This document shows positions 1-42,466 of a stretch of DNA of 42,466 nt, in pieces. The DNA lies in contig JADZAQ010000084.1 of assembly GCA_020852555.1 (NCBI GenBank), positions 1 through 42,466 on the forward strand, written 5' to 3'. Position 1 is the first letter of the stretch. The number at the start of each line of letters is the position of its first letter. The stretch is from Burkholderiales bacterium (lineage in GTDB: Bacteria; Pseudomonadota; Gammaproteobacteria; Burkholderiales; Casimicrobiaceae). The notes beneath the pieces were generated by a model that saw only the letters and a program-made list of their open reading frames with translations, did not search any database and was not told the DNA's origin. Position numbers and translations under genes: made by a program.

Positions 1-620
1 CGCCACAGCAGGTCGAGATCGTGCGTGACCATCATGATCGACAGGCCCAGCGTATCGCGCAGGTTGCGCACGAGCTCGTCGATGCCGCTCGCGCTGAGCG
101 GATCGAGTCCCGCGGTCGGCTCGTCGAGGAAGAGAAGCTCGGGATCGAGCGCCAGCGCCCGCGCCAGCGCCGCCCGCTTGCGCATGCCGCCCGACAGCTC
201 GTTGGGGTACTTGGCACCGGCGTCGGCGGGCAACCCGGTGAGGGCGATCTTGATCGCGGCCATCTCCGCGACGAGGCGCGGCGACAGGGCGGTGTGCTCG
301 TGCAGGACCATGCCGACATTCTCGGCGACGGTGAGCGAGCTGAACAGCGCGCCGCGCTCGAATACCACGCCGAACCGTCGGCGCAGCGGGAGCGCCTGCT
401 CGTCGTCGAGGCCCACGACTTCGCGGCCGAAGACGCGGATCGACCCGGCGGCGGGGGCGTGCAGCAGGAGGATCTCGCGCAACAGCGTCGACTTGCCGCA
501 GCCGCTGCCGCCGACCAGCGCAAAGATCTCGCCGCGGCGCATCGTGAGGCTCACGCCGTCGTGCACGACGGAAGCGCCGAAGCGGGTGACGAGGTCGGTG
601 ATTTCGACGACGTTATCCAT
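1..620 (-). CDS. MlaF-type ABC transporter ATP-binding protein (partial, C-terminus cut by window edge)
   Basis: ATPase partner of the MlaE-family permease encoded just upstream; such pairs move phospholipids or other hydrophobic substrates between the membranes of Gram-negative bacteria. The first 206 residues are visible, starting MDNVVEITDL. Walker A is GGSGCGKST (about residues 37-45), the signature is LSGGMRKR and Walker B is ELLFLDEPTAGLDP, followed by the start of the H-loop segment MMVTHDLDLLW. Met-Arg-Lys after LSGG is usual in the MlaF/Ttg2A group. Its ATG shares a base with the permease stop (TGATG), so the two are translationally coupled. The MlaD-type substrate-binding gene would be expected further left, outside the window. 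The substrate is inferred from the family only. Confidence 0.9.
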   Translation of the reverse strand, partial: MDNVVEITDLVTRFGASVVHDGVSLTMRRGEIFALVGGSGCGKSTLLREILLLHAPAAGSIRVFGREVVGLDDEQALPLRRRFGVVFERGALFSSLTVAENVGMVLHEHTALSPRLVAEMAAIKIALTGLPADAGAKYPNELSGGMRKRAALARALALDPELLFLDEPTAGLDPLSASGIDELVRNLRDTLGLSIMMVTHDLDLLW

Positions 621-1771
621 CACAGATCGAGTAGGTTGAACACGATCGAGAAGATGGCGTCGGTGACGATCACGAGGAAGATCGACTGCACGACCGAAAT
701 CGTCGTTTGCCGCCCCACGCTGTCCGCGCTTCCCGACGTCCGGAAGCCCTGATAGCACCCGACGAGCGCGATGATCGCCGCGAACACCGGGGCCTTGCAC
801 AGGCCCGTGAGGTACGTCGACAGCACGATCGCTTCCTCGAGCCGATCGAAGAAGACCTGAAACGTCAGGCCGAGCTGCGTGCGCGCCATCAGCATGCCGC
901 CGAGCACGCCCGTGACGTCGGTATAGACGGTGAGCAGCGGCAGCACGATCATCAGCGCGAGCAGCTTGGGCAGCACGAGCAGCTCCTGCGGCACGATGCC
1001 CACGGTGCGCAGCGCATCGATCTCCTCGGTTACCTTCATGGTGCCGATCTGCGCGGTGAAGGCGGATCCCGAGCGCCCCGCGACGATGATCGCCGTGAGC
1101 AGCGGCGAGAGCTCGCGCAGCATCGCGATGCCGACGAGGTCGGCCACGAAGATGTTCGCACCGAAACGGCGGAGCTGGTCGGCGCCCTGGTACGCGATGA
1201 CGATGCCCATCAGGAACGAAAGCAAGCCGGTGATCGGCAGCGCGTCGAAGCCGGCGATCTGCGCGTTGTGCAGCACCGCGCGCCAGCGGATGCGCCGTGG
1301 CCGTGCGAGCGCGCGGAGCAGCACCTGGAACGACTCGCCGACGAAGGCGAGAAAGCCGGTGACATTGCGCGCATCGTCCCACGCCTTGCGGCCGATGGCT
1401 TCGAACATCCCGGGCTTGACCGCAGCCTGCACCGTGCCGATCGCGTCGCCACGCGCGGCAACGAGCTTGACGAGCGCTTGAAATTCGGGGCGTAGGCCGC
1501 TGAGTTGCACATCGATGCCTTCAGCCCGCAGCCGCGTCAGCGTGCGGTGGAGCAGCCATGCTCCAGCGGTGTCGAGCGCCGAGATCGGCGCCGCGTCGAC
1601 CACGAGCGCGCCGGCCGTGGGCCACGGCTTCGCGTCGATATGCCGCTCGAGCTCGGCGATGCCGCGAATCGTCCACTGGCCCGCGCACCGCGCGCGAGCG
1701 ACGCCGGCGCCCGCGGGGGGGACGACTTCCAGCACTGCCTGGGCGGTCTCGACGGCATTCACAGGCGGCAA
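620..1771 (-). CDS. MlaE-family ABC transporter permease with N-terminal STAS-like domain
   Basis: Integral membrane component of an Mla-type lipid ABC transporter. Residues about 10-115 resemble a STAS domain (ISALDTAGAWLL, then LSGLRPEFQALV), a fusion seen in a subgroup of MlaE permeases; the STAS domain may take the regulatory place of a separate MlaB. Residues about 150-383 form the permease, with the family segment GRSGSAFTAQIGTMKVTEEI and several hydrophobic helices up to the C-terminus FNLLDL. The start is uncertain: the frame begins with TTG at 1771, preceded by GAAGG, but GTG at 1762 is also possible. The gene overlaps the ATPase gene by one base. An FNR-like palindrome lies immediately upstream (1798-1811). 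Confidence 0.9.
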   Translation of the reverse strand: MPPVNAVETAQAVLEVVPPAGAGVARARCAGQWTIRGIAELERHIDAKPWPTAGALVVDAAPISALDTAGAWLLHRTLTRLRAEGIDVQLSGLRPEFQALVKLVAARGDAIGTVQAAVKPGMFEAIGRKAWDDARNVTGFLAFVGESFQVLLRALARPRRIRWRAVLHNAQIAGFDALPITGLLSFLMGIVIAYQGADQLRRFGANIFVADLVGIAMLRELSPLLTAIIVAGRSGSAFTAQIGTMKVTEEIDALRTVGIVPQELLVLPKLLALMIVLPLLTVYTDVTGVLGGMLMARTQLGLTFQVFFDRLEEAIVLSTYLTGLCKAPVFAAIIALVGCYQGFRTSGSADSVGRQTTISVVQSIFLVIVTDAIFSIVFNLLDL

Positions 1772-1797
1772 GATCGCCTTCGCACGCCCGGTGTGCG

Positions 1798-1811
1798 TTG
1801 ACGCAGGTCAA
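1798..1811. promoter_or_regulatory. FNR/CRP-family-like palindrome
   Basis: TTGACGCAGGTCAA, a perfect TTGAC-N4-GTCAA palindrome (8 of 10 matches to the FNR consensus TTGAT-N4-ATCAA) in the 175-bp divergent region between the MlaE gene and codA. Read on the minus strand it is TTGACCTGCGTCAA, almost the same as the sites at 24412 and 33633. Its centre is 142 bp from the codA ATG and about 33 bp from the first possible permease start, so activation of codA at a -41.5 spacing is geometrically possible, while the permease promoter would more likely be blocked. Confidence 0.5.
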
Positions 1812-1946
1812 GCCGGTCGGCTCCGGCCTCGCGAGGGCAACGGGCGCCGCCGGCTGGGGGGCACGGCGGCGCGGGCAACGCCGCCGCCCTTGACCAAATG
1901 TCGGCGCGCCGAAATACTCACTGGTTCCTCCCGCTTCCGCACGTCC

Positions 1947-3239
1947 ATGGCCGACCTGCTCGTCACCAATGCCACGCTGCCCGAGGGCCGCACCGGCATC
2001 GACGTGCTCGTCACCGACGGCCGCATCGTCGACGTGGCGCCACGCATCGAGGCCGTGGCCGCGCGCACGATCGATGCCGGCGGCCTGCTCCTCACGCCGC
2101 CCTTCGTCGATCCGCACTTCCACCTCGATTCGACGCTCTCCTACGGGCTGCCGCGCGTCAACCGCAGCGGGACGCTCCTCGAGGGAATCGCGCTGTGGGG
2201 TGAACTGAAGCCGCAGCTCACGCAGGACGCGCTCGTCGAGCGCGCGCTCACTTACTGCGACTGGGCGGTGGCCAAGGGGCTGCTCGCGATCCGCTCGCAC
2301 GTCGACGTCTGCGATCCGCGCCTCACCGCGGTCGAGGCGCTGCTGCACGTGAAAGAGCGCGTGGCGCCGTACCTCGACCTGCAGCTCGTGGCCTTTCCGC
2401 AGGATGGGTTGTTGCGCAGCCCCGGCGCGCTCGACCTGCTGCAGCGAGCGCTCGCCATGGGCGTGGATGTGGTGGGCGGCATCCCGCACTTCGAGCGCAC
2501 CGCGGCCGACGGCGCCGAGAGCGTGCGTCTGCTCTGCACCATCGCCGCCGAGCAGGGCCGTCTCGTCGACCTGCACTGCGACGAATCCGACGACCCGCAG
2601 TCGCGACACATCGAGATGCTGGCCGCGCAAAGCATCCGCCTCGGCCTGCAAGGGCGCGTCACCGGCTCGCATCTCACGTCGATGCACTCGATGGACAACT
2701 ACTACGTGTCGAAGCTGATCCCGCTCCTCGTCGAGGGCGGCGTCAGCGCGATCGCCAATCCGCTCATCAACATCACGCTGCAGGGGCGGCACGACAGCTA
2801 TCCCAAGCGTCGCGGCATGACGCGCGTGCCCGAGCTCATGGCGGCCGGCGTCACGGTCGCCTTCGGCCACGACTGCGTGCTCGATCCGTGGTATCCCCTC
2901 GGCAGCGCCGACCTGCTCGAGGTGGCGGCGATGGGCCTGCACGTCGCGCAGATGACCGGGCAGGACGCGATGCGCGCCTGTTTCGACGCGGTCACGGTCA
3001 ACGCCGCGACGATCCTCCATCTCGACGGCTACGGCATCGCCCCGGGCAACCGTGCTGACTTCGTGCTCCTCCAGGCGCGCGACCCGATCGAGGCGATCCG
3101 CCTGCGGGCGACGCGGCTGCACGTGTTCCGCGCGGGCCGCGAGATCGCGCACGCGTCACCGGCGTGCGCCTCGCTCGATCTTCCCGGGCGTCCGCGCGAG
3201 GTCGACTGGCGGTTGCGCCGCGTGGATGCTCCGGCATGA
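1947..3239 (+). CDS. codA: Cytosine deaminase (CodA-like amidohydrolase)
   Basis: Metal-dependent amidohydrolase expected to deaminate cytosine to uracil, or a related pyrimidine or triazine. It has 430 residues, close to the 427 of E. coli CodA, and the key residues line up with a constant offset of four: metal ligands H57 and H59 (VDPHFHLD), H210 and E213 (LHCDES), H242 (GSHLTSMHSM) and the catalytic Asp309 in GHDCVLDPWYPLG. The ATG at 1947 is chosen because it gives the normal amidohydrolase N-terminus (MADLLVTNATLPEG); the frame is open further upstream but that part looks non-coding. The stop overlaps the next start (ATGA), so it heads an operon with the SRPBCC and ABC genes. No cytosine permease is adjacent, and substrate specificity is inferred. 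Confidence 0.88.
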   Translation: MADLLVTNATLPEGRTGIDVLVTDGRIVDVAPRIEAVAARTIDAGGLLLTPPFVDPHFHLDSTLSYGLPRVNRSGTLLEGIALWGELKPQLTQDALVERALTYCDWAVAKGLLAIRSHVDVCDPRLTAVEALLHVKERVAPYLDLQLVAFPQDGLLRSPGALDLLQRALAMGVDVVGGIPHFERTAADGAESVRLLCTIAAEQGRLVDLHCDESDDPQSRHIEMLAAQSIRLGLQGRVTGSHLTSMHSMDNYYVSKLIPLLVEGGVSAIANPLINITLQGRHDSYPKRRGMTRVPELMAAGVTVAFGHDCVLDPWYPLGSADLLEVAAMGLHVAQMTGQDAMRACFDAVTVNAATILHLDGYGIAPGNRADFVLLQARDPIEAIRLRATRLHVFRAGREIAHASPACASLDLPGRPREVDWRLRRVDAPA

Positions 3240-3952
3240 GGCGGGCGCCGATGCGTCCGGCACACCGCGGCGCTGCGCTGGCACGGGTGCGTGTGGCGGC
3301 CGCGATCGGTGGCCGGCGCGCCGCCGCGGTCGGCATCGCGCTCTCGGTCCTCGCCGCTGGCGCGCTCGCCGCCGATGCCGGCAAGGTCGCGCCCGCGACT
3401 CCGCTGGCGACCACCGCGACGAAGGCGCCGCCCCCGGTGCAGGCCCGCGCCCGCAAGGAAGGCGGTGGCTATGCGGTGGTGGCGTCGTTCACGGTCGCGG
3501 CGCCACCGGGTCTCGTGTGGAACGTGCTGGTCGATTTCGATCACATGGCCGAGATCTTGTCGAGCGTCGACGCGAGCAAGATCGTCAATCGCCGCGGCAA
3601 CGAGTTCGACGTCGACCAGCGCAGTCACGCCACCGCGGGGCCGTTGCGCATTTCGATGGACAACGTTCGCCACGTGACGCTCACCCCGGAGACGGAGATC
3701 CGCTCGCGCCTCGTCAGCAGCGACAACCTGAAGCTGTCCGATTTCATCACGCGGGTCACGCCGGTCGACCAGCGCGTGCGCGTCGACGTCGAGGGGACGT
3801 TCGTTCCCACGTTGCTCGCCGGCGCGGTGCTCAACACCGACAACGTTGCGGCGCAGGTCGGCCGGCAATACACGGAGTTGCGCGACGAGATCCTTCGCCG
3901 TCAGAACGGGACGCCGCGTCCCGCGTGCCTCGCGACCAAGGATTGTCCTTGA
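3236..3952 (+). CDS. Exported SRPBCC (polyketide cyclase/START-like) family protein
   Basis: A 238-residue protein with a hydrophobic N-terminal segment (about residues 23-45, AVGIALSVLAAGALAADA) that looks like a signal peptide with an Ala-x-Ala cleavage region. It is followed by an SRPBCC helix-grip fold: VVASFTVAAPPGLVWNVLVDF with a DFDHMAEI segment, then paired beta strands and a C-terminal helix (VGRQYTELRDEILRR). This family binds hydrophobic ligands; no ligand can be named here. The ATG at 3236 overlaps the codA stop and the stop overlaps the TTG start of the permease gene, which places it firmly inside the operon. A periplasmic binding role near the importer is possible, but the usual heme or siderophore binding-protein fold is not seen. 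Confidence 0.75.
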   Translation: MRRAPMRPAHRGAALARVRVAAAIGGRRAAAVGIALSVLAAGALAADAGKVAPATPLATTATKAPPPVQARARKEGGGYAVVASFTVAAPPGLVWNVLVDFDHMAEILSSVDASKIVNRRGNEFDVDQRSHATAGPLRISMDNVRHVTLTPETEIRSRLVSSDNLKLSDFITRVTPVDQRVRVDVEGTFVPTLLAGAVLNTDNVAAQVGRQYTELRDEILRRQNGTPRPACLATKDCP

Positions 3953-5019
3953 CCGCCGCGCGGGCCGCGGCACCGCGGCGCGTGCCCGGTGGCGCCGTAC
4001 TCGCGGGGCTCGCCATCCTGCTCGTCGCGATCGTGATCTTCGCGGTCGGCCACGGCAGCTTTCCGATCGCGCCACTCGATGTCTTGCGCATCCTCGCCGG
4101 CAACGCGGGCATCGATGCGGGAGGCCTCGATGCGCGCCAGGTCGCCGTGCTCAATTCGATCCGCCTGCCGCGGGTGCTGCTGGCGGTCATCGCCGGCGCG
4201 GGGCTGGCGGTGGCCGGCGCGCTGATGCAGGGGCTCTTCCGCAATCCGCTCGCCGACCCAACGCTCATCGGCGTGTCGTCGGGCGGGGCGCTGGCTGCCG
4301 CCTTCGTGATCGTGCTCGGCGCGACCTGGCTGCCGGGAGTATCGAAGATCCTGGGCGCGTGGACGCTACCGCTGGCGGCCTTCCTCGGTGCGCTGACGGT
4401 GACGCTCGTCGTGTATCGCATCGGCGCCGCGGGGGGCTTTCTCTCGCTGCCGTCGGTGCTGCTCGCCGGCATCGCACTCAACGCGCTCGCCATGGCCGGG
4501 GTCGGCCTGCTGTCGTACCTTGCGAGCGATGAGCAGTTGCGCAACCTGACGTTCTGGAGCTTCGGCTCGCTGGGAGGGGCCACCTGGTCGATGCTCGCCG
4601 CCGTGGCGCCGCTCGCCCTCGTCGCCACCGTGGCCGGCAGCTTGCTCGCGCGCCCGCTCAATGCGCTGGCTCTTGGCGAGACGCAGGCGGCGCACATCGG
4701 CGTCGACGTCCTGGTCGTCAAGCGGGCGGCCGTCGTGCTGACGGCGCTCGCCGTCGGCTCGCTGGTCGCGGCGACGGGCGTCATCGGCTTCATCGGGCTC
4801 GTTGCGCCGCACGCGATCCGGCTGGCCTGCGGCCCCGACCACCGCATCGTCCTGCCGGGGGCGGCGTTGCTGGGTGGGGTGCTCCTGGTGCTCGCCGACG
4901 CGCTCGCCCGCACCATCGTGGCGCCCGCCGAGTTGCCGATCGGCATCCTGACGGCGACGCTCGGCGGCCCGTTCTTCCTGGTGCTGCTGCTCGGCCGGCG
5001 CGGCCAGATCGGACTCTGA
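3949..5019 (+). CDS. FecCD-family (heme/siderophore/B12-type) ABC transporter permease
   Basis: A 356-residue membrane permease of the FecCD/BtuC/HmuU family with about ten hydrophobic helices. The family stretch GALMQGLFRNPLADPTLIG (about residues 92-110) and GVIGFIGLVAPHAIRL near the C-terminus are clear; the QGLFRNPLADP wording is typical of HmuU heme permeases. The chosen start is TTG at 3949, which overlaps the preceding stop (TTGA) and gives the normal N-terminus; a GTG about 11 codons downstream is an alternative. The stop is 3 bases before the GTG of the ATPase gene. No TonB-dependent receptor or periplasmic binding protein is present in the window, so the transported chelate is inferred only. 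Confidence 0.88.
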   Translation: MTAARAAAPRRVPGGAVLAGLAILLVAIVIFAVGHGSFPIAPLDVLRILAGNAGIDAGGLDARQVAVLNSIRLPRVLLAVIAGAGLAVAGALMQGLFRNPLADPTLIGVSSGGALAAAFVIVLGATWLPGVSKILGAWTLPLAAFLGALTVTLVVYRIGAAGGFLSLPSVLLAGIALNALAMAGVGLLSYLASDEQLRNLTFWSFGSLGGATWSMLAAVAPLALVATVAGSLLARPLNALALGETQAAHIGVDVLVVKRAAVVLTALAVGSLVAATGVIGFIGLVAPHAIRLACGPDHRIVLPGAALLGGVLLVLADALARTIVAPAELPIGILTATLGGPFFLVLLLGRRGQIGL

Positions 5020-5022
5020 GCC

Positions 5023-5838
5023 GTGCTCGAAGCGCGCCGCGTCACGGTCCGGATCGGCACGCGCCGTCTGCTCGACGACGTCTCGCTACAGGTCGGCGTC
5101 GCGGAGACCGTCGCGATCGTCGGCGAGAACGGCGCCGGCAAGTCGACGCTCGTCAAGCTCCTTGCCGGCGATCGCCTGCCCGCGGCGGCGCGTGTCGACG
5201 GCGGCGCGCGGATTGCGGGGCGCGATCTCGCCGCGTGGTCGCTCACCGAGCGGGCGCGGCTGCGGGCGGTCCTGCCGCAGCGGCCGGAGCTTGCCTTTGC
5301 ATTCACCGCGCGCGAGGTCGCGGCCTTCGGTCGCTATCCGGTGTCGACGCGCTGGCACGACCGGCGCGACCGCGACATCGTCGATGCGGCGCTCGCTCTC
5401 GCCGATGCGGCGCAGCTCGCCGAGCGCGAGGTCACCACGCTCTCGGGCGGCGAGCAGGCGCGCGTGCACCTGGCGACGGCGTTCGCGCAACTCTGGGAGA
5501 CGGACTATCCGCACCCACGCTTCCTGCTCCTCGACGAGCCGACGGCGGCGCTCGACCTCGCGCACCAGCATGCGCTGCTGGTGACGGCGCGCGCCTTCGC
5601 GGCCCAACGCAACGTGGGCATCCTCGCGATCCTGCACGACCTCAACCTCGCGGCGACCTACGCCGATCGGGTCGTCGTGCTGCACCAAGGGCGTGTGCTT
5701 GCGCAAGGGGCGCCCGGTGACGTCCTGCAACCCGCCACGATTGCCGCCGGGTTCGGGGTCACGGCGCAAGTCCTGCGGCATCCGCTGACCGGCGGGCTCC
5801 TCATCGCGACGGCGGCCGCAGGCGCCGTCCTCCGCTGA
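5023..5838 (+). CDS. hmuV: Heme/iron-chelate ABC transporter ATP-binding protein (HmuV-like)
   Basis: Cytoplasmic ATPase of the FecE/HmuV family, 271 residues. Walker A GENGAGKST is at 34-42, the signature LSGGEQAR at about 140-147, Walker B RFLLLDEPTAALDLAH at about 166-181 and the H-loop ILHDLNLAATYADR further on. The AFGRYP segment after the Q-loop and the insertion before Walker B (ETDYPHPR) match HmuV proteins better than FecE or BtuD. It starts at GTG 5023, three bases after the permease stop, and is the last gene of the codA operon. The pair is expected to energise uptake of heme or another iron or cobalt chelate. Confidence 0.85.
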   Translation: MLEARRVTVRIGTRRLLDDVSLQVGVAETVAIVGENGAGKSTLVKLLAGDRLPAAARVDGGARIAGRDLAAWSLTERARLRAVLPQRPELAFAFTAREVAAFGRYPVSTRWHDRRDRDIVDAALALADAAQLAEREVTTLSGGEQARVHLATAFAQLWETDYPHPRFLLLDEPTAALDLAHQHALLVTARAFAAQRNVGILAILHDLNLAATYADRVVVLHQGRVLAQGAPGDVLQPATIAAGFGVTAQVLRHPLTGGLLIATAAAGAVLR

Positions 5839-5853
5839 GCGACGCTGGCGCCG

Positions 5854-5906
5854 TGTAGGACGGATCCAGGCGTTTCCCTGCGAGATATTGTAGGATTCGT
5901 CCGACA
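5854..5906. promoter_or_regulatory. Two spaced operator-like elements TGTNGGA-N4-TCC
   Basis: In the 287-bp gap between the importer operon and the response regulator there are two copies of a motif, 35 bp apart. The second (5889-5906) is TGTAGGATTCGTCCGACA, a perfect TGT-N-GGA-N4-TCC-N-ACA palindrome. The first (5854-5871) is TGTAGGACGGATCCAGGC, which keeps the left arm and TCC but loses the last three bases. The flanks make the whole block an imperfect inverted repeat (5851-5865 against 5895-5909, 13 of 15 paired). The layout resembles binding sites of NarL/LuxR-type response regulators such as GacA/UvrY, so autoregulation of the gene at 6126 is plausible but inferred. Confidence 0.4.
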
Positions 5907-5918
5907 CGGCTTTCCGTA

Positions 5919-5947
5919 GCGCTCCGATGCGGACCGCGTCGGAGCGC
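5919..5947 (+). repeat. Hairpin: 9-bp perfect inverted repeat with 11-nt loop
   Basis: GCGCTCCGA (5919-5927) pairs perfectly with TCGGAGCGC (5939-5947). It lies 80 bp after the end of the importer operon and has no T-run, so it is not a standard intrinsic terminator; it could be a Rho-assisted 3' end or part of the response regulator leader. The rest of the 5948-6125 stretch shows nothing I recognise. Confidence 0.45.
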
Positions 5948-6125
5948 GCCTAAGATGGTGTCGTTCGGCGGCACCATTCGAGCGAGCGGCGTCACGTGAT
6001 GGCCCGCGGCGGGCACCGGCCCGTGAGTGGTCGCGCTCTGGGTGTAGCCGCCGCGCCACCACCCCACCATCATGGAAGTTGCGACCCCAAGCGCTGCCAA
6101 CGCGGTACACCACCGCCCCGCGACG

Positions 6126-6758
6126 ATGATCCGAATCCTCATCGCCGATGACCACGCCATCGTGCGCGCGGGCCTCAAGCAGTTCATCGCCGACCAGACC
6201 GACATGGAAGTCGCGGGTGAGGCGGCCACCGGCAGCCAGTGCATCGAGCTCGTGCGCAACGGTGAGTTCGACGTGGTGCTGCTCGACATTTCGATGCCCG
6301 ACAAGAACGGCATCGACACGTTGAAGACGTTGAGACAGATCCGCCCGGGCCTGCCGGTGCTGATGCTCTCGGGATACGCGGAGGATCAGTACGCCATCAA
6401 CCTGCTGCGCGCCGGCGCCGCCGGATACCTCGGGAAGGAGGCGGCGTCCACCCAGCTCGTCGGCGCCATCCGCACCGTCGTCCATGGGCGCAAATTCGTG
6501 AGCCCGGCGCTCGCCCAGATTCTCGCGGCCGGCGTTGCGGGAAACGGCGACAAGCCGTTGCACGGAGAGTTGTCGCAGCGCGAATTCCAGATTTTCTGCA
6601 AGATCGCCGCCGGTGCTGCCGTATCGCGGATCGCCGACGAGCTGCACCTGTCGGTGAAGACGGTCAGCACGTACCGGACCCGCGTCCTCGAGAAGATGGG
6701 CATGAAATCGAATGCCGACCTCACCTACTACGCCATCAAGAACGGGCTCATCGATTGA
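6126..6758 (+). CDS. NarL/FixJ-type response regulator (receiver plus LuxR HTH)
   Basis: A 210-residue transcriptional regulator. The receiver has the acidic pair D8-D9 (IADDHAI), phosphoacceptor D54 (VVLLDISMPD) and a Lys in GYLGKEA; the C-terminal LuxR-type HTH (about 145-205) includes LSQREFQIFCKIAAG and ADELHLSVKTVSTYRTRVLEKM. It resembles UvrY/GacA-BvgA type regulators. I chose the ATG at 6126 because it directly begins the receiver; an in-frame ATG at 6072 would add 18 residues of low-complexity sequence. No strong ribosome binding site precedes either. The likely cognate kinase is the CHASE3 kinase at 7886-9277. Spaced palindromes upstream (5854-5906) may be its own binding sites. Confidence 0.9.
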   Translation: MIRILIADDHAIVRAGLKQFIADQTDMEVAGEAATGSQCIELVRNGEFDVVLLDISMPDKNGIDTLKTLRQIRPGLPVLMLSGYAEDQYAINLLRAGAAGYLGKEAASTQLVGAIRTVVHGRKFVSPALAQILAAGVAGNGDKPLHGELSQREFQIFCKIAAGAAVSRIADELHLSVKTVSTYRTRVLEKMGMKSNADLTYYAIKNGLID

Positions 6759-6930
6759 ACGACGATCGACGGTTGCGCGAGCCGGTCCGCTCATGCGCGC
6801 CGGCGCGGTGGCGTTGCACGTGGTTCACGCGCGCGGCCAGCGCGTGGCCGGCGTCGCGGTGGAGCGCGTGATTGCGGCGCCCGGGCCCCGTATGGACCTG
6901 GACGGCCTCCAGACGAGGGTGGGCGTGACG

Positions 6931-7350
6931 ATGGGGCCGGACCAATCGTCCGGTGACACCGGGCTGCGGGTGGTGATCGTCGAGGATTCGGCGCTCATCC
7001 GCGCCCGCCTGTCCGAGACGCTGGCCGAGATCCCGAACCTCTCGATCGTCGGCCAGGTCGAGAACGAGGCGGCAGCGATCGCGGTGCTGCGTGAGCAGCG
7101 TTGGGATGCCGTCGTGCTCGACCTGCAGTTGAAGCAGGGCACCGGGCTCGGCGTGCTGAAGGCGCTCGCGAAGGGTGCAAAACCACGGAACGCGACGGTG
7201 ATCGTCTTCACCAACTTCGCGTTTCCGCAGTATCGGGAGAGGAGTCTCGCGCTCGGGGCGGACTACTTCTTCGACAAGGCCCGCGAGTTCCATCGTGTGC
7301 GTGAAGTCCTGAGCGCGCTCGCCGCCGGCGGGTCGGCGGCGACGCATTGA
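6931..7350 (+). CDS. Single-domain response regulator (CheY-like receiver only)
   Basis: About 139 residues forming one receiver domain and no output domain. The acidic pair is E18-D19 (VIVEDSALIRARL), the phosphoacceptor D64 (VVLDLQLKQGTGLGVL), the switch Thr lies in VIVFTNFAFP and the conserved Lys in FFDKAREF. The start is uncertain: ATG at 6931 is preceded by GAGGGTGGG and gives a compact receiver, while in-frame ATGs at 6892 and 6793 would add 13 or 46 poorly conserved residues. It lies 172 bp after the NarL-type regulator and before the hemerythrin-like gene; it could act as a phosphate sink or relay partner for the nearby kinase. Confidence 0.82.
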   Translation: MGPDQSSGDTGLRVVIVEDSALIRARLSETLAEIPNLSIVGQVENEAAAIAVLREQRWDAVVLDLQLKQGTGLGVLKALAKGAKPRNATVIVFTNFAFPQYRERSLALGADYFFDKAREFHRVREVLSALAAGGSAATH

Positions 7351-7386
7351 TCCCGTTTCCCGATTCCTACCGCAACGGTACCGACC

Positions 7387-7899
7387 ATGACCCTAGTCGA
7401 CGAAATCAAGCTCCTGCTCGAAGCTCCCACCATGAACGCCCGCGACATCCGCACGCTGCTGCGCAATGACCACGACGAAATTCTCATCCTCGCCCGCGAC
7501 ATGTACGAATCCGAGAGCGGGGAAGAGCGACGCGCGCTCCTGCGGCAACTGCGCCCCGCGCTCTACCTGCATGCGCGGGCGCAGGAGCGAGACGTCTACG
7601 ACGCTCTCCTCGCGCAAGCCAACGACGACCTCCGGGCGCTCGCCTACGAAGGTTACGTCAGACACGGCATGGTCGACGACCTCGTGGAGAAGCTCGTCAA
7701 GAGCCGCAAGACCGAAACCGACGAGTGGAAGGCGTACGCGAAGGTTCTCTTCGATGTCCTGGAGTCCCGCATCGAGGAAGAGCGCACGCAGCTCCTGCCC
7801 GTGCTCGAAGAGACTTTCGACGACGACGCGCGCGAGGCGATGGGCCGCCGCTTCAACGCGACCAAGGCACGGCTGTCGATGAAGCTCAAGGCGGCGTGA
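7387..7899 (+). CDS. Hemerythrin-like HHE-domain protein with one ligand replaced
   Basis: A 170-residue, largely helical cytoplasmic protein of the hemerythrin HHE family, whose members bind a di-iron centre and sense or store oxygen, NO or iron. Expected ligands visible are H29 (NDHDEIL), H62 with E67 (LHARAQERDVYDAL) and H93 (YVRHGMVDDL). In the last helix, where HxxEEE is usual, the sequence is SRIEEERTQLLP, so the fourth histidine is Arg128. The metal site may therefore be altered. It is convergent with the histidine kinase gene, sharing 14 bp of coding sequence at the 3' ends. Its place beside two response regulators and a kinase suggests an oxygen/NO-related signalling role, which is inference. 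Confidence 0.85.
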   Translation: MTLVDEIKLLLEAPTMNARDIRTLLRNDHDEILILARDMYESESGEERRALLRQLRPALYLHARAQERDVYDALLAQANDDLRALAYEGYVRHGMVDDLVEKLVKSRKTETDEWKAYAKVLFDVLESRIEEERTQLLPVLEETFDDDAREAMGRRFNATKARLSMKLKAA

Positions 7900-9277
7900 C
7901 CGCCGCCGCCTCGGGGCCGGGCGGCTCGAGCGGCACGTGCACTTCGATGAGCGTGCCGCCCTCGGGGCGGCGGGAGATCGCGAACTCGCCGTGCAGCGCG
8001 CGGATGCGTTGGCGCATGCCGGCGATCCCGTGCGACAGCAGGTTGCCCTGCGCGTGGTCCGGGATGCCGATGCCGTCGTCCTCGATCAGCAGCGTGACGT
8101 CGGTCGCGGTGACGCCGAGATCGACGCGGACCGTCTTCGCGCCGGCATATTTCACGATGTTGGTGAGCGCCTCCTGCAGGATGCGGTAGAGCGCGATCGC
8201 CACCTCCGACGGCAGGTCGCTGTCATCGGCGGGGGTGTCGATGGTGCAGGCGAGCCCGGCCCGGTCGCAGACCTCCCGCACCTGCCAGTCGAGCGCCGCC
8301 GACAGGCCGAGGTTGTCGAGCAGCGTCGGCCGCAGGTCCTCGATGATCCGCCGCTTGATCTGCACGCCGTCGTCGAGTGCCTGCAGCGCACGCTCGAGCT
8401 TCGCCGTGACCTGCGGCTCGTGGTGCTTGCGCAGGTAGTCCTCGACCCACGCGATGTCCATCTTCGCGCTCACCAGGATGCCGCCCAATTCGTCGTGGAT
8501 GTCGCGGGCGAGCTTCGATTTCTCGTCCTCGCGCACGCGCTGCAGGTAGCTCGACAGCTCGGACAATTCCGCGGTGCGCTGCTCGACCTCGTTTTCCAGG
8601 CGGCGCTTGTCCTCGACCATCGCCCGCCGGCGCGCCTCGCGCTGCTGGGCGTCACGGCGGGCGAGGAGCCATACGACGAGCAGCAGCGCAATGGCGAAGG
8701 CGGTCATGATCTGCATGCCGAGGCGGGCGAAAGCCACGTCGTCGGACCAGCGATTCATCGCCGCCGTGAGCTGCTGCTGCTGCGCGGCGGCCATGCCGTC
8801 GACCTCCGCGCGGATATCTTCCATGGCGCGCCGCCCGATGCCGGTATCGAGGAGCGCCTGCGTCGCCGAGTCGCCGTTTCGCTTGTACAGCGCGATTGCC
8901 GTTTCGAGCTCGGCGAGCTTCTGGCCGACGAGGCCGTTGAGCTTGGAGAGCGCATCGCGCTCCTGCGCCGTTCCGTACGTCACCAGCATCTCGCGCAGCC
9001 GGTTGAAGGTGCCGCCGATCTTCGGCAGCGCATTGTTGTAGGGGGTGAGATATTCCTGTTTGCCGGTGAGGAGATAGCCGCGCTGTCCGGTCTCGGCATC
9101 GACGACCAGCGCGAGCGCCTCGTGCAAGGAGGCCTGCAACTCGAGCGCCGCGGCGATCTGCCGATTGGCCACTTCGAGGCGGCGATACCCCAACTCGGCG
9201 TACACGGCGATGGCGATCGACGCGATCATGCCGAGGACGAGCGGGGCGACGAGTTTCAGCGGAAGTACGGATTTCAC
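7886..9277 (-). CDS. CHASE3-domain sensor histidine kinase (HisKA_3 type)
   Basis: Membrane sensor kinase of 463 residues. TM1 is about 7-29; a CHASE3 periplasmic domain follows, with the signature DAETGQRGYLLTGKQEYL (60-77); TM2 is about 188-206. A coiled-coil segment (about 210-245) leads to the HisKA_3 dimerisation domain with phosphoacceptor H261 (ARDIHDELGGILVSAKMDI). The HATPase domain has the N box LTNIVKYAGA and G1 box EDDGIGIP, followed by GIAGMRQRIRALHGE, as in NarX/DegS-type kinases. HisKA_3 kinases normally pair with NarL-type regulators, which fits the regulator at 6126. The CHASE3 ligand is unknown. The 3' end overlaps the hemerythrin-like gene. Confidence 0.92.
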   Translation of the reverse strand: MKSVLPLKLVAPLVLGMIASIAIAVYAELGYRRLEVANRQIAAALELQASLHEALALVVDAETGQRGYLLTGKQEYLTPYNNALPKIGGTFNRLREMLVTYGTAQERDALSKLNGLVGQKLAELETAIALYKRNGDSATQALLDTGIGRRAMEDIRAEVDGMAAAQQQQLTAAMNRWSDDVAFARLGMQIMTAFAIALLLVVWLLARRDAQQREARRRAMVEDKRRLENEVEQRTAELSELSSYLQRVREDEKSKLARDIHDELGGILVSAKMDIAWVEDYLRKHHEPQVTAKLERALQALDDGVQIKRRIIEDLRPTLLDNLGLSAALDWQVREVCDRAGLACTIDTPADDSDLPSEVAIALYRILQEALTNIVKYAGAKTVRVDLGVTATDVTLLIEDDGIGIPDHAQGNLLSHGIAGMRQRIRALHGEFAISRRPEGGTLIEVHVPLEPPGPEAAAVTPP

Positions 9278-9371
9278 GGCATACGGGCAAGAGGGCAGCG
9301 ACGCTGTTGTCGCAGCGCAACGAACCAGTCTATACCGAACGCGCCGCGCTGTCGTAACCGGGTCCCGGTCT

Positions 9372-9377
9372 TAGAAT
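9372..9377 (+). promoter_or_regulatory. Possible -10 hexamer just before the intron
   Basis: TAGAAT lies 9 bp before the predicted 5' end of the group II intron (GTGCG at 9387). A -35 match is weak (CTGTCG at 9349-9354). If real, this is the promoter of the lipoprotein gene now about 2 kb downstream, separated from it by the intron. Confidence 0.3.
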
Positions 9378-9932
9378 GTCGGCATGGTGCGTCCTGAAGA
9401 AATCGCGAGCGACGAAGCGCAGGCGACGGAACGAGCGGAGTCATGCTGTGTCGAGCCAGCGGGTGCAAGTCCCGCACGGGTAATCGCCGGAGAGCCCGAT
9501 AGCAGGCCCCAGATGCGGGGTGAGAACTCTGTGATCCGAGCGGGGCGTCGAAAGCCTTCCACGCGAAGGGAGCAAGAGAGTGGGCCGCAACATCAAGTGA
9601 AGCCTGCAGCCTCGACAGATTCACAACGAGAGAGCCGAGCCGGTCATGTCGCGGCGAAGGCCATGTCCACGGTGCCAGTCCCGGAAGGCGTCGCGGGTCT
9701 CTCCGGGGTAGGGGGCGCGGCACGTTCTGAAGGTTCGATGCGGAACAGGAGAGGCCCGTCTGTGTGGCCCTGGTCAGGGCGAGGCGGCTCGTATAAGCCG
9801 AAGGCGAAATCGAGCGCTGCGCAGCGGGAGTCCGAGGGGGCAGTAGTACCGTCGAGGGCCGTCGCGAACAAGGCGGTCGGAGGGAAGGGCCCCTGCGGAG
9901 CTGGTGCTGGTGAAGGGGGTACGGGCAAGGGC

Positions 9933-11394
9933 ATGCCGAAAGCAGCGCTTCCGGCCAATCACCCCGGCGGATCACGATCTGCTGCCAACGTCCGACGCCT
10001 CCAACGCCGGCTATGGGCGGCGGCCAAGCGGTCGCCGGGTAGGCGTTTCCACGCGTTGTACGACCGCATCTGCCGGAGTGACGTCCTGTGGGAAGCGTGG
10101 AGGCGTGTGCGATCGAATCGAGGTTCGGCGGGGATTGATGCGCAGAGCTTTGAGGCGATCGAGCGGCAAGGCGTCGAGGTTTTTTGTCGAACGCATCGGC
10201 GTGCAGCTGCGCGCAGGCAAGTATTGGCCGCAGGCGGTCCTGCGGTGCTACATACCCAAGGCTGATCGCAAGAGAAGGCCGTTGGGGATTCCGACGATAC
10301 GCGACCGTGTGGTGCAGGCAGCGGCCAAGCTCGTGTTGGAGCCGATCTTCGAGGCGGACTTCGCGGATTGCTCTTACGGGTTCCGGCCGCAGCGCGGTGC
10401 ACTGCAGGCACTGGAGGCTCTGCGCGAGCGAGGCGCTCGCGGGGGGAATCACGTGCTCGATGCGGACATCCGCGATTACTTCGGCAGCATCGATCACGAA
10501 CTGCTGAGGGCGCGGGTGGAGCGACGGGTGAGCGATCGGCGGGTTCTCAAGCTGGTGCGGCAATGGCTGGAGGCAGGCGTGATGGAGGACGGCATCGAGA
10601 GGCGCAATGTGGCGGGAACGCCGCAAGGCGGAGTGATCTCTCCGCTGCTGTCCAATATCTACCTGCATTACCTCGACGCGGTGTGGCAACGCCAATGCGG
10701 CCATCTGGGCGTGTTGGTGCGCTACTGCGATGACTTCGTCGTGATGTGCGAGACGGCGAAGGACTGCGAGGAAGCCGAGCGCAGGGTGGGCATCATCCTC
10801 GACCGGCTCAAGCTCCAGTTACACCCGGAGAAGACGAGGCGCGTGGACCTCTGCGAGGGACGCGAAGGCTTCGAGTTCCTGGGCTGCCACCTGCACAAGC
10901 GCGTATCGGGGCGACTGCTGGAGCGCGGCATCCGCCGCTATTACCTTCAGCGCTGGCCTTCGGTGCGCAGCATGAAGCGGGTGCGTACGCGAGTGCGGGA
11001 GTTGACGGGCCGCAACCGCCTGGGGATCAAGGACGTTCGGGTGGTCATCGGTGACCTGAACCCGATCCTGCGCGGTTGGGGCAACTACTTCCGTACGGGT
11101 AACGCCGCCATCAAGTTCCAGCAGGTCGATGACTACGTGGTGGAACGGCTTCGTGGCCTTCTGCGCAAGCGCCACGGTCGCAACTTGCGTGCGGGTCAGG
11201 CGGCGCGCTGGAGCTCCGACTTCTTCCATGAGCATGGGTTACATCGCTTGCGCGGCACCATTCGCTACCCGGGACGCAGCACAATGCCTCGCCCCGATAC
11301 GGCTCCGGTAAGCCGTGTGCGGGAAACCCGCACGCACGGTTTGAAAGGGGGTCTTGACCCAGGCTCCGGAATTGCTATGCCCGGGGTACAGTAA
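9933..11394 (+). pseudogene. ltrA: Group II intron reverse transcriptase/maturase, frameshifted
   Basis: Intron-encoded protein interrupted by a one-base frameshift. The first part (from about the ATG at 9933) reads RRLQRRLWAAAKRSPGRRFH and then DAQSFEAIERQGVEVF. At a run of six T (10180-10185) the reading frame must shift to continue as VERIGVQLRAGKYWPQAV; five T would restore one continuous protein. The rest is intact: RT blocks KRRPLGIPTIRDRVVQ, CSYGFRPQRGALQALE, LDADIRDYFGSIDH, GTPQGGVISPLLSNIYLH, the catalytic YCDD (10723-10734, Cys instead of the more usual Ala), and the maturase X domain with LNPILRGWGNYFRTGNA. There is no HNH endonuclease domain. The frame stays open through domain V and stops at 11392-11394. 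A sequencing error in the T run is the main alternative. Confidence 0.85.
11311..11343 (+). ncRNA. Group II intron domain V
   Basis: The sequence starts AGCCGTGTGCGGG, has a GAAA loop, and returns with CCCGCACGCACGGTT, forming the short, highly conserved catalytic hairpin of group II introns with the AGC triad at its 5' base. It lies where expected, after the maturase X domain and shortly before the 3' splice site. Confidence 0.9.
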
Positions 11395-11404
11395 GGATCT
11401 ACCA

Positions 11405-11746
11405 ATGCCCTGGTTCCGATCTTCCCCGATGCGCGCCATGCGCATCCTCGCCGTGGCGTTGCTCGCCGGCTGCGCGAGCACGCCCGGCAACGATCCGCAG
11501 ACGCTCGCCGAAGCCGATCCGCAGTACCTCAATCGCGACTGCAAGCTCCTGGGCACGGTCAGTAGCCGCAGTCTCTTCGGCGGACTCTCCGACGAAACGA
11601 AGATCCAGGGCGCCATCAAGGACGTCCGCGCGAAGGCCGCCGCGATGGGCGCGACGCACATCCTGATGCTGAAGGCCGAGATCTCGGGGGTTGCGAACCT
11701 CGCTGAAGCGACCGCCCGCGCGTATCGCTGCCCGGTCAAGCCCTGA
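11405..11746 (+). CDS. Small outer-membrane lipoprotein (DUF4156-like)
   Basis: A 113-residue predicted lipoprotein. The signal ends in a lipobox LLAGC (from AVALLAGCAST), so the mature protein would begin at that Cys. The body, with NRDCKLLGTVSS, GAIKDVRAKAAAMGATHILM and a final RAYRCPVKP, resembles small DUF4156-type envelope lipoproteins of unknown function. The start is uncertain among ATGs at 11405, 11429 and 11438; the last two give more standard signal lengths. The gene lies immediately after the group II intron, whose end is within tens of bases of the start codon, so its native promoter has probably been displaced to before 9387. Confidence 0.75.
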   Translation: MPWFRSSPMRAMRILAVALLAGCASTPGNDPQTLAEADPQYLNRDCKLLGTVSSRSLFGGLSDETKIQGAIKDVRAKAAAMGATHILMLKAEISGVANLAEATARAYRCPVKP

Positions 11747-11766
11747 GGGCGAAGGGCATTTACAAA

Positions 11767-11818
11767 GAGACGCCGGGACGCAGAGAAACCCTGTTCATTC
11801 TCGGCGCCTCTGCGTCTC
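11767..11818. terminator. Imperfect inverted repeat between convergent genes
   Basis: GAGACGCCGGGACGCAGAGA (11767-11786) pairs with TCTCGGCGCCTCTGCGTCTC (11799-11818) at 16 of 20 positions around a 12-nt spacer. It lies in the 80-bp gap between the convergent lipoprotein and AfsR-like genes and could end transcription from both sides. There is no T-run. Similar GACGCAGAG-rich palindromes occur as dispersed intergenic elements in proteobacteria, so it may instead be such a repeat. Confidence 0.45.
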
Positions 11819-11826
11819 CTGTGGAA

Positions 11827-14355
11827 TCAATCGGCGAGGGCGAGCGCGATCACGTGATGGCCCGGCATCGCCGCCCCGTCCGCGTGGTGGCGCGCGACCT
11901 CGTCGCGGGCGAGCGAGGCGGCGAGCAACGCGTCCAGGCGCTCGCGCGCCCGCGCCTCGGTGGACTGCCGGGGCAGGTCCGAAGCAGCGCGCGCCGCGTC
12001 GCTGTGCCCCGCGATCCGTGCCGCATCGGCGAGCCTCCCCATCGCGCCGGCGCGCAAGGCGAGGTGATCGAGGAGCAGCGGGGCGAGGTCGCTGTCACGG
12101 CACAGCGGCTCGACTTCGTGTGCCGTCTGCCGCGCGGCGGCGTACTCACCGCTGGCCACCTGCACGCCGACGAGGGTCAGCAGGTAACGACACAGTGCGC
12201 CGCTCTCCCCCATCCCGGGCAGGCGCGCCAGTGCGACCGCGGCGTGGGCGCTCGCTCGCGCCGAGTCGAGGTCGTCGGCAAGCCAGGCGATTTCGCACTT
12301 GTGGACGAGCAGCGCCATCTCGCTGCGCTGCGCGCCCACGCCGCGGCACAGGCTGATCGCCTCGTCGGCCGCGGCCAAAGCGCTGGCGACATCGCCTCGG
12401 GCAGATTGGACGCTCGCCAGTGCACCGACACAGTGGATGAGGCCGCGCACGTGTGCAGTGCCCGCGAGCAGCGATCGCGCCTCGGCCACTGCCGCCTCCG
12501 CCTCGTCCAGCCGGTTCGCGTAGGCGAGCGCGTAGGCGCTGCAGGCGAGTGCATAGCCGAGCCCCGCGTCGTCGGTCGTCAGCCGATAGAGTTCGATCGC
12601 CCGTGCGAATGCTTCGCTGACCTTCGCGAGCGAGGTGATCTCGGCCAACAGGGCGACGCCGAGCGCCAGGCGGGCGCGATCGAGATTCGGGGTGCCATCG
12701 TTCACGTGGGCCGCGGCCTGTGCGAGCCAGCGTCGTCCCTCGTTGCGTTGCGCGAGATTGCCGACGAAGAGTTGCACGGCCGACCCGGCGAGCGCGACGC
12801 CGACCGCGGCCGCACCCGGACCGAACGCCCAGGCGAGCGCGGCGCGGACGTCGGCGAGTTCCGGGGCGCAGGCGGCGCGCCACTGGTCGTCGGACAGGGT
12901 GAACCAGCGCTCGTACATGTCGCCGAAGACGCGCCGGCAGTACGCGGCGTGCCGATTCCGCACCGCCGCGTCCTCGCCGGCCTCGGCGAGTTTCTCCAGC
13001 GCGTAGGCGCGGGTCGTCACCAGCATCCGATAGCGCGGATCTTCCGGCGACGGTGCGCCGATGACGAGCGAGCGGCGCACCAGGCGCGCGAGCGCGTCGA
13101 CCGCGGCGTGTGCGTCGAGCGCCGGATCGGCGACCACCGAGACGATGCCGTCGATCGTGCCGCCGTCGACGAAGACCGCCATGCGCCGCAGCACGATGCG
13201 CTCGTCCTGCGCGAGGAGGTCGTAGCTCCAGTCGAGCACCGTGCGCAGCGTCTGATGGTGGCGCACGTCCGTTGGCGCCGTCGTCGTCAGCAGGCGGAAG
13301 CGATCGGCGAGCCGCTCGGCGATCTCCGCGATCGGCAGCGAATGCAGGCGCGCCGCGGCGAGTTCGAGCGCCAGCGGCATGCCGTCGAGATCGGCGCACA
13401 CCTGTGCGACCGTCGGAGCGCTCGCCGCGTCGAGCGTGAAGTCCGGCTGCTGCTGCGTCGCGCGGGCGACGAACAGCCGCACGGCGTCGGTTCCCGCGAT
13501 GGCTTCGAGGCTGGCGCCGGGCGCGGGCAGCGTCAGCGGGTCGAGCCGGTAGGTCAGCTCCTCGGCGACGTCGAGGGGTTCGCGGCTGGTGGCGAGCATC
13601 GTCAATCGCGGTGCGCGCTCGAAGAGCGTCGCGACGAGGTCGGCGCAGGCTGCGCGCAGGTGCTCGCAATTGTCGAAAACGAGGAGCGCGCGGCGTGATT
13701 GCAGGCGCTCAACGAGCGTTTCCGCCAGTGCCCGCGGCCCCTGTTGCCGGAGGCCCAGCACCTGCGCCACGGTGTCGACGACGAGGTGTGGCTCGGCGAC
13801 ACTGGCGAGTTCGACGAGCCAGACTCCGTCGGGGTACGCATCCGCTTGTCGCGTTGCCACCTCGAGCGCGAGCCGGGTCTTGCCGCTGCCGCCGGCGCCG
13901 ACGATAGTTACCGCCCGGGCCGTGCGCAGGTGCTGCGCGATCTCGTCCTGCTCGCGCTCGCGGCCGATGAACGAGGTGGTACGAGGAACGATGTTGGTGC
14001 GGACTGCCGCAATCCGAGCGGGCGCGGCATGCGCGGTGGCGACCCGAGTAACCGGCCCCGCGAACCGGTAGCCGCGCCACGGCACGGTCTCGATCCAGTC
14101 CGCGGCACCCGGCACGTCCTTCAGCGCCTTGCGAATCGCCGAAATCTGCACCGCGAGGTTGCTCTCCTCGACGACGACGCCGTGCCATGCCCGGTCGAGG
14201 AGGTCCGCTTTCGACACCGTCTGCGGTGCGCATTCGACGAGCGCGTCCAGCACCGCGATCGCGCGCGATCCGAGGGTAACCGGCACCCCGGCACGGCTCA
14301 GCAGCTTCGCCTCGGCATCGAGCCGAAGCGGTCCCAGGTCGAAGAGACGACTCAT
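11827..14355 (-). CDS. AfsR-like regulator: OmpR-type winged helix plus NB-ARC ATPase plus helical repeats
   Basis: An 842-residue cytoplasmic regulator. Residues about 5-100 form an OmpR/ToxR-type winged helix (DLLDRAWHGVVVEESNLAVQ, WIETVPWRGYRF). An NB-ARC/AAA-type ATPase follows, with Walker A GAGGSGKTR (153-161), Walker B RALLVFDNCEHL and LATSREPLDVAEE, then the winged segment FRLLTTTAPTDVRHHQTLR. The C-terminal half is Ala/Leu-rich with helical, TPR-like repeats that likely bind an effector. The architecture matches ATPase-type transcriptional regulators of the AfsR/LuxR-ATPase groups. Its target genes are unknown. It lies downstream of the FixJ-like gene, 196 bp apart on the same strand; the gap holds only a small hairpin (14411-14429). 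Confidence 0.88.
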   Translation of the reverse strand: MSRLFDLGPLRLDAEAKLLSRAGVPVTLGSRAIAVLDALVECAPQTVSKADLLDRAWHGVVVEESNLAVQISAIRKALKDVPGAADWIETVPWRGYRFAGPVTRVATAHAAPARIAAVRTNIVPRTTSFIGREREQDEIAQHLRTARAVTIVGAGGSGKTRLALEVATRQADAYPDGVWLVELASVAEPHLVVDTVAQVLGLRQQGPRALAETLVERLQSRRALLVFDNCEHLRAACADLVATLFERAPRLTMLATSREPLDVAEELTYRLDPLTLPAPGASLEAIAGTDAVRLFVARATQQQPDFTLDAASAPTVAQVCADLDGMPLALELAAARLHSLPIAEIAERLADRFRLLTTTAPTDVRHHQTLRTVLDWSYDLLAQDERIVLRRMAVFVDGGTIDGIVSVVADPALDAHAAVDALARLVRRSLVIGAPSPEDPRYRMLVTTRAYALEKLAEAGEDAAVRNRHAAYCRRVFGDMYERWFTLSDDQWRAACAPELADVRAALAWAFGPGAAAVGVALAGSAVQLFVGNLAQRNEGRRWLAQAAAHVNDGTPNLDRARLALGVALLAEITSLAKVSEAFARAIELYRLTTDDAGLGYALACSAYALAYANRLDEAEAAVAEARSLLAGTAHVRGLIHCVGALASVQSARGDVASALAAADEAISLCRGVGAQRSEMALLVHKCEIAWLADDLDSARASAHAAVALARLPGMGESGALCRYLLTLVGVQVASGEYAAARQTAHEVEPLCRDSDLAPLLLDHLALRAGAMGRLADAARIAGHSDAARAASDLPRQSTEARARERLDALLAASLARDEVARHHADGAAMPGHHVIALALAD

Positions 14356-14551
14356 GATCGGACGAGGGTGACGATTCGCCGCGGCGGTGGCGGATGCGAT
14401 CGTCGTGACGGCACGCGTCGGCAGCGTGCGACAGGACCAAGCCTACCATCCTCGGCGCGTCGTGCGCCGCCGGGCGCGCAACGAGCGCTGGTCAGGGGGC
14501 TGCGCTGCGCCGTGAGCGCGGCGCGGGAATGCCGGTTGCCAGCCGCTATCG

Positions 14552-15175
14552 CTACGGTGCGGTACGGGTGGCGTTAACGCCGGCCGATTCCACGAGGTGG
14601 ATGAGTTGCACTGGCGAGCGGACGCCGAGCTTGCGCATCGCGCGCGAGCGGTGCACCTTGACCGTGCTCTCGGTACATGCGAGATCGATCGCGATCTGCT
14701 TGTTGAGGAGGCCACGTGCGACCCGGGTGAGAACGGCGCGCTCGCGGTGCGTGCACGTCGCGAAGAGGTGGCGCGCGCGGACCGTGCGCAACGCCTCCTC
14801 ATGCGATGCGATGGCTTGGGTCGCTGCTGCGTCGATCGCGGCCCTGAGCGCGGTATCGTCGATCGGCGGTGCGAGCACGTCGACGGCGCCCTCGCGCATC
14901 GCCTGCACCGCGAAGCGCAGGTCAGCACCCCGATAAACAACGACGACCGTGGCGCCGATCGCGCGTAGCCGACTCCAGAGTGCCGCATCGAGTTCCGGCG
15001 GCGCATCGTCCTCGACGTCGACGACGACGCAGGTCGGGGTGGCGGGGCGCCTCGCGGCACACCACACCGCGATCGAATCGACCACGTCGACGCGATAGCG
15101 GGTCGGAAAGCGGAGGTCCGCCAGGTATCGGGCAAAGGCGGCGTCGCAGACGACGTGAACGATTGGCGATTGCAT
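14552..15175 (-). CDS. FixJ-like regulator with degenerate receiver domain and LuxR HTH
   Basis: A 207-residue regulator. The N-terminal half has receiver-like strands and a candidate phosphoacceptor D53 (CVVVDVEDD), but the usual N-terminal acidic pair is missing (HVVCDAAFARY) and the switch Thr is not obvious, so phosphorylation may not occur. The C-terminal LuxR-type HTH is clear: THRERAVLTRVARGLLNKQI and then CTESTVKVHRSRAMRKLGVR. The ATG at 15175 gives a complete receiver start (MQSPIVHVV); the open frame further upstream has no family similarity. It is downstream of ctaA on the same strand, but a 284-bp gap makes a separate promoter likely. It may regulate the respiratory operon; that is only a guess from position. 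Confidence 0.8.
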   Translation of the reverse strand: MQSPIVHVVCDAAFARYLADLRFPTRYRVDVVDSIAVWCAARRPATPTCVVVDVEDDAPPELDAALWSRLRAIGATVVVVYRGADLRFAVQAMREGAVDVLAPPIDDTALRAAIDAAATQAIASHEEALRTVRARHLFATCTHRERAVLTRVARGLLNKQIAIDLACTESTVKVHRSRAMRKLGVRSPVQLIHLVESAGVNATRTAP

Positions 15176-15431
15176 GGTTGGGCAGGTGCATCTTCGCATC
15201 CGCGGAAGACGCAGGCAGTCGAACGAATCGTCGCCGGCGCCATGGGACCCGCCTCGATGCCGTCGGCAACATTGATCAGGATCTCGCAAGCGCGATGGGA
15301 AGTCCTGAAACTTTCCCAAAACCCGGTCCAGCGGGGGTCGAACGGCGCCTGATCGGCGACCGGCGGCCGTCGCCGGTGCGACGGATCGCCGGGATGTACC
15401 GGCCGCGTCGGGCGCGATTCCCGTCGTCGGG

Positions 15432-15461
15432 CCGCCAGATCCCGCCAGATCCCGCCGGATC
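15432..15461. repeat. Three tandem copies of a 10-bp unit (CCGCCAGATC)
   Basis: CCGCCAGATC at 15432-15441 and 15442-15451, then CCGCCGGATC at 15452-15461. The block overlaps the last bases of the ctaA stop codon. It looks like replication slippage at the operon end. The rest of the 15176-15431 gap shows no gene; it contains only a partial FNR-like match at 15272-15285. Confidence 0.6.
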
Positions 15462-16446
15462 AGCCGCGGGATGGGCCGGGCATGCCGGCCCGGGCGCGAG
15501 CCGCGCCGCCGGCGGCGATCCCCAGCGTCATGGCGAGGAGCGCGGCGAGAACGTTGTGCAGCGTGGCCGAGCCGAGGGGCCAGCCACCCATCACGGTCGC
15601 GGCGCCGGCGACGACCTGCGCCACGACGAGCACCACGAGCCACGCGGCGAGCCGCCGCCGCGCCGCGCGCAAGCGCCAGGCCAGAAGCGCGGCGGTCACC
15701 ACGAACCCCAGCGCGGCGAAGCGGTGGGCGAGATGCAGTCCCGGCCCGGCGCCGGCCCCCAAAGTTGGCGACGCTTGCAGCGGGTCGAGTGCGGCGGTGC
15801 TCCACTGCGCGCCGCCCACGCACAGCGGCGCGGCGCAGGCGGCGATCGCGTGCCGGGCGCCGATCATCGCTCCGGTCCAGGCAACGAGCGCGACGAGCGC
15901 CAGCCCGACGATGGCGGCGCGCGAGATCGCTGCCGCTTCGGACGGGATGGTGCCGGTCGAACGTCGGGAGTCATTCGCCCCGGCCGTCGCGTCGCGGTGA
16001 CGAAGCGCAGCAGCGACCCATCCGAGGGCCGCGGCCAATAGGAGCCCGCCACCGAGATTGCCGAGCGTCACCAGCGGCAAGTCGTGCGGGGTGTAGCGGC
16101 CGAGCCAGGCGAGGAATGCCGTCACGGTCACCGCCAGAACGGCCGCGAGGCGCCCCGAGGTGGGGAGCGACGTCCAGCCGAGCACGGTCACGGCGAGGAC
16201 GAGGACGCCGACCGCCGTCGCGCTCACCCGGTGCAGCGCCCGCGCGCTGCGTACGCCTGGCAGGTCGCCGGTCGTCGCGGCGGCGGCCGCAGCGGCGCCG
16301 GTCGTGGCGGCGGCCGCCGGTGCCGTGCGATAGCACGCCGGCCAATCGGCGCAGCCCACGCCGTTCTGGACGTGGCGGATGAAGGCGCTCGAGGCGGTGA
16401 TGCACACCGTGAGCAACGCGGCGGCGAACGCGAGGATACGGATCAT
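15460..16446 (-). CDS. ctaA: Heme A synthase-like protein (CtaA/COX15 family)
   Basis: A 328-residue polytopic membrane protein of the COX15/CtaA family, which oxidises the C8 methyl of heme O to give heme A. Eight hydrophobic segments are visible, with the family segments NGVGCADWPACYR (28-40), ALHRVSATAVG, LHLAHRFAALGF and ATLHNVLAALLAM carrying the heme-ligand histidines. An Ala/Thr-rich stretch at about 43-58 is inserted in the first loop. It begins 1 to 4 bases inside the end of the preceding subunit I-like gene (ATG at 16446, stop at 16443) and is the last gene of the nine-gene operon. Together with CtaB it suggests that at least one heme-copper enzyme here carries heme A or a related modified heme. 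Confidence 0.88.
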   Translation of the reverse strand: MIRILAFAAALLTVCITASSAFIRHVQNGVGCADWPACYRTAPAAAATTGAAAAAAATTGDLPGVRSARALHRVSATAVGVLVLAVTVLGWTSLPTSGRLAAVLAVTVTAFLAWLGRYTPHDLPLVTLGNLGGGLLLAAALGWVAAALRHRDATAGANDSRRSTGTIPSEAAAISRAAIVGLALVALVAWTGAMIGARHAIAACAAPLCVGGAQWSTAALDPLQASPTLGAGAGPGLHLAHRFAALGFVVTAALLAWRLRAARRRLAAWLVVLVVAQVVAGAATVMGGWPLGSATLHNVLAALLAMTLGIAAGGAARARAGMPGPSRG

Positions 16447-17918
16447 CGGACCCGGCGCGCCGTGATCACGCTGTCGAGCACCACCCACACGAAGAGGATG
16501 CCACCGGCGATCGCCAGCAACCCGCCCAGCCCCATCAAGCCCATGCCCGCGACCTCCTGCGTGGTGCGCAGCGTCTGCTCGGCGCCCGCCACCTTGCGCT
16601 GCACGCCGTAGCCGCCGGACCACAGCAAGCCCAGGATGTGGAGCAACTGGCCGCCGCCGTACAGCCATGGCTGCCAGTCGGCGAGCCGCCCGCTGACCTC
16701 GCGAAAGCCCAGGCGCGGCAGCAGCGCGTAGGCGAGCCCCATGAGCGCCAGCGTCACGCCGACGATCGAGCCGTGGTAGTGCGCCGGAATCCGTACGTCG
16801 GAGCCCTGGATGAGGAAGCCGATGAGCCCCCCGGCCGCGAACAGCAGCAGCGAGGCGACGAGTGCCGCGCGCAGCGGCCGGGTCACCGCGGTCGTCACCC
16901 GCTGCCGCGCCAGCGCCACGGCGAGCGCGAGCACCATCGGCAGGATGGCGAGCCCGCCGCCGAAGCGCATGAGCCAGGTCATCATCTTGCGATGCTCGAC
17001 CGAGACGACGGTCCAGTTGAGATAGATGATCGGGGCGACGAATACCGAGGCGAGGCCGATCGCGTAGACGAGCACGACCACGCGGGGGCTCAGCGGCAGC
17101 GGCGAGCCGGCGAGCGTGGCGAGCCACGCCCACGCGACCAGCATGAGCAGCGTCCAGGTGAATTGGACGACATGGCCGGGCCCCCAGAACAGGAGCTCGT
17201 AGTAGGTGAGGGTGTCGACGTCGCGCGGGACCTCGGCCAGCGACCAGGCCATCGCCATCAGCGCGACGGCACTCGATACCGCGGCGGCCTTGAGGCCGAA
17301 GCGCAACGCATCGGTGCCGTCGAGGCGCAGGCTCATGCGCGTCGGCGCGACGAACGAGCGCAGCGTCAGGAGCAGGAACCCCGCACCCAGCACGACGAGC
17401 CCGGCGAGGAAGCTCGGGTTGTCGAGGACCGGCACGTAGTTCGACATCACCGGGACGGCAGCGCCGGTGAACGGCGCTGCCGCCATGAGCGCGGTACCGG
17501 CGGCGGTCACCACGAGGGCGAGCCAGCCCAACCAGACGAAGCGCGGCGAGGTGTCGAGCGTCCACAGCATGCCCGCCATCGACACGAACCACACGAGCAC
17601 CGACAGGTCGACGTGGACGACGAGCGCAACCCGGAAGAAGTCGCCGGCGGGGACGATCCCGGCGAAGAACGGCGTCCTGGCGAGCACCAGCAGGATCGAG
17701 AATACGCCGGCGCCGATGAGCGCCGTCAAGCCCAGCAGCAGCCAGCCGGTGGCGATCGAGCGCTGTGCGGCGGCGGGAACGGCGATGTCGAAGCGATCGT
17801 CGCGCAGCGCCACCGGCGCGCGGTCGAACGGGCGCGCCGAGCCGGCGGGCGGCGCGCTGCTCACCGGGCGCCTCCGCATGCCGGCCCGCGACCGGGCGGC
17901 GCACCCCGCTGCCGCCAT
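16443..17918 (-). CDS. Divergent heme-copper oxidase/NO reductase subunit I-like protein
   Basis: A 491-residue polytopic protein distantly related to heme-copper oxidase subunit I. Candidate ligands are H102 (VVHVDLSVLVWF, low-spin heme), H249 (FWGPGHVVQFTW, in the position of the first CuB ligand) and H380/H382 (RIPAHYHGSIVG, the HxH pair for both hemes). The expected HH pair for CuB is replaced by E308-H309 (VVSVEHRKMMTW), and no Tyr follows H249. About twelve hydrophobic segments are present, with MSNYVPVLDNPSF as another family segment. The active-site metal may thus be absent or different. Start at 17918; ATG at 17879 would remove a charged leader. It lies between the unknown 168-aa protein and ctaA. 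Confidence 0.78.
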   Translation of the reverse strand: MAAAGCAARSRAGMRRRPVSSAPPAGSARPFDRAPVALRDDRFDIAVPAAAQRSIATGWLLLGLTALIGAGVFSILLVLARTPFFAGIVPAGDFFRVALVVHVDLSVLVWFVSMAGMLWTLDTSPRFVWLGWLALVVTAAGTALMAAAPFTGAAVPVMSNYVPVLDNPSFLAGLVVLGAGFLLLTLRSFVAPTRMSLRLDGTDALRFGLKAAAVSSAVALMAMAWSLAEVPRDVDTLTYYELLFWGPGHVVQFTWTLLMLVAWAWLATLAGSPLPLSPRVVVLVYAIGLASVFVAPIIYLNWTVVSVEHRKMMTWLMRFGGGLAILPMVLALAVALARQRVTTAVTRPLRAALVASLLLFAAGGLIGFLIQGSDVRIPAHYHGSIVGVTLALMGLAYALLPRLGFREVSGRLADWQPWLYGGGQLLHILGLLWSGGYGVQRKVAGAEQTLRTTQEVAGMGLMGLGGLLAIAGGILFVWVVLDSVITARRVR

Positions 17919-17922
17919 CCGC

Positions 17923-18429
17923 TCACCGGATCACCACGCCGCCCTGGTCGGGAATGAAGTCGATCAGGATCACCTGTCCCGGCGCCAGCGTGACCTGCCG
18001 CTCCTTCTCGTGGTTGAAGCCCTTGACGCGAACGTTGTCGTTCACCTGCACGCGCACGAGGTGCTCGCCGGCCGGGATCGGCTGGCGGCGATAGCCGCTC
18101 GCCGCCCCGTCACGGCGCAGCCCCGCCGCCGGAAACGTCTCGTCCAGCACGAGCTTGCCGTCGAGGTCGACGCGAACGCGCACCGGCGAGCGCTCGCGCG
18201 GGCAATCCATCTGCGCGCGCAGTTGCGGCGACATCTTGGCGAGCTCTTCCGGACTGCGCGGACGGCAATCGGTGGTGAGTTGCCCGGGCGCCCGGAACGA
18301 CAGCCGCAGAAGTGCCTGGTCGGCCGGCAGGTGCTGGTATGCCGGCGCCGTGGAGAAGTAGCCGATGAAAGCGGCGAACAGGATGTAGAGGATTGCCTGT
18401 CCACCGTAGCGCAACGCCGAGTTAGCCAT
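17923..18429 (-). CDS. Unknown membrane-anchored periplasmic protein
   Basis: A 168-residue protein I do not recognise. One N-terminal transmembrane helix (about 9-27, GGQAILYILFAAFIGYFS) is followed by a probably periplasmic, beta-rich domain with strands such as RVRVDLDGKLVLDETF, GEHLVRVQVNDNVRV and QVILIDFIPDQGGVVI at the C-terminus. It has two lone cysteines, C55 and C76, that could form a disulfide. The ATG at 18429 overlaps the end of the cytochrome b fusion gene by 8 bp, and the stop is 4 bases before the next start. The tight packing suggests an accessory subunit or assembly factor of the surrounding enzyme. Confidence 0.75.
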   Translation of the reverse strand: MANSALRYGGQAILYILFAAFIGYFSTAPAYQHLPADQALLRLSFRAPGQLTTDCRPRSPEELAKMSPQLRAQMDCPRERSPVRVRVDLDGKLVLDETFPAAGLRRDGAASGYRRQPIPAGEHLVRVQVNDNVRVKGFNHEKERQVTLAPGQVILIDFIPDQGGVVIR

Positions 18430-20056
18430 GGGTACTGTCTCCGAGCGGGCGGCGGGTCGGGCCGCCGGCTGCCTTGTTTGTCCCGCCCGCGGGAAGCCGC
18501 GCACGGAACGCTTCGATGTCGCGGTCGAGCGCGGAGCCTCGTTCGCGGCCGGCATGGACCACCGTCAGTCGCGCAGGGTCGACGCTGCGGCGCAGCCGCG
18601 GCGGGCGCAGGCCGGCGATGCGCTCCAGTGTCCATCGTACCCCGAAGCGGTATTCGCAATCACCCACCGCGCACGTCGCCACCACCACACCGGCGGCGCC
18701 CGCCCGCAATCCGTAGTCGACGAAGGTCGGCGGCAGCATCCCGGTGCAGGGTAGCCCGATGACGATCGTCCCCGGCCGCGCGGCCGGAACCGCGCCGCAA
18801 TGGCAGGCGAACACCAGGACCGAGCCGGTCGCGCCGGGTTGGCCCAGCGCGGTGTCGATCGCTGTACGCACGGCGTCGACGGTGAAATACGGCAAGTCGA
18901 TGCCGCTCACCAGACGGGCGGCCGAGCGGAACGGCACCGCCGATGGACATGCGCCCGCGCAGATCCCGCACGATGCACAGCGGTCGGCGTCGACCACCGC
19001 GATCTCGCCCTTGCCGCTCGGGTGCGGCGCCATCGCGATCGCGGCGTACGGGCAATCCTCGAAGCAGCGCCGGCAACCGTTGCAGTGCTGCGCGACGACG
19101 ACGGCCGGTGCCGGCCGCGGCCTGCCCCCGAGCCACGGCGCCACCGCGAGCAGGAGCGTCACGCCGACGCTCGCGATCCAGACCGCTTCCGGTGAGGTGG
19201 TGTAGATGGCCGGCAGCGGGGCGAGGTAGAACCAGTCGATCGGCAGGCTCGCCGACACCCGGGCCAGGTCCGCCGGCGGTCCCGACGTCGCGGGGACGAC
19301 GAGCGACAGCACGACGAGCGCGGCGAGCGAGGCCAGCGCCACGTCGCGCGACGCACCGGTCTGCGGCCGGGTGAGCCGCTGCACGTGCATCCACATCGCG
19401 AGCAGCAGCACGAGCGGCAGCCCGATGTGGAGGAAAGCCACCAGCGAGAACAGGCGGTCGGACACCGCTGCCTCGCCGATGAAGTTACGGACGAGCGCCG
19501 GGCCGAAGCCGGGCAGCGCCCCGAACCATTCGGTGGTGGCGGTCGCCACGAAGAGCGCGAGCTCGTCCCAGACCATCCAGTAGCCGACGACGCCGGCGGC
19601 AACCGCGAGCCACAGCGTGGGGACGCCGCTCACCCAGCTGTACCAGCGAAAGCCGCGAAAGCGCCCGAGCATGAGCTCGCGCACGAGGTGGAGCACGATC
19701 ACCACGACGAAGGCGTCCGACGCGTAGCGGTGCAGGCTGCGCATCACGCCACCCGCCCACCACTGGCCGTGGGTGAGCGCCTCGATCGAGGCGTGCGCGC
19801 CGGCGACACTCGTGTCGTAGAAGATGTAGAGGTAGCCCCCGCTCACCGCGATCAGCCAGAAGAGGTAGAAGCCGAGGCCGCCCAGCTGGCGCAGGGGATT
19901 GTCGTCGACGCCGCACAGGCGGTCGAGCGCGTGCTCCGCGGCGCGCCAAGCGCGTGCGGCAGCGCCAGCGCTCGCTACGGGCGCGGCGGCGGGAGGCGTC
20001 GGGGCGGCGATTCCGGGACGGGCGCCACCGCGAGAGTCGAAAAGGATGCGGGCCAC
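18422..20056 (-). CDS. Diheme cytochrome b fused to two [4Fe-4S] clusters and an FlpD/MvhD domain
   Basis: A 544-residue fusion. Residues about 55-250 form a four-helix cytochrome b6-type module with two bis-His pairs at 14-residue spacing: H109/H123 (SLHRYASD, VLHLVREL) and H210/H224 (FLHIGLPL, MWMHVQRL), expected to hold two b hemes across the membrane. One more helix follows at about 288-307. Then come two [4Fe-4S] motifs, C325/C328/C331/C335 and C360/C363/C366/C370. Residues about 410-480 match the FlpD/MvhD domain (hydrogenase delta subunit), with FACHCG (C418, C420), LPCTGMLPPTF (C437) and ATCAVGDCEYR (C462, C467). MvhD normally passes electrons between a hydrogenase and heterodisulfide reductase. 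Here it would link a soluble donor or acceptor to membrane hemes and perhaps quinone; that role is inferred. Confidence 0.9.
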   Translation of the reverse strand: MARILFDSRGGARPGIAAPTPPAAAPVASAGAAARAWRAAEHALDRLCGVDDNPLRQLGGLGFYLFWLIAVSGGYLYIFYDTSVAGAHASIEALTHGQWWAGGVMRSLHRYASDAFVVVIVLHLVRELMLGRFRGFRWYSWVSGVPTLWLAVAAGVVGYWMVWDELALFVATATTEWFGALPGFGPALVRNFIGEAAVSDRLFSLVAFLHIGLPLVLLLAMWMHVQRLTRPQTGASRDVALASLAALVVLSLVVPATSGPPADLARVSASLPIDWFYLAPLPAIYTTSPEAVWIASVGVTLLLAVAPWLGGRPRPAPAVVVAQHCNGCRRCFEDCPYAAIAMAPHPSGKGEIAVVDADRCASCGICAGACPSAVPFRSAARLVSGIDLPYFTVDAVRTAIDTALGQPGATGSVLVFACHCGAVPAARPGTIVIGLPCTGMLPPTFVDYGLRAGAAGVVVATCAVGDCEYRFGVRWTLERIAGLRPPRLRRSVDPARLTVVHAGRERGSALDRDIEAFRARLPAGGTNKAAGGPTRRPLGDSTHG

Positions 20057-20062
20057 GCGACT

Positions 20063-20926
20063 TCAGACACGTTTCGTGCGCCGTAGCTCCCGCAGCATGA
20101 ACCAGGCGATCGCCCCCAGGGTGGTGAGGCCCGCGAAGATCTCGAAGAACAGCGAGTAGTTGACCCGGTAGCCGCCGGTCTGTGGATCGTAGACGGTGCA
20201 GTAGAGGACGACCTTCTCCCAGACGTTGTCGAGGGTGAGCTCGCGTGAGACCTGCCCGGAACGCAATTCCTTGAGCGGCTGCACCAGCATCGGCAAGTCG
20301 AATTTCTCGCCGTAGACCTGGCGGTAGATGACGCCTTCGGCGTCGACGATCGTCACCTGCGTGACGTGGTCGAAACCCTTGGGGGTCGCCTCGTAGACGA
20401 AGCCCAGATTCGCGGTGAGCGCGTCGACCTGCGTCGGATCCGGGCTCAGGAAATGCCAGTCGGCCTCGTCGATCCGGTTCTGACGCTTGAAGACGGCCAT
20501 CGCCGCCGGGGTGTCGAACGGCTGGTTGAAGCCGATCGACACGACCGTGAAGGCGTCGTTGCCGAGCGCGCGACGCGCCTCGCGCACCGCCTCGGCGAGG
20601 AACTGGGTCGTCACCGGGCACGCCTGGAAGCAGCCGGTGTAGATGAGGCTCACCAGCAGTGGGCGACCCCGAAAGTCGCTCGGGCGAACGTCCTTGCCGG
20701 TGCTGTCGCGCAAACGGATGTCGACAAGCGGCCGGCCGATCGCCGCCTGGCTCGCCGCCACCGCGCGCCGGTAGTCGGGAATCCGCTGGACATCGTCCGA
20801 AGTTTCGGCGGCACCCCACGCCGGCAGCGTGACGAGGCAGGCGACGGCGCCGGCCGCGAGCCAGGCAGTCGGGCGGCGGGCGGTCGATGCGCGGCAGGAG
20901 GCGCGACCCGGCACGGCGTCAGGCAC
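20063..20926 (-). CDS. SCO1/SenC-family copper chaperone with C-terminal membrane anchor
   Basis: A 287-residue thioredoxin-fold protein that delivers copper, usually to the CuA site of heme-copper enzymes. The copper ligands are C99 and C103 (YTGCFQACPVTT) and H187 (GFDHVTQVTIVD). The N-terminus has a hydrophobic export segment (about 20-40) and, unusually for the family, a second hydrophobic helix near the C-terminus (about 255-280, LFFEIAGLTTLGAIAWFML-like), so both ends may be in the membrane. It starts 8 bp inside the end of ctaB. Its place next to a CuA subunit gene fits the role. SenC genes also accompany sNOR-type NO reductase genes in ammonia oxidisers. Confidence 0.92.
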   Translation of the reverse strand: MPDAVPGRASCRASTARRPTAWLAAGAVACLVTLPAWGAAETSDDVQRIPDYRRAVAASQAAIGRPLVDIRLRDSTGKDVRPSDFRGRPLLVSLIYTGCFQACPVTTQFLAEAVREARRALGNDAFTVVSIGFNQPFDTPAAMAVFKRQNRIDEADWHFLSPDPTQVDALTANLGFVYEATPKGFDHVTQVTIVDAEGVIYRQVYGEKFDLPMLVQPLKELRSGQVSRELTLDNVWEKVVLYCTVYDPQTGGYRVNYSLFFEIFAGLTTLGAIAWFMLRELRRTKRV

Positions 20927-21785
20927 CGAGCGAGGACCTCATCCAGCCGTCGGCGATGGTTCCCAGGAGGAGCAGCGAGAGCTGGACGAGCGAGGCGTGG
21001 AAGCTGGCCAGCGCATTGGCACGATTCGGCGTGCGAGCCAGCAGCCACGCGCGCCAGACGAAGAGCGCGCCACCGACGGCTGCACTGGCGAGGTAGAGCC
21101 AGCCGGGACCGAGCAGTGCGAGCAGGAGCGAGCAGGCCACCATGACGGCCGCGTGCCAGAAGATCACCCAGGCGGCGAAGCGATCCCCTTTGACGACGGG
21201 CAGCATCGGCACGCCCACGCTCGCATAGTCGTCGCGGCAGACGATGGCGAGGCTCCAGAAGTGCGGCGGCGTCCAGAGGAACAGCACGACGGCGAGGACG
21301 AGCGCTTCGGGTGACAGCTGCGGCGAGACCGCTGCCGCGCCGGCGAGCACCGCGAAGCTGCCGGCCAACCCCCCGATCACGATGTTCCACGGGCTGCGCC
21401 GCTTGAGCCACACCGTGTAGACGATCGCGTAGAAGAAAGCGCCGAGGAACGTGTAGAACGCGGCGGCCGCGTTGGTGGCGAGCCACGCCGCCGCCACGGC
21501 GACGCCGGTGAGCGCGACGATGAGCGCAAGCCAGCCGCGATGGCGCCGCATGTGCCCGCTCACGAACGGGCGGCGGCGGGTACGCGTCATCCGCGCGTCG
21601 AGGTCGACCTCGTAGAACTGGTTGAAGGCGCCGGCTGCCGCCGACGAGAGCAGCACGGCGAGCGTCAGGACCACGCCCTGCCAGAGCGCGAGCGTGCTGC
21701 CCGGCGACACCATCAACCCGGCGACCGCGGTGAGCGCGATCGCCACGCCGATGCGCAGCTTGAAGAGATCGAGCAATGCCTTCAT
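20919..21785 (-). CDS. ctaB: Heme O synthase (protoheme IX farnesyltransferase)
   Basis: A 288-residue UbiA-family prenyltransferase that converts heme B to heme O with farnesyl diphosphate. The first Asp-rich motif is NQFYEVDLDARMTRTRRRP (55-73, with N55, D61 and D63), and the second half carries LWTPPHFWSLAIVCRDDYA and VGVPMLPVVKG. About eight to nine transmembrane helices are visible. With CtaA at the operon end it provides the heme A pathway. The start at 21785 follows the subunit I gene by 76 bp, and the stop overlaps the SCO start. Confidence 0.95.
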   Translation of the reverse strand: MKALLDLFKLRIGVAIALTAVAGLMVSPGSTLALWQGVVLTLAVLLSSAAAGAFNQFYEVDLDARMTRTRRRPFVSGHMRRHRGWLALIVALTGVAVAAAWLATNAAAAFYTFLGAFFYAIVYTVWLKRRSPWNIVIGGLAGSFAVLAGAAAVSPQLSPEALVLAVVLFLWTPPHFWSLAIVCRDDYASVGVPMLPVVKGDRFAAWVIFWHAAVMVACSLLLALLGPGWLYLASAAVGGALFVWRAWLLARTPNRANALASFHASLVQLSLLLLGTIADGWMRSSLGA

Positions 21786-21861
21786 GCCGGAACCCCGGCA
21801 CCGGGCTGCGGCTCGCAGCCCGGTGCTGTCCGCGTCTTCGGGGAGAGCACGCCGCCCCCGC

Positions 21862-23568
21862 CTAGCTCAGGCCCCAGACCGTGGACAGGTACTTCCAGTT
21901 GACGAAGTAGTACAGCACGAAGGCGACCAGGAACACCATCGCGAACACGAAGGTGCCCGGCACGCCCCAGCCGCCGCCGTGGCCGCCGTCCTCGACGAGC
22001 GAGACCTGCACCGGCAGGCGCAGCGGCGTGACCTTGGGCGAGTAGGCGCCCGCATCGAGCTTCTTGCCGAACAGGATCGTGCCGACCGTGACGGTGATGT
22101 ACATGATGCCCCCGATCACGGCAATCACGCCCCCGATCGCGAAGATCGCGATCATCAGCAGCGCGGTGCCCGGGAACTCGTACGGCAGCGCCGCGCCGGC
22201 GAAGGTGATGTCCCAGTGGCGGCGCGGCACGCCGAGCGTTCCGGCGCCCATCATGGCGAGCGTGAATACCCCCATCCCGAGGCCGAAGACGTACGGCTGC
22301 AGCTTCGCCCATCCGGGCAGGATCATCTCGCGGTTGAAGAGCGTGGGCAGCAGGAAGTAGGTGAGCGACATGAACGCCAGCGTGGTGCCGATCACGACCG
22401 TGGCGTGGAAGTGCCCCGGCACGTAGATCGTGTTGTGGATGATCATGTTGAGCTGCTCGGTGCCCATCATCACGCCGGAGATGCCGCCCAGGAAGCCGAA
22501 GCCGATGAGCGAGATGAACATTCCCGAGAACACCGGATTGCTCCACGGCGCCTTGCGCAGCCACTCGAAGAGGCCCTTGGTGTAGCCCTTCGCGCGCTGC
22601 GCGGCTTCGATCGCACCCGGCACGGTGAGCCCGTGCAGCATCGATGCGAGCACCGCGAGGTACATCGCGTAGCTCGTGTTGAACACCTTCCACTCGGTGC
22701 CCACCGCCGGGTCGGCGAGGATGTGGTGCGCCGACGCGAGCTGCAGGAACAGGATGTAGAGCAGGAACGCGGACCGGCTCACCCGCTCGGACATCGGCTT
22801 CGCGCCGAACACGATCGCCGCGATCGCGTACCACACCGCGATGTGCGCCGACACGTTGATCTGCTGCGACGAGTGGCCGAACGCCCACCAGATCACCCGG
22901 TACATCGCCGGGTCGATGTGGCTGATGTAGCCCGCCGACCACAGGAACGTCGGGATCAGGATGATGGCGCCCGACGCGATGGTGAAGATCGCGATGATGC
23001 ACGCGGTGATCGCGCCGAAGGTGACCAGCGGGACCGAGCCTTCGTAGGTCTTCTCGGACCGGGCGACGACAAGGGTGCCCAGGAAGACGAAACAGCCGAT
23101 GAGCGCGCCGACCGCGAACAGGATGAGCCCCAGGTAGAACGCGGGGATCGCGGGCAGTGGCACGTACGAGGTCATCATCACCGTCGCGTTGCCGGTGAAG
23201 ATCGCCACGTTGAAGGTGATCGTGCCGATCACCATCAGCGCCCACGCGAGCCAGGCGAGCCGCGGCGTGGCGATCCGGCAGCGCAGCAGCGTCGACGAGC
23301 AGAAGTACAGGATCGCGATCTCGAAGAAGATGATCCAGACCACCAGCATGTCGAGACCGTGGGCGGTCAGGTACATGTAGAAGTTGTCGGCGTCGAGCAG
23401 GTGGATCGCCTGCCAGCGCGTGAGTGTGATCAGGAGCGCGAGGACGCCCCCGATGAGCAGCGCGACGACGCCGGCGACGGCGTTGGCTTTGATCAGCAGC
23501 TCGGCCGACTTGTGGAATTGCAGCCCTGTGCGGGGGCAGATGCGGTACTGCGCGACGGCGGTGGCCAT
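21862..23568 (-). CDS. Heme-copper enzyme catalytic subunit I, NO-reductase-like (no cross-link Tyr)
   Basis: A 568-residue polytopic catalytic subunit with all core histidines: H70 (YLTAHGLDM, low-spin heme), H232 (WAFGHSSQQINVS), H281-H282 (LASAHHILADP) as CuB-type ligands, and H386/H388 (VPGHFHATVV) for the two hemes. Oxygen-reducing A- and B-type enzymes have GHPxVY in helix VI with a Tyr four residues after the His; here that residue is Gln236, and no obvious substitute Tyr is seen. Lack of the Tyr is a hallmark of NO reductases, and pairing with a CuA subunit and SenC resembles sNOR (NorSY) clusters of ammonia oxidisers. A non-standard oxygen reductase is the alternative. ATG 23568 is preceded by GGGGGG. 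It follows the subunit II gene by 11 bp. Confidence 0.9.
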   Translation of the reverse strand: MATAVAQYRICPRTGLQFHKSAELLIKANAVAGVVALLIGGVLALLITLTRWQAIHLLDADNFYMYLTAHGLDMLVVWIIFFEIAILYFCSSTLLRCRIATPRLAWLAWALMVIGTITFNVAIFTGNATVMMTSYVPLPAIPAFYLGLILFAVGALIGCFVFLGTLVVARSEKTYEGSVPLVTFGAITACIIAIFTIASGAIILIPTFLWSAGYISHIDPAMYRVIWWAFGHSSQQINVSAHIAVWYAIAAIVFGAKPMSERVSRSAFLLYILFLQLASAHHILADPAVGTEWKVFNTSYAMYLAVLASMLHGLTVPGAIEAAQRAKGYTKGLFEWLRKAPWSNPVFSGMFISLIGFGFLGGISGVMMGTEQLNMIIHNTIYVPGHFHATVVIGTTLAFMSLTYFLLPTLFNREMILPGWAKLQPYVFGLGMGVFTLAMMGAGTLGVPRRHWDITFAGAALPYEFPGTALLMIAIFAIGGVIAVIGGIMYITVTVGTILFGKKLDAGAYSPKVTPLRLPVQVSLVEDGGHGGGWGVPGTFVFAMVFLVAFVLYYFVNWKYLSTVWGLS

Positions 23569-23579
23569 GGTTCCCCCGA

Positions 23580-24119
23580 TCACTTGACGTAGAGCCGCGA
23601 GACCATCTTGTGATGGCCGATGCCGCAGAATTCGTTGCAGACGATGGCGTACTGGCCGGAGCGGTTCGGCGTGACCGTCACCACGTGCTGGTAGCCCGGG
23701 AGCACCTGGATGTTGATGTTCTCCGGCTGCAGCGAGAAGCCGTGCTGGTAGTCCATCGAGGTCAGGTTCAGGCGGTAGCTCTTGCCTTTCTCGAGTTCGA
23801 GGATCGGCCACCAGTCCCACAGCCGCGCGATGAGATAGATGTCGCTGCCCGCCGGCGGCGCCACCACCGGCACCTTGCCGTCGCCCTCGGTGCGCACGGT
23901 GTACTTGTCGACCATCTCCTGCGTGGCCTTGGCGAAGAGCTCGGGTTTGACGCGGTACGTCTCCGATGACAGGTTCTGCTTACCGAACACGTGCCAGTAC
24001 GGCATCATGAAAAACATGATCATGCACCACACGAAGGCGATGACGATCCAGACGATCTCGACCTTGTCGACCGGTTGCTTCCACCAGATGCGTTGCGGCG
24101 GGGGCAGTATGGCGCTCAC
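23580..24119 (-). CDS. CuA-containing subunit II (short, single transmembrane helix)
   Basis: A 179-residue electron-entry subunit. One helix (about 21-40, EIVWIVIAFVWCMIMFFMMP) anchors a periplasmic cupredoxin domain with a full CuA site: H126 (DYQHGFSL), then C161, C165, H169 and M172 in CNEFCGIGHHKM. Standard subunit II has about 250-300 residues and two helices; the short one-helix form recalls ba3 oxidases and sNOR. It should accept electrons from a c-type cytochrome and pass them to subunit I. The start is GTG at 24119, preceded by AGGAG at a good distance. Neighbours are the 59-aa peptide upstream and subunit I downstream. Confidence 0.93.
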   Translation of the reverse strand: MSAILPPPQRIWWKQPVDKVEIVWIVIAFVWCMIMFFMMPYWHVFGKQNLSSETYRVKPELFAKATQEMVDKYTVRTEGDGKVPVVAPPAGSDIYLIARLWDWWPILELEKGKSYRLNLTSMDYQHGFSLQPENINIQVLPGYQHVVTVTPNRSGQYAIVCNEFCGIGHHKMVSRLYVK

Positions 24120-24147
24120 GGCTTGTCTCCTGACGGATTGCGTACGG

Positions 24148-24327
24148 TCACTTCGCGAGCGGCGTCACCGGCACCGTCGCGATCTCCATGACGCCCCAGA
24201 GGATATAGAGCACGGTGGGAATCACGACGCCCAGGAACAGCAGCAGGAACGGGTTGTCGAGGATCTGCTGCATCACGGGGATGCGCTCTTCTTGGTTTTC
24301 GGGCTGCGATCGAGTATGGTCAGCCAT
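24148..24327 (-). CDS. Small single-helix membrane protein, first gene of the NOR-like operon
   Basis: A 59-residue protein with a polar N-terminus (MADHTRSQPENQEER) and one transmembrane helix (about 27-48, FLLLFLGVVIPTVLYILWGV). The ATG at 24327 has a strong ribosome binding site (GGAAGGGGGAGCC), which supports it as real and fixes the start; the longer frame upstream has no such signal. It is 28 bp before the subunit II gene. I do not recognise a named family, but small single-helix subunits are common in heme-copper complexes, so a structural subunit is likely. Confidence 0.8.
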   Translation of the reverse strand: MADHTRSQPENQEERIPVMQQILDNPFLLLFLGVVIPTVLYILWGVMEIATVPVTPLAK

Positions 24328-24411
24328 GGCGGCTCCCCCTTCCTGTCGAATAAGATTGGCAACGAAACCGGCAACACCAGACATCATGGTTGGCCGCGGC
24401 CTGCATCCGCC

Positions 24412-24425
24412 TTGACCTGCATCAA
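24412..24425. promoter_or_regulatory. FNR/DNR-type box between divergent respiratory operons
   Basis: TTGACCTGCATCAA matches the FNR consensus TTGAT-N4-ATCAA at 9 of 10 positions. The centre is about 91 bp upstream of the 59-aa gene start, which allows class II activation (-41.5) of the minus-strand operon with a leader of about 50 nt; CATGAT on the minus strand at about 24382-24387 is a possible -10. It is about 223 bp from the plus-strand start. An FNR-family regulator sensing oxygen or NO is inferred. Confidence 0.6.
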
Positions 24426-24462
24426 AGGTAACCCGGTTGCGCCGGCGAGGCAATGCCGAATC

Positions 24463-24487
24463 CAACACGCGGCATCGCAGCGTGTTG
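24463..24487. promoter_or_regulatory. Operator-like inverted repeat
   Basis: CAACACGC (24463-24470) and GCGTGTTG (24480-24487) form a perfect 8-bp inverted repeat with a 9-nt spacer, 155 bp before the cytochrome b reductase start. It could be a second regulator's site for that gene. No terminator features are present. Confidence 0.4.
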
Positions 24488-24641
24488 CGAGGGTGGCTTT
24501 CGCGGCCGGCGCTGCGCGTTCTTGCAGTGACGGCGCGTTCCCGCTAGTTTCCACATCTTTGCCACTTCGGTCGCGACGCGATGCGTCGCCCGCGGCCGGC
24601 ACCCGGGTGGGGTCGGACGGACGGCATCACGGAGGATCACG

Positions 24642-26561
24642 TTGCTCAAGATAGTTCAAGGATTCCTGCAGTGGTTCTTCCTGCGGATGGAAGCGGTCGG
24701 CAACCGGGTGTTCGGCGATCGGCTGAATCCGATGTACTACCTGGGCGCGACGAGCTACTGGATGTTCTGGATCGTCGTCGCCAGCGGCCTGTACGTCTAC
24801 GTCTTCTACGAGACCGGGGTCGACAAGACGTACGCGTCGATGGAGGCGATCACGCACGGGCAGTGGTTCGCCGGAGGCGTCATGCGCAGCGTGCACCGCT
24901 ACGCGTCCGACGCGATGGTGCTCACGATGCTGTTGCACATGATCCGGCACTTCGCGTTCGACCGCTACCGCAGCTTCCGCGCGTTCTCGTGGGTCACCGG
25001 GGTGATCGTGCTGTGGCTCGTCTACGCCTCGGGTGTGAACGGCTTCATGCTGCCGTGGGACAAGCTCGCGCAGTTCGTCGTGATCGGCACCACCGAATGG
25101 CTCGACGCGCTGCCGGTGTTCAACGGCATCCTGACGCGCAACTTCATCACGCCCGACGCGATCACCGACCGCCTGTTCTCGCTGCTGTCGTTCCTGCACA
25201 TCGGCATTCCACTCGTCGTGATGCTCGCGCTGTGGGTCCACACGCAGCGGGTGCCGCGCGCGTCGCAGATGCCGCCGCGCCGCCTCGCCTACGGCCTCGT
25301 GGCGATGCTGCTGGTGCTCTCCCTCGTCAAGCCGGTGGTGAGCCAGGCGCCCGCGGACTTCAACACGGTGCCGATGCGGCTCGACGTCGACTGGTTCTAC
25401 CTCACGGTCTATCCGCTCATCTATTCGTGGGATCCGCTCAAGCTGTGGATCCTCTGCGCCGGCGTCACCGCATTGCTGCTGGCGCTGCCGTGGCTGCCGC
25501 CGGCGCGCACCGGCACGGGCCGTGCGTATCACCTGACCGCGCATCCCGGGCGGCAGGGCGCGCCGGTGCGCGCGGGGGAGACGCTCCTCGACGCGGGCCT
25601 GCGCGCCGGCATCGCGCTCCCGTACGAATGCCGCTCGGGCGGCTGCGGGGTGTGCAAGGCGACGATGATCGGCGGCGAGGTCGAGATGTCGGGCTACCAG
25701 CCCTCCGCGCTCTCCGCCGAGGAGCGCCGTGCCGGCCGCATCCTGCTGTGCTGCGCGCGCGCGCTGTCCGACGTCGAGTTCGAATACGAGGCGGACGCGG
25801 CCGCCCGCGGCACGCAGATCGACACCTACGAGGCGCACGTCGAGCGGCTGACGCCGCTTGCGCACGACGTGATGCTGGTCGCGCTGCGCCTGTCCGAGGG
25901 GCGCAAGATCGAATTCGAGGCAGGGCAGTACGTGAACGTCGTCCTCGACGGCGGCGAGCGGCGCAGCTACTCGTTCACGACCCCGTCGGGGGCCACCGAG
26001 CTGATCGAGCTGCACGTGCGGCTGATGCCGGGCGGGCTGTTCACCTCGCGCGTGTTCGAATCGATGAAGGTGGGCGACGCCATCACCCTCGAAGGGCCAA
26101 TAGGATCGTTCGTGCTGCACGAGCCCAGCGAGAAGCCGCTCATCTTCGTCGCCGGTGCGACCGGCTTCGCGCCGGTGAAGAGCCTCCTGGAGCAGGCGTT
26201 CCAAATGGGCATCGAGCGACCGCTCTACCTGTACTGGGGCGTGCGGCAGCGTCGCGACCTGTACCTGACGGAGTTGCCGGAACGCTGGGCGCGCGAGCAC
26301 CCGAATTTCCACTTCGTGCCCGTACTCTCGGACGCGGCGCCCGAAGATGCGTGGCACGGGCGCACCGGGCTCGTGCACGAGGCGATCCTCGCCGACTTCC
26401 CGGATCTTTCCGGGTTCGCGGTCTATGCCTGTGGTTCGGTGCGGATGGTCGAGGCGGCACGTCCGGCGTTCGTGACGCAGGGCCTGCACGAGAATGCATG
26501 TTACTCCGACGCCTTCACGCCCGCGGGAGGCGCGCCGCCGGGATCTGCCGCGACGACGTGA
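24642..26561 (+). CDS. Diheme cytochrome b fused to [2Fe-2S]/FAD/NAD(P) ferredoxin reductase
   Basis: A 639-residue fusion. Residues about 30-205 are a cytochrome b6-type module with bis-His pairs H85/H99 (SVHRYASD, LLHMIRHF) and H186/H200 (FLHIGIPL, LWVHTQRV), clearly paralogous to the cytochrome b part of the 18422-20056 protein. A further helix lies at about 268-287. Then a plant-type [2Fe-2S] domain with C330, C335, C338 and C370 (YECRSGGCGVC, RILLCC), an FAD domain (RSYSF at 441-445) and an NAD(P) domain (FVAGATGFAPVKS, then YACGSVRMVEAAR). The tail resembles oxygenase reductases and AscD. It should move electrons between NAD(P)H and membrane hemes, possibly to quinone. The start (frame opens at 24642) follows GGAGG. 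It is convergent with the cbb3 operon, 6 bp apart. Confidence 0.92.
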   Translation: MLKIVQGFLQWFFLRMEAVGNRVFGDRLNPMYYLGATSYWMFWIVVASGLYVYVFYETGVDKTYASMEAITHGQWFAGGVMRSVHRYASDAMVLTMLLHMIRHFAFDRYRSFRAFSWVTGVIVLWLVYASGVNGFMLPWDKLAQFVVIGTTEWLDALPVFNGILTRNFITPDAITDRLFSLLSFLHIGIPLVVMLALWVHTQRVPRASQMPPRRLAYGLVAMLLVLSLVKPVVSQAPADFNTVPMRLDVDWFYLTVYPLIYSWDPLKLWILCAGVTALLLALPWLPPARTGTGRAYHLTAHPGRQGAPVRAGETLLDAGLRAGIALPYECRSGGCGVCKATMIGGEVEMSGYQPSALSAEERRAGRILLCCARALSDVEFEYEADAAARGTQIDTYEAHVERLTPLAHDVMLVALRLSEGRKIEFEAGQYVNVVLDGGERRSYSFTTPSGATELIELHVRLMPGGLFTSRVFESMKVGDAITLEGPIGSFVLHEPSEKPLIFVAGATGFAPVKSLLEQAFQMGIERPLYLYWGVRQRRDLYLTELPERWAREHPNFHFVPVLSDAAPEDAWHGRTGLVHEAILADFPDLSGFAVYACGSVRMVEAARPAFVTQGLHENACYSDAFTPAGGAPPGSAATT

Positions 26562-26567
26562 CCGCGG

Positions 26568-27302
26568 CTATCGCGCGTCGACGCTGCACAGGTACGGCAT
26601 CCACGGGTGCAGCGCCGGTATCGCGGTGACCAGCCACGGGGCGGTGAGTGTGAGCGCCGCCCCGGCGAGCAGCACGACTCCGGCGCCACGGCGCAGCGCG
26701 GTGCGCGAACCGAGTGCCGCGAGCCGTCGTGCGCCGAAGGCGGCGGCGAGCATCGCCGGTGCGGTCCCGAGACCGAACATCAGCATCGTCGCCGCGGCCC
26801 GCAAGGCGTCGAGTTGCAGCGCGGCGAGCGTCAGCACCGTGTAGACGAAGCCGCAGGGCATGAATCCCCAGACCATGCCGAAGCCGATCGCCCGCGGCAG
26901 GCTCGTCACCGGCAGGAGCCTGCGACCGAGCGGCGCGAGCTTCGGCCAGAGATGCCGGCCGACGAAACCGGCGCCGACGTCGCGCAGGCGCCCGAAGGCA
27001 ACCAGCGCCCCGGCGACGAGGGCGAGTGCGGCGACGATGCGCAGCGCGCGGCGTACTCCCTCGGCAGCGAGTGCGTCGGCCAGCGCGCCGAGCGCACCCC
27101 CCACGACGAGCGCGACGAGCGCGTAGGCGAACACGCGCCCGACCTGGTAGCCGACGAGGAAGTCGGCGCGGGGTCGTCCGTTCGCTCCGCGCGCGGTCGC
27201 GAGTCCGAGCGCGGTGGAGATGCCGCCGCACATCACGAAGCAGTGTCCGCTGGCGGCGAGGCCGAGGAGGAGCGCGGCGAGGAGCGTGATGTTACCGGTC
27301 AT
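26568..27302 (-). CDS. TauE/SafE (DsbD_2)-family membrane protein of the cbb3 operon
   Basis: A 244-residue membrane protein with about six helices of the family annotated as sulfite exporter TauE/SafE (DsbD-like transmembrane fold). It starts MTGNITLLAALLLGLAASGH and has the Cys pair region HCFVMCGG and later WGFMPCGFVYTVL, the two conserved CG elements of this group. Members are very often the last gene of cco operons and are thought to help copper supply or maturation of cbb3 oxidase, not sulfite export; that role is not firmly established. It overlaps ccoS by 4 bp. Confidence 0.85.
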   Translation of the reverse strand: MTGNITLLAALLLGLAASGHCFVMCGGISTALGLATARGANGRPRADFLVGYQVGRVFAYALVALVVGGALGALADALAAEGVRRALRIVAALALVAGALVAFGRLRDVGAGFVGRHLWPKLAPLGRRLLPVTSLPRAIGFGMVWGFMPCGFVYTVLTLAALQLDALRAAATMLMFGLGTAPAMLAAAFGARRLAALGSRTALRRGAGVVLLAGAALTLTAPWLVTAIPALHPWMPYLCSVDAR

Positions 27303-27502
27303 CGCGGCTCGCTCGGAGTCGGCGGCGGGCTCACGTTGGACGCCGTGCCGGGTGCGGCCACCGGGTCGACGTCGGTGAGCGGCAGGAGGCCCGGCGTCTC
27401 CATGTCGTCGAACTGGCCGTGATCGACCGCCCAGAAAAGGACGATGCCGGCGCCGACGAGTACCACGATCGACACGCCGATCAGCACGACGAGGATGCTC
27501 AT
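27299..27502 (-). CDS. ccoS: cbb3 oxidase maturation protein CcoS
   Basis: A 67-residue protein with one N-terminal transmembrane helix (about 2-25) followed by the CcoS signature FWAVDHGQFDDMETPGLLPL. CcoS is needed for cofactor insertion into CcoN. The C-terminal tail is Pro-rich. It overlaps ccoI by 4 bp and the next gene by 4 bp. Confidence 0.93.
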   Translation of the reverse strand: MSILVVLIGVSIVVLVGAGIVLFWAVDHGQFDDMETPGLLPLTDVDPVAAPGTASNVSPPPTPSEPR

Positions 27503-29952
27503 GCCGATGCCTGTACCGGCGCCGGCACCGCGGATGTGGCGACGCGCCGTTCACGCCCGATGCGCAGTGCATTGAGCACGACGACGAGCGAGCTCGCCGA
27601 CATGCCGAGTGCGGCAAGCCACGGCGGCACGAAGCCCAGCGCGGCGAGCGGAACCGCGGAAAGGTTGTACACCAGCGCCCAGCGCTGGTTGACGAGGAGG
27701 GTGGCGAGCGTGCGCTTCGCCAGCGCGTGCGTGTCGGCGAGCGCCCGCGGGTCGTCGCGGGCGAGGACGATGTCGCTCGCCGTCTGCGCGATCGCCGCTC
27801 CGGACGCCATCGCGATCCCGACGTCGGCGCCGGCGAGCACCGGCGCGTCGTTGATGCCGTCGCCGACCGCGACCACGCGCGCGCCACCCGCGCGCAATGC
27901 GTGCAGCCAGGCGAGCTTGCCCGCCGGGTCGACCTGCGCGCGCCACTGCGCGATACCGAGCGCACCGGCGATCGCGGCGACCTTGGGCGGCGCATCGCCG
28001 CTCACCAGCGCGACCTCGAGCCCGGCCGCACGCAACGCGGCGACGGCGCCACGTGCCCCCTCGCGGAGGCGCTCGCGCACGTGCAGCACGGCGATCACCC
28101 CGGCGTCGTCGGCGAGCACGACGGCGTCGGCGCCGTACCCCGCGGCATCGCGCGCCGTCGGGTCGCGCAGCGCGAATCCCGCGTGGCCGAGTCGCAGGTG
28201 GCGCGCGCCGATGCGTCCCGCGACTCCGGCGCCGGCCTCGGTGACGGCATTGTCGACGGGCAGCGTCGACGTCGGCACGGCCGTGGCGATCGCGTGGGCC
28301 ACCGGATGCGCGCTGGTGCGCGCGAGCGCCGCGGCGAGCGCCAGCGCGTCGTCGCGCGTGGTGCTGCCGAAGGTCTCCACGCGATCGAGTTCGAGCCACG
28401 GCTGGGTGAGCGTCCCCGTCTTGTCGAACATCACGTGCGTCGCGCCGGCGAGCGCTTCGAGCGCATCCGGTCGGACCACCAGCACGCCGCGCGCGGCGAG
28501 GACCGCGAGCGCACGCGTGACTGCCGCCGGGGCGGCGAGTGCGAAGGCGCACGGACAGGAGACGACGAGCACGGCGACGGTCGCCGCGAACGCGCGCGAC
28601 GGATCGACGACGAGCCAGGCGAGCGCCGTGGCGGCGGCGAGCGTGAGGACACGGGCGACGAACCGCGCGGCGGCGCGCTCGCCCGCCTGTGCGATGCGTG
28701 GCCGCTCGCTCGCCGCGCGCGAGGCCAACGCGACGATCGAGGAGAGGACGGTGTCGGCGCCGGCCCGTTCGACGCGCACGGTCGCCGCCACGTCGACGAT
28801 CACGCTGCCCGCGCACAGCGCATCGCCGGTGCGCTTGACGACTGGCGTCGACTCGCCGGTGAGCAGCGACTCGTCGACGCGGCAGGGCGCGCTCTCCAGC
28901 ATGCCGTCGGCCGGGACGAGCGTACCGACCGCGACCAGCACGCGATCGTCGGGGACGAGTTCGAAGGCGCCCACGCGCGTCGTCGAGCCGTCGGCGGCAA
29001 GGCGCAGCGCGACCTGCGGTGCCGAGCGCGCCAGCGCGTCGGTGAGGTCGCCGGCGCGATGGCGGGCGCGCATCTCGAGATGGCGGCCGAGCAGCAGAAA
29101 GAATACGAACATGCTCACCGATTCGAAGTACACCTCGCCGGTCCCGCGCAGTACCTCGATCACGCTGCCGGCGTAGATGAGTGCGATGGCGAGCGCGACC
29201 GGCACGTCCATGCCGAGGCGGCGCGCCCGCAGGAGGCGCAGCGCGCCGGCGAAGAACGGCGCGCCGGCGTAGATCACCACCGGCGTGGCGACGGCAAAGC
29301 CCAGCCAGCGGAAGAGTTCGCGGGCCGCCGGATCGAGGTCGTCGAAGGCGCCGAAGTAGAGTGCGCTCGCATACATCATCGCCTGCATGGCGCCGAAGCC
29401 GGCCACCGCCAGGCGCTTCATGGCCGAGCGCGCTTCCCGCCCGCGGGCGTCGTCGAGTGCCGCGGCGTCGAGCGGCAGCGCCCGGTAACCCAGGCGCGCG
29501 AAGGCGTCGACGATCGCCGGCAGCGCCACGCGGGCGGGATCGAAGCTGATGCGCGCGCGCCGCGCGCTGCCGTTGACGGCCACCTGCGCCACGCCCGGCA
29601 GCGTCCCCACGCCGTGCTCGATCAACCACGAGCACGCCGCGCAGCGCAGGCCGTCGACCACCACCACGGTTTCCGCGCTGCCGTCGGGCAGTGCCTGCAC
29701 GAGGTGACGCGCGAGTTCGGGGCGGGCGAAGGCCTGCGCCGCCCGCGCGGTCTCGTCGAGGTCCGGCGCTCGGGGCGCCACGCGTTCGCGCAAGCGGTAG
29801 TAGTCGGCGAGTCCCAGCGTACCGATCCATTCGGCGGCAGCACGACAGCCGGGGCAGCACACCGCGTGCGTTTCGCCGGCGACGTGCGCGAGCGGCGGAT
29901 CGCGCGGCAGCGGTTCGCCGCAGTGCCAGCAACCGTGGCGGTCGCTGCTCAT
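27499..29952 (-). CDS. ccoI: Copper-exporting P-type ATPase for cbb3 assembly (CcoI/FixI)
   Basis: An 817-residue P1B-type ATPase that supplies copper to the cbb3 oxidase from the cytoplasmic side. The N-terminus has a Cys-rich metal-binding segment (CWHCG, then CCPGCRAA) typical of CcoI, and an HMA domain with CAAC (GLRCAACSWLIEHG). Motifs seen are the TGES loop (LLTGESTPVV), the metal-site CPC (VVSCPCAFALAAP), the phosphorylation site DKTGTLT and the hinge GDGINDAPVL. The start at 29952 (MSSDRHGCWHCGEP) is preferred over an upstream in-frame codon at 30003. It is 28 bp after the small membrane protein gene and overlaps ccoS. Confidence 0.95.
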   Translation of the reverse strand: MSSDRHGCWHCGEPLPRDPPLAHVAGETHAVCCPGCRAAAEWIGTLGLADYYRLRERVAPRAPDLDETARAAQAFARPELARHLVQALPDGSAETVVVVDGLRCAACSWLIEHGVGTLPGVAQVAVNGSARRARISFDPARVALPAIVDAFARLGYRALPLDAAALDDARGREARSAMKRLAVAGFGAMQAMMYASALYFGAFDDLDPAARELFRWLGFAVATPVVIYAGAPFFAGALRLLRARRLGMDVPVALAIALIYAGSVIEVLRGTGEVYFESVSMFVFFLLLGRHLEMRARHRAGDLTDALARSAPQVALRLAADGSTTRVGAFELVPDDRVLVAVGTLVPADGMLESAPCRVDESLLTGESTPVVKRTGDALCAGSVIVDVAATVRVERAGADTVLSSIVALASRAASERPRIAQAGERAAARFVARVLTLAAATALAWLVVDPSRAFAATVAVLVVSCPCAFALAAPAAVTRALAVLAARGVLVVRPDALEALAGATHVMFDKTGTLTQPWLELDRVETFGSTTRDDALALAAALARTSAHPVAHAIATAVPTSTLPVDNAVTEAGAGVAGRIGARHLRLGHAGFALRDPTARDAAGYGADAVVLADDAGVIAVLHVRERLREGARGAVAALRAAGLEVALVSGDAPPKVAAIAGALGIAQWRAQVDPAGKLAWLHALRAGGARVVAVGDGINDAPVLAGADVGIAMASGAAIAQTASDIVLARDDPRALADTHALAKRTLATLLVNQRWALVYNLSAVPLAALGFVPPWLAALGMSASSLVVVLNALRIGRERRVATSAVPAPVQASA

Positions 29953-29980
29953 CGTCGTGCCGGGCAGGCGAGCACGGCCG

Positions 29981-30223
29981 TCAGCGCGGCGTGGCGGCCC
30001 CACCTTCGGTGACCGGCGGTGCCGGCGCTCGCTCGCGGGGGACCTTGAAGACGGTGGCGCTACCTACGGCAACGTCGGTGTCGGCGTGACGCACCGCGAC
30101 GACGATCAACCAGATGCAACCGGCGAGCGAGGCGGCGAGGATCGCCGCCCCGACCCAGATCAGCGGCGGGATGTTGCGCAGGGTGCGTGCCGGCGCGACG
30201 GCGCGCTCATCGTCGCGCGGCAT
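29981..30223 (-). CDS. Small membrane protein between ccoP and ccoI
   Basis: An 80-residue protein with one transmembrane helix (about 20-43, LIWVGAAILAASLAGCIWLI) and a short periplasmic tail ending in Pro/Ala-rich sequence. It takes the position usually held by ccoG and ccoH, but is much shorter than CcoH and has neither CcoG's Fe-S motifs nor a recognisable FixH domain. Its start overlaps the end of ccoP by 17 bp, so it belongs to the operon. It may be a reduced CcoH-like assembly factor; this is a guess from position. Confidence 0.7.
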   Translation of the reverse strand: MPRDDERAVAPARTLRNIPPLIWVGAAILAASLAGCIWLIVVAVRHADTDVAVGSATVFKVPRERAPAPPVTEGGAATPR

Positions 30224-31118
30224 CGGGATGCGAGATCGCGTACACGTAGGCCGCGATCATGCGCATGTCGTCGTCGGAAAGTCGTCCGCGCCACGCCGGC
30301 ATGACGCCGCCGCGGCCACCGCGCACGGTGCGCAGCAGGTCCGCCTGCTCGCCGCCGTAGAGCCAGATGGTGTCGGTGAGGTTGGGCGCACCCATCGCCG
30401 TATTGCCCTTGCCGTCGGCGCCATGGCACACGGCGCAATTCGTCTTGAAGACCGTCCTGCCGACCTGTGCGCGCAGGCTGTCGTGCGGCTTGCCGGCAAG
30501 GCTGCGCACGTACTGGACGACGTCCGTGATCGATGCTTCCGGGAGCACGCTCGCAAACGCCGGCATGCCGCCTTGCCGGCCGTCCTGGATCGAGGTCAGG
30601 ATCGCCTTGCCGTCGCCACCGTAGAGCCAGTCGCCGTCGGTGAGGTCGGGGGCGCCGATCACCGGATTGCCGTGGCCCTCGCGCCCGTGGCACGAGGCGC
30701 AGTTGTCGATGAACATCCGCTGGCCGATGCGCACCACCTCACGATCGCTCGCGAGCGTCTCGATCGGCGTGCTGGCGACGCGCGTGCGCACCGGCGCCTC
30801 GAGCGCGGCGTTGGCTGCGGCGTCCTGCGCGTGTTCCCCGGCGGAGGTCCAGCCGAGGGCGCCCTTGGAAGCGCCGAACCCGGGATACAGCGCGAGGTAG
30901 GTAAAGCCGCTGACGAACAGCGCCGCCGACATCACGATCCACCACATCGGCAGGCGGTTGAGGCCCTCCCGCAGCACGCCATGCGCCCAGACGTGACCGG
31001 TGGTGCCGTCGGGCTGCGTCGGGATGTCGACGCGCGGCCCCCACAGGAACAGGAACAGCGTGAGACCGAGGTTGAAGACGATGAGCGCGATCACCCACCC
31101 GGACCAGAAGGTTGTCAT
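30207..31118 (-). CDS. ccoP: cbb3 oxidase diheme cytochrome c subunit CcoP
   Basis: A 303-residue subunit with two N-terminal hydrophobic helices (about 6-26 and 58-78) and two class I cytochrome c domains: CASCH (C140, C143, H144) and CAVCH (C228, C231, H232), with Met ligands in GGMPAF and GVMPAW. It passes electrons from soluble cytochrome c to CcoO/CcoN. The ATG at 31118 ([13 protein letters not shown]) overlaps the ccoQ stop. Confidence 0.96.
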   Translation of the reverse strand: MTTFWSGWVIALIVFNLGLTLFLFLWGPRVDIPTQPDGTTGHVWAHGVLREGLNRLPMWWIVMSAALFVSGFTYLALYPGFGASKGALGWTSAGEHAQDAAANAALEAPVRTRVASTPIETLASDREVVRIGQRMFIDNCASCHGREGHGNPVIGAPDLTDGDWLYGGDGKAILTSIQDGRQGGMPAFASVLPEASITDVVQYVRSLAGKPHDSLRAQVGRTVFKTNCAVCHGADGKGNTAMGAPNLTDTIWLYGGEQADLLRTVRGGRGGVMPAWRGRLSDDDMRMIAAYVYAISHPDAARR

Positions 31119-31273
31119 GGCGTTTCTTCGCTCTCGTCTTCCATCGGCAGCCGCGCCAGGGCATCGAACGTCGACCGGTGATACGGCAGCCACGCCCAGA
31201 TCCAGATGCCGATGAAGATGAGCATCAGGACCACGGTGATGACACCGGCCAGGTGTCCCCAGAGCGGATTCAT
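31115..31273 (-). CDS. ccoQ: cbb3 oxidase small subunit CcoQ
   Basis: A 52-residue single-helix protein, [20 protein letters not shown] in its first part, then [19 protein letters not shown] and an acidic end (DESEETP). This matches CcoQ, which stabilises the complex. It overlaps ccoO and ccoP by 4 bp each (ATGA), so the whole ccoNOQP set is translationally coupled. Confidence 0.93.
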
Positions 31274-31986
31274 GGCTTGCCGCCTTCCGCGGCCTTGGTG
31301 TTGCCGGCGGCAGCCGCCGCAGTGCCGGCCGGTGCAGCGCTGCCGGATGCCGGCGCTGCGCCCGGATGCGGCGTGACGTTCAGTACGCCCAGCCCCTGCA
31401 GGTAGGCGACGATCGCGTCCATGCCGGTCTTGCCTTCGACCGCCTTGGGTGCCTCCGCGATATCGGCTTCGGTGTACGGGTCGCCCAGGGTGCGCAACGT
31501 GCGCATGCGTGCGGCAACATCAGCACCGTCGATCTTCTCGTCGACAAGCCACGGATACCCCGGCATGTTCGATTCGGGGACGAAGTGCCGGGGCGCGATC
31601 AGGTGTTGGCGCTGCCACTCGTCGGAGTATTTGCCGCCGACGCGCGCGAGGTCGGGGCCGGTGCGCTTCGAGCCCCACTGGAACGGCCGGTCGTAGACCG
31701 ATTCGCTCGCCACCGAGTATGCGCCGTAGCGCTGCGTCTCGGCGCGCAGCGAGCGGATCATCTGCGAGTGACACAGATAGCAGCCCTCGCGCACGTAGAT
31801 GTCGCGGCCGGCGAGCCGCAAGGCGTCGTAGGGTTTGACGCCCTCCGGCGCTGCCATCTTGTGCGCCTCGACGAAGATCGGCGTGATCTCCGAGAGGCCG
31901 CCCAAAGACACCATGACGAGGGTCAGCACGCCGAGGAGTGCAGCGTTCTTCTCGATCGCCTCGAAATACTTGTAACCGCGGGCCAT
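31270..31986 (-). CDS. ccoO: cbb3 oxidase monoheme cytochrome c subunit CcoO
   Basis: A 238-residue subunit with one N-terminal anchor helix (about 15-35) and one heme c site CYLCH (C69, C72, H73); the Met ligand is probably in [10 protein letters not shown]. The segments [10 protein letters not shown] and [17 protein letters not shown] are typical of CcoO. The C-terminus carries an Ala/Gly/Pro-rich tail of about 30 residues not needed for the fold. The ATG at 31986 is 10 bp after the ccoN stop. Confidence 0.96.
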
Positions 31987-31996
31987 CGCTTGTTCC

Positions 31997-33472
31997 TCAG
32001 CCTTGCGCCGGCAACGGAGCCGGAACCTGATGCGGCTCAGGCTCGGGGATCGGTACCGGGATCGGATTGATGAGCCGCGCGCGGGCATCGGCGGCCGTGT
32101 GCCAGAGATTCCACGCCATCACCACCATACCGGTGAGGATGAGCACGCCGCCGAACCAGCGCACGACGTACAGCGGCTTGATCGCGATCAGGCTGTCGAT
32201 GAACGGATAGACGAGCGAGCCGTCGGGGTGCGTAGCGCGCCACATGAGGCCCTCGGTGACGCCGGCGATCCACATCGAGATCACGTAGAGCAGCGTGCCG
32301 GCCGTGTGCAGCCAGAAGTGCAGCTCCATTCCCTTGTGCGAGTGCATCGCCGGGCGGCCGAGCGCGCGCGGCGCCATCGCATAGAGCGAGCCGATGGTGA
32401 TCATCGCCACCCAGCCGAGCGACCCCGAGTGCACGTGCGCGATCGTCCAGTCGGTGTAGTGCGACAGCGCGTTGACCGTCTTGACCGCCATCAGCGAGCC
32501 CTCGAACGTCGACGCCGCGTAGAAGACGAGCGAGAGCACCATGAACTTGGCCGCGGGGTCGCTGCGCAGCCGGTGCCACGACCCGTTGAAGGTGAGGAGC
32601 CCGTTGGCGGCCGAACCCCAGCTCGGCATGAGGAGGACGAGCGAGAACGCCATGCCGACCGACTGCACCCAGTCGGGCAGCGCGGTGAACATCAGGTGGT
32701 GCGGCCCCGCCCACATGTAGATCGAGATCAGCGCCCAGAAATTGACGATCGAGAAGCGGTAGCTCCACAACGGCTGCTGCGCCTGCCGCGGGACGAAGTA
32801 GTACATCATCCCGAGGAAGCCCGCGGTGAGGAAGAAGGCCACCGCGTTGTGGCCGTACCACCATTGCACCAGCGCGTCGACGGTGCCCGAATACACCTGG
32901 TAAGACTTGCCGATCGAGACGGGAAGCGCGATGTTGTTGACGATGTGCAGGAGGCCGACGGCGATGATGAAGGCGCCGTAGTACCAGTTGGCGACGTAGA
33001 TGTGGCGGATGCGTCGCTTGGCGAGCGTGCCGAAGAAGACAACGCCGAAGCTCACCCAGACCGCGGCGACGGCGATGTCGACGAACCACTCGGGCTCCGC
33101 GTACTCCTTGCTCTGCGTGATGCCGAACGGCATCGTCGACATCGCCAGGATGCAGCCCAGCTGCCAGCCCCAGAAGGTGACGTTGGCGAGCGCGGTGAAG
33201 GCGAGCCGCGTATGCGCGGTGCGCTGCACGACGTAGTAGCAGGTGCCGATCAGCGCCGACCCGCCGAAGGCGAAGATCACGCCGAACGTGTGGTTGGCGC
33301 GAATGCGGCTGAAGGTGAGCCACGGGATATCGAAATTGAGCGCCGGCCAGGCGAGTTCCGCTGCCGCGTAGACGCCGATCGACATGCCGACGATGCCCCA
33401 CACCGCCGCGGCGAGCAGGAACAACCGCACGATCTGGTCGTTGTAGGTTTCCTTGGCGCGCGTGGGCTGCAT
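31997..33472 (-). CDS. ccoN: cbb3-type cytochrome c oxidase subunit I CcoN
   Basis: A 491-residue catalytic subunit of a C-type heme-copper oxidase, a high-affinity terminal oxidase used at low oxygen. Ligands are H61 ([13 protein letters not shown]), H208 ([11 protein letters not shown]), H258-H259 (AGPHHLMF) and H346/H348 ([11 protein letters not shown]). The helix VII tyrosine that cross-links to H208 in this class is present as Y238 ([13 protein letters not shown]), in contrast to the other two subunit I-like proteins in the window. The variants SIVNFW and [11 protein letters not shown] place it in a clade distinct from the Pseudomonas type. The ATG at 33472 ([12 protein letters not shown]) is chosen over an upstream in-frame codon. 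It leads an eight-gene operon with an FNR-like box about 168 bp upstream. Confidence 0.97.
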
Positions 33473-33632
33473 GGTTGGAATGGGCAAGATGGACCGGAGA
33501 TGGAGCGCCGGCCACCCAGGTCGCGCCGGGCCGGCAGGCGAGCGCACGGCTATGCGCTGCCGGCGTGACCCTGCATTTTCACCTCATCCCATGTCTTTCA
33601 TCAAGCGACGTGTGGTCGGGCCGAATCGGCGC

Positions 33633-33646
33633 TTGATCCAGGTCAA
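33633..33646. promoter_or_regulatory. FNR/DNR-type box upstream of ccoN
   Basis: TTGATCCAGGTCAA (TTGACCTGGATCAA on the minus strand) matches the FNR consensus at 9 of 10 positions, in the 247-bp gap between ccoN and the next ABC permease gene. The centre is about 168 bp before the ccoN ATG, giving a leader of about 125 nt if it activates at -41.5. FNR-family control of cco operons is common in proteobacteria. Nothing else recognisable lies in the gap. Confidence 0.65.
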
Positions 33647-33719
33647 GGAGTGGCTTTGCCCGCTGCCCGATCTCGGCGCGGCCGAAGGCGGTCGCGGCGC
33701 CGGGTGATCCGGACGCGAC

Positions 33720-35399
33720 TTAGACGAGCACGTCCTCGTCGCGCGCCATGAAGCGAAACAGGACGACGATGGGCACGAGGCTCACGGCGATGAGCACGGT
33801 GCCCACCACCGAGGCGTTCGCGAAATTGCCCTGCAGCACCTGTGCGAACACCTCCACCGGCAGCGTGCGCGTCGCGCCGCTGTACAGGATCACCGTGGAG
33901 TTGAATTCGCGAGCGATGGTGGCGAAGGTGAGCAGCGCCCCCGACATGAGCGCGGGGGTGAGCATCGGCACCGTCACGCGCCAGAAAGTGCGGCCGGGCG
34001 GCACGCCGAGGTTGATCGACGCCTCCTCGACCTGCGTGCCGATCTGGCCCAGCATCCCCGACACCGAGCGGATCGAATATGGCAGCCGGCGGATGAAATA
34101 GACCATGACGAGAATCGCCACGGTGCCGCCCAAATAGAACGGCTTGCCGCCGAAAGCCACCGCGATCGCGATGCCCATGACCACGCCGGCCACCGCGTAA
34201 GGGATCATCGAGAAGGCGTCGATGGCGCCGGCCAATCGGCCACGGTGGCGGGCGACGACGTAGCCGACCAGCGCGCCGCCGGCCACGCAGAGGATCGTCG
34301 AGACGGTCGACAGCAGCACGGTGTTGGCGAGCGCGTGCGGCAGGCGCAGCGCGTTGGCGTAGCCGTCGAGCGTGAACTCGCCGGTGATGAGCGGGCCCTT
34401 CGCGCGGAGGAACGACGACACGACGATCGTGACGATCGGCAGGCTCGCCGCCAGCACGACCGCGTAGACGTAGAGCGTCGCCGCGGCGCGCGCGCCCGGA
34501 GTCAACCGGCGCATGGCGAGCGGCCGCACCGTCTCCTGGCCGTACGAGCGCTTCCTCACCCATGCGCGCTGCCACAGCAGCGTGCCCACGGTGATGACGA
34601 GCAGGATGAGTGACAGCGCGCTCGCCACCGCCGGGTTGCCGCCGTGCTCGTTGACGAATTCGGTGTAGATCTGGCTCGCCAGCACGCGGAAGTTCTCGCC
34701 GATGATCATCGGCGTGCCGAAGTCGGAGAGCGAGGTCACGAACACCAGCAACGCCCCGGTGGCGAGCGATGGCACGATGAGCGGCGCGATCACCGTGAGC
34801 GCGACGGCGGCCGGCCGCTTGCCCAAGTTGACCGCGGCGTCCTCGATGCTCTGGTCGACCGTCCGCAATCCCGCGCTCACCAGCAGGAAGACGAACGGCA
34901 GCGCCTGCAGCGTGAACACCAGCACGACGCCGGTCACCCCGTAGATCGAGGGCAGGCGCAGCCCCAGGTCGGCGAACCAGCCGGTGATGACGCCGTTGCG
35001 GCCGAGGAGCAGGATCCACGCGTAGGCGCCGATGAACGGTGGCGACACGAAGGTGAGCACGATGAGCGCGCGGATCACGAGCTTGCCCGGGATGTCGAAG
35101 CGCGCGACGAGGTAGGCGAGCGGCGCGCCGAGCAGCGTCGCCAGCACCGTGACGAGCGCGCTCACCGCGACGCTGTGGATGAGCGTCTCGTAGTAGTAGC
35201 GGCGGGTGAAGAACTCGACGTAGGTGCGCAGCACGACCGCACCACCGCCTTCGTCGCCGGTCATGCTGGCGATGAGGAGTCGCGCCAGCGGATAGACGAG
35301 GAGCAGCAGGAACACGACGAGCGCGCCGATCGTGACGACGTTCCAGAAATCGAACCGCCAGCGCGCGCGACGATTCGCGACGGTCGCGGCAACGGTCAC
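33720..35399 (-). CDS. Ferric-iron-type ABC transporter permease (fused two-domain, FbpB/AfuB family)
   Basis: A 559-residue permease made of two BPD-type transmembrane domains of about six helices each. EAA-loop-like segments are visible in both halves: AAVNLGKRPAAVALTVIAPL in the first and EASINLGVPPGRTFWRVTVP in the second. This double-length form is typical of FbpB/SfuB-type importers for ferric iron, but 2-aminoethylphosphonate and other COG1178 systems look similar. It starts 4 bp inside the end of the ATPase gene. It is the last gene of a three-gene binding protein-ATPase-permease operon. Confidence 0.92.
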   Translation of the reverse strand: MTVAATVANRRARWRFDFWNVVTIGALVVFLLLLVYPLARLLIASMTGDEGGGAVVLRTYVEFFTRRYYYETLIHSVAVSALVTVLATLLGAPLAYLVARFDIPGKLVIRALIVLTFVSPPFIGAYAWILLLGRNGVITGWFADLGLRLPSIYGVTGVVLVFTLQALPFVFLLVSAGLRTVDQSIEDAAVNLGKRPAAVALTVIAPLIVPSLATGALLVFVTSLSDFGTPMIIGENFRVLASQIYTEFVNEHGGNPAVASALSLILLVITVGTLLWQRAWVRKRSYGQETVRPLAMRRLTPGARAAATLYVYAVVLAASLPIVTIVVSSFLRAKGPLITGEFTLDGYANALRLPHALANTVLLSTVSTILCVAGGALVGYVVARHRGRLAGAIDAFSMIPYAVAGVVMGIAIAVAFGGKPFYLGGTVAILVMVYFIRRLPYSIRSVSGMLGQIGTQVEEASINLGVPPGRTFWRVTVPMLTPALMSGALLTFATIAREFNSTVILYSGATRTLPVEVFAQVLQGNFANASVVGTVLIAVSLVPIVVLFRFMARDEDVLV

Positions 35400-36529
35400 A
35401 GTTCGGCGGCCTCGTCGTGGCCCGGGAAGAGCATCACCTGCGTCGGCAGGACCGCGAGCGTCACCGCCGCGCCTTCGGTGAGACGCCCGGCGTCACCCGT
35501 CGCCGAGGCTTGTGCCGATACCGCGCGGTCGAGACCGCAGTCGATCTCGTAGCGGACCTGCGAACCCAGGTACGTGCGCGTACGCACGATGCCGGCGAGC
35601 GGCGTGGGCCCGTCTTCCGAGGCGTCGTGCGGTGGCGTGCGGGCAGCGGCCAATGCCACGTGCACGTCCTGCGGGCGAAAGCCGAGCCACACCTCGCCGC
35701 GCAGATCGCCGCCGTTGCCCGCGACGGGCAGCGTGCTGCCGTTGGCGAGCGCCACACCCCCGGCGACGACGCGCCCGCGCAGGAAATTGCCTTCGCCGAT
35801 GAACTCGGCCACACGCAGCGTTGCCGGCCGCGTGTAGACCTCCTCCGGAGTGCCCACCTGCAGGATCACGCCGGCGCTCATCACCGCGATACGATCGGAG
35901 AGCGAGAGCGCCTCTTCCTGATCGTGCGTGACGTACACGGTGGTGATGCCGAGACTGCGCTGCAGCCGCTTGAGGTCGGTGCGCAGGCGCACCCGCAGGC
36001 GCGCGTCGAGGTTGGCGAGCGGTTCGTCCATGAGCAGGACCCGCGGGCGCACGGCGAGCGCGCGGGCGATGACCACGCGCTGCTGCTGCCCGCCCGAGAG
36101 CTGCTTCGGCATACGCTTCTCGAGGCCGGTCAAATCGACCATGGCGAGCGTCTCGGCGACGCGCTGCGCCGCGTCGGCGCCGGTCACGCCGCGGTGGGCG
36201 AGCCCGTAGGCGACGTTGTGCCACACGTCGAGGTGCGGAAAGATCGCGTAGTTCTGGAACACCATGCCGGTGTCGCGGTGCCACGCGGGAACGTCGTCGA
36301 CGACATCCTCACCGATGCGGATCGTTCCCGCGGCCTGCCGGTAGAAGCCGGCGATCGCCCGCAACAGCGTCGTCTTGCCGCAGCCCGACGGGCCGAGGAG
36401 CGTGAAGAACTCGCCGCCGGCGATGGCGAGCGTCGCGCTGCGGACCGCGACGACCTCGTCGAAGCGGATACTGACGCCGGCGAGCTCGACGCCGGCGGCC
36501 ATCGGCGCCTTCATTGCCGCCGTCACCAC
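35396..36529 (-). CDS. ABC transporter ATP-binding protein (FbpC/PotA type)
   Basis: A 377-residue ATPase with Walker A GPSGCGKTT (46-54), signature LSGGQQQRV, Walker B RVLLMDEPLANLDARLR and H-loop VYVTHDQEEALSLSD, followed by a C-terminal TOBE-type domain (ANGSTLPVAGNG, LGFRPQDV). It powers the adjacent double permease. The start is uncertain: the frame opens with two GTG codons at 36529 and 36526, preceded by GAGCGAG, while ATG at 36514 (MKAPMAAGVEL) is also good. It begins a few bases after the binding-protein stop. Confidence 0.92.
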   Translation of the reverse strand: MVTAAMKAPMAAGVELAGVSIRFDEVVAVRSATLAIAGGEFFTLLGPSGCGKTTLLRAIAGFYRQAAGTIRIGEDVVDDVPAWHRDTGMVFQNYAIFPHLDVWHNVAYGLAHRGVTGADAAQRVAETLAMVDLTGLEKRMPKQLSGGQQQRVVIARALAVRPRVLLMDEPLANLDARLRVRLRTDLKRLQRSLGITTVYVTHDQEEALSLSDRIAVMSAGVILQVGTPEEVYTRPATLRVAEFIGEGNFLRGRVVAGGVALANGSTLPVAGNGGDLRGEVWLGFRPQDVHVALAAARTPPHDASEDGPTPLAGIVRTRTYLGSQVRYEIDCGLDRAVSAQASATGDAGRLTEGAAVTLAVLPTQVMLFPGHDEAAEL

Positions 36530-36533
36530 TCGC

Positions 36534-37574
36534 TCAGCGGGTGCCGATCATGATTTCCTTCCACTTGGCGAGCCACTCCTTCTGCTGCGCCTTGGCTTCG
36601 TCGGTGGGATACGGGAGCACCTTGAGGTCCGCCGCGGCCGGCATCCCTGCCGGGAATTTGACCGTGGTGTTCGCCGGTCGCCGCCCCACGAAGTTGTCGA
36701 CCAGCGCCTGCTCCTGCGGGGTGGACAGCACGAAGTCGGCGAACTTCTTCGCGTTGGCGGGATTCGGGCCGCCCTTGATGAGGAAGAGCCCGCCCGGCAG
36801 CAGGGTGACGCCGTCGGCGGGATAGACGATGCCCACCTTGCCGGTCTTCTGCACGCGGTACGCGCCTTCCTCGTAGGCGACGCCGAGCGGCGCCTCGCCC
36901 TGCGCCACCGCGGTGAACGGCGCGCTGGAGCTCTCGTCGATGATCATGTTCTTCGCGAGCTTCTCGACGAGCGGCCAGTCGCCGATGAGCTTCCAGTTGA
37001 CGAGCGCCGCGTACGAAGAACTCGACGACGTCGGATTGGCGAAGCGAATCTTGCCCTTCCACTTGGGGTCGGCCAGATCGGCCCAGGTCTTCGGCACCTC
37101 GGCCGCCGGCACGAGATCCTTGTTGTAGACGATGACCATCGCGAACGCGTCGAACGGCGCGTTGTAGCCCGCCGGATCCTGCAATTCCTTGCTGATGTCC
37201 TTCAGGACTGGCGCGTCGTACTTCACGAAAAGATCCGGTGCACTGCCGCCGGTCGTCGAACTGCCACCCCACAGCAGGTCGCCCTGCGGCCGATCCTTCT
37301 CCGCCTTGACGCGGCCGAGGAGATCGCCCGTGCCGCCGGTGATGAGTTCGACCTTGACGCCGGGGTTCTCCTTCTCGAACGCCTTGATGAAGAAGTCGAC
37401 CATCTCGGTGGGGTGCGAGGCGTAGAGGACGAGCGACTTGGTCGCCGCCGGCGCCGCCGGTTGTGCGGGCTGCGTGGACTGCGCGGTCTGCGCGGGCTTG
37501 CCGCTGTCCGAGCAGGCGGCGAGGATGGCAACGGCGGCAATGGCGGTGGCCATCGACCAGGCACGGCGAAACAT
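36534..37574 (-). CDS. ABC transporter substrate-binding lipoprotein (FbpA/AfuA-like, COG1840 type)
   Basis: A 346-residue extracytoplasmic binding protein with a lipoprotein signal: lipobox LAAC with C21 (MFRRAWSMATAIAAVAILAA then C). An Ala/Pro/Thr-rich linker (about 25-47) leads to the type II binding fold: LVLYASHPTEMVDFFIKAFE, GGTGDLLGRVKAEKDRPQGD, VYNKDLVPAAEVPKTWADL and GVAYEEGAYRVQKTG. The C-terminal Tyr-Tyr pair that binds ferric iron in FbpA is not evident, so the ligand could be iron, a phosphonate such as 2-aminoethylphosphonate or a phospho-sugar. The ATG at 37574 has a GGAGA ribosome binding site. The neighbouring phn operon makes a phosphonate-type ligand worth considering. Confidence 0.88.
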   Translation of the reverse strand: MFRRAWSMATAIAAVAILAACSDSGKPAQTAQSTQPAQPAAPAATKSLVLYASHPTEMVDFFIKAFEKENPGVKVELITGGTGDLLGRVKAEKDRPQGDLLWGGSSTTGGSAPDLFVKYDAPVLKDISKELQDPAGYNAPFDAFAMVIVYNKDLVPAAEVPKTWADLADPKWKGKIRFANPTSSSSSYAALVNWKLIGDWPLVEKLAKNMIIDESSSAPFTAVAQGEAPLGVAYEEGAYRVQKTGKVGIVYPADGVTLLPGGLFLIKGGPNPANAKKFADFVLSTPQEQALVDNFVGRRPANTTVKFPAGMPAAADLKVLPYPTDEAKAQQKEWLAKWKEIMIGTR

Positions 37575-37680
37575 GGCGTTCTCCACCGGGGATGCAAAAC
37601 GGGATCGGCGGCGGCACCTCCCCTTGGCAGCCGTCGCACGGGCGAGGGGCCGGGAACCCGGCGCCGCCTTGGACGCAGGG

Positions 37681-37725
37681 ATTATGACACCCCGCGCAAA
37701 AGTTGCATCGCCCGCGCTTTTGCGC
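37681..37725 (-). promoter_or_regulatory. Probable binding-protein promoter with operator-like inverted repeat
   Basis: On the minus strand CATAAT (37681-37686) is a good -10 candidate about 107 bp before the binding-protein start. Directly upstream is a perfect 9-bp inverted repeat, GCGCAAAAG (37694-37702) and CTTTTGCGC (37717-37725) with a 14-nt spacer, covering the -35 area. It could be the site of a repressor or activator, or the 3' end of the phn operon. A separate GCCGGGAACCCGGC palindrome lies at 37649-37662 in the leader. Confidence 0.4.
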
Positions 37726-37777
37726 ACCCGCCACGATTTCCCCGGCGAGGCCGGCGGTACCTCGCAAGACGCGGCGC

Positions 37778-38704
37778 TCACCACACGAACGATGCGATGA
37801 GGTACTCGGGCACGACCTTCGATCCGGCGAGAAAGGCGGTCCAGTGCGCCGCATCCGGAAGTTGGCCGGGCGTTACGCCAAGCGCGTCGCGGTGGATGCC
37901 GCCGGCGACCAGCGCGCAGGCGAGACCGGCTCCGTGTGCGCCGGCGACGTCGTTGAGCATCGAGTCGCCAACGGCGGCCGCGCGCGCCACGGCGATGCCG
38001 AGCCGGGCGAGTACCGCGAGCGCGAGGTCGTAGACGCCGCGGTCGGGCTTGCCGTGATAGCGCACGCGGCCACCCAGCGCCCCGTAGCGCCGGGCGATGG
38101 CGCCCGGGCCGTCGATCACCTCGCCGTGCGAGACGACGGTCACGTCGGGGTTGGCGCAGACCATCGGCAGGTCGCGCTCCCGCGCCGCGGCAAGCAGCGC
38201 TTCGCTCGCGCGCGCGGTCCGGCCGTCGGCCTCGACGCTGAGCACGAGCACGAGGTCAGCGCTCGCCGCATCGGCAGCGGCGACGAGGCCGAAGTCGGCG
38301 ACCTGCCCGACGTCGATCGCACGCGCGATGACCAGCGCGCGGCGGCCGAGCGTGCGATGAAAGCGATCGGTACGGGCGCGGAAAGCCTCGCGCGCATCAT
38401 CGCCGGCGGTGACCACCGCGTCGTAGTGCGCCGCGGTGATGCCGAAGCGGCGCATCGCACGTGCGTTGGCGTCGCCGCTGCGCCCCGAGTTGGAGAGGAT
38501 CACCACGCGCTTGCCGGCGAGCCGAAGCTGCGCGAGGCAGTCGAGCGCACCGGGCAGCGGGTGCGCGCCGTCGTGCAGCACGCCCCACTGGTCGAGGAGG
38601 AGGGCGTCGTAACGCGCGGCGAGCTCGCGCACGCCGGACAGCACCTGTGTCTGTGCCGCCTGGGGCGCGGCACGCATCGTCGCGCCGGTCGATCGCGTGT
38701 CCAT
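37778..38704 (-). CDS. HAD-superfamily IIA hydrolase (TIGR01459-like) of the phn operon
   Basis: A 308-residue cytoplasmic phosphatase-like enzyme of the HAD IIA group (NagD-like). The nucleophile motif is DQWGVLHDG (D38), with Trp at the usual second Asp position, as in the TIGR01459 subgroup; other motifs are VVILSNSGRSG, a Lys in YHGKPDRGVYDLAL and the Mg-binding VGDSMLNDVAGA. It could dephosphorylate a product of the imported phosphonate or phosphite ester; the substrate is unknown. The ATG at 38704 shares a base with the second phnE stop (TGATG), so it is coupled to the transporter genes. It is the last gene of the operon. Confidence 0.87.
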   Translation of the reverse strand: MDTRSTGATMRAAPQAAQTQVLSGVRELAARYDALLLDQWGVLHDGAHPLPGALDCLAQLRLAGKRVVILSNSGRSGDANARAMRRFGITAAHYDAVVTAGDDAREAFRARTDRFHRTLGRRALVIARAIDVGQVADFGLVAAADAASADLVLVLSVEADGRTARASEALLAAARERDLPMVCANPDVTVVSHGEVIDGPGAIARRYGALGGRVRYHGKPDRGVYDLALAVLARLGIAVARAAAVGDSMLNDVAGAHGAGLACALVAGGIHRDALGVTPGQLPDAAHWTAFLAGSKVVPEYLIASFVW

Positions 38705-39525
38705 CACGAGATCCGCGAGCGCACGAACGCGGAGAGCGCCTCGCTCGCGAGGACGATCATGGAGGTTGCGATCAGGATCACCGTCACCTGCTGCCACGCG
38801 AACTGGTTGATCGAGGCGTAGAGGTACAGGCCGATGCCGCCGGCGCCGACGAAGCCGAGCACGCTCGATTCGCGCACGTTGATGTCCCAGCGGTAGACCG
38901 CGGTTCCGACGAGAACGGGCAGGACCTGCGGCAGGATCGCCATCGTCCACACCTGCGAGGTGCGCGCGCCGGTCGCGGCGATCGCCTCGACCTGACCCAC
39001 CTGCACCTCCTCGATCGCCTCGGCGACGAGCTTGGCGAGAAAGCCGACCGAGCGCGCCGCGACCGCGCAGATGCCGGCGACCGGTCCCGGCCCGAAGATG
39101 GCGACGAAGATGAGCCCCCAGATCACCGTGTTGACCGACCGCGACAGCACGAGGATGCCGCGGCCCACGAGCCAGGTGGCGCGATTGGCGGTGGTATTGC
39201 GGGCGGCGAGGAAGGCGACCGGCAGCGAGAAGAACACCGCGATCGCGGTGCCGAGCGTGGCGATGTGGATCGTCTCGACCAGCGGCTTCACGATCTGCGG
39301 CAGGTACGACCAGCGTGGCGGCCACATGCGACCCAGGAGGTCCGCGGCCTGCGCGTGCGCGTCACGGAAGAACGCCCATTCGATATCGAGCGCGGACACC
39401 GACCACGCGGTGACGAAGGCGGCGAGGGCGAAGGCGAGCCACGCGCGCAGCGCCTGCCGGCGCGAGCGCCGCTGCCAGGTGCGCAGCAGCGGCGCCGCGG
39501 TTGCTGATGGCGCGCCGCCGGTCAT
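38704..39525 (-). CDS. phnE: Phosphonate/phosphite ABC transporter permease PhnE (second copy)
   Basis: A 273-residue permease of the PhnE family with about six helices. Family segments are VETIHIATLGTAIAVFFSLP, the EAA-loop-like VEAIAATGARTSQVWTMAIL and NVRESSVLGFVGAGGIGLYL. It overlaps the first phnE by 4 bp and the HAD gene by one base. Two PhnE-type permeases in tandem, forming a heterodimer, are typical of phosphonate/phosphite importers. Confidence 0.94.
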   Translation of the reverse strand: MTGGAPSATAAPLLRTWQRRSRRQALRAWLAFALAAFVTAWSVSALDIEWAFFRDAHAQAADLLGRMWPPRWSYLPQIVKPLVETIHIATLGTAIAVFFSLPVAFLAARNTTANRATWLVGRGILVLSRSVNTVIWGLIFVAIFGPGPVAGICAVAARSVGFLAKLVAEAIEEVQVGQVEAIAATGARTSQVWTMAILPQVLPVLVGTAVYRWDINVRESSVLGFVGAGGIGLYLYASINQFAWQQVTVILIATSMIVLASEALSAFVRSRIS

Positions 39526-40325
39526 CGCAGTCGCCGGCGAACCGAGTCGCTGAACCATTCGCCGAGCGCTACCAGCGCCGCGATGCACAGCAGGATCGCC
39601 GCGCTGAAATCGTAGTCGTAGCGCGTGAACGACGCGGCGAGCGTCTGGCCGATGCCGCCGGCGCCGACGATGCCGATCACCGTCGAGTGCCGCAGGTTGG
39701 CGTCGATGCGATAGATGAAGACCCCCAGCGCGCGCACGACCACCTGCGGCACGATTGCGAAGACGACCACCTGCCCGAAGCGCGCGCCGGTCGCGCGGAT
39801 CGCCTCGACCGGGCCGGGCCGCACATTCTCGATGTCCTCGGCGATCATCTTGGCGAGGAAGATCGCCGACGAAAAGGCGAGCGTCAGCATGCCCGCGACC
39901 GCGCCGAAGCCGAACAGCTTGACGAAGAGGATGGCCACGATCACTTCGTGGAACGTGCGGCCGACCACGATCAGCGCACGCGCGGCGAGGTAGAGCGGCG
40001 TGGGGGCGAGGTTGCGCGCCGCGCACAGCGCGAGCGGTATGCACAGCAGCGCGCCGGCGACACTTGCCGCGATCGCCATCTGGATGCTCTCCAGCATCCC
40101 CTTGCCGAGGATCTGCCAGCGGCTGAAGTCGGGCGGCCACATGCGCGCGAGCATGTCGGCCGCGCGGCCGAAGCCACGCCACACGCGCGCGTAATCGATC
40201 GGCAGGTCGCTCACCGACCACGCGCAGTACGCGGCAAAGACGAGGAGGAGGGTGCGCCGTTGCCACGGTCCGCCGAAGAGCGAAGAGCGCCGCCAGGTCC
40301 GCGGCGCGGCGAGCGCGGCGGTCAT
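39522..40325 (-). CDS. phnE: Phosphonate/phosphite ABC transporter permease PhnE (first copy)
   Basis: A 267-residue permease paralogous to the next gene, with matching segments: LESIQMAIAASVAGALLCIP, VEAIRATGARFGQVVVFAIV and NLRHSTVIGIVGAGGIGQTL. About six helices are visible. The start at 40325 (MTAALAAPRTWRR) lies 73 bp after the phnC stop, the only sizeable gap in the operon, which contains a strong hairpin (40335-40374). Confidence 0.94.
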   Translation of the reverse strand: MTAALAAPRTWRRSSLFGGPWQRRTLLLVFAAYCAWSVSDLPIDYARVWRGFGRAADMLARMWPPDFSRWQILGKGMLESIQMAIAASVAGALLCIPLALCAARNLAPTPLYLAARALIVVGRTFHEVIVAILFVKLFGFGAVAGMLTLAFSSAIFLAKMIAEDIENVRPGPVEAIRATGARFGQVVVFAIVPQVVVRALGVFIYRIDANLRHSTVIGIVGAGGIGQTLAASFTRYDYDFSAAILLCIAALVALGEWFSDSVRRRLR

Positions 40326-40334
40326 TGCCGCGTG

Positions 40335-40374
40335 GCGCCGGCGCAGGTGCGTCCGGGATCACGCCCGCCGGCGC
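40335..40374 (-). repeat. Intercistronic hairpin between phnC and phnE
   Basis: GCGCCGGCG (40335-40343) and CGCCGGCGC (40366-40374) form a perfect 9-bp GC-only inverted repeat with a 22-nt loop, just ahead of the first phnE start. In mRNA it could stabilise the phnDC part or lower downstream expression, giving more binding protein and ATPase than permease. No T-run follows. Confidence 0.4.
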
Positions 40375-40398
40375 GACTGCCGCGCGGCGTGGAACGGC

Positions 40399-41283
40399 TC
40401 ACCCGGCAACCCCGGTGTCGTCGCCGAGCGCGCGCCCGGCCGCAGCGCGCCCGGTGGTGCCCGGCGCCGCATCGTCGTCCGCCGTGGCGTTCCAGTCCTC
40501 CCCGCCGTAGATGCGATCGAGCGTCGCATCGTCGAGCGCCACGGGGGTGTCGTCGAACACGATGCGCCCCGCGCTGAAGGCCACCACGCGATCGGCGAAT
40601 TCGCGGGCCAGCGCCACGTCGTGCAGATTGACGATCGCCGGGGTCGCGCGCTCGACGGCGAGCTCGCGCACGAGGCGCATGATCTGCCGCGCAGTGCGCG
40701 GGTCGAGGCTCGCCGTCGGCTCGTCGACCAGCAGGAGATCGGGGCGCTGGATGAGTGCGCGCGCGATGCCGACCCGCTGGCGCTGTCCCCCGGAGAGCGC
40801 ATCGGCGCGCCGGTCGTGGAAGCCTTCGAGCCCGACGCGGGCGAGGAGCTCGAACGCCGCGTCGACGTCGGCGGGAGCGAAGCGGCGCCGCAGCGTGTCG
40901 AGAAGGCCCACGTGGCCGAGCCGGCCGGCGAGCACGTTCTCCATCACGGTGAGCCGCTCGACCAGGTTGAACTCCTGGAAGATCATGCCGATGCGCCGGC
41001 GCGCGGCGCGCAGTCCCGCGCGATCGAGCCGCACGAGATCGACGCCGTCGAGCAGGATCGCGCCCGACGTCGGCTCGACCAGCCGGTTGATGCAGCGGAT
41101 GAAGGTGCTCTTGCCCGCGCCGGACGAGCCGATCACGGCGATCACCCCCGGCGTGTGGACGACGAAGTCGACACCATCGAGGGCGCGCTTGCCGGTGGGG
41201 TAAACCTTGGAAAGGCCCGCGACGCACAGGCGCTCGCTCGCGGCGCCGCGCTCCGGCGGCGCCTTCGCATCCGCGTGCGTCAC
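40399..41283 (-). CDS. phnC: Phosphonate/phosphite ABC transporter ATP-binding protein PhnC
   Basis: A 294-residue ATPase with Walker [10 protein letters not shown] (52-60), the PhnC-typical [14 protein letters not shown] and [17 protein letters not shown], signature [15 protein letters not shown], Walker [14 protein letters not shown] and H-loop [15 protein letters not shown]. The C-terminal tail (about 270-294) is Asp/Ala/Gly-rich and probably disordered. It starts one base after the phnD stop. Confidence 0.95.
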
Positions 41284-41284
41284 C

Positions 41285-42283
41285 CTATTCCTTGTTGCCG
41301 AGCTTCGAGAGGCTGTCCTGCGTGTAGTGGATGCCCGACTGCGACTGGATGAGGCGGATGTCCTTCCAGCCGGAGGCGTAGTCGACCGCCTTGAAGCCCG
41401 ACACGTCCTTGAACTCCTTGGCGAGCGCCGAGTTCTTGAAGTCGAACGTCAGGAACGCTTCCTTGATCTTCGCCTGCAGCTCGGGCTTCAGGTTGTACGC
41501 GACGCCGTAGGCGGTGCGCGGAAAGGGTTGCGACTCGTAGACCACGCGCAGCGCGTCGGGCTTGAACATGCCGCGCCCCTGCATCCGGTCCTTGACCGAC
41601 GAGGCGACGGGCGCCGCGTCGTAGTCGCCGTTGACCACCCCCATCACCGAGTTGTCGTGCTTGCCCGAGAAGACGATCTCGTAGTCCTTGCCGGGCTCGA
41701 TGCCGAACTGCCTGAACAGCACGCGCGGCGCGGTATCGCCCGAATTCGACGACGGCGAGACGTGCGCCACGCGCTTGCCCTTGAGGTCGGCGACCTTGGT
41801 GATCGGACTGTCCTTGCGCACGATGAGCTGCAGCGTGTAACCGATCGTGCCGTCGGCGTGCTGCATGGCGACGAGCGGCACGAAGCCCGCGAGGTTGACC
41901 GCGTACGGCGTCGGACCCGCGGCCACGCCGGCGATGTGCAGGCGCCCCGAGCGCATGGCCTCGACCTGTGCGGCGTACGACTCGGCCGGGAACCACTTCA
42001 CGCGCTTGCCGGTGAGCTTGGCGATGTGCTGCATGAGCCCGTCGAACACGTTCTCGTAGACCGCAGGATCCTCCACCGGCGTATACGAGAAGACGAGTGT
42101 CGCCGGATCCTGCCAGTCCTTGGGATTCTTCGGCGTATCGGCGACGAGATCACGATTCTCGTCGCAATAGCGGGCATCGAGGTCGCCACGATTGCTGCAG
42201 GTCTGTGCCGCTGCGGGCAGGCAGAACGCGAAGGCGAGAACGGCGAGCGCTGCCGCGCGCGTGGGGATCGAACGGATCGACAT
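41285..42283 (-). CDS. phnD: Phosphonate/phosphite ABC transporter periplasmic binding protein PhnD
   Basis: A 332-residue binding protein with a signal peptide (about 1-26, ending PAAAQ). The mature protein begins with a Cys-containing segment ([18 protein letters not shown]) and then the PhnD fold: [58 protein letters not shown] and [20 protein letters not shown]. The SPSSNSG loop is the usual oxyanion-binding site. Whether it prefers phosphonate, phosphite or phosphate esters cannot be told. The ATG at 42283 has an excellent ribosome binding site, AAGGAGGAGAG. It is the first gene of the operon. Confidence 0.95.
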
Positions 42284-42301
42284 GGAACTCTCCTCCTTGT
42301 G

Positions 42302-42321
42302 CCGGACGTATGTTCGTCCGG
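42302..42321. promoter_or_regulatory. Operator-like inverted repeat upstream of phnD
   Basis: CCGGACG (42302-42308) and CGTCCGG (42315-42321) form a perfect 7-bp inverted repeat with a 6-nt spacer, 19 bp upstream of the phnD start codon and right before its ribosome binding site. It could be a repressor operator or a leader hairpin. No Pho box was recognised in the 183 bp at the right edge. Confidence 0.4.
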
Positions 42322-42411
42322 TCGATGGCGAGCGTGATTCTAGTCCCGATCGCCGGCAACGCGCCAATCGCTCGTCAGCGCGCATCGCCGGGGGGGCGAG
42401 CGCGTCGATGC

Positions 42412-42466
42412 TCAGCGATCGAGGCGCGCGCTCGCGCGTCGCCGCGCGCCCAGCCACAGGATCGCC
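42412..42466 (-). CDS. C-terminal end of an unidentified gene (partial)
   Basis: Reading the minus strand from the right edge gives AILWLGARRRASARLDR and a stop at 42412-42414. The short hydrophobic stretch followed by an Arg-rich tail looks like the end of a membrane-anchored protein on its cytoplasmic side. Too little is present to assign a family, and the frame could be chance. Confidence 0.3.
   Translation of the reverse strand, partial: AILWLGARRRASARLDR

Follow-up and report, generated by a model that had tools for sequence, protein, structure and literature searches.

Organization of the locus

The window analyzed here is a stretch of 42,466 nucleotides from a Burkholderiales bacterium (Casimicrobiaceae), comprising positions 1-42,466 of contig JADZAQ010000084.1 (assembly GCA_020852555.1, forward strand). 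The locus is best explained as an eNOR-type nitric oxide reductase operon with TM59, a CuA subunit II, a Gln-type subunit I, CtaB/CtaA and SCO. The following features were assigned:

24148-24327, minus strand: TM59, 59 aa with a single transmembrane (TM) helix; first gene of the operon and putative small eNOR subunit
23580-24119, minus strand: eNOR subunit II, one TM helix and a CuA cupredoxin domain (Pfam COX2, E=2.2e-5)
21862-23568, minus strand: eNOR subunit I (norI), COX1 E=3.1e-64, scored on the longer frame 21862-23820
20919-21785, minus strand: CtaB/CyoE heme O synthase, TIGR01473 at 268.7 bits, over the cut-off
20063-20926, minus strand: SCO family protein, PF02630 E=2.7e-11; predicted by family to deliver copper to CuA
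18422-20056, minus strand: cytb1, diheme cytochrome b with DWF motif, 2[4Fe-4S] ferredoxin and FlpD/MvhD
17923-18429, minus strand: P6, TM helix and beta-sandwich (probably periplasmic) with a conserved Cys pair; partner of cytb1
16443-17918, minus strand: COX1b, subunit I homolog, COX1 E=2.5e-14; true start uncertain
15460-16443, minus strand: CtaA/COX15-like heme A synthase, PF02628 E=9.1e-21 on the enclosing frame; start uncertain
24412-24425, no strand assigned: FNR/DNR-type box with one mismatch, common to two divergent transcription units
24642-26561, plus strand: cytb2, diheme cytochrome b with DWF and a BenC/MmoC-like [2Fe-2S]/FAD/NAD(P) reductase tail

The two cytochrome b modules lie where the original prediction had placed them (18422-20056, minus; 24642-26561, plus), and the genes it named for CuA COX2, COX1, SCO, CtaB, CtaA and a second COX1 were recovered as Pfam or TIGRFAM matches. 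The modules had also been described as flanking all of these genes. Because cytb1 sits inside the minus-strand operon, this holds for the enzyme genes, SCO and CtaB, but not for CtaA, COX1b and P6, which lie outside. CtaA abuts or overlaps the end of COX1b.

Assignment of the central enzyme to the eNOR family

Subunit I of the window has the full set of heme and CuB His ligands. In an alignment whose rows, like those of the b modules below, mix genome searches with loci gathered by a cytb1 query, H70, H232, Q235, Q236, H281, H282 and H386 were present in 78/78 rows and H388 in 77/78. Q236 replaces the cross-linked Tyr of helix VI in every row, and passages of PMC8756737 give a Gln at this site as diagnostic of eNOR, for which a proton channel is also claimed there. 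Because this diagnostic residue is present, the terminal enzyme is not undescribed; judged by its sequence, it belongs to eNOR, an already described family. The family is reportedly covered by Hemp and Gennis 2008 and by Murali et al. 2024 (PNAS), the latter said to be the main eNOR paper. The nearest solved structures to subunit I are ba3-type oxidases. The gene for the CuA cupredoxin subunit II lies directly upstream of the subunit I gene, and its translation contains the CNEFCGIGHHKM motif and an upstream His, conserved across 66 aligned rows. Four matches with 28-31% identity to subunit I were not taken as eNOR, on the ground of their low scores, 135-152 bits against at least 617 for the others. 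Within the window's genome, a subunit I match on G000:C122 gave no family for the frames scanned, and a fragment on G000:C106 was weakly COX1/NnrS-like, under both cut-offs.

A further small minus-strand gene of 59 aa (24148-24327) opens the operon. Its product, TM59, can be recognized ahead of the CuA gene in most eNOR loci that leave space for it, and Y41 and W44 were present in 51/51 rows. Short ORFs occupy its position in Thermomicrobium (51 aa, matched to TM59 by sequence) and in Thermus (41 aa, annotated as hypothetical, with no sequence match to TM59). Across 43 distinct aligned rows, COX1b keeps the heme His and lacks the CuB His pair of helix VII, with I in 32/43 and Y in 41/43 at those positions; the Tyr is also lost. 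In the eNOR operon, CtaB/CtaA and SCO would serve heme and CuA assembly.

Two cytochrome b modules with different tails

The claimed homology of the two b modules was borne out, with 135/265 residues in common (50.9%) and a local alignment score of 728, where 200 shuffles reached no more than 62, which rules out a chance origin of the common segments. The tails differ, as had also been noted, and are unrelated (tail-vs-tail score 42, shuffle maximum 49). By Pfam, cytb1 combines cytochrome b with a 4Fe-4S dicluster and FlpD, and cytb2 combines it with Fer2, FAD_binding_6 and NAD_binding_1. Both contain a four-helix b core with two bis-His hemes, the His pairs standing 14 residues apart. The heme His and the eleven tail Cys tested in cytb1 were conserved in 81-82/82 rows, and DW was present in 82/82, with F following in 70/82; in cytb2 the heme His, DWF and the four Fer2 Cys were found in 26/26 rows. 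DWF may be the counterpart of the PEWY Qo-site motif, a reading made without structural alignment. The cytb2 tail is most like BenC/AntC/MmoC, at 207 bits and hence below the BenC curated cut-off of 430. Such reductases normally pass electrons from NADH to 2Fe-2S. Within the gene cluster, no soluble donor for FlpD was recognized. Six cytb1 matches carried one TGA, but selenocysteine was rejected, as this codon was the ordinary C-terminal stop in the four that were read.

In the tree, cytb2 forms one clade (support 100/100) nested inside cytb1, and it arose once, by duplication of a Burkholderiales b module and a change of tail. In two clusters from two genomes (L130, L132) cytb2 replaces cytb1, a substitution that fits alternative electron inputs. 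At three further loci (L058, L060, L061) the b domain best matches cytb2, yet the available stretch shows no cytb2-type tail.

P6 travels with cytb1 and is fused to it in L048, L050 (twice), L051, L057 and L058. A 39-row alignment identified C55, C76, R78, R80, G103, D107 and G121 as invariant and revealed no redox cofactor motif. The AlphaFold2 model of P6 (mean pLDDT 93.3) comprises a TM helix and a beta-sandwich, for which Foldseek returned no match at E<=0.001. A role as Rieske substitute was rejected, given the lack of a cofactor motif and of any significant sequence or fold match. The cytb1-P6 fusions were aligned without P6-only rows, which misalign. A model of the fusion reached a mean pLDDT of 81.7 with a low-confidence linker, so no conclusion was based on where it places P6 with respect to the b domain.

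Co-occurrence with eNOR and gene order

Because the loci collection (in which L012 and L134 are apparently one contig, and adjacency counts retain such duplicates) was gathered with cytb1 as query, co-occurrence counts rest on genome searches instead. Among 398 Pseudomonadota genomes, cytb1 was found in 29/30 that bear eNOR vs 5/368 others, where at most three first-look candidates were scored per genome and absences are soft. In the relatives set, full-length cytb2 was present in 16/18 eNOR-positive vs 2/43 other genomes; here, as in the d1 search of the same set and the phylum-sample search for cytb1 loci, all candidates were scored. The genomes are related by descent, and the Fisher values for these counts overstate their independence. 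Absence of the b genes from most related clusters, which would have spoken against a common system, was thus not what was seen at genome level. In four of the five cytb1-only genomes, SCO, CtaB or COX1b adjoins cytb1 and the contig stops close by, and one of the two cytb2-only genomes (G424) retains TM59 and a CuA gene that is truncated where the contig ends.

In the phylum sample, cytb1 lay within the same stretch as eNOR in 14/29 eNOR-positive genomes; the remaining 15 comprised 11 with a separate locus (two of them on the contig of eNOR, about 14 and 19 kb away), three with contigs ending between and one without cytb1. The order TM59-CuA-norI-CtaB-SCO-cytb-P6 is conserved in Pseudomonadota, as the original prediction had proposed to check, and most of it, CtaB excepted, recurs in loci titled Deltaproteobacteria and partly in Nitrospirota. 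A search of 72,556 plasmid records gave one match each for cytb1 and P6, on the same record, which also carries eNOR. The other 11 of the 12 eNOR plasmid records (10 Thermus, 1 Thermomicrobium) had no cytb1 match on the plasmid, and no b module was seen near eNOR in the Thermus and Thermomicrobium loci read. Overall, one system with alternative electron inputs is well supported as genetics by co-occurrence, by the stand-in of cytb2 for cytb1 and by the tail swap. The two-branch form in which it was first proposed is not general, however, and was seen only in Burkholderiales/Betaproteobacteria.

Promoter box and linkage to nirS

The FNR-like site predicted for the divergent units was found in their shared intergenic region (TTGACCTGCATCAA, 24412-24425) with one mismatch to TTGATN4ATCAA. 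A scan of the whole window with two mismatches allowed gave 12 sites vs about 3 expected; this box alone is therefore weak, and its weight comes from relatives. Among 75 distinct operon upstream regions, 46 hold a box with at most one mismatch where about 2.5 were expected, the control being random 300-base stretches from the same loci, which are mostly coding, rather than shuffled intergenic DNA. Of 12 cytb1 units examined as separate, one had a box (1.16 expected), and this was L108, divergent from eNOR. FNR-type control common to separate cytb1 units was not found: none of the 10 truly separate units in eNOR-positive genomes had the box.

A cytochrome d1 domain was detected in 15/18 eNOR-positive vs 8/43 other genomes of the relatives set, by a model (PF02239) that also matches NirS paralogues. 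Matches to nirS at 50% identity or more, a filter that drops for example a 25% match in L088, lay 1.7-13.0 kb from eNOR in 12/87 eNOR-holding stretches. They lay 0.9-1.5 kb from cytb1 in 8/11 separate cytb1 loci of eNOR-positive genomes (L139-L149), a set that leaves out L108, which adjoins eNOR, and L154, from an eNOR-negative genome. A ninth separate locus (L145) showed only a cut nirS match ~6.6 kb off, and L149 ends soon after P6. Three genomes (G406, G414, G415) combine eNOR and b modules with no d1 domain at E<=1e-40, and six (G350, G444, G445, G270, G364, G412) have a d1 domain, no eNOR and, in the cytb2 search, no b module.

A proposed electron supply for eNOR

We propose, with a probability of roughly 0.55 for the explanation as a whole, that the eNOR operon includes a dedicated complex for electron supply, made up of P6 and a b6-like diheme cytochrome b whose cytoplasmic end comes in two interchangeable forms. 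In cytb1, FlpD and two [4Fe-4S] clusters would take up electrons from a soluble low-potential donor; in cytb2, FAD and [2Fe-2S] would take them up from NAD(P)H. The electrons would then traverse the membrane by way of the two b hemes to a DWF (quinone-type) site on the p-side, beside P6, and would reach eNOR via quinol, bc1 and cytochrome c or by direct contact with CuA. This explanation builds directly on gene content, ligand conservation, co-occurrence, fusions, the tail swap, the promoter box and nirS linkage, and it is from these that we infer topology, electron direction, acceptor, complex formation and NO as substrate in this organism. Speaking against it are the eNOR plasmids with no cytb1 match, the cytb1 loci that lie apart from eNOR and lack the FNR-type box, the absence of a cofactor motif or fold match for P6, the failure to recognize a soluble FlpD donor in the cluster, and the bc1-type Rieske proteins of eNOR-positive genomes described below. 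A further step, a physical complex of cytb, P6 and eNOR, appears doubtful when its two forms are taken jointly: a transmembrane wire from NAD(P)H (cytb2) or a ferredoxin/FlpD donor (cytb1) to NO that bypasses the quinone pool and bc1, or quinol bifurcation making NAD(P)H at the cost of NO.

Alternatively, cytb and P6 could be quinone reductases of an ordinary NAD(P)H or ferredoxin type, supplying the pool in denitrification with no special contact to eNOR. The quinone-type motif, as read here, would suit this role, and the separate cytb1-P6 pairs adjoin nirS rather than eNOR in 8/11 loci and lack the FNR-type box. Of 47 known eNOR-positive genomes, 32 were tested, and 31 of these also carry a bc1-type Rieske protein, which leaves them a normal path to cytochrome c that does not need the b module; cytochrome c1 (PF02167) turned up in 25/32, the window's genome not among them. 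Nevertheless, the near confinement of the b modules to eNOR-bearing genomes, together with the lack of a b module, in the cytb2 search, in the six d1 genomes without eNOR, makes this alternative unlikely.

Quinol-driven bifurcation, in which p-side quinol oxidation would send one electron to eNOR and NO and the other over bL and bH to the tail, making NAD(P)H or a reduced low-potential carrier, seems quite improbable. NO is a very strong oxidant, and the b6-like module has both His pairs and DWF where bc complexes have PEWY, an equivalence that is itself a reading. Passages of PMC12954380 propose such a mechanism for the Rieske/cytochrome b complexes of anammox bacteria that have NAD(P) reductase subunits. 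However, no Rieske domain or c-type cytochrome was found among the scanned minus-strand cluster genes or in cytb2, the single Rieske match of the genome lying on another contig (G000:C105), and P6 lacks a cofactor motif. In BenC-type tails electrons normally come from NADH, and by our own estimate ubiquinone, with CuA as the oxidant, seems to offer too little driving force to reduce NAD(P)+.

It is highly unlikely that the b modules serve maturation, as an electron source for CtaA in heme A synthesis or for CuA assembly. CtaA, CtaB and SCO are neighbors, and heme A synthase needs a reductant, but a CtaA of the window type was unmatched in many stretches that retain cytb1, though a different CtaA was near in 11 loci, and the separate cytb1-P6 pairs adjoin nirS. 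Equally hard to credit is that cytb1-P6 has its function in nitrite reduction (NirS or the maturation of heme d1) and merely co-travels with eNOR, which the nirS neighbors in 8/11 separate loci would favor but which is opposed by the three eNOR genomes with b modules and no d1 domain at E<=1e-40, by the six d1 genomes with no eNOR and, in the cytb2 search, no b module, and by the Burkholderiales loci read, where the module lies within or next to the eNOR cluster.

Significance and comparison with known systems

The proposed electron supply concerns an enzyme that is itself known; what is new is the cytochrome b with its two alternative tails, together with P6. eNOR is an expected source of N2O in many environmental bacteria, and its pairing with a two-version membrane cytochrome b suggests a private electron supply for making this greenhouse gas. 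The cytb/P6 pair tracks eNOR almost one to one in the sampled Pseudomonadota, making it a candidate dedicated supply, and cytb1 and P6 could be used as markers for annotating eNOR denitrifiers. The tail replacement is a plain example of a donor change in a respiratory module; if true, a direct wire or bifurcation would amount to a respiratory supercomplex with interchangeable cytoplasmic tails. A full-text literature search returned no description of a cytochrome b/FlpD or P6 partner of eNOR, although the main eNOR paper lay outside this search and may already have it, and the passages searched name no electron donor for eNOR. Excerpts of PMC8756737 include, in Table A3, one cytochrome b6 + FlpD protein (RME88945.1) in another context.

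Over helices A-D, the best solved-structure relatives of the b module are cytochromes b6 and bc1 b (b6, E about 1e-34), with which it shares two His pairs 14 residues apart; DWF may stand where PEWY is expected. In contrast to these, it is a single chain with only about two helices past helix D and an Fe-S or flavin tail, and its cluster has neither a Rieske nor a cytochrome c1/f gene. The cytb1 tail resembles MvhD/FlpD and the C-terminal part of HdrA2 in its two [4Fe-4S] motifs and FlpD with four Cys, but lacks the HdrA flavin domain and is fused to cytochrome b. The cytb2 tail shares plant-type [2Fe-2S], FAD and NAD domains with BenC/AntC/MmoC, yet scores under the curated cut-offs of those models and is fused to a membrane cytochrome b. 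The Kuenenia Rieske/cytochrome b complexes with NAD(P) reductase, as presented in passages of PMC12954380, likewise pair a b6-like cytochrome with a cytoplasmic NAD(P)/FAD/Fe-S module and are tied by proposal to nitrogen-oxide metabolism; they have Rieske, subunit-IV-like and multiheme c subunits, whereas the window cluster has none of these and instead P6 and eNOR. Closest to the central enzyme is the eNOR family, with Gln at the Tyr site of subunit I, a CuA subunit II immediately upstream and linkage to a nitrite reductase (NirK in PMC4653789, NirS here), to which the window adds P6, a subunit I without CuB and a diheme cytochrome b with either of two tails.

Gene order of the operon and identity of its terminal enzyme

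The locus consists of a minus-strand operon and a divergent gene for a second cytochrome b.

Features of the locus (window coordinates)
~24.33 kb down to 15.46 kb, minus strand: eNOR operon, in the order TM59, CuA subunit II, subunit I (norI), CtaB, SCO, cytb1, P6, COX1b, CtaA
First gene of the operon, minus strand: TM59, 59 aa, one TM helix
18422-20056, minus strand: cytb1, diheme cytochrome b with 2[4Fe-4S] and FlpD tail
17923-18429, minus strand: P6
16443-17918, minus strand: COX1b, second subunit-I homologue
24642-26561, plus strand, divergent from the operon: cytb2, diheme b with a [2Fe-2S]/FAD/NAD(P) reductase tail

A separate cbb3 oxidase operon (CcoN, O, P, a CcoI-type ATPase and a DsbD_2 protein; 26568-33547, minus strand) adjoins cytb2, with an FNR-like box, TTGATCCAGGTCAA, beside it at 33633-33646, followed by two ABC import systems (33720-42457, minus strand), one with a phosphonate-type binding protein. 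Elsewhere in the window are a group II intron (9457-11425, plus strand; Rfam intron matches at 9457-9595 and 11308-11425) whose two matches lie around a reverse transcriptase/maturase ORF (9904-11394), and a large regulator (11827-14355, minus strand) that fuses an OmpR-type DNA-binding domain to an NB-ARC/STAND NTPase.

In the norI alignment, Gln occupies the Tyr position in 78/78 distinct rows and the heme and CuB His are kept (H388 in 77/78); the nearest solved relatives are ba3-type oxidases. The CuA motif of subunit II is conserved across a 66-row alignment. Gln at the helix-VI Tyr site of subunit I is the eNOR criterion in PMC8756737. Because this Gln is found together with the full set of heme and CuB His and a CuA subunit II, the terminal enzyme is assigned on these residues to eNOR, a known family of Gln-type NO reductases, and the original prediction of an undescribed respiratory system does not hold for this enzyme. 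COX1b retains the His of helices II, VI and X (43/43 rows), while its helix-VII CuB pair is replaced (Ile in 32/43, Tyr in 41/43 rows) and the Tyr site holds Phe in 41/43 rows, from which we infer that it could not hold a normal CuB. Its distribution is patchy, with matches in 3/29 eNOR stretches of the phylum sample (Pseudomonadota genomes) vs 17/20 stretches from relatives.

The cytochrome b module co-occurs with eNOR

Searching 398 Pseudomonadota genomes with norI (E<=1e-30) gave 34 matches, of which 30 (51-100% identity) were kept; the four dropped, at 28-31% identity, were probable ordinary oxidases. The same genomes were searched with cytb1 (E<=1e-40), which matched 34 of them. Checked at genome level for absence of the b gene from most eNOR-related clusters, this sample instead placed cytb1 in 29/30 eNOR genomes vs 5/368 others (Fisher p ~8e-38, only indicative since the genomes are related). 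In the lone exception, G069, the contig stops after SCO and truncates the cluster, and no cytb1 was found elsewhere in the genome. Among the five eNOR-negative genomes with cytb1, four (G121, G145, G227 and G278) have SCO, CtaB or COX1b beside it close to contig ends, a pattern expected if the assembly lacked the eNOR part; the stretch from the fifth, G137, holds cytb1-P6 only. For the 29 other eNOR genomes of this sample, cytb1 lay inside the fetched eNOR stretch in 14 and at a separate locus in 11, two of these on the contig of eNOR, ~14 and 19 kb off (G085, G065); in G136, G157 and G161 the contigs break off between the two. Two cytb1 copies lie close together at L112, L152, L156, L157 and L053, the first four loci being from genomes of one family (f40).

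Querying genome contigs with cytb1 returned 77 loci, 57 of which (L007-L063) match over the b module and 20 over the Fe-S or FlpD tail only. Loci titled alpha-, beta- and gammaproteobacteria repeatedly show the order TM59-CuA-norI-CtaB-SCO-cytb1-P6(-COX1b), which those titled 'Deltaproteobacteria' keep for the most part, though lacking a CtaB match; at L056 and L058 the genes are rearranged yet still clustered. A gene for a methyl-accepting-chemotaxis-like protein (L036:4446-6641, plus strand, and 13 other loci; one representative scanned) is found mostly near deltaproteobacterial cytb1/eNOR clusters. Among 72,556 plasmid records, only a Defluviimonas plasmid has a cytb1 or P6 match, and it carries the TM59-to-P6 order of other Pseudomonadota loci; a hemerythrin-family gene (L116:19589-19993, plus strand) lies directly 3' of its P6. 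Thermus and Thermomicrobium eNOR plasmids carry the core genes without a b module on the plasmid sequences.

Two redox tails on one b module

Over 265 residues of the b domain, cytb1 and cytb2 share 50.9% identity, and their tails are unrelated, which upholds the claim of homologous modules with different redox tails. In cytb1, the four heme His and eleven of the tail Cys are each kept in 81-82/82 rows, and the Asp-Trp of DWF, a motif that may correspond to the PEWY of bc complexes, in 82/82; for cytb2, 26/26 rows keep the heme His, the DWF motif and the four Fer2 Cys. In a tree of 108 b domains, the 27 cytb2 form a single clade (100/100), nested within cytb1 and sister to a clade of 27 betaproteobacterial-type cytb1 (joint support 96/91), so that a single duplication with replacement of the tail is the most likely origin of cytb2.

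Among the window's genome and its 60 relatives, full-length cytb2 is present in 18, eNOR in 18 and both in 16, usually as SCO-cytb2-P6-cytb1-COX1b-CtaA. G450 (a one-contig chromosome) and G414 have cytb2-P6-COX1b-CtaA without cytb1 in the cluster, and a cytb2 search that detects cytb1 in other genomes found none elsewhere in either; cytb2 can thus stand in for cytb1. Full-length cytb2 also occurs in eight betaproteobacterial loci of L007-L063 (L007-L011, L013, L017 and L024). The proposal of one system with two b modules is well supported genetically but is not general. The only phylum-sample genomes with cytb2 are the window's own and G366, which belong to one order.

P6 accompanies the b module

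A P6 match directly follows cytb1 in 86/102 cases with room, the 16 exceptions being clusters with the order cytb2-P6-cytb1 or with cytb1 copies in tandem, and directly follows cytb2 in 14/25 (duplicate loci included in both counts); in the window it follows cytb1 only. Single reading frames join cytb1 and P6 in L048, L050 (two), L051, L057 and L058. P6 is a partner of the b module, predicted with high confidence to comprise a TM helix and a beta-sandwich. Two Cys are invariant, no cofactor motif was found in the alignment, and a fold search gave no match at E<=0.001. A small membrane protein (~97 aa) is encoded at L026:10173-10466 (minus strand) and 15 other loci, 16 in all. ORFs convergent to P6 cluster together in 10/12 cytb1 loci compared, and one (L144:9510-9899) looks related to the ~97-aa protein.

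Denitrification context and control

Among the relatives, PF02239, the cytochrome d1 domain of NirS and its paralogues, was found in 15/18 eNOR-positive vs 8/43 eNOR-negative genomes, and NirK above cut-off in 0/18 eNOR-positive ones. Of the 87 eNOR-holding stretches, 12 have a nirS gene (>=50% identity) at a distance of 1.7-13.0 kb from eNOR, and 8/11 separate cytb1-P6 loci in eNOR-positive genomes have nirS at 0.9-1.5 kb. In two neighbor families, spanning 8 and 7 loci, one representative each scored above cut-off, as NirJ (L085) and NarH (L037), respectively.

The operon is preceded by an FNR/DNR-type box, present with <=1 mismatch in 46/75 distinct upstream regions vs ~2.5 expected, judged from stretches drawn at random from these loci. 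Separate cytb1 units have it in 1/12 vs 1.16 expected, the one (L108) being divergent from eNOR, and this absence speaks against one regulator common to all.

Proposed electron path and comparison with known systems

With two heme pairs in its b6-like core, its DWF motif and its tails, the b module would carry electrons across the membrane, linking a cytoplasmic donor to a p-side site close to P6, the sidedness of the DWF/P6 site being inferred by analogy with bc complexes. Profile comparison likens the cytb2 tail to NADH-oxidizing oxygenase reductases, which favors electron input. The FlpD tail of cytb1 implies a soluble partner, and none was recognized among the genes of the cluster. Electrons might reach eNOR via quinone and bc1 or by direct transfer to CuA, the sequence being compatible with either route; a bc1-type Rieske was found in 31/32 eNOR-positive genomes searched and cytochrome c1 in 25/32, the latter not in the window's genome.

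The opposite direction, quinol bifurcation with electrons leaving via the tail, has been proposed for anammox complexes (PMC12954380) and is less likely here, with no Rieske-type acceptor among the cluster genes scanned. In the literature covered, to which the principal eNOR paper did not belong, neither the cytochrome b/P6 partners of eNOR nor the tail swap were found described, while eNOR itself is an already known family.
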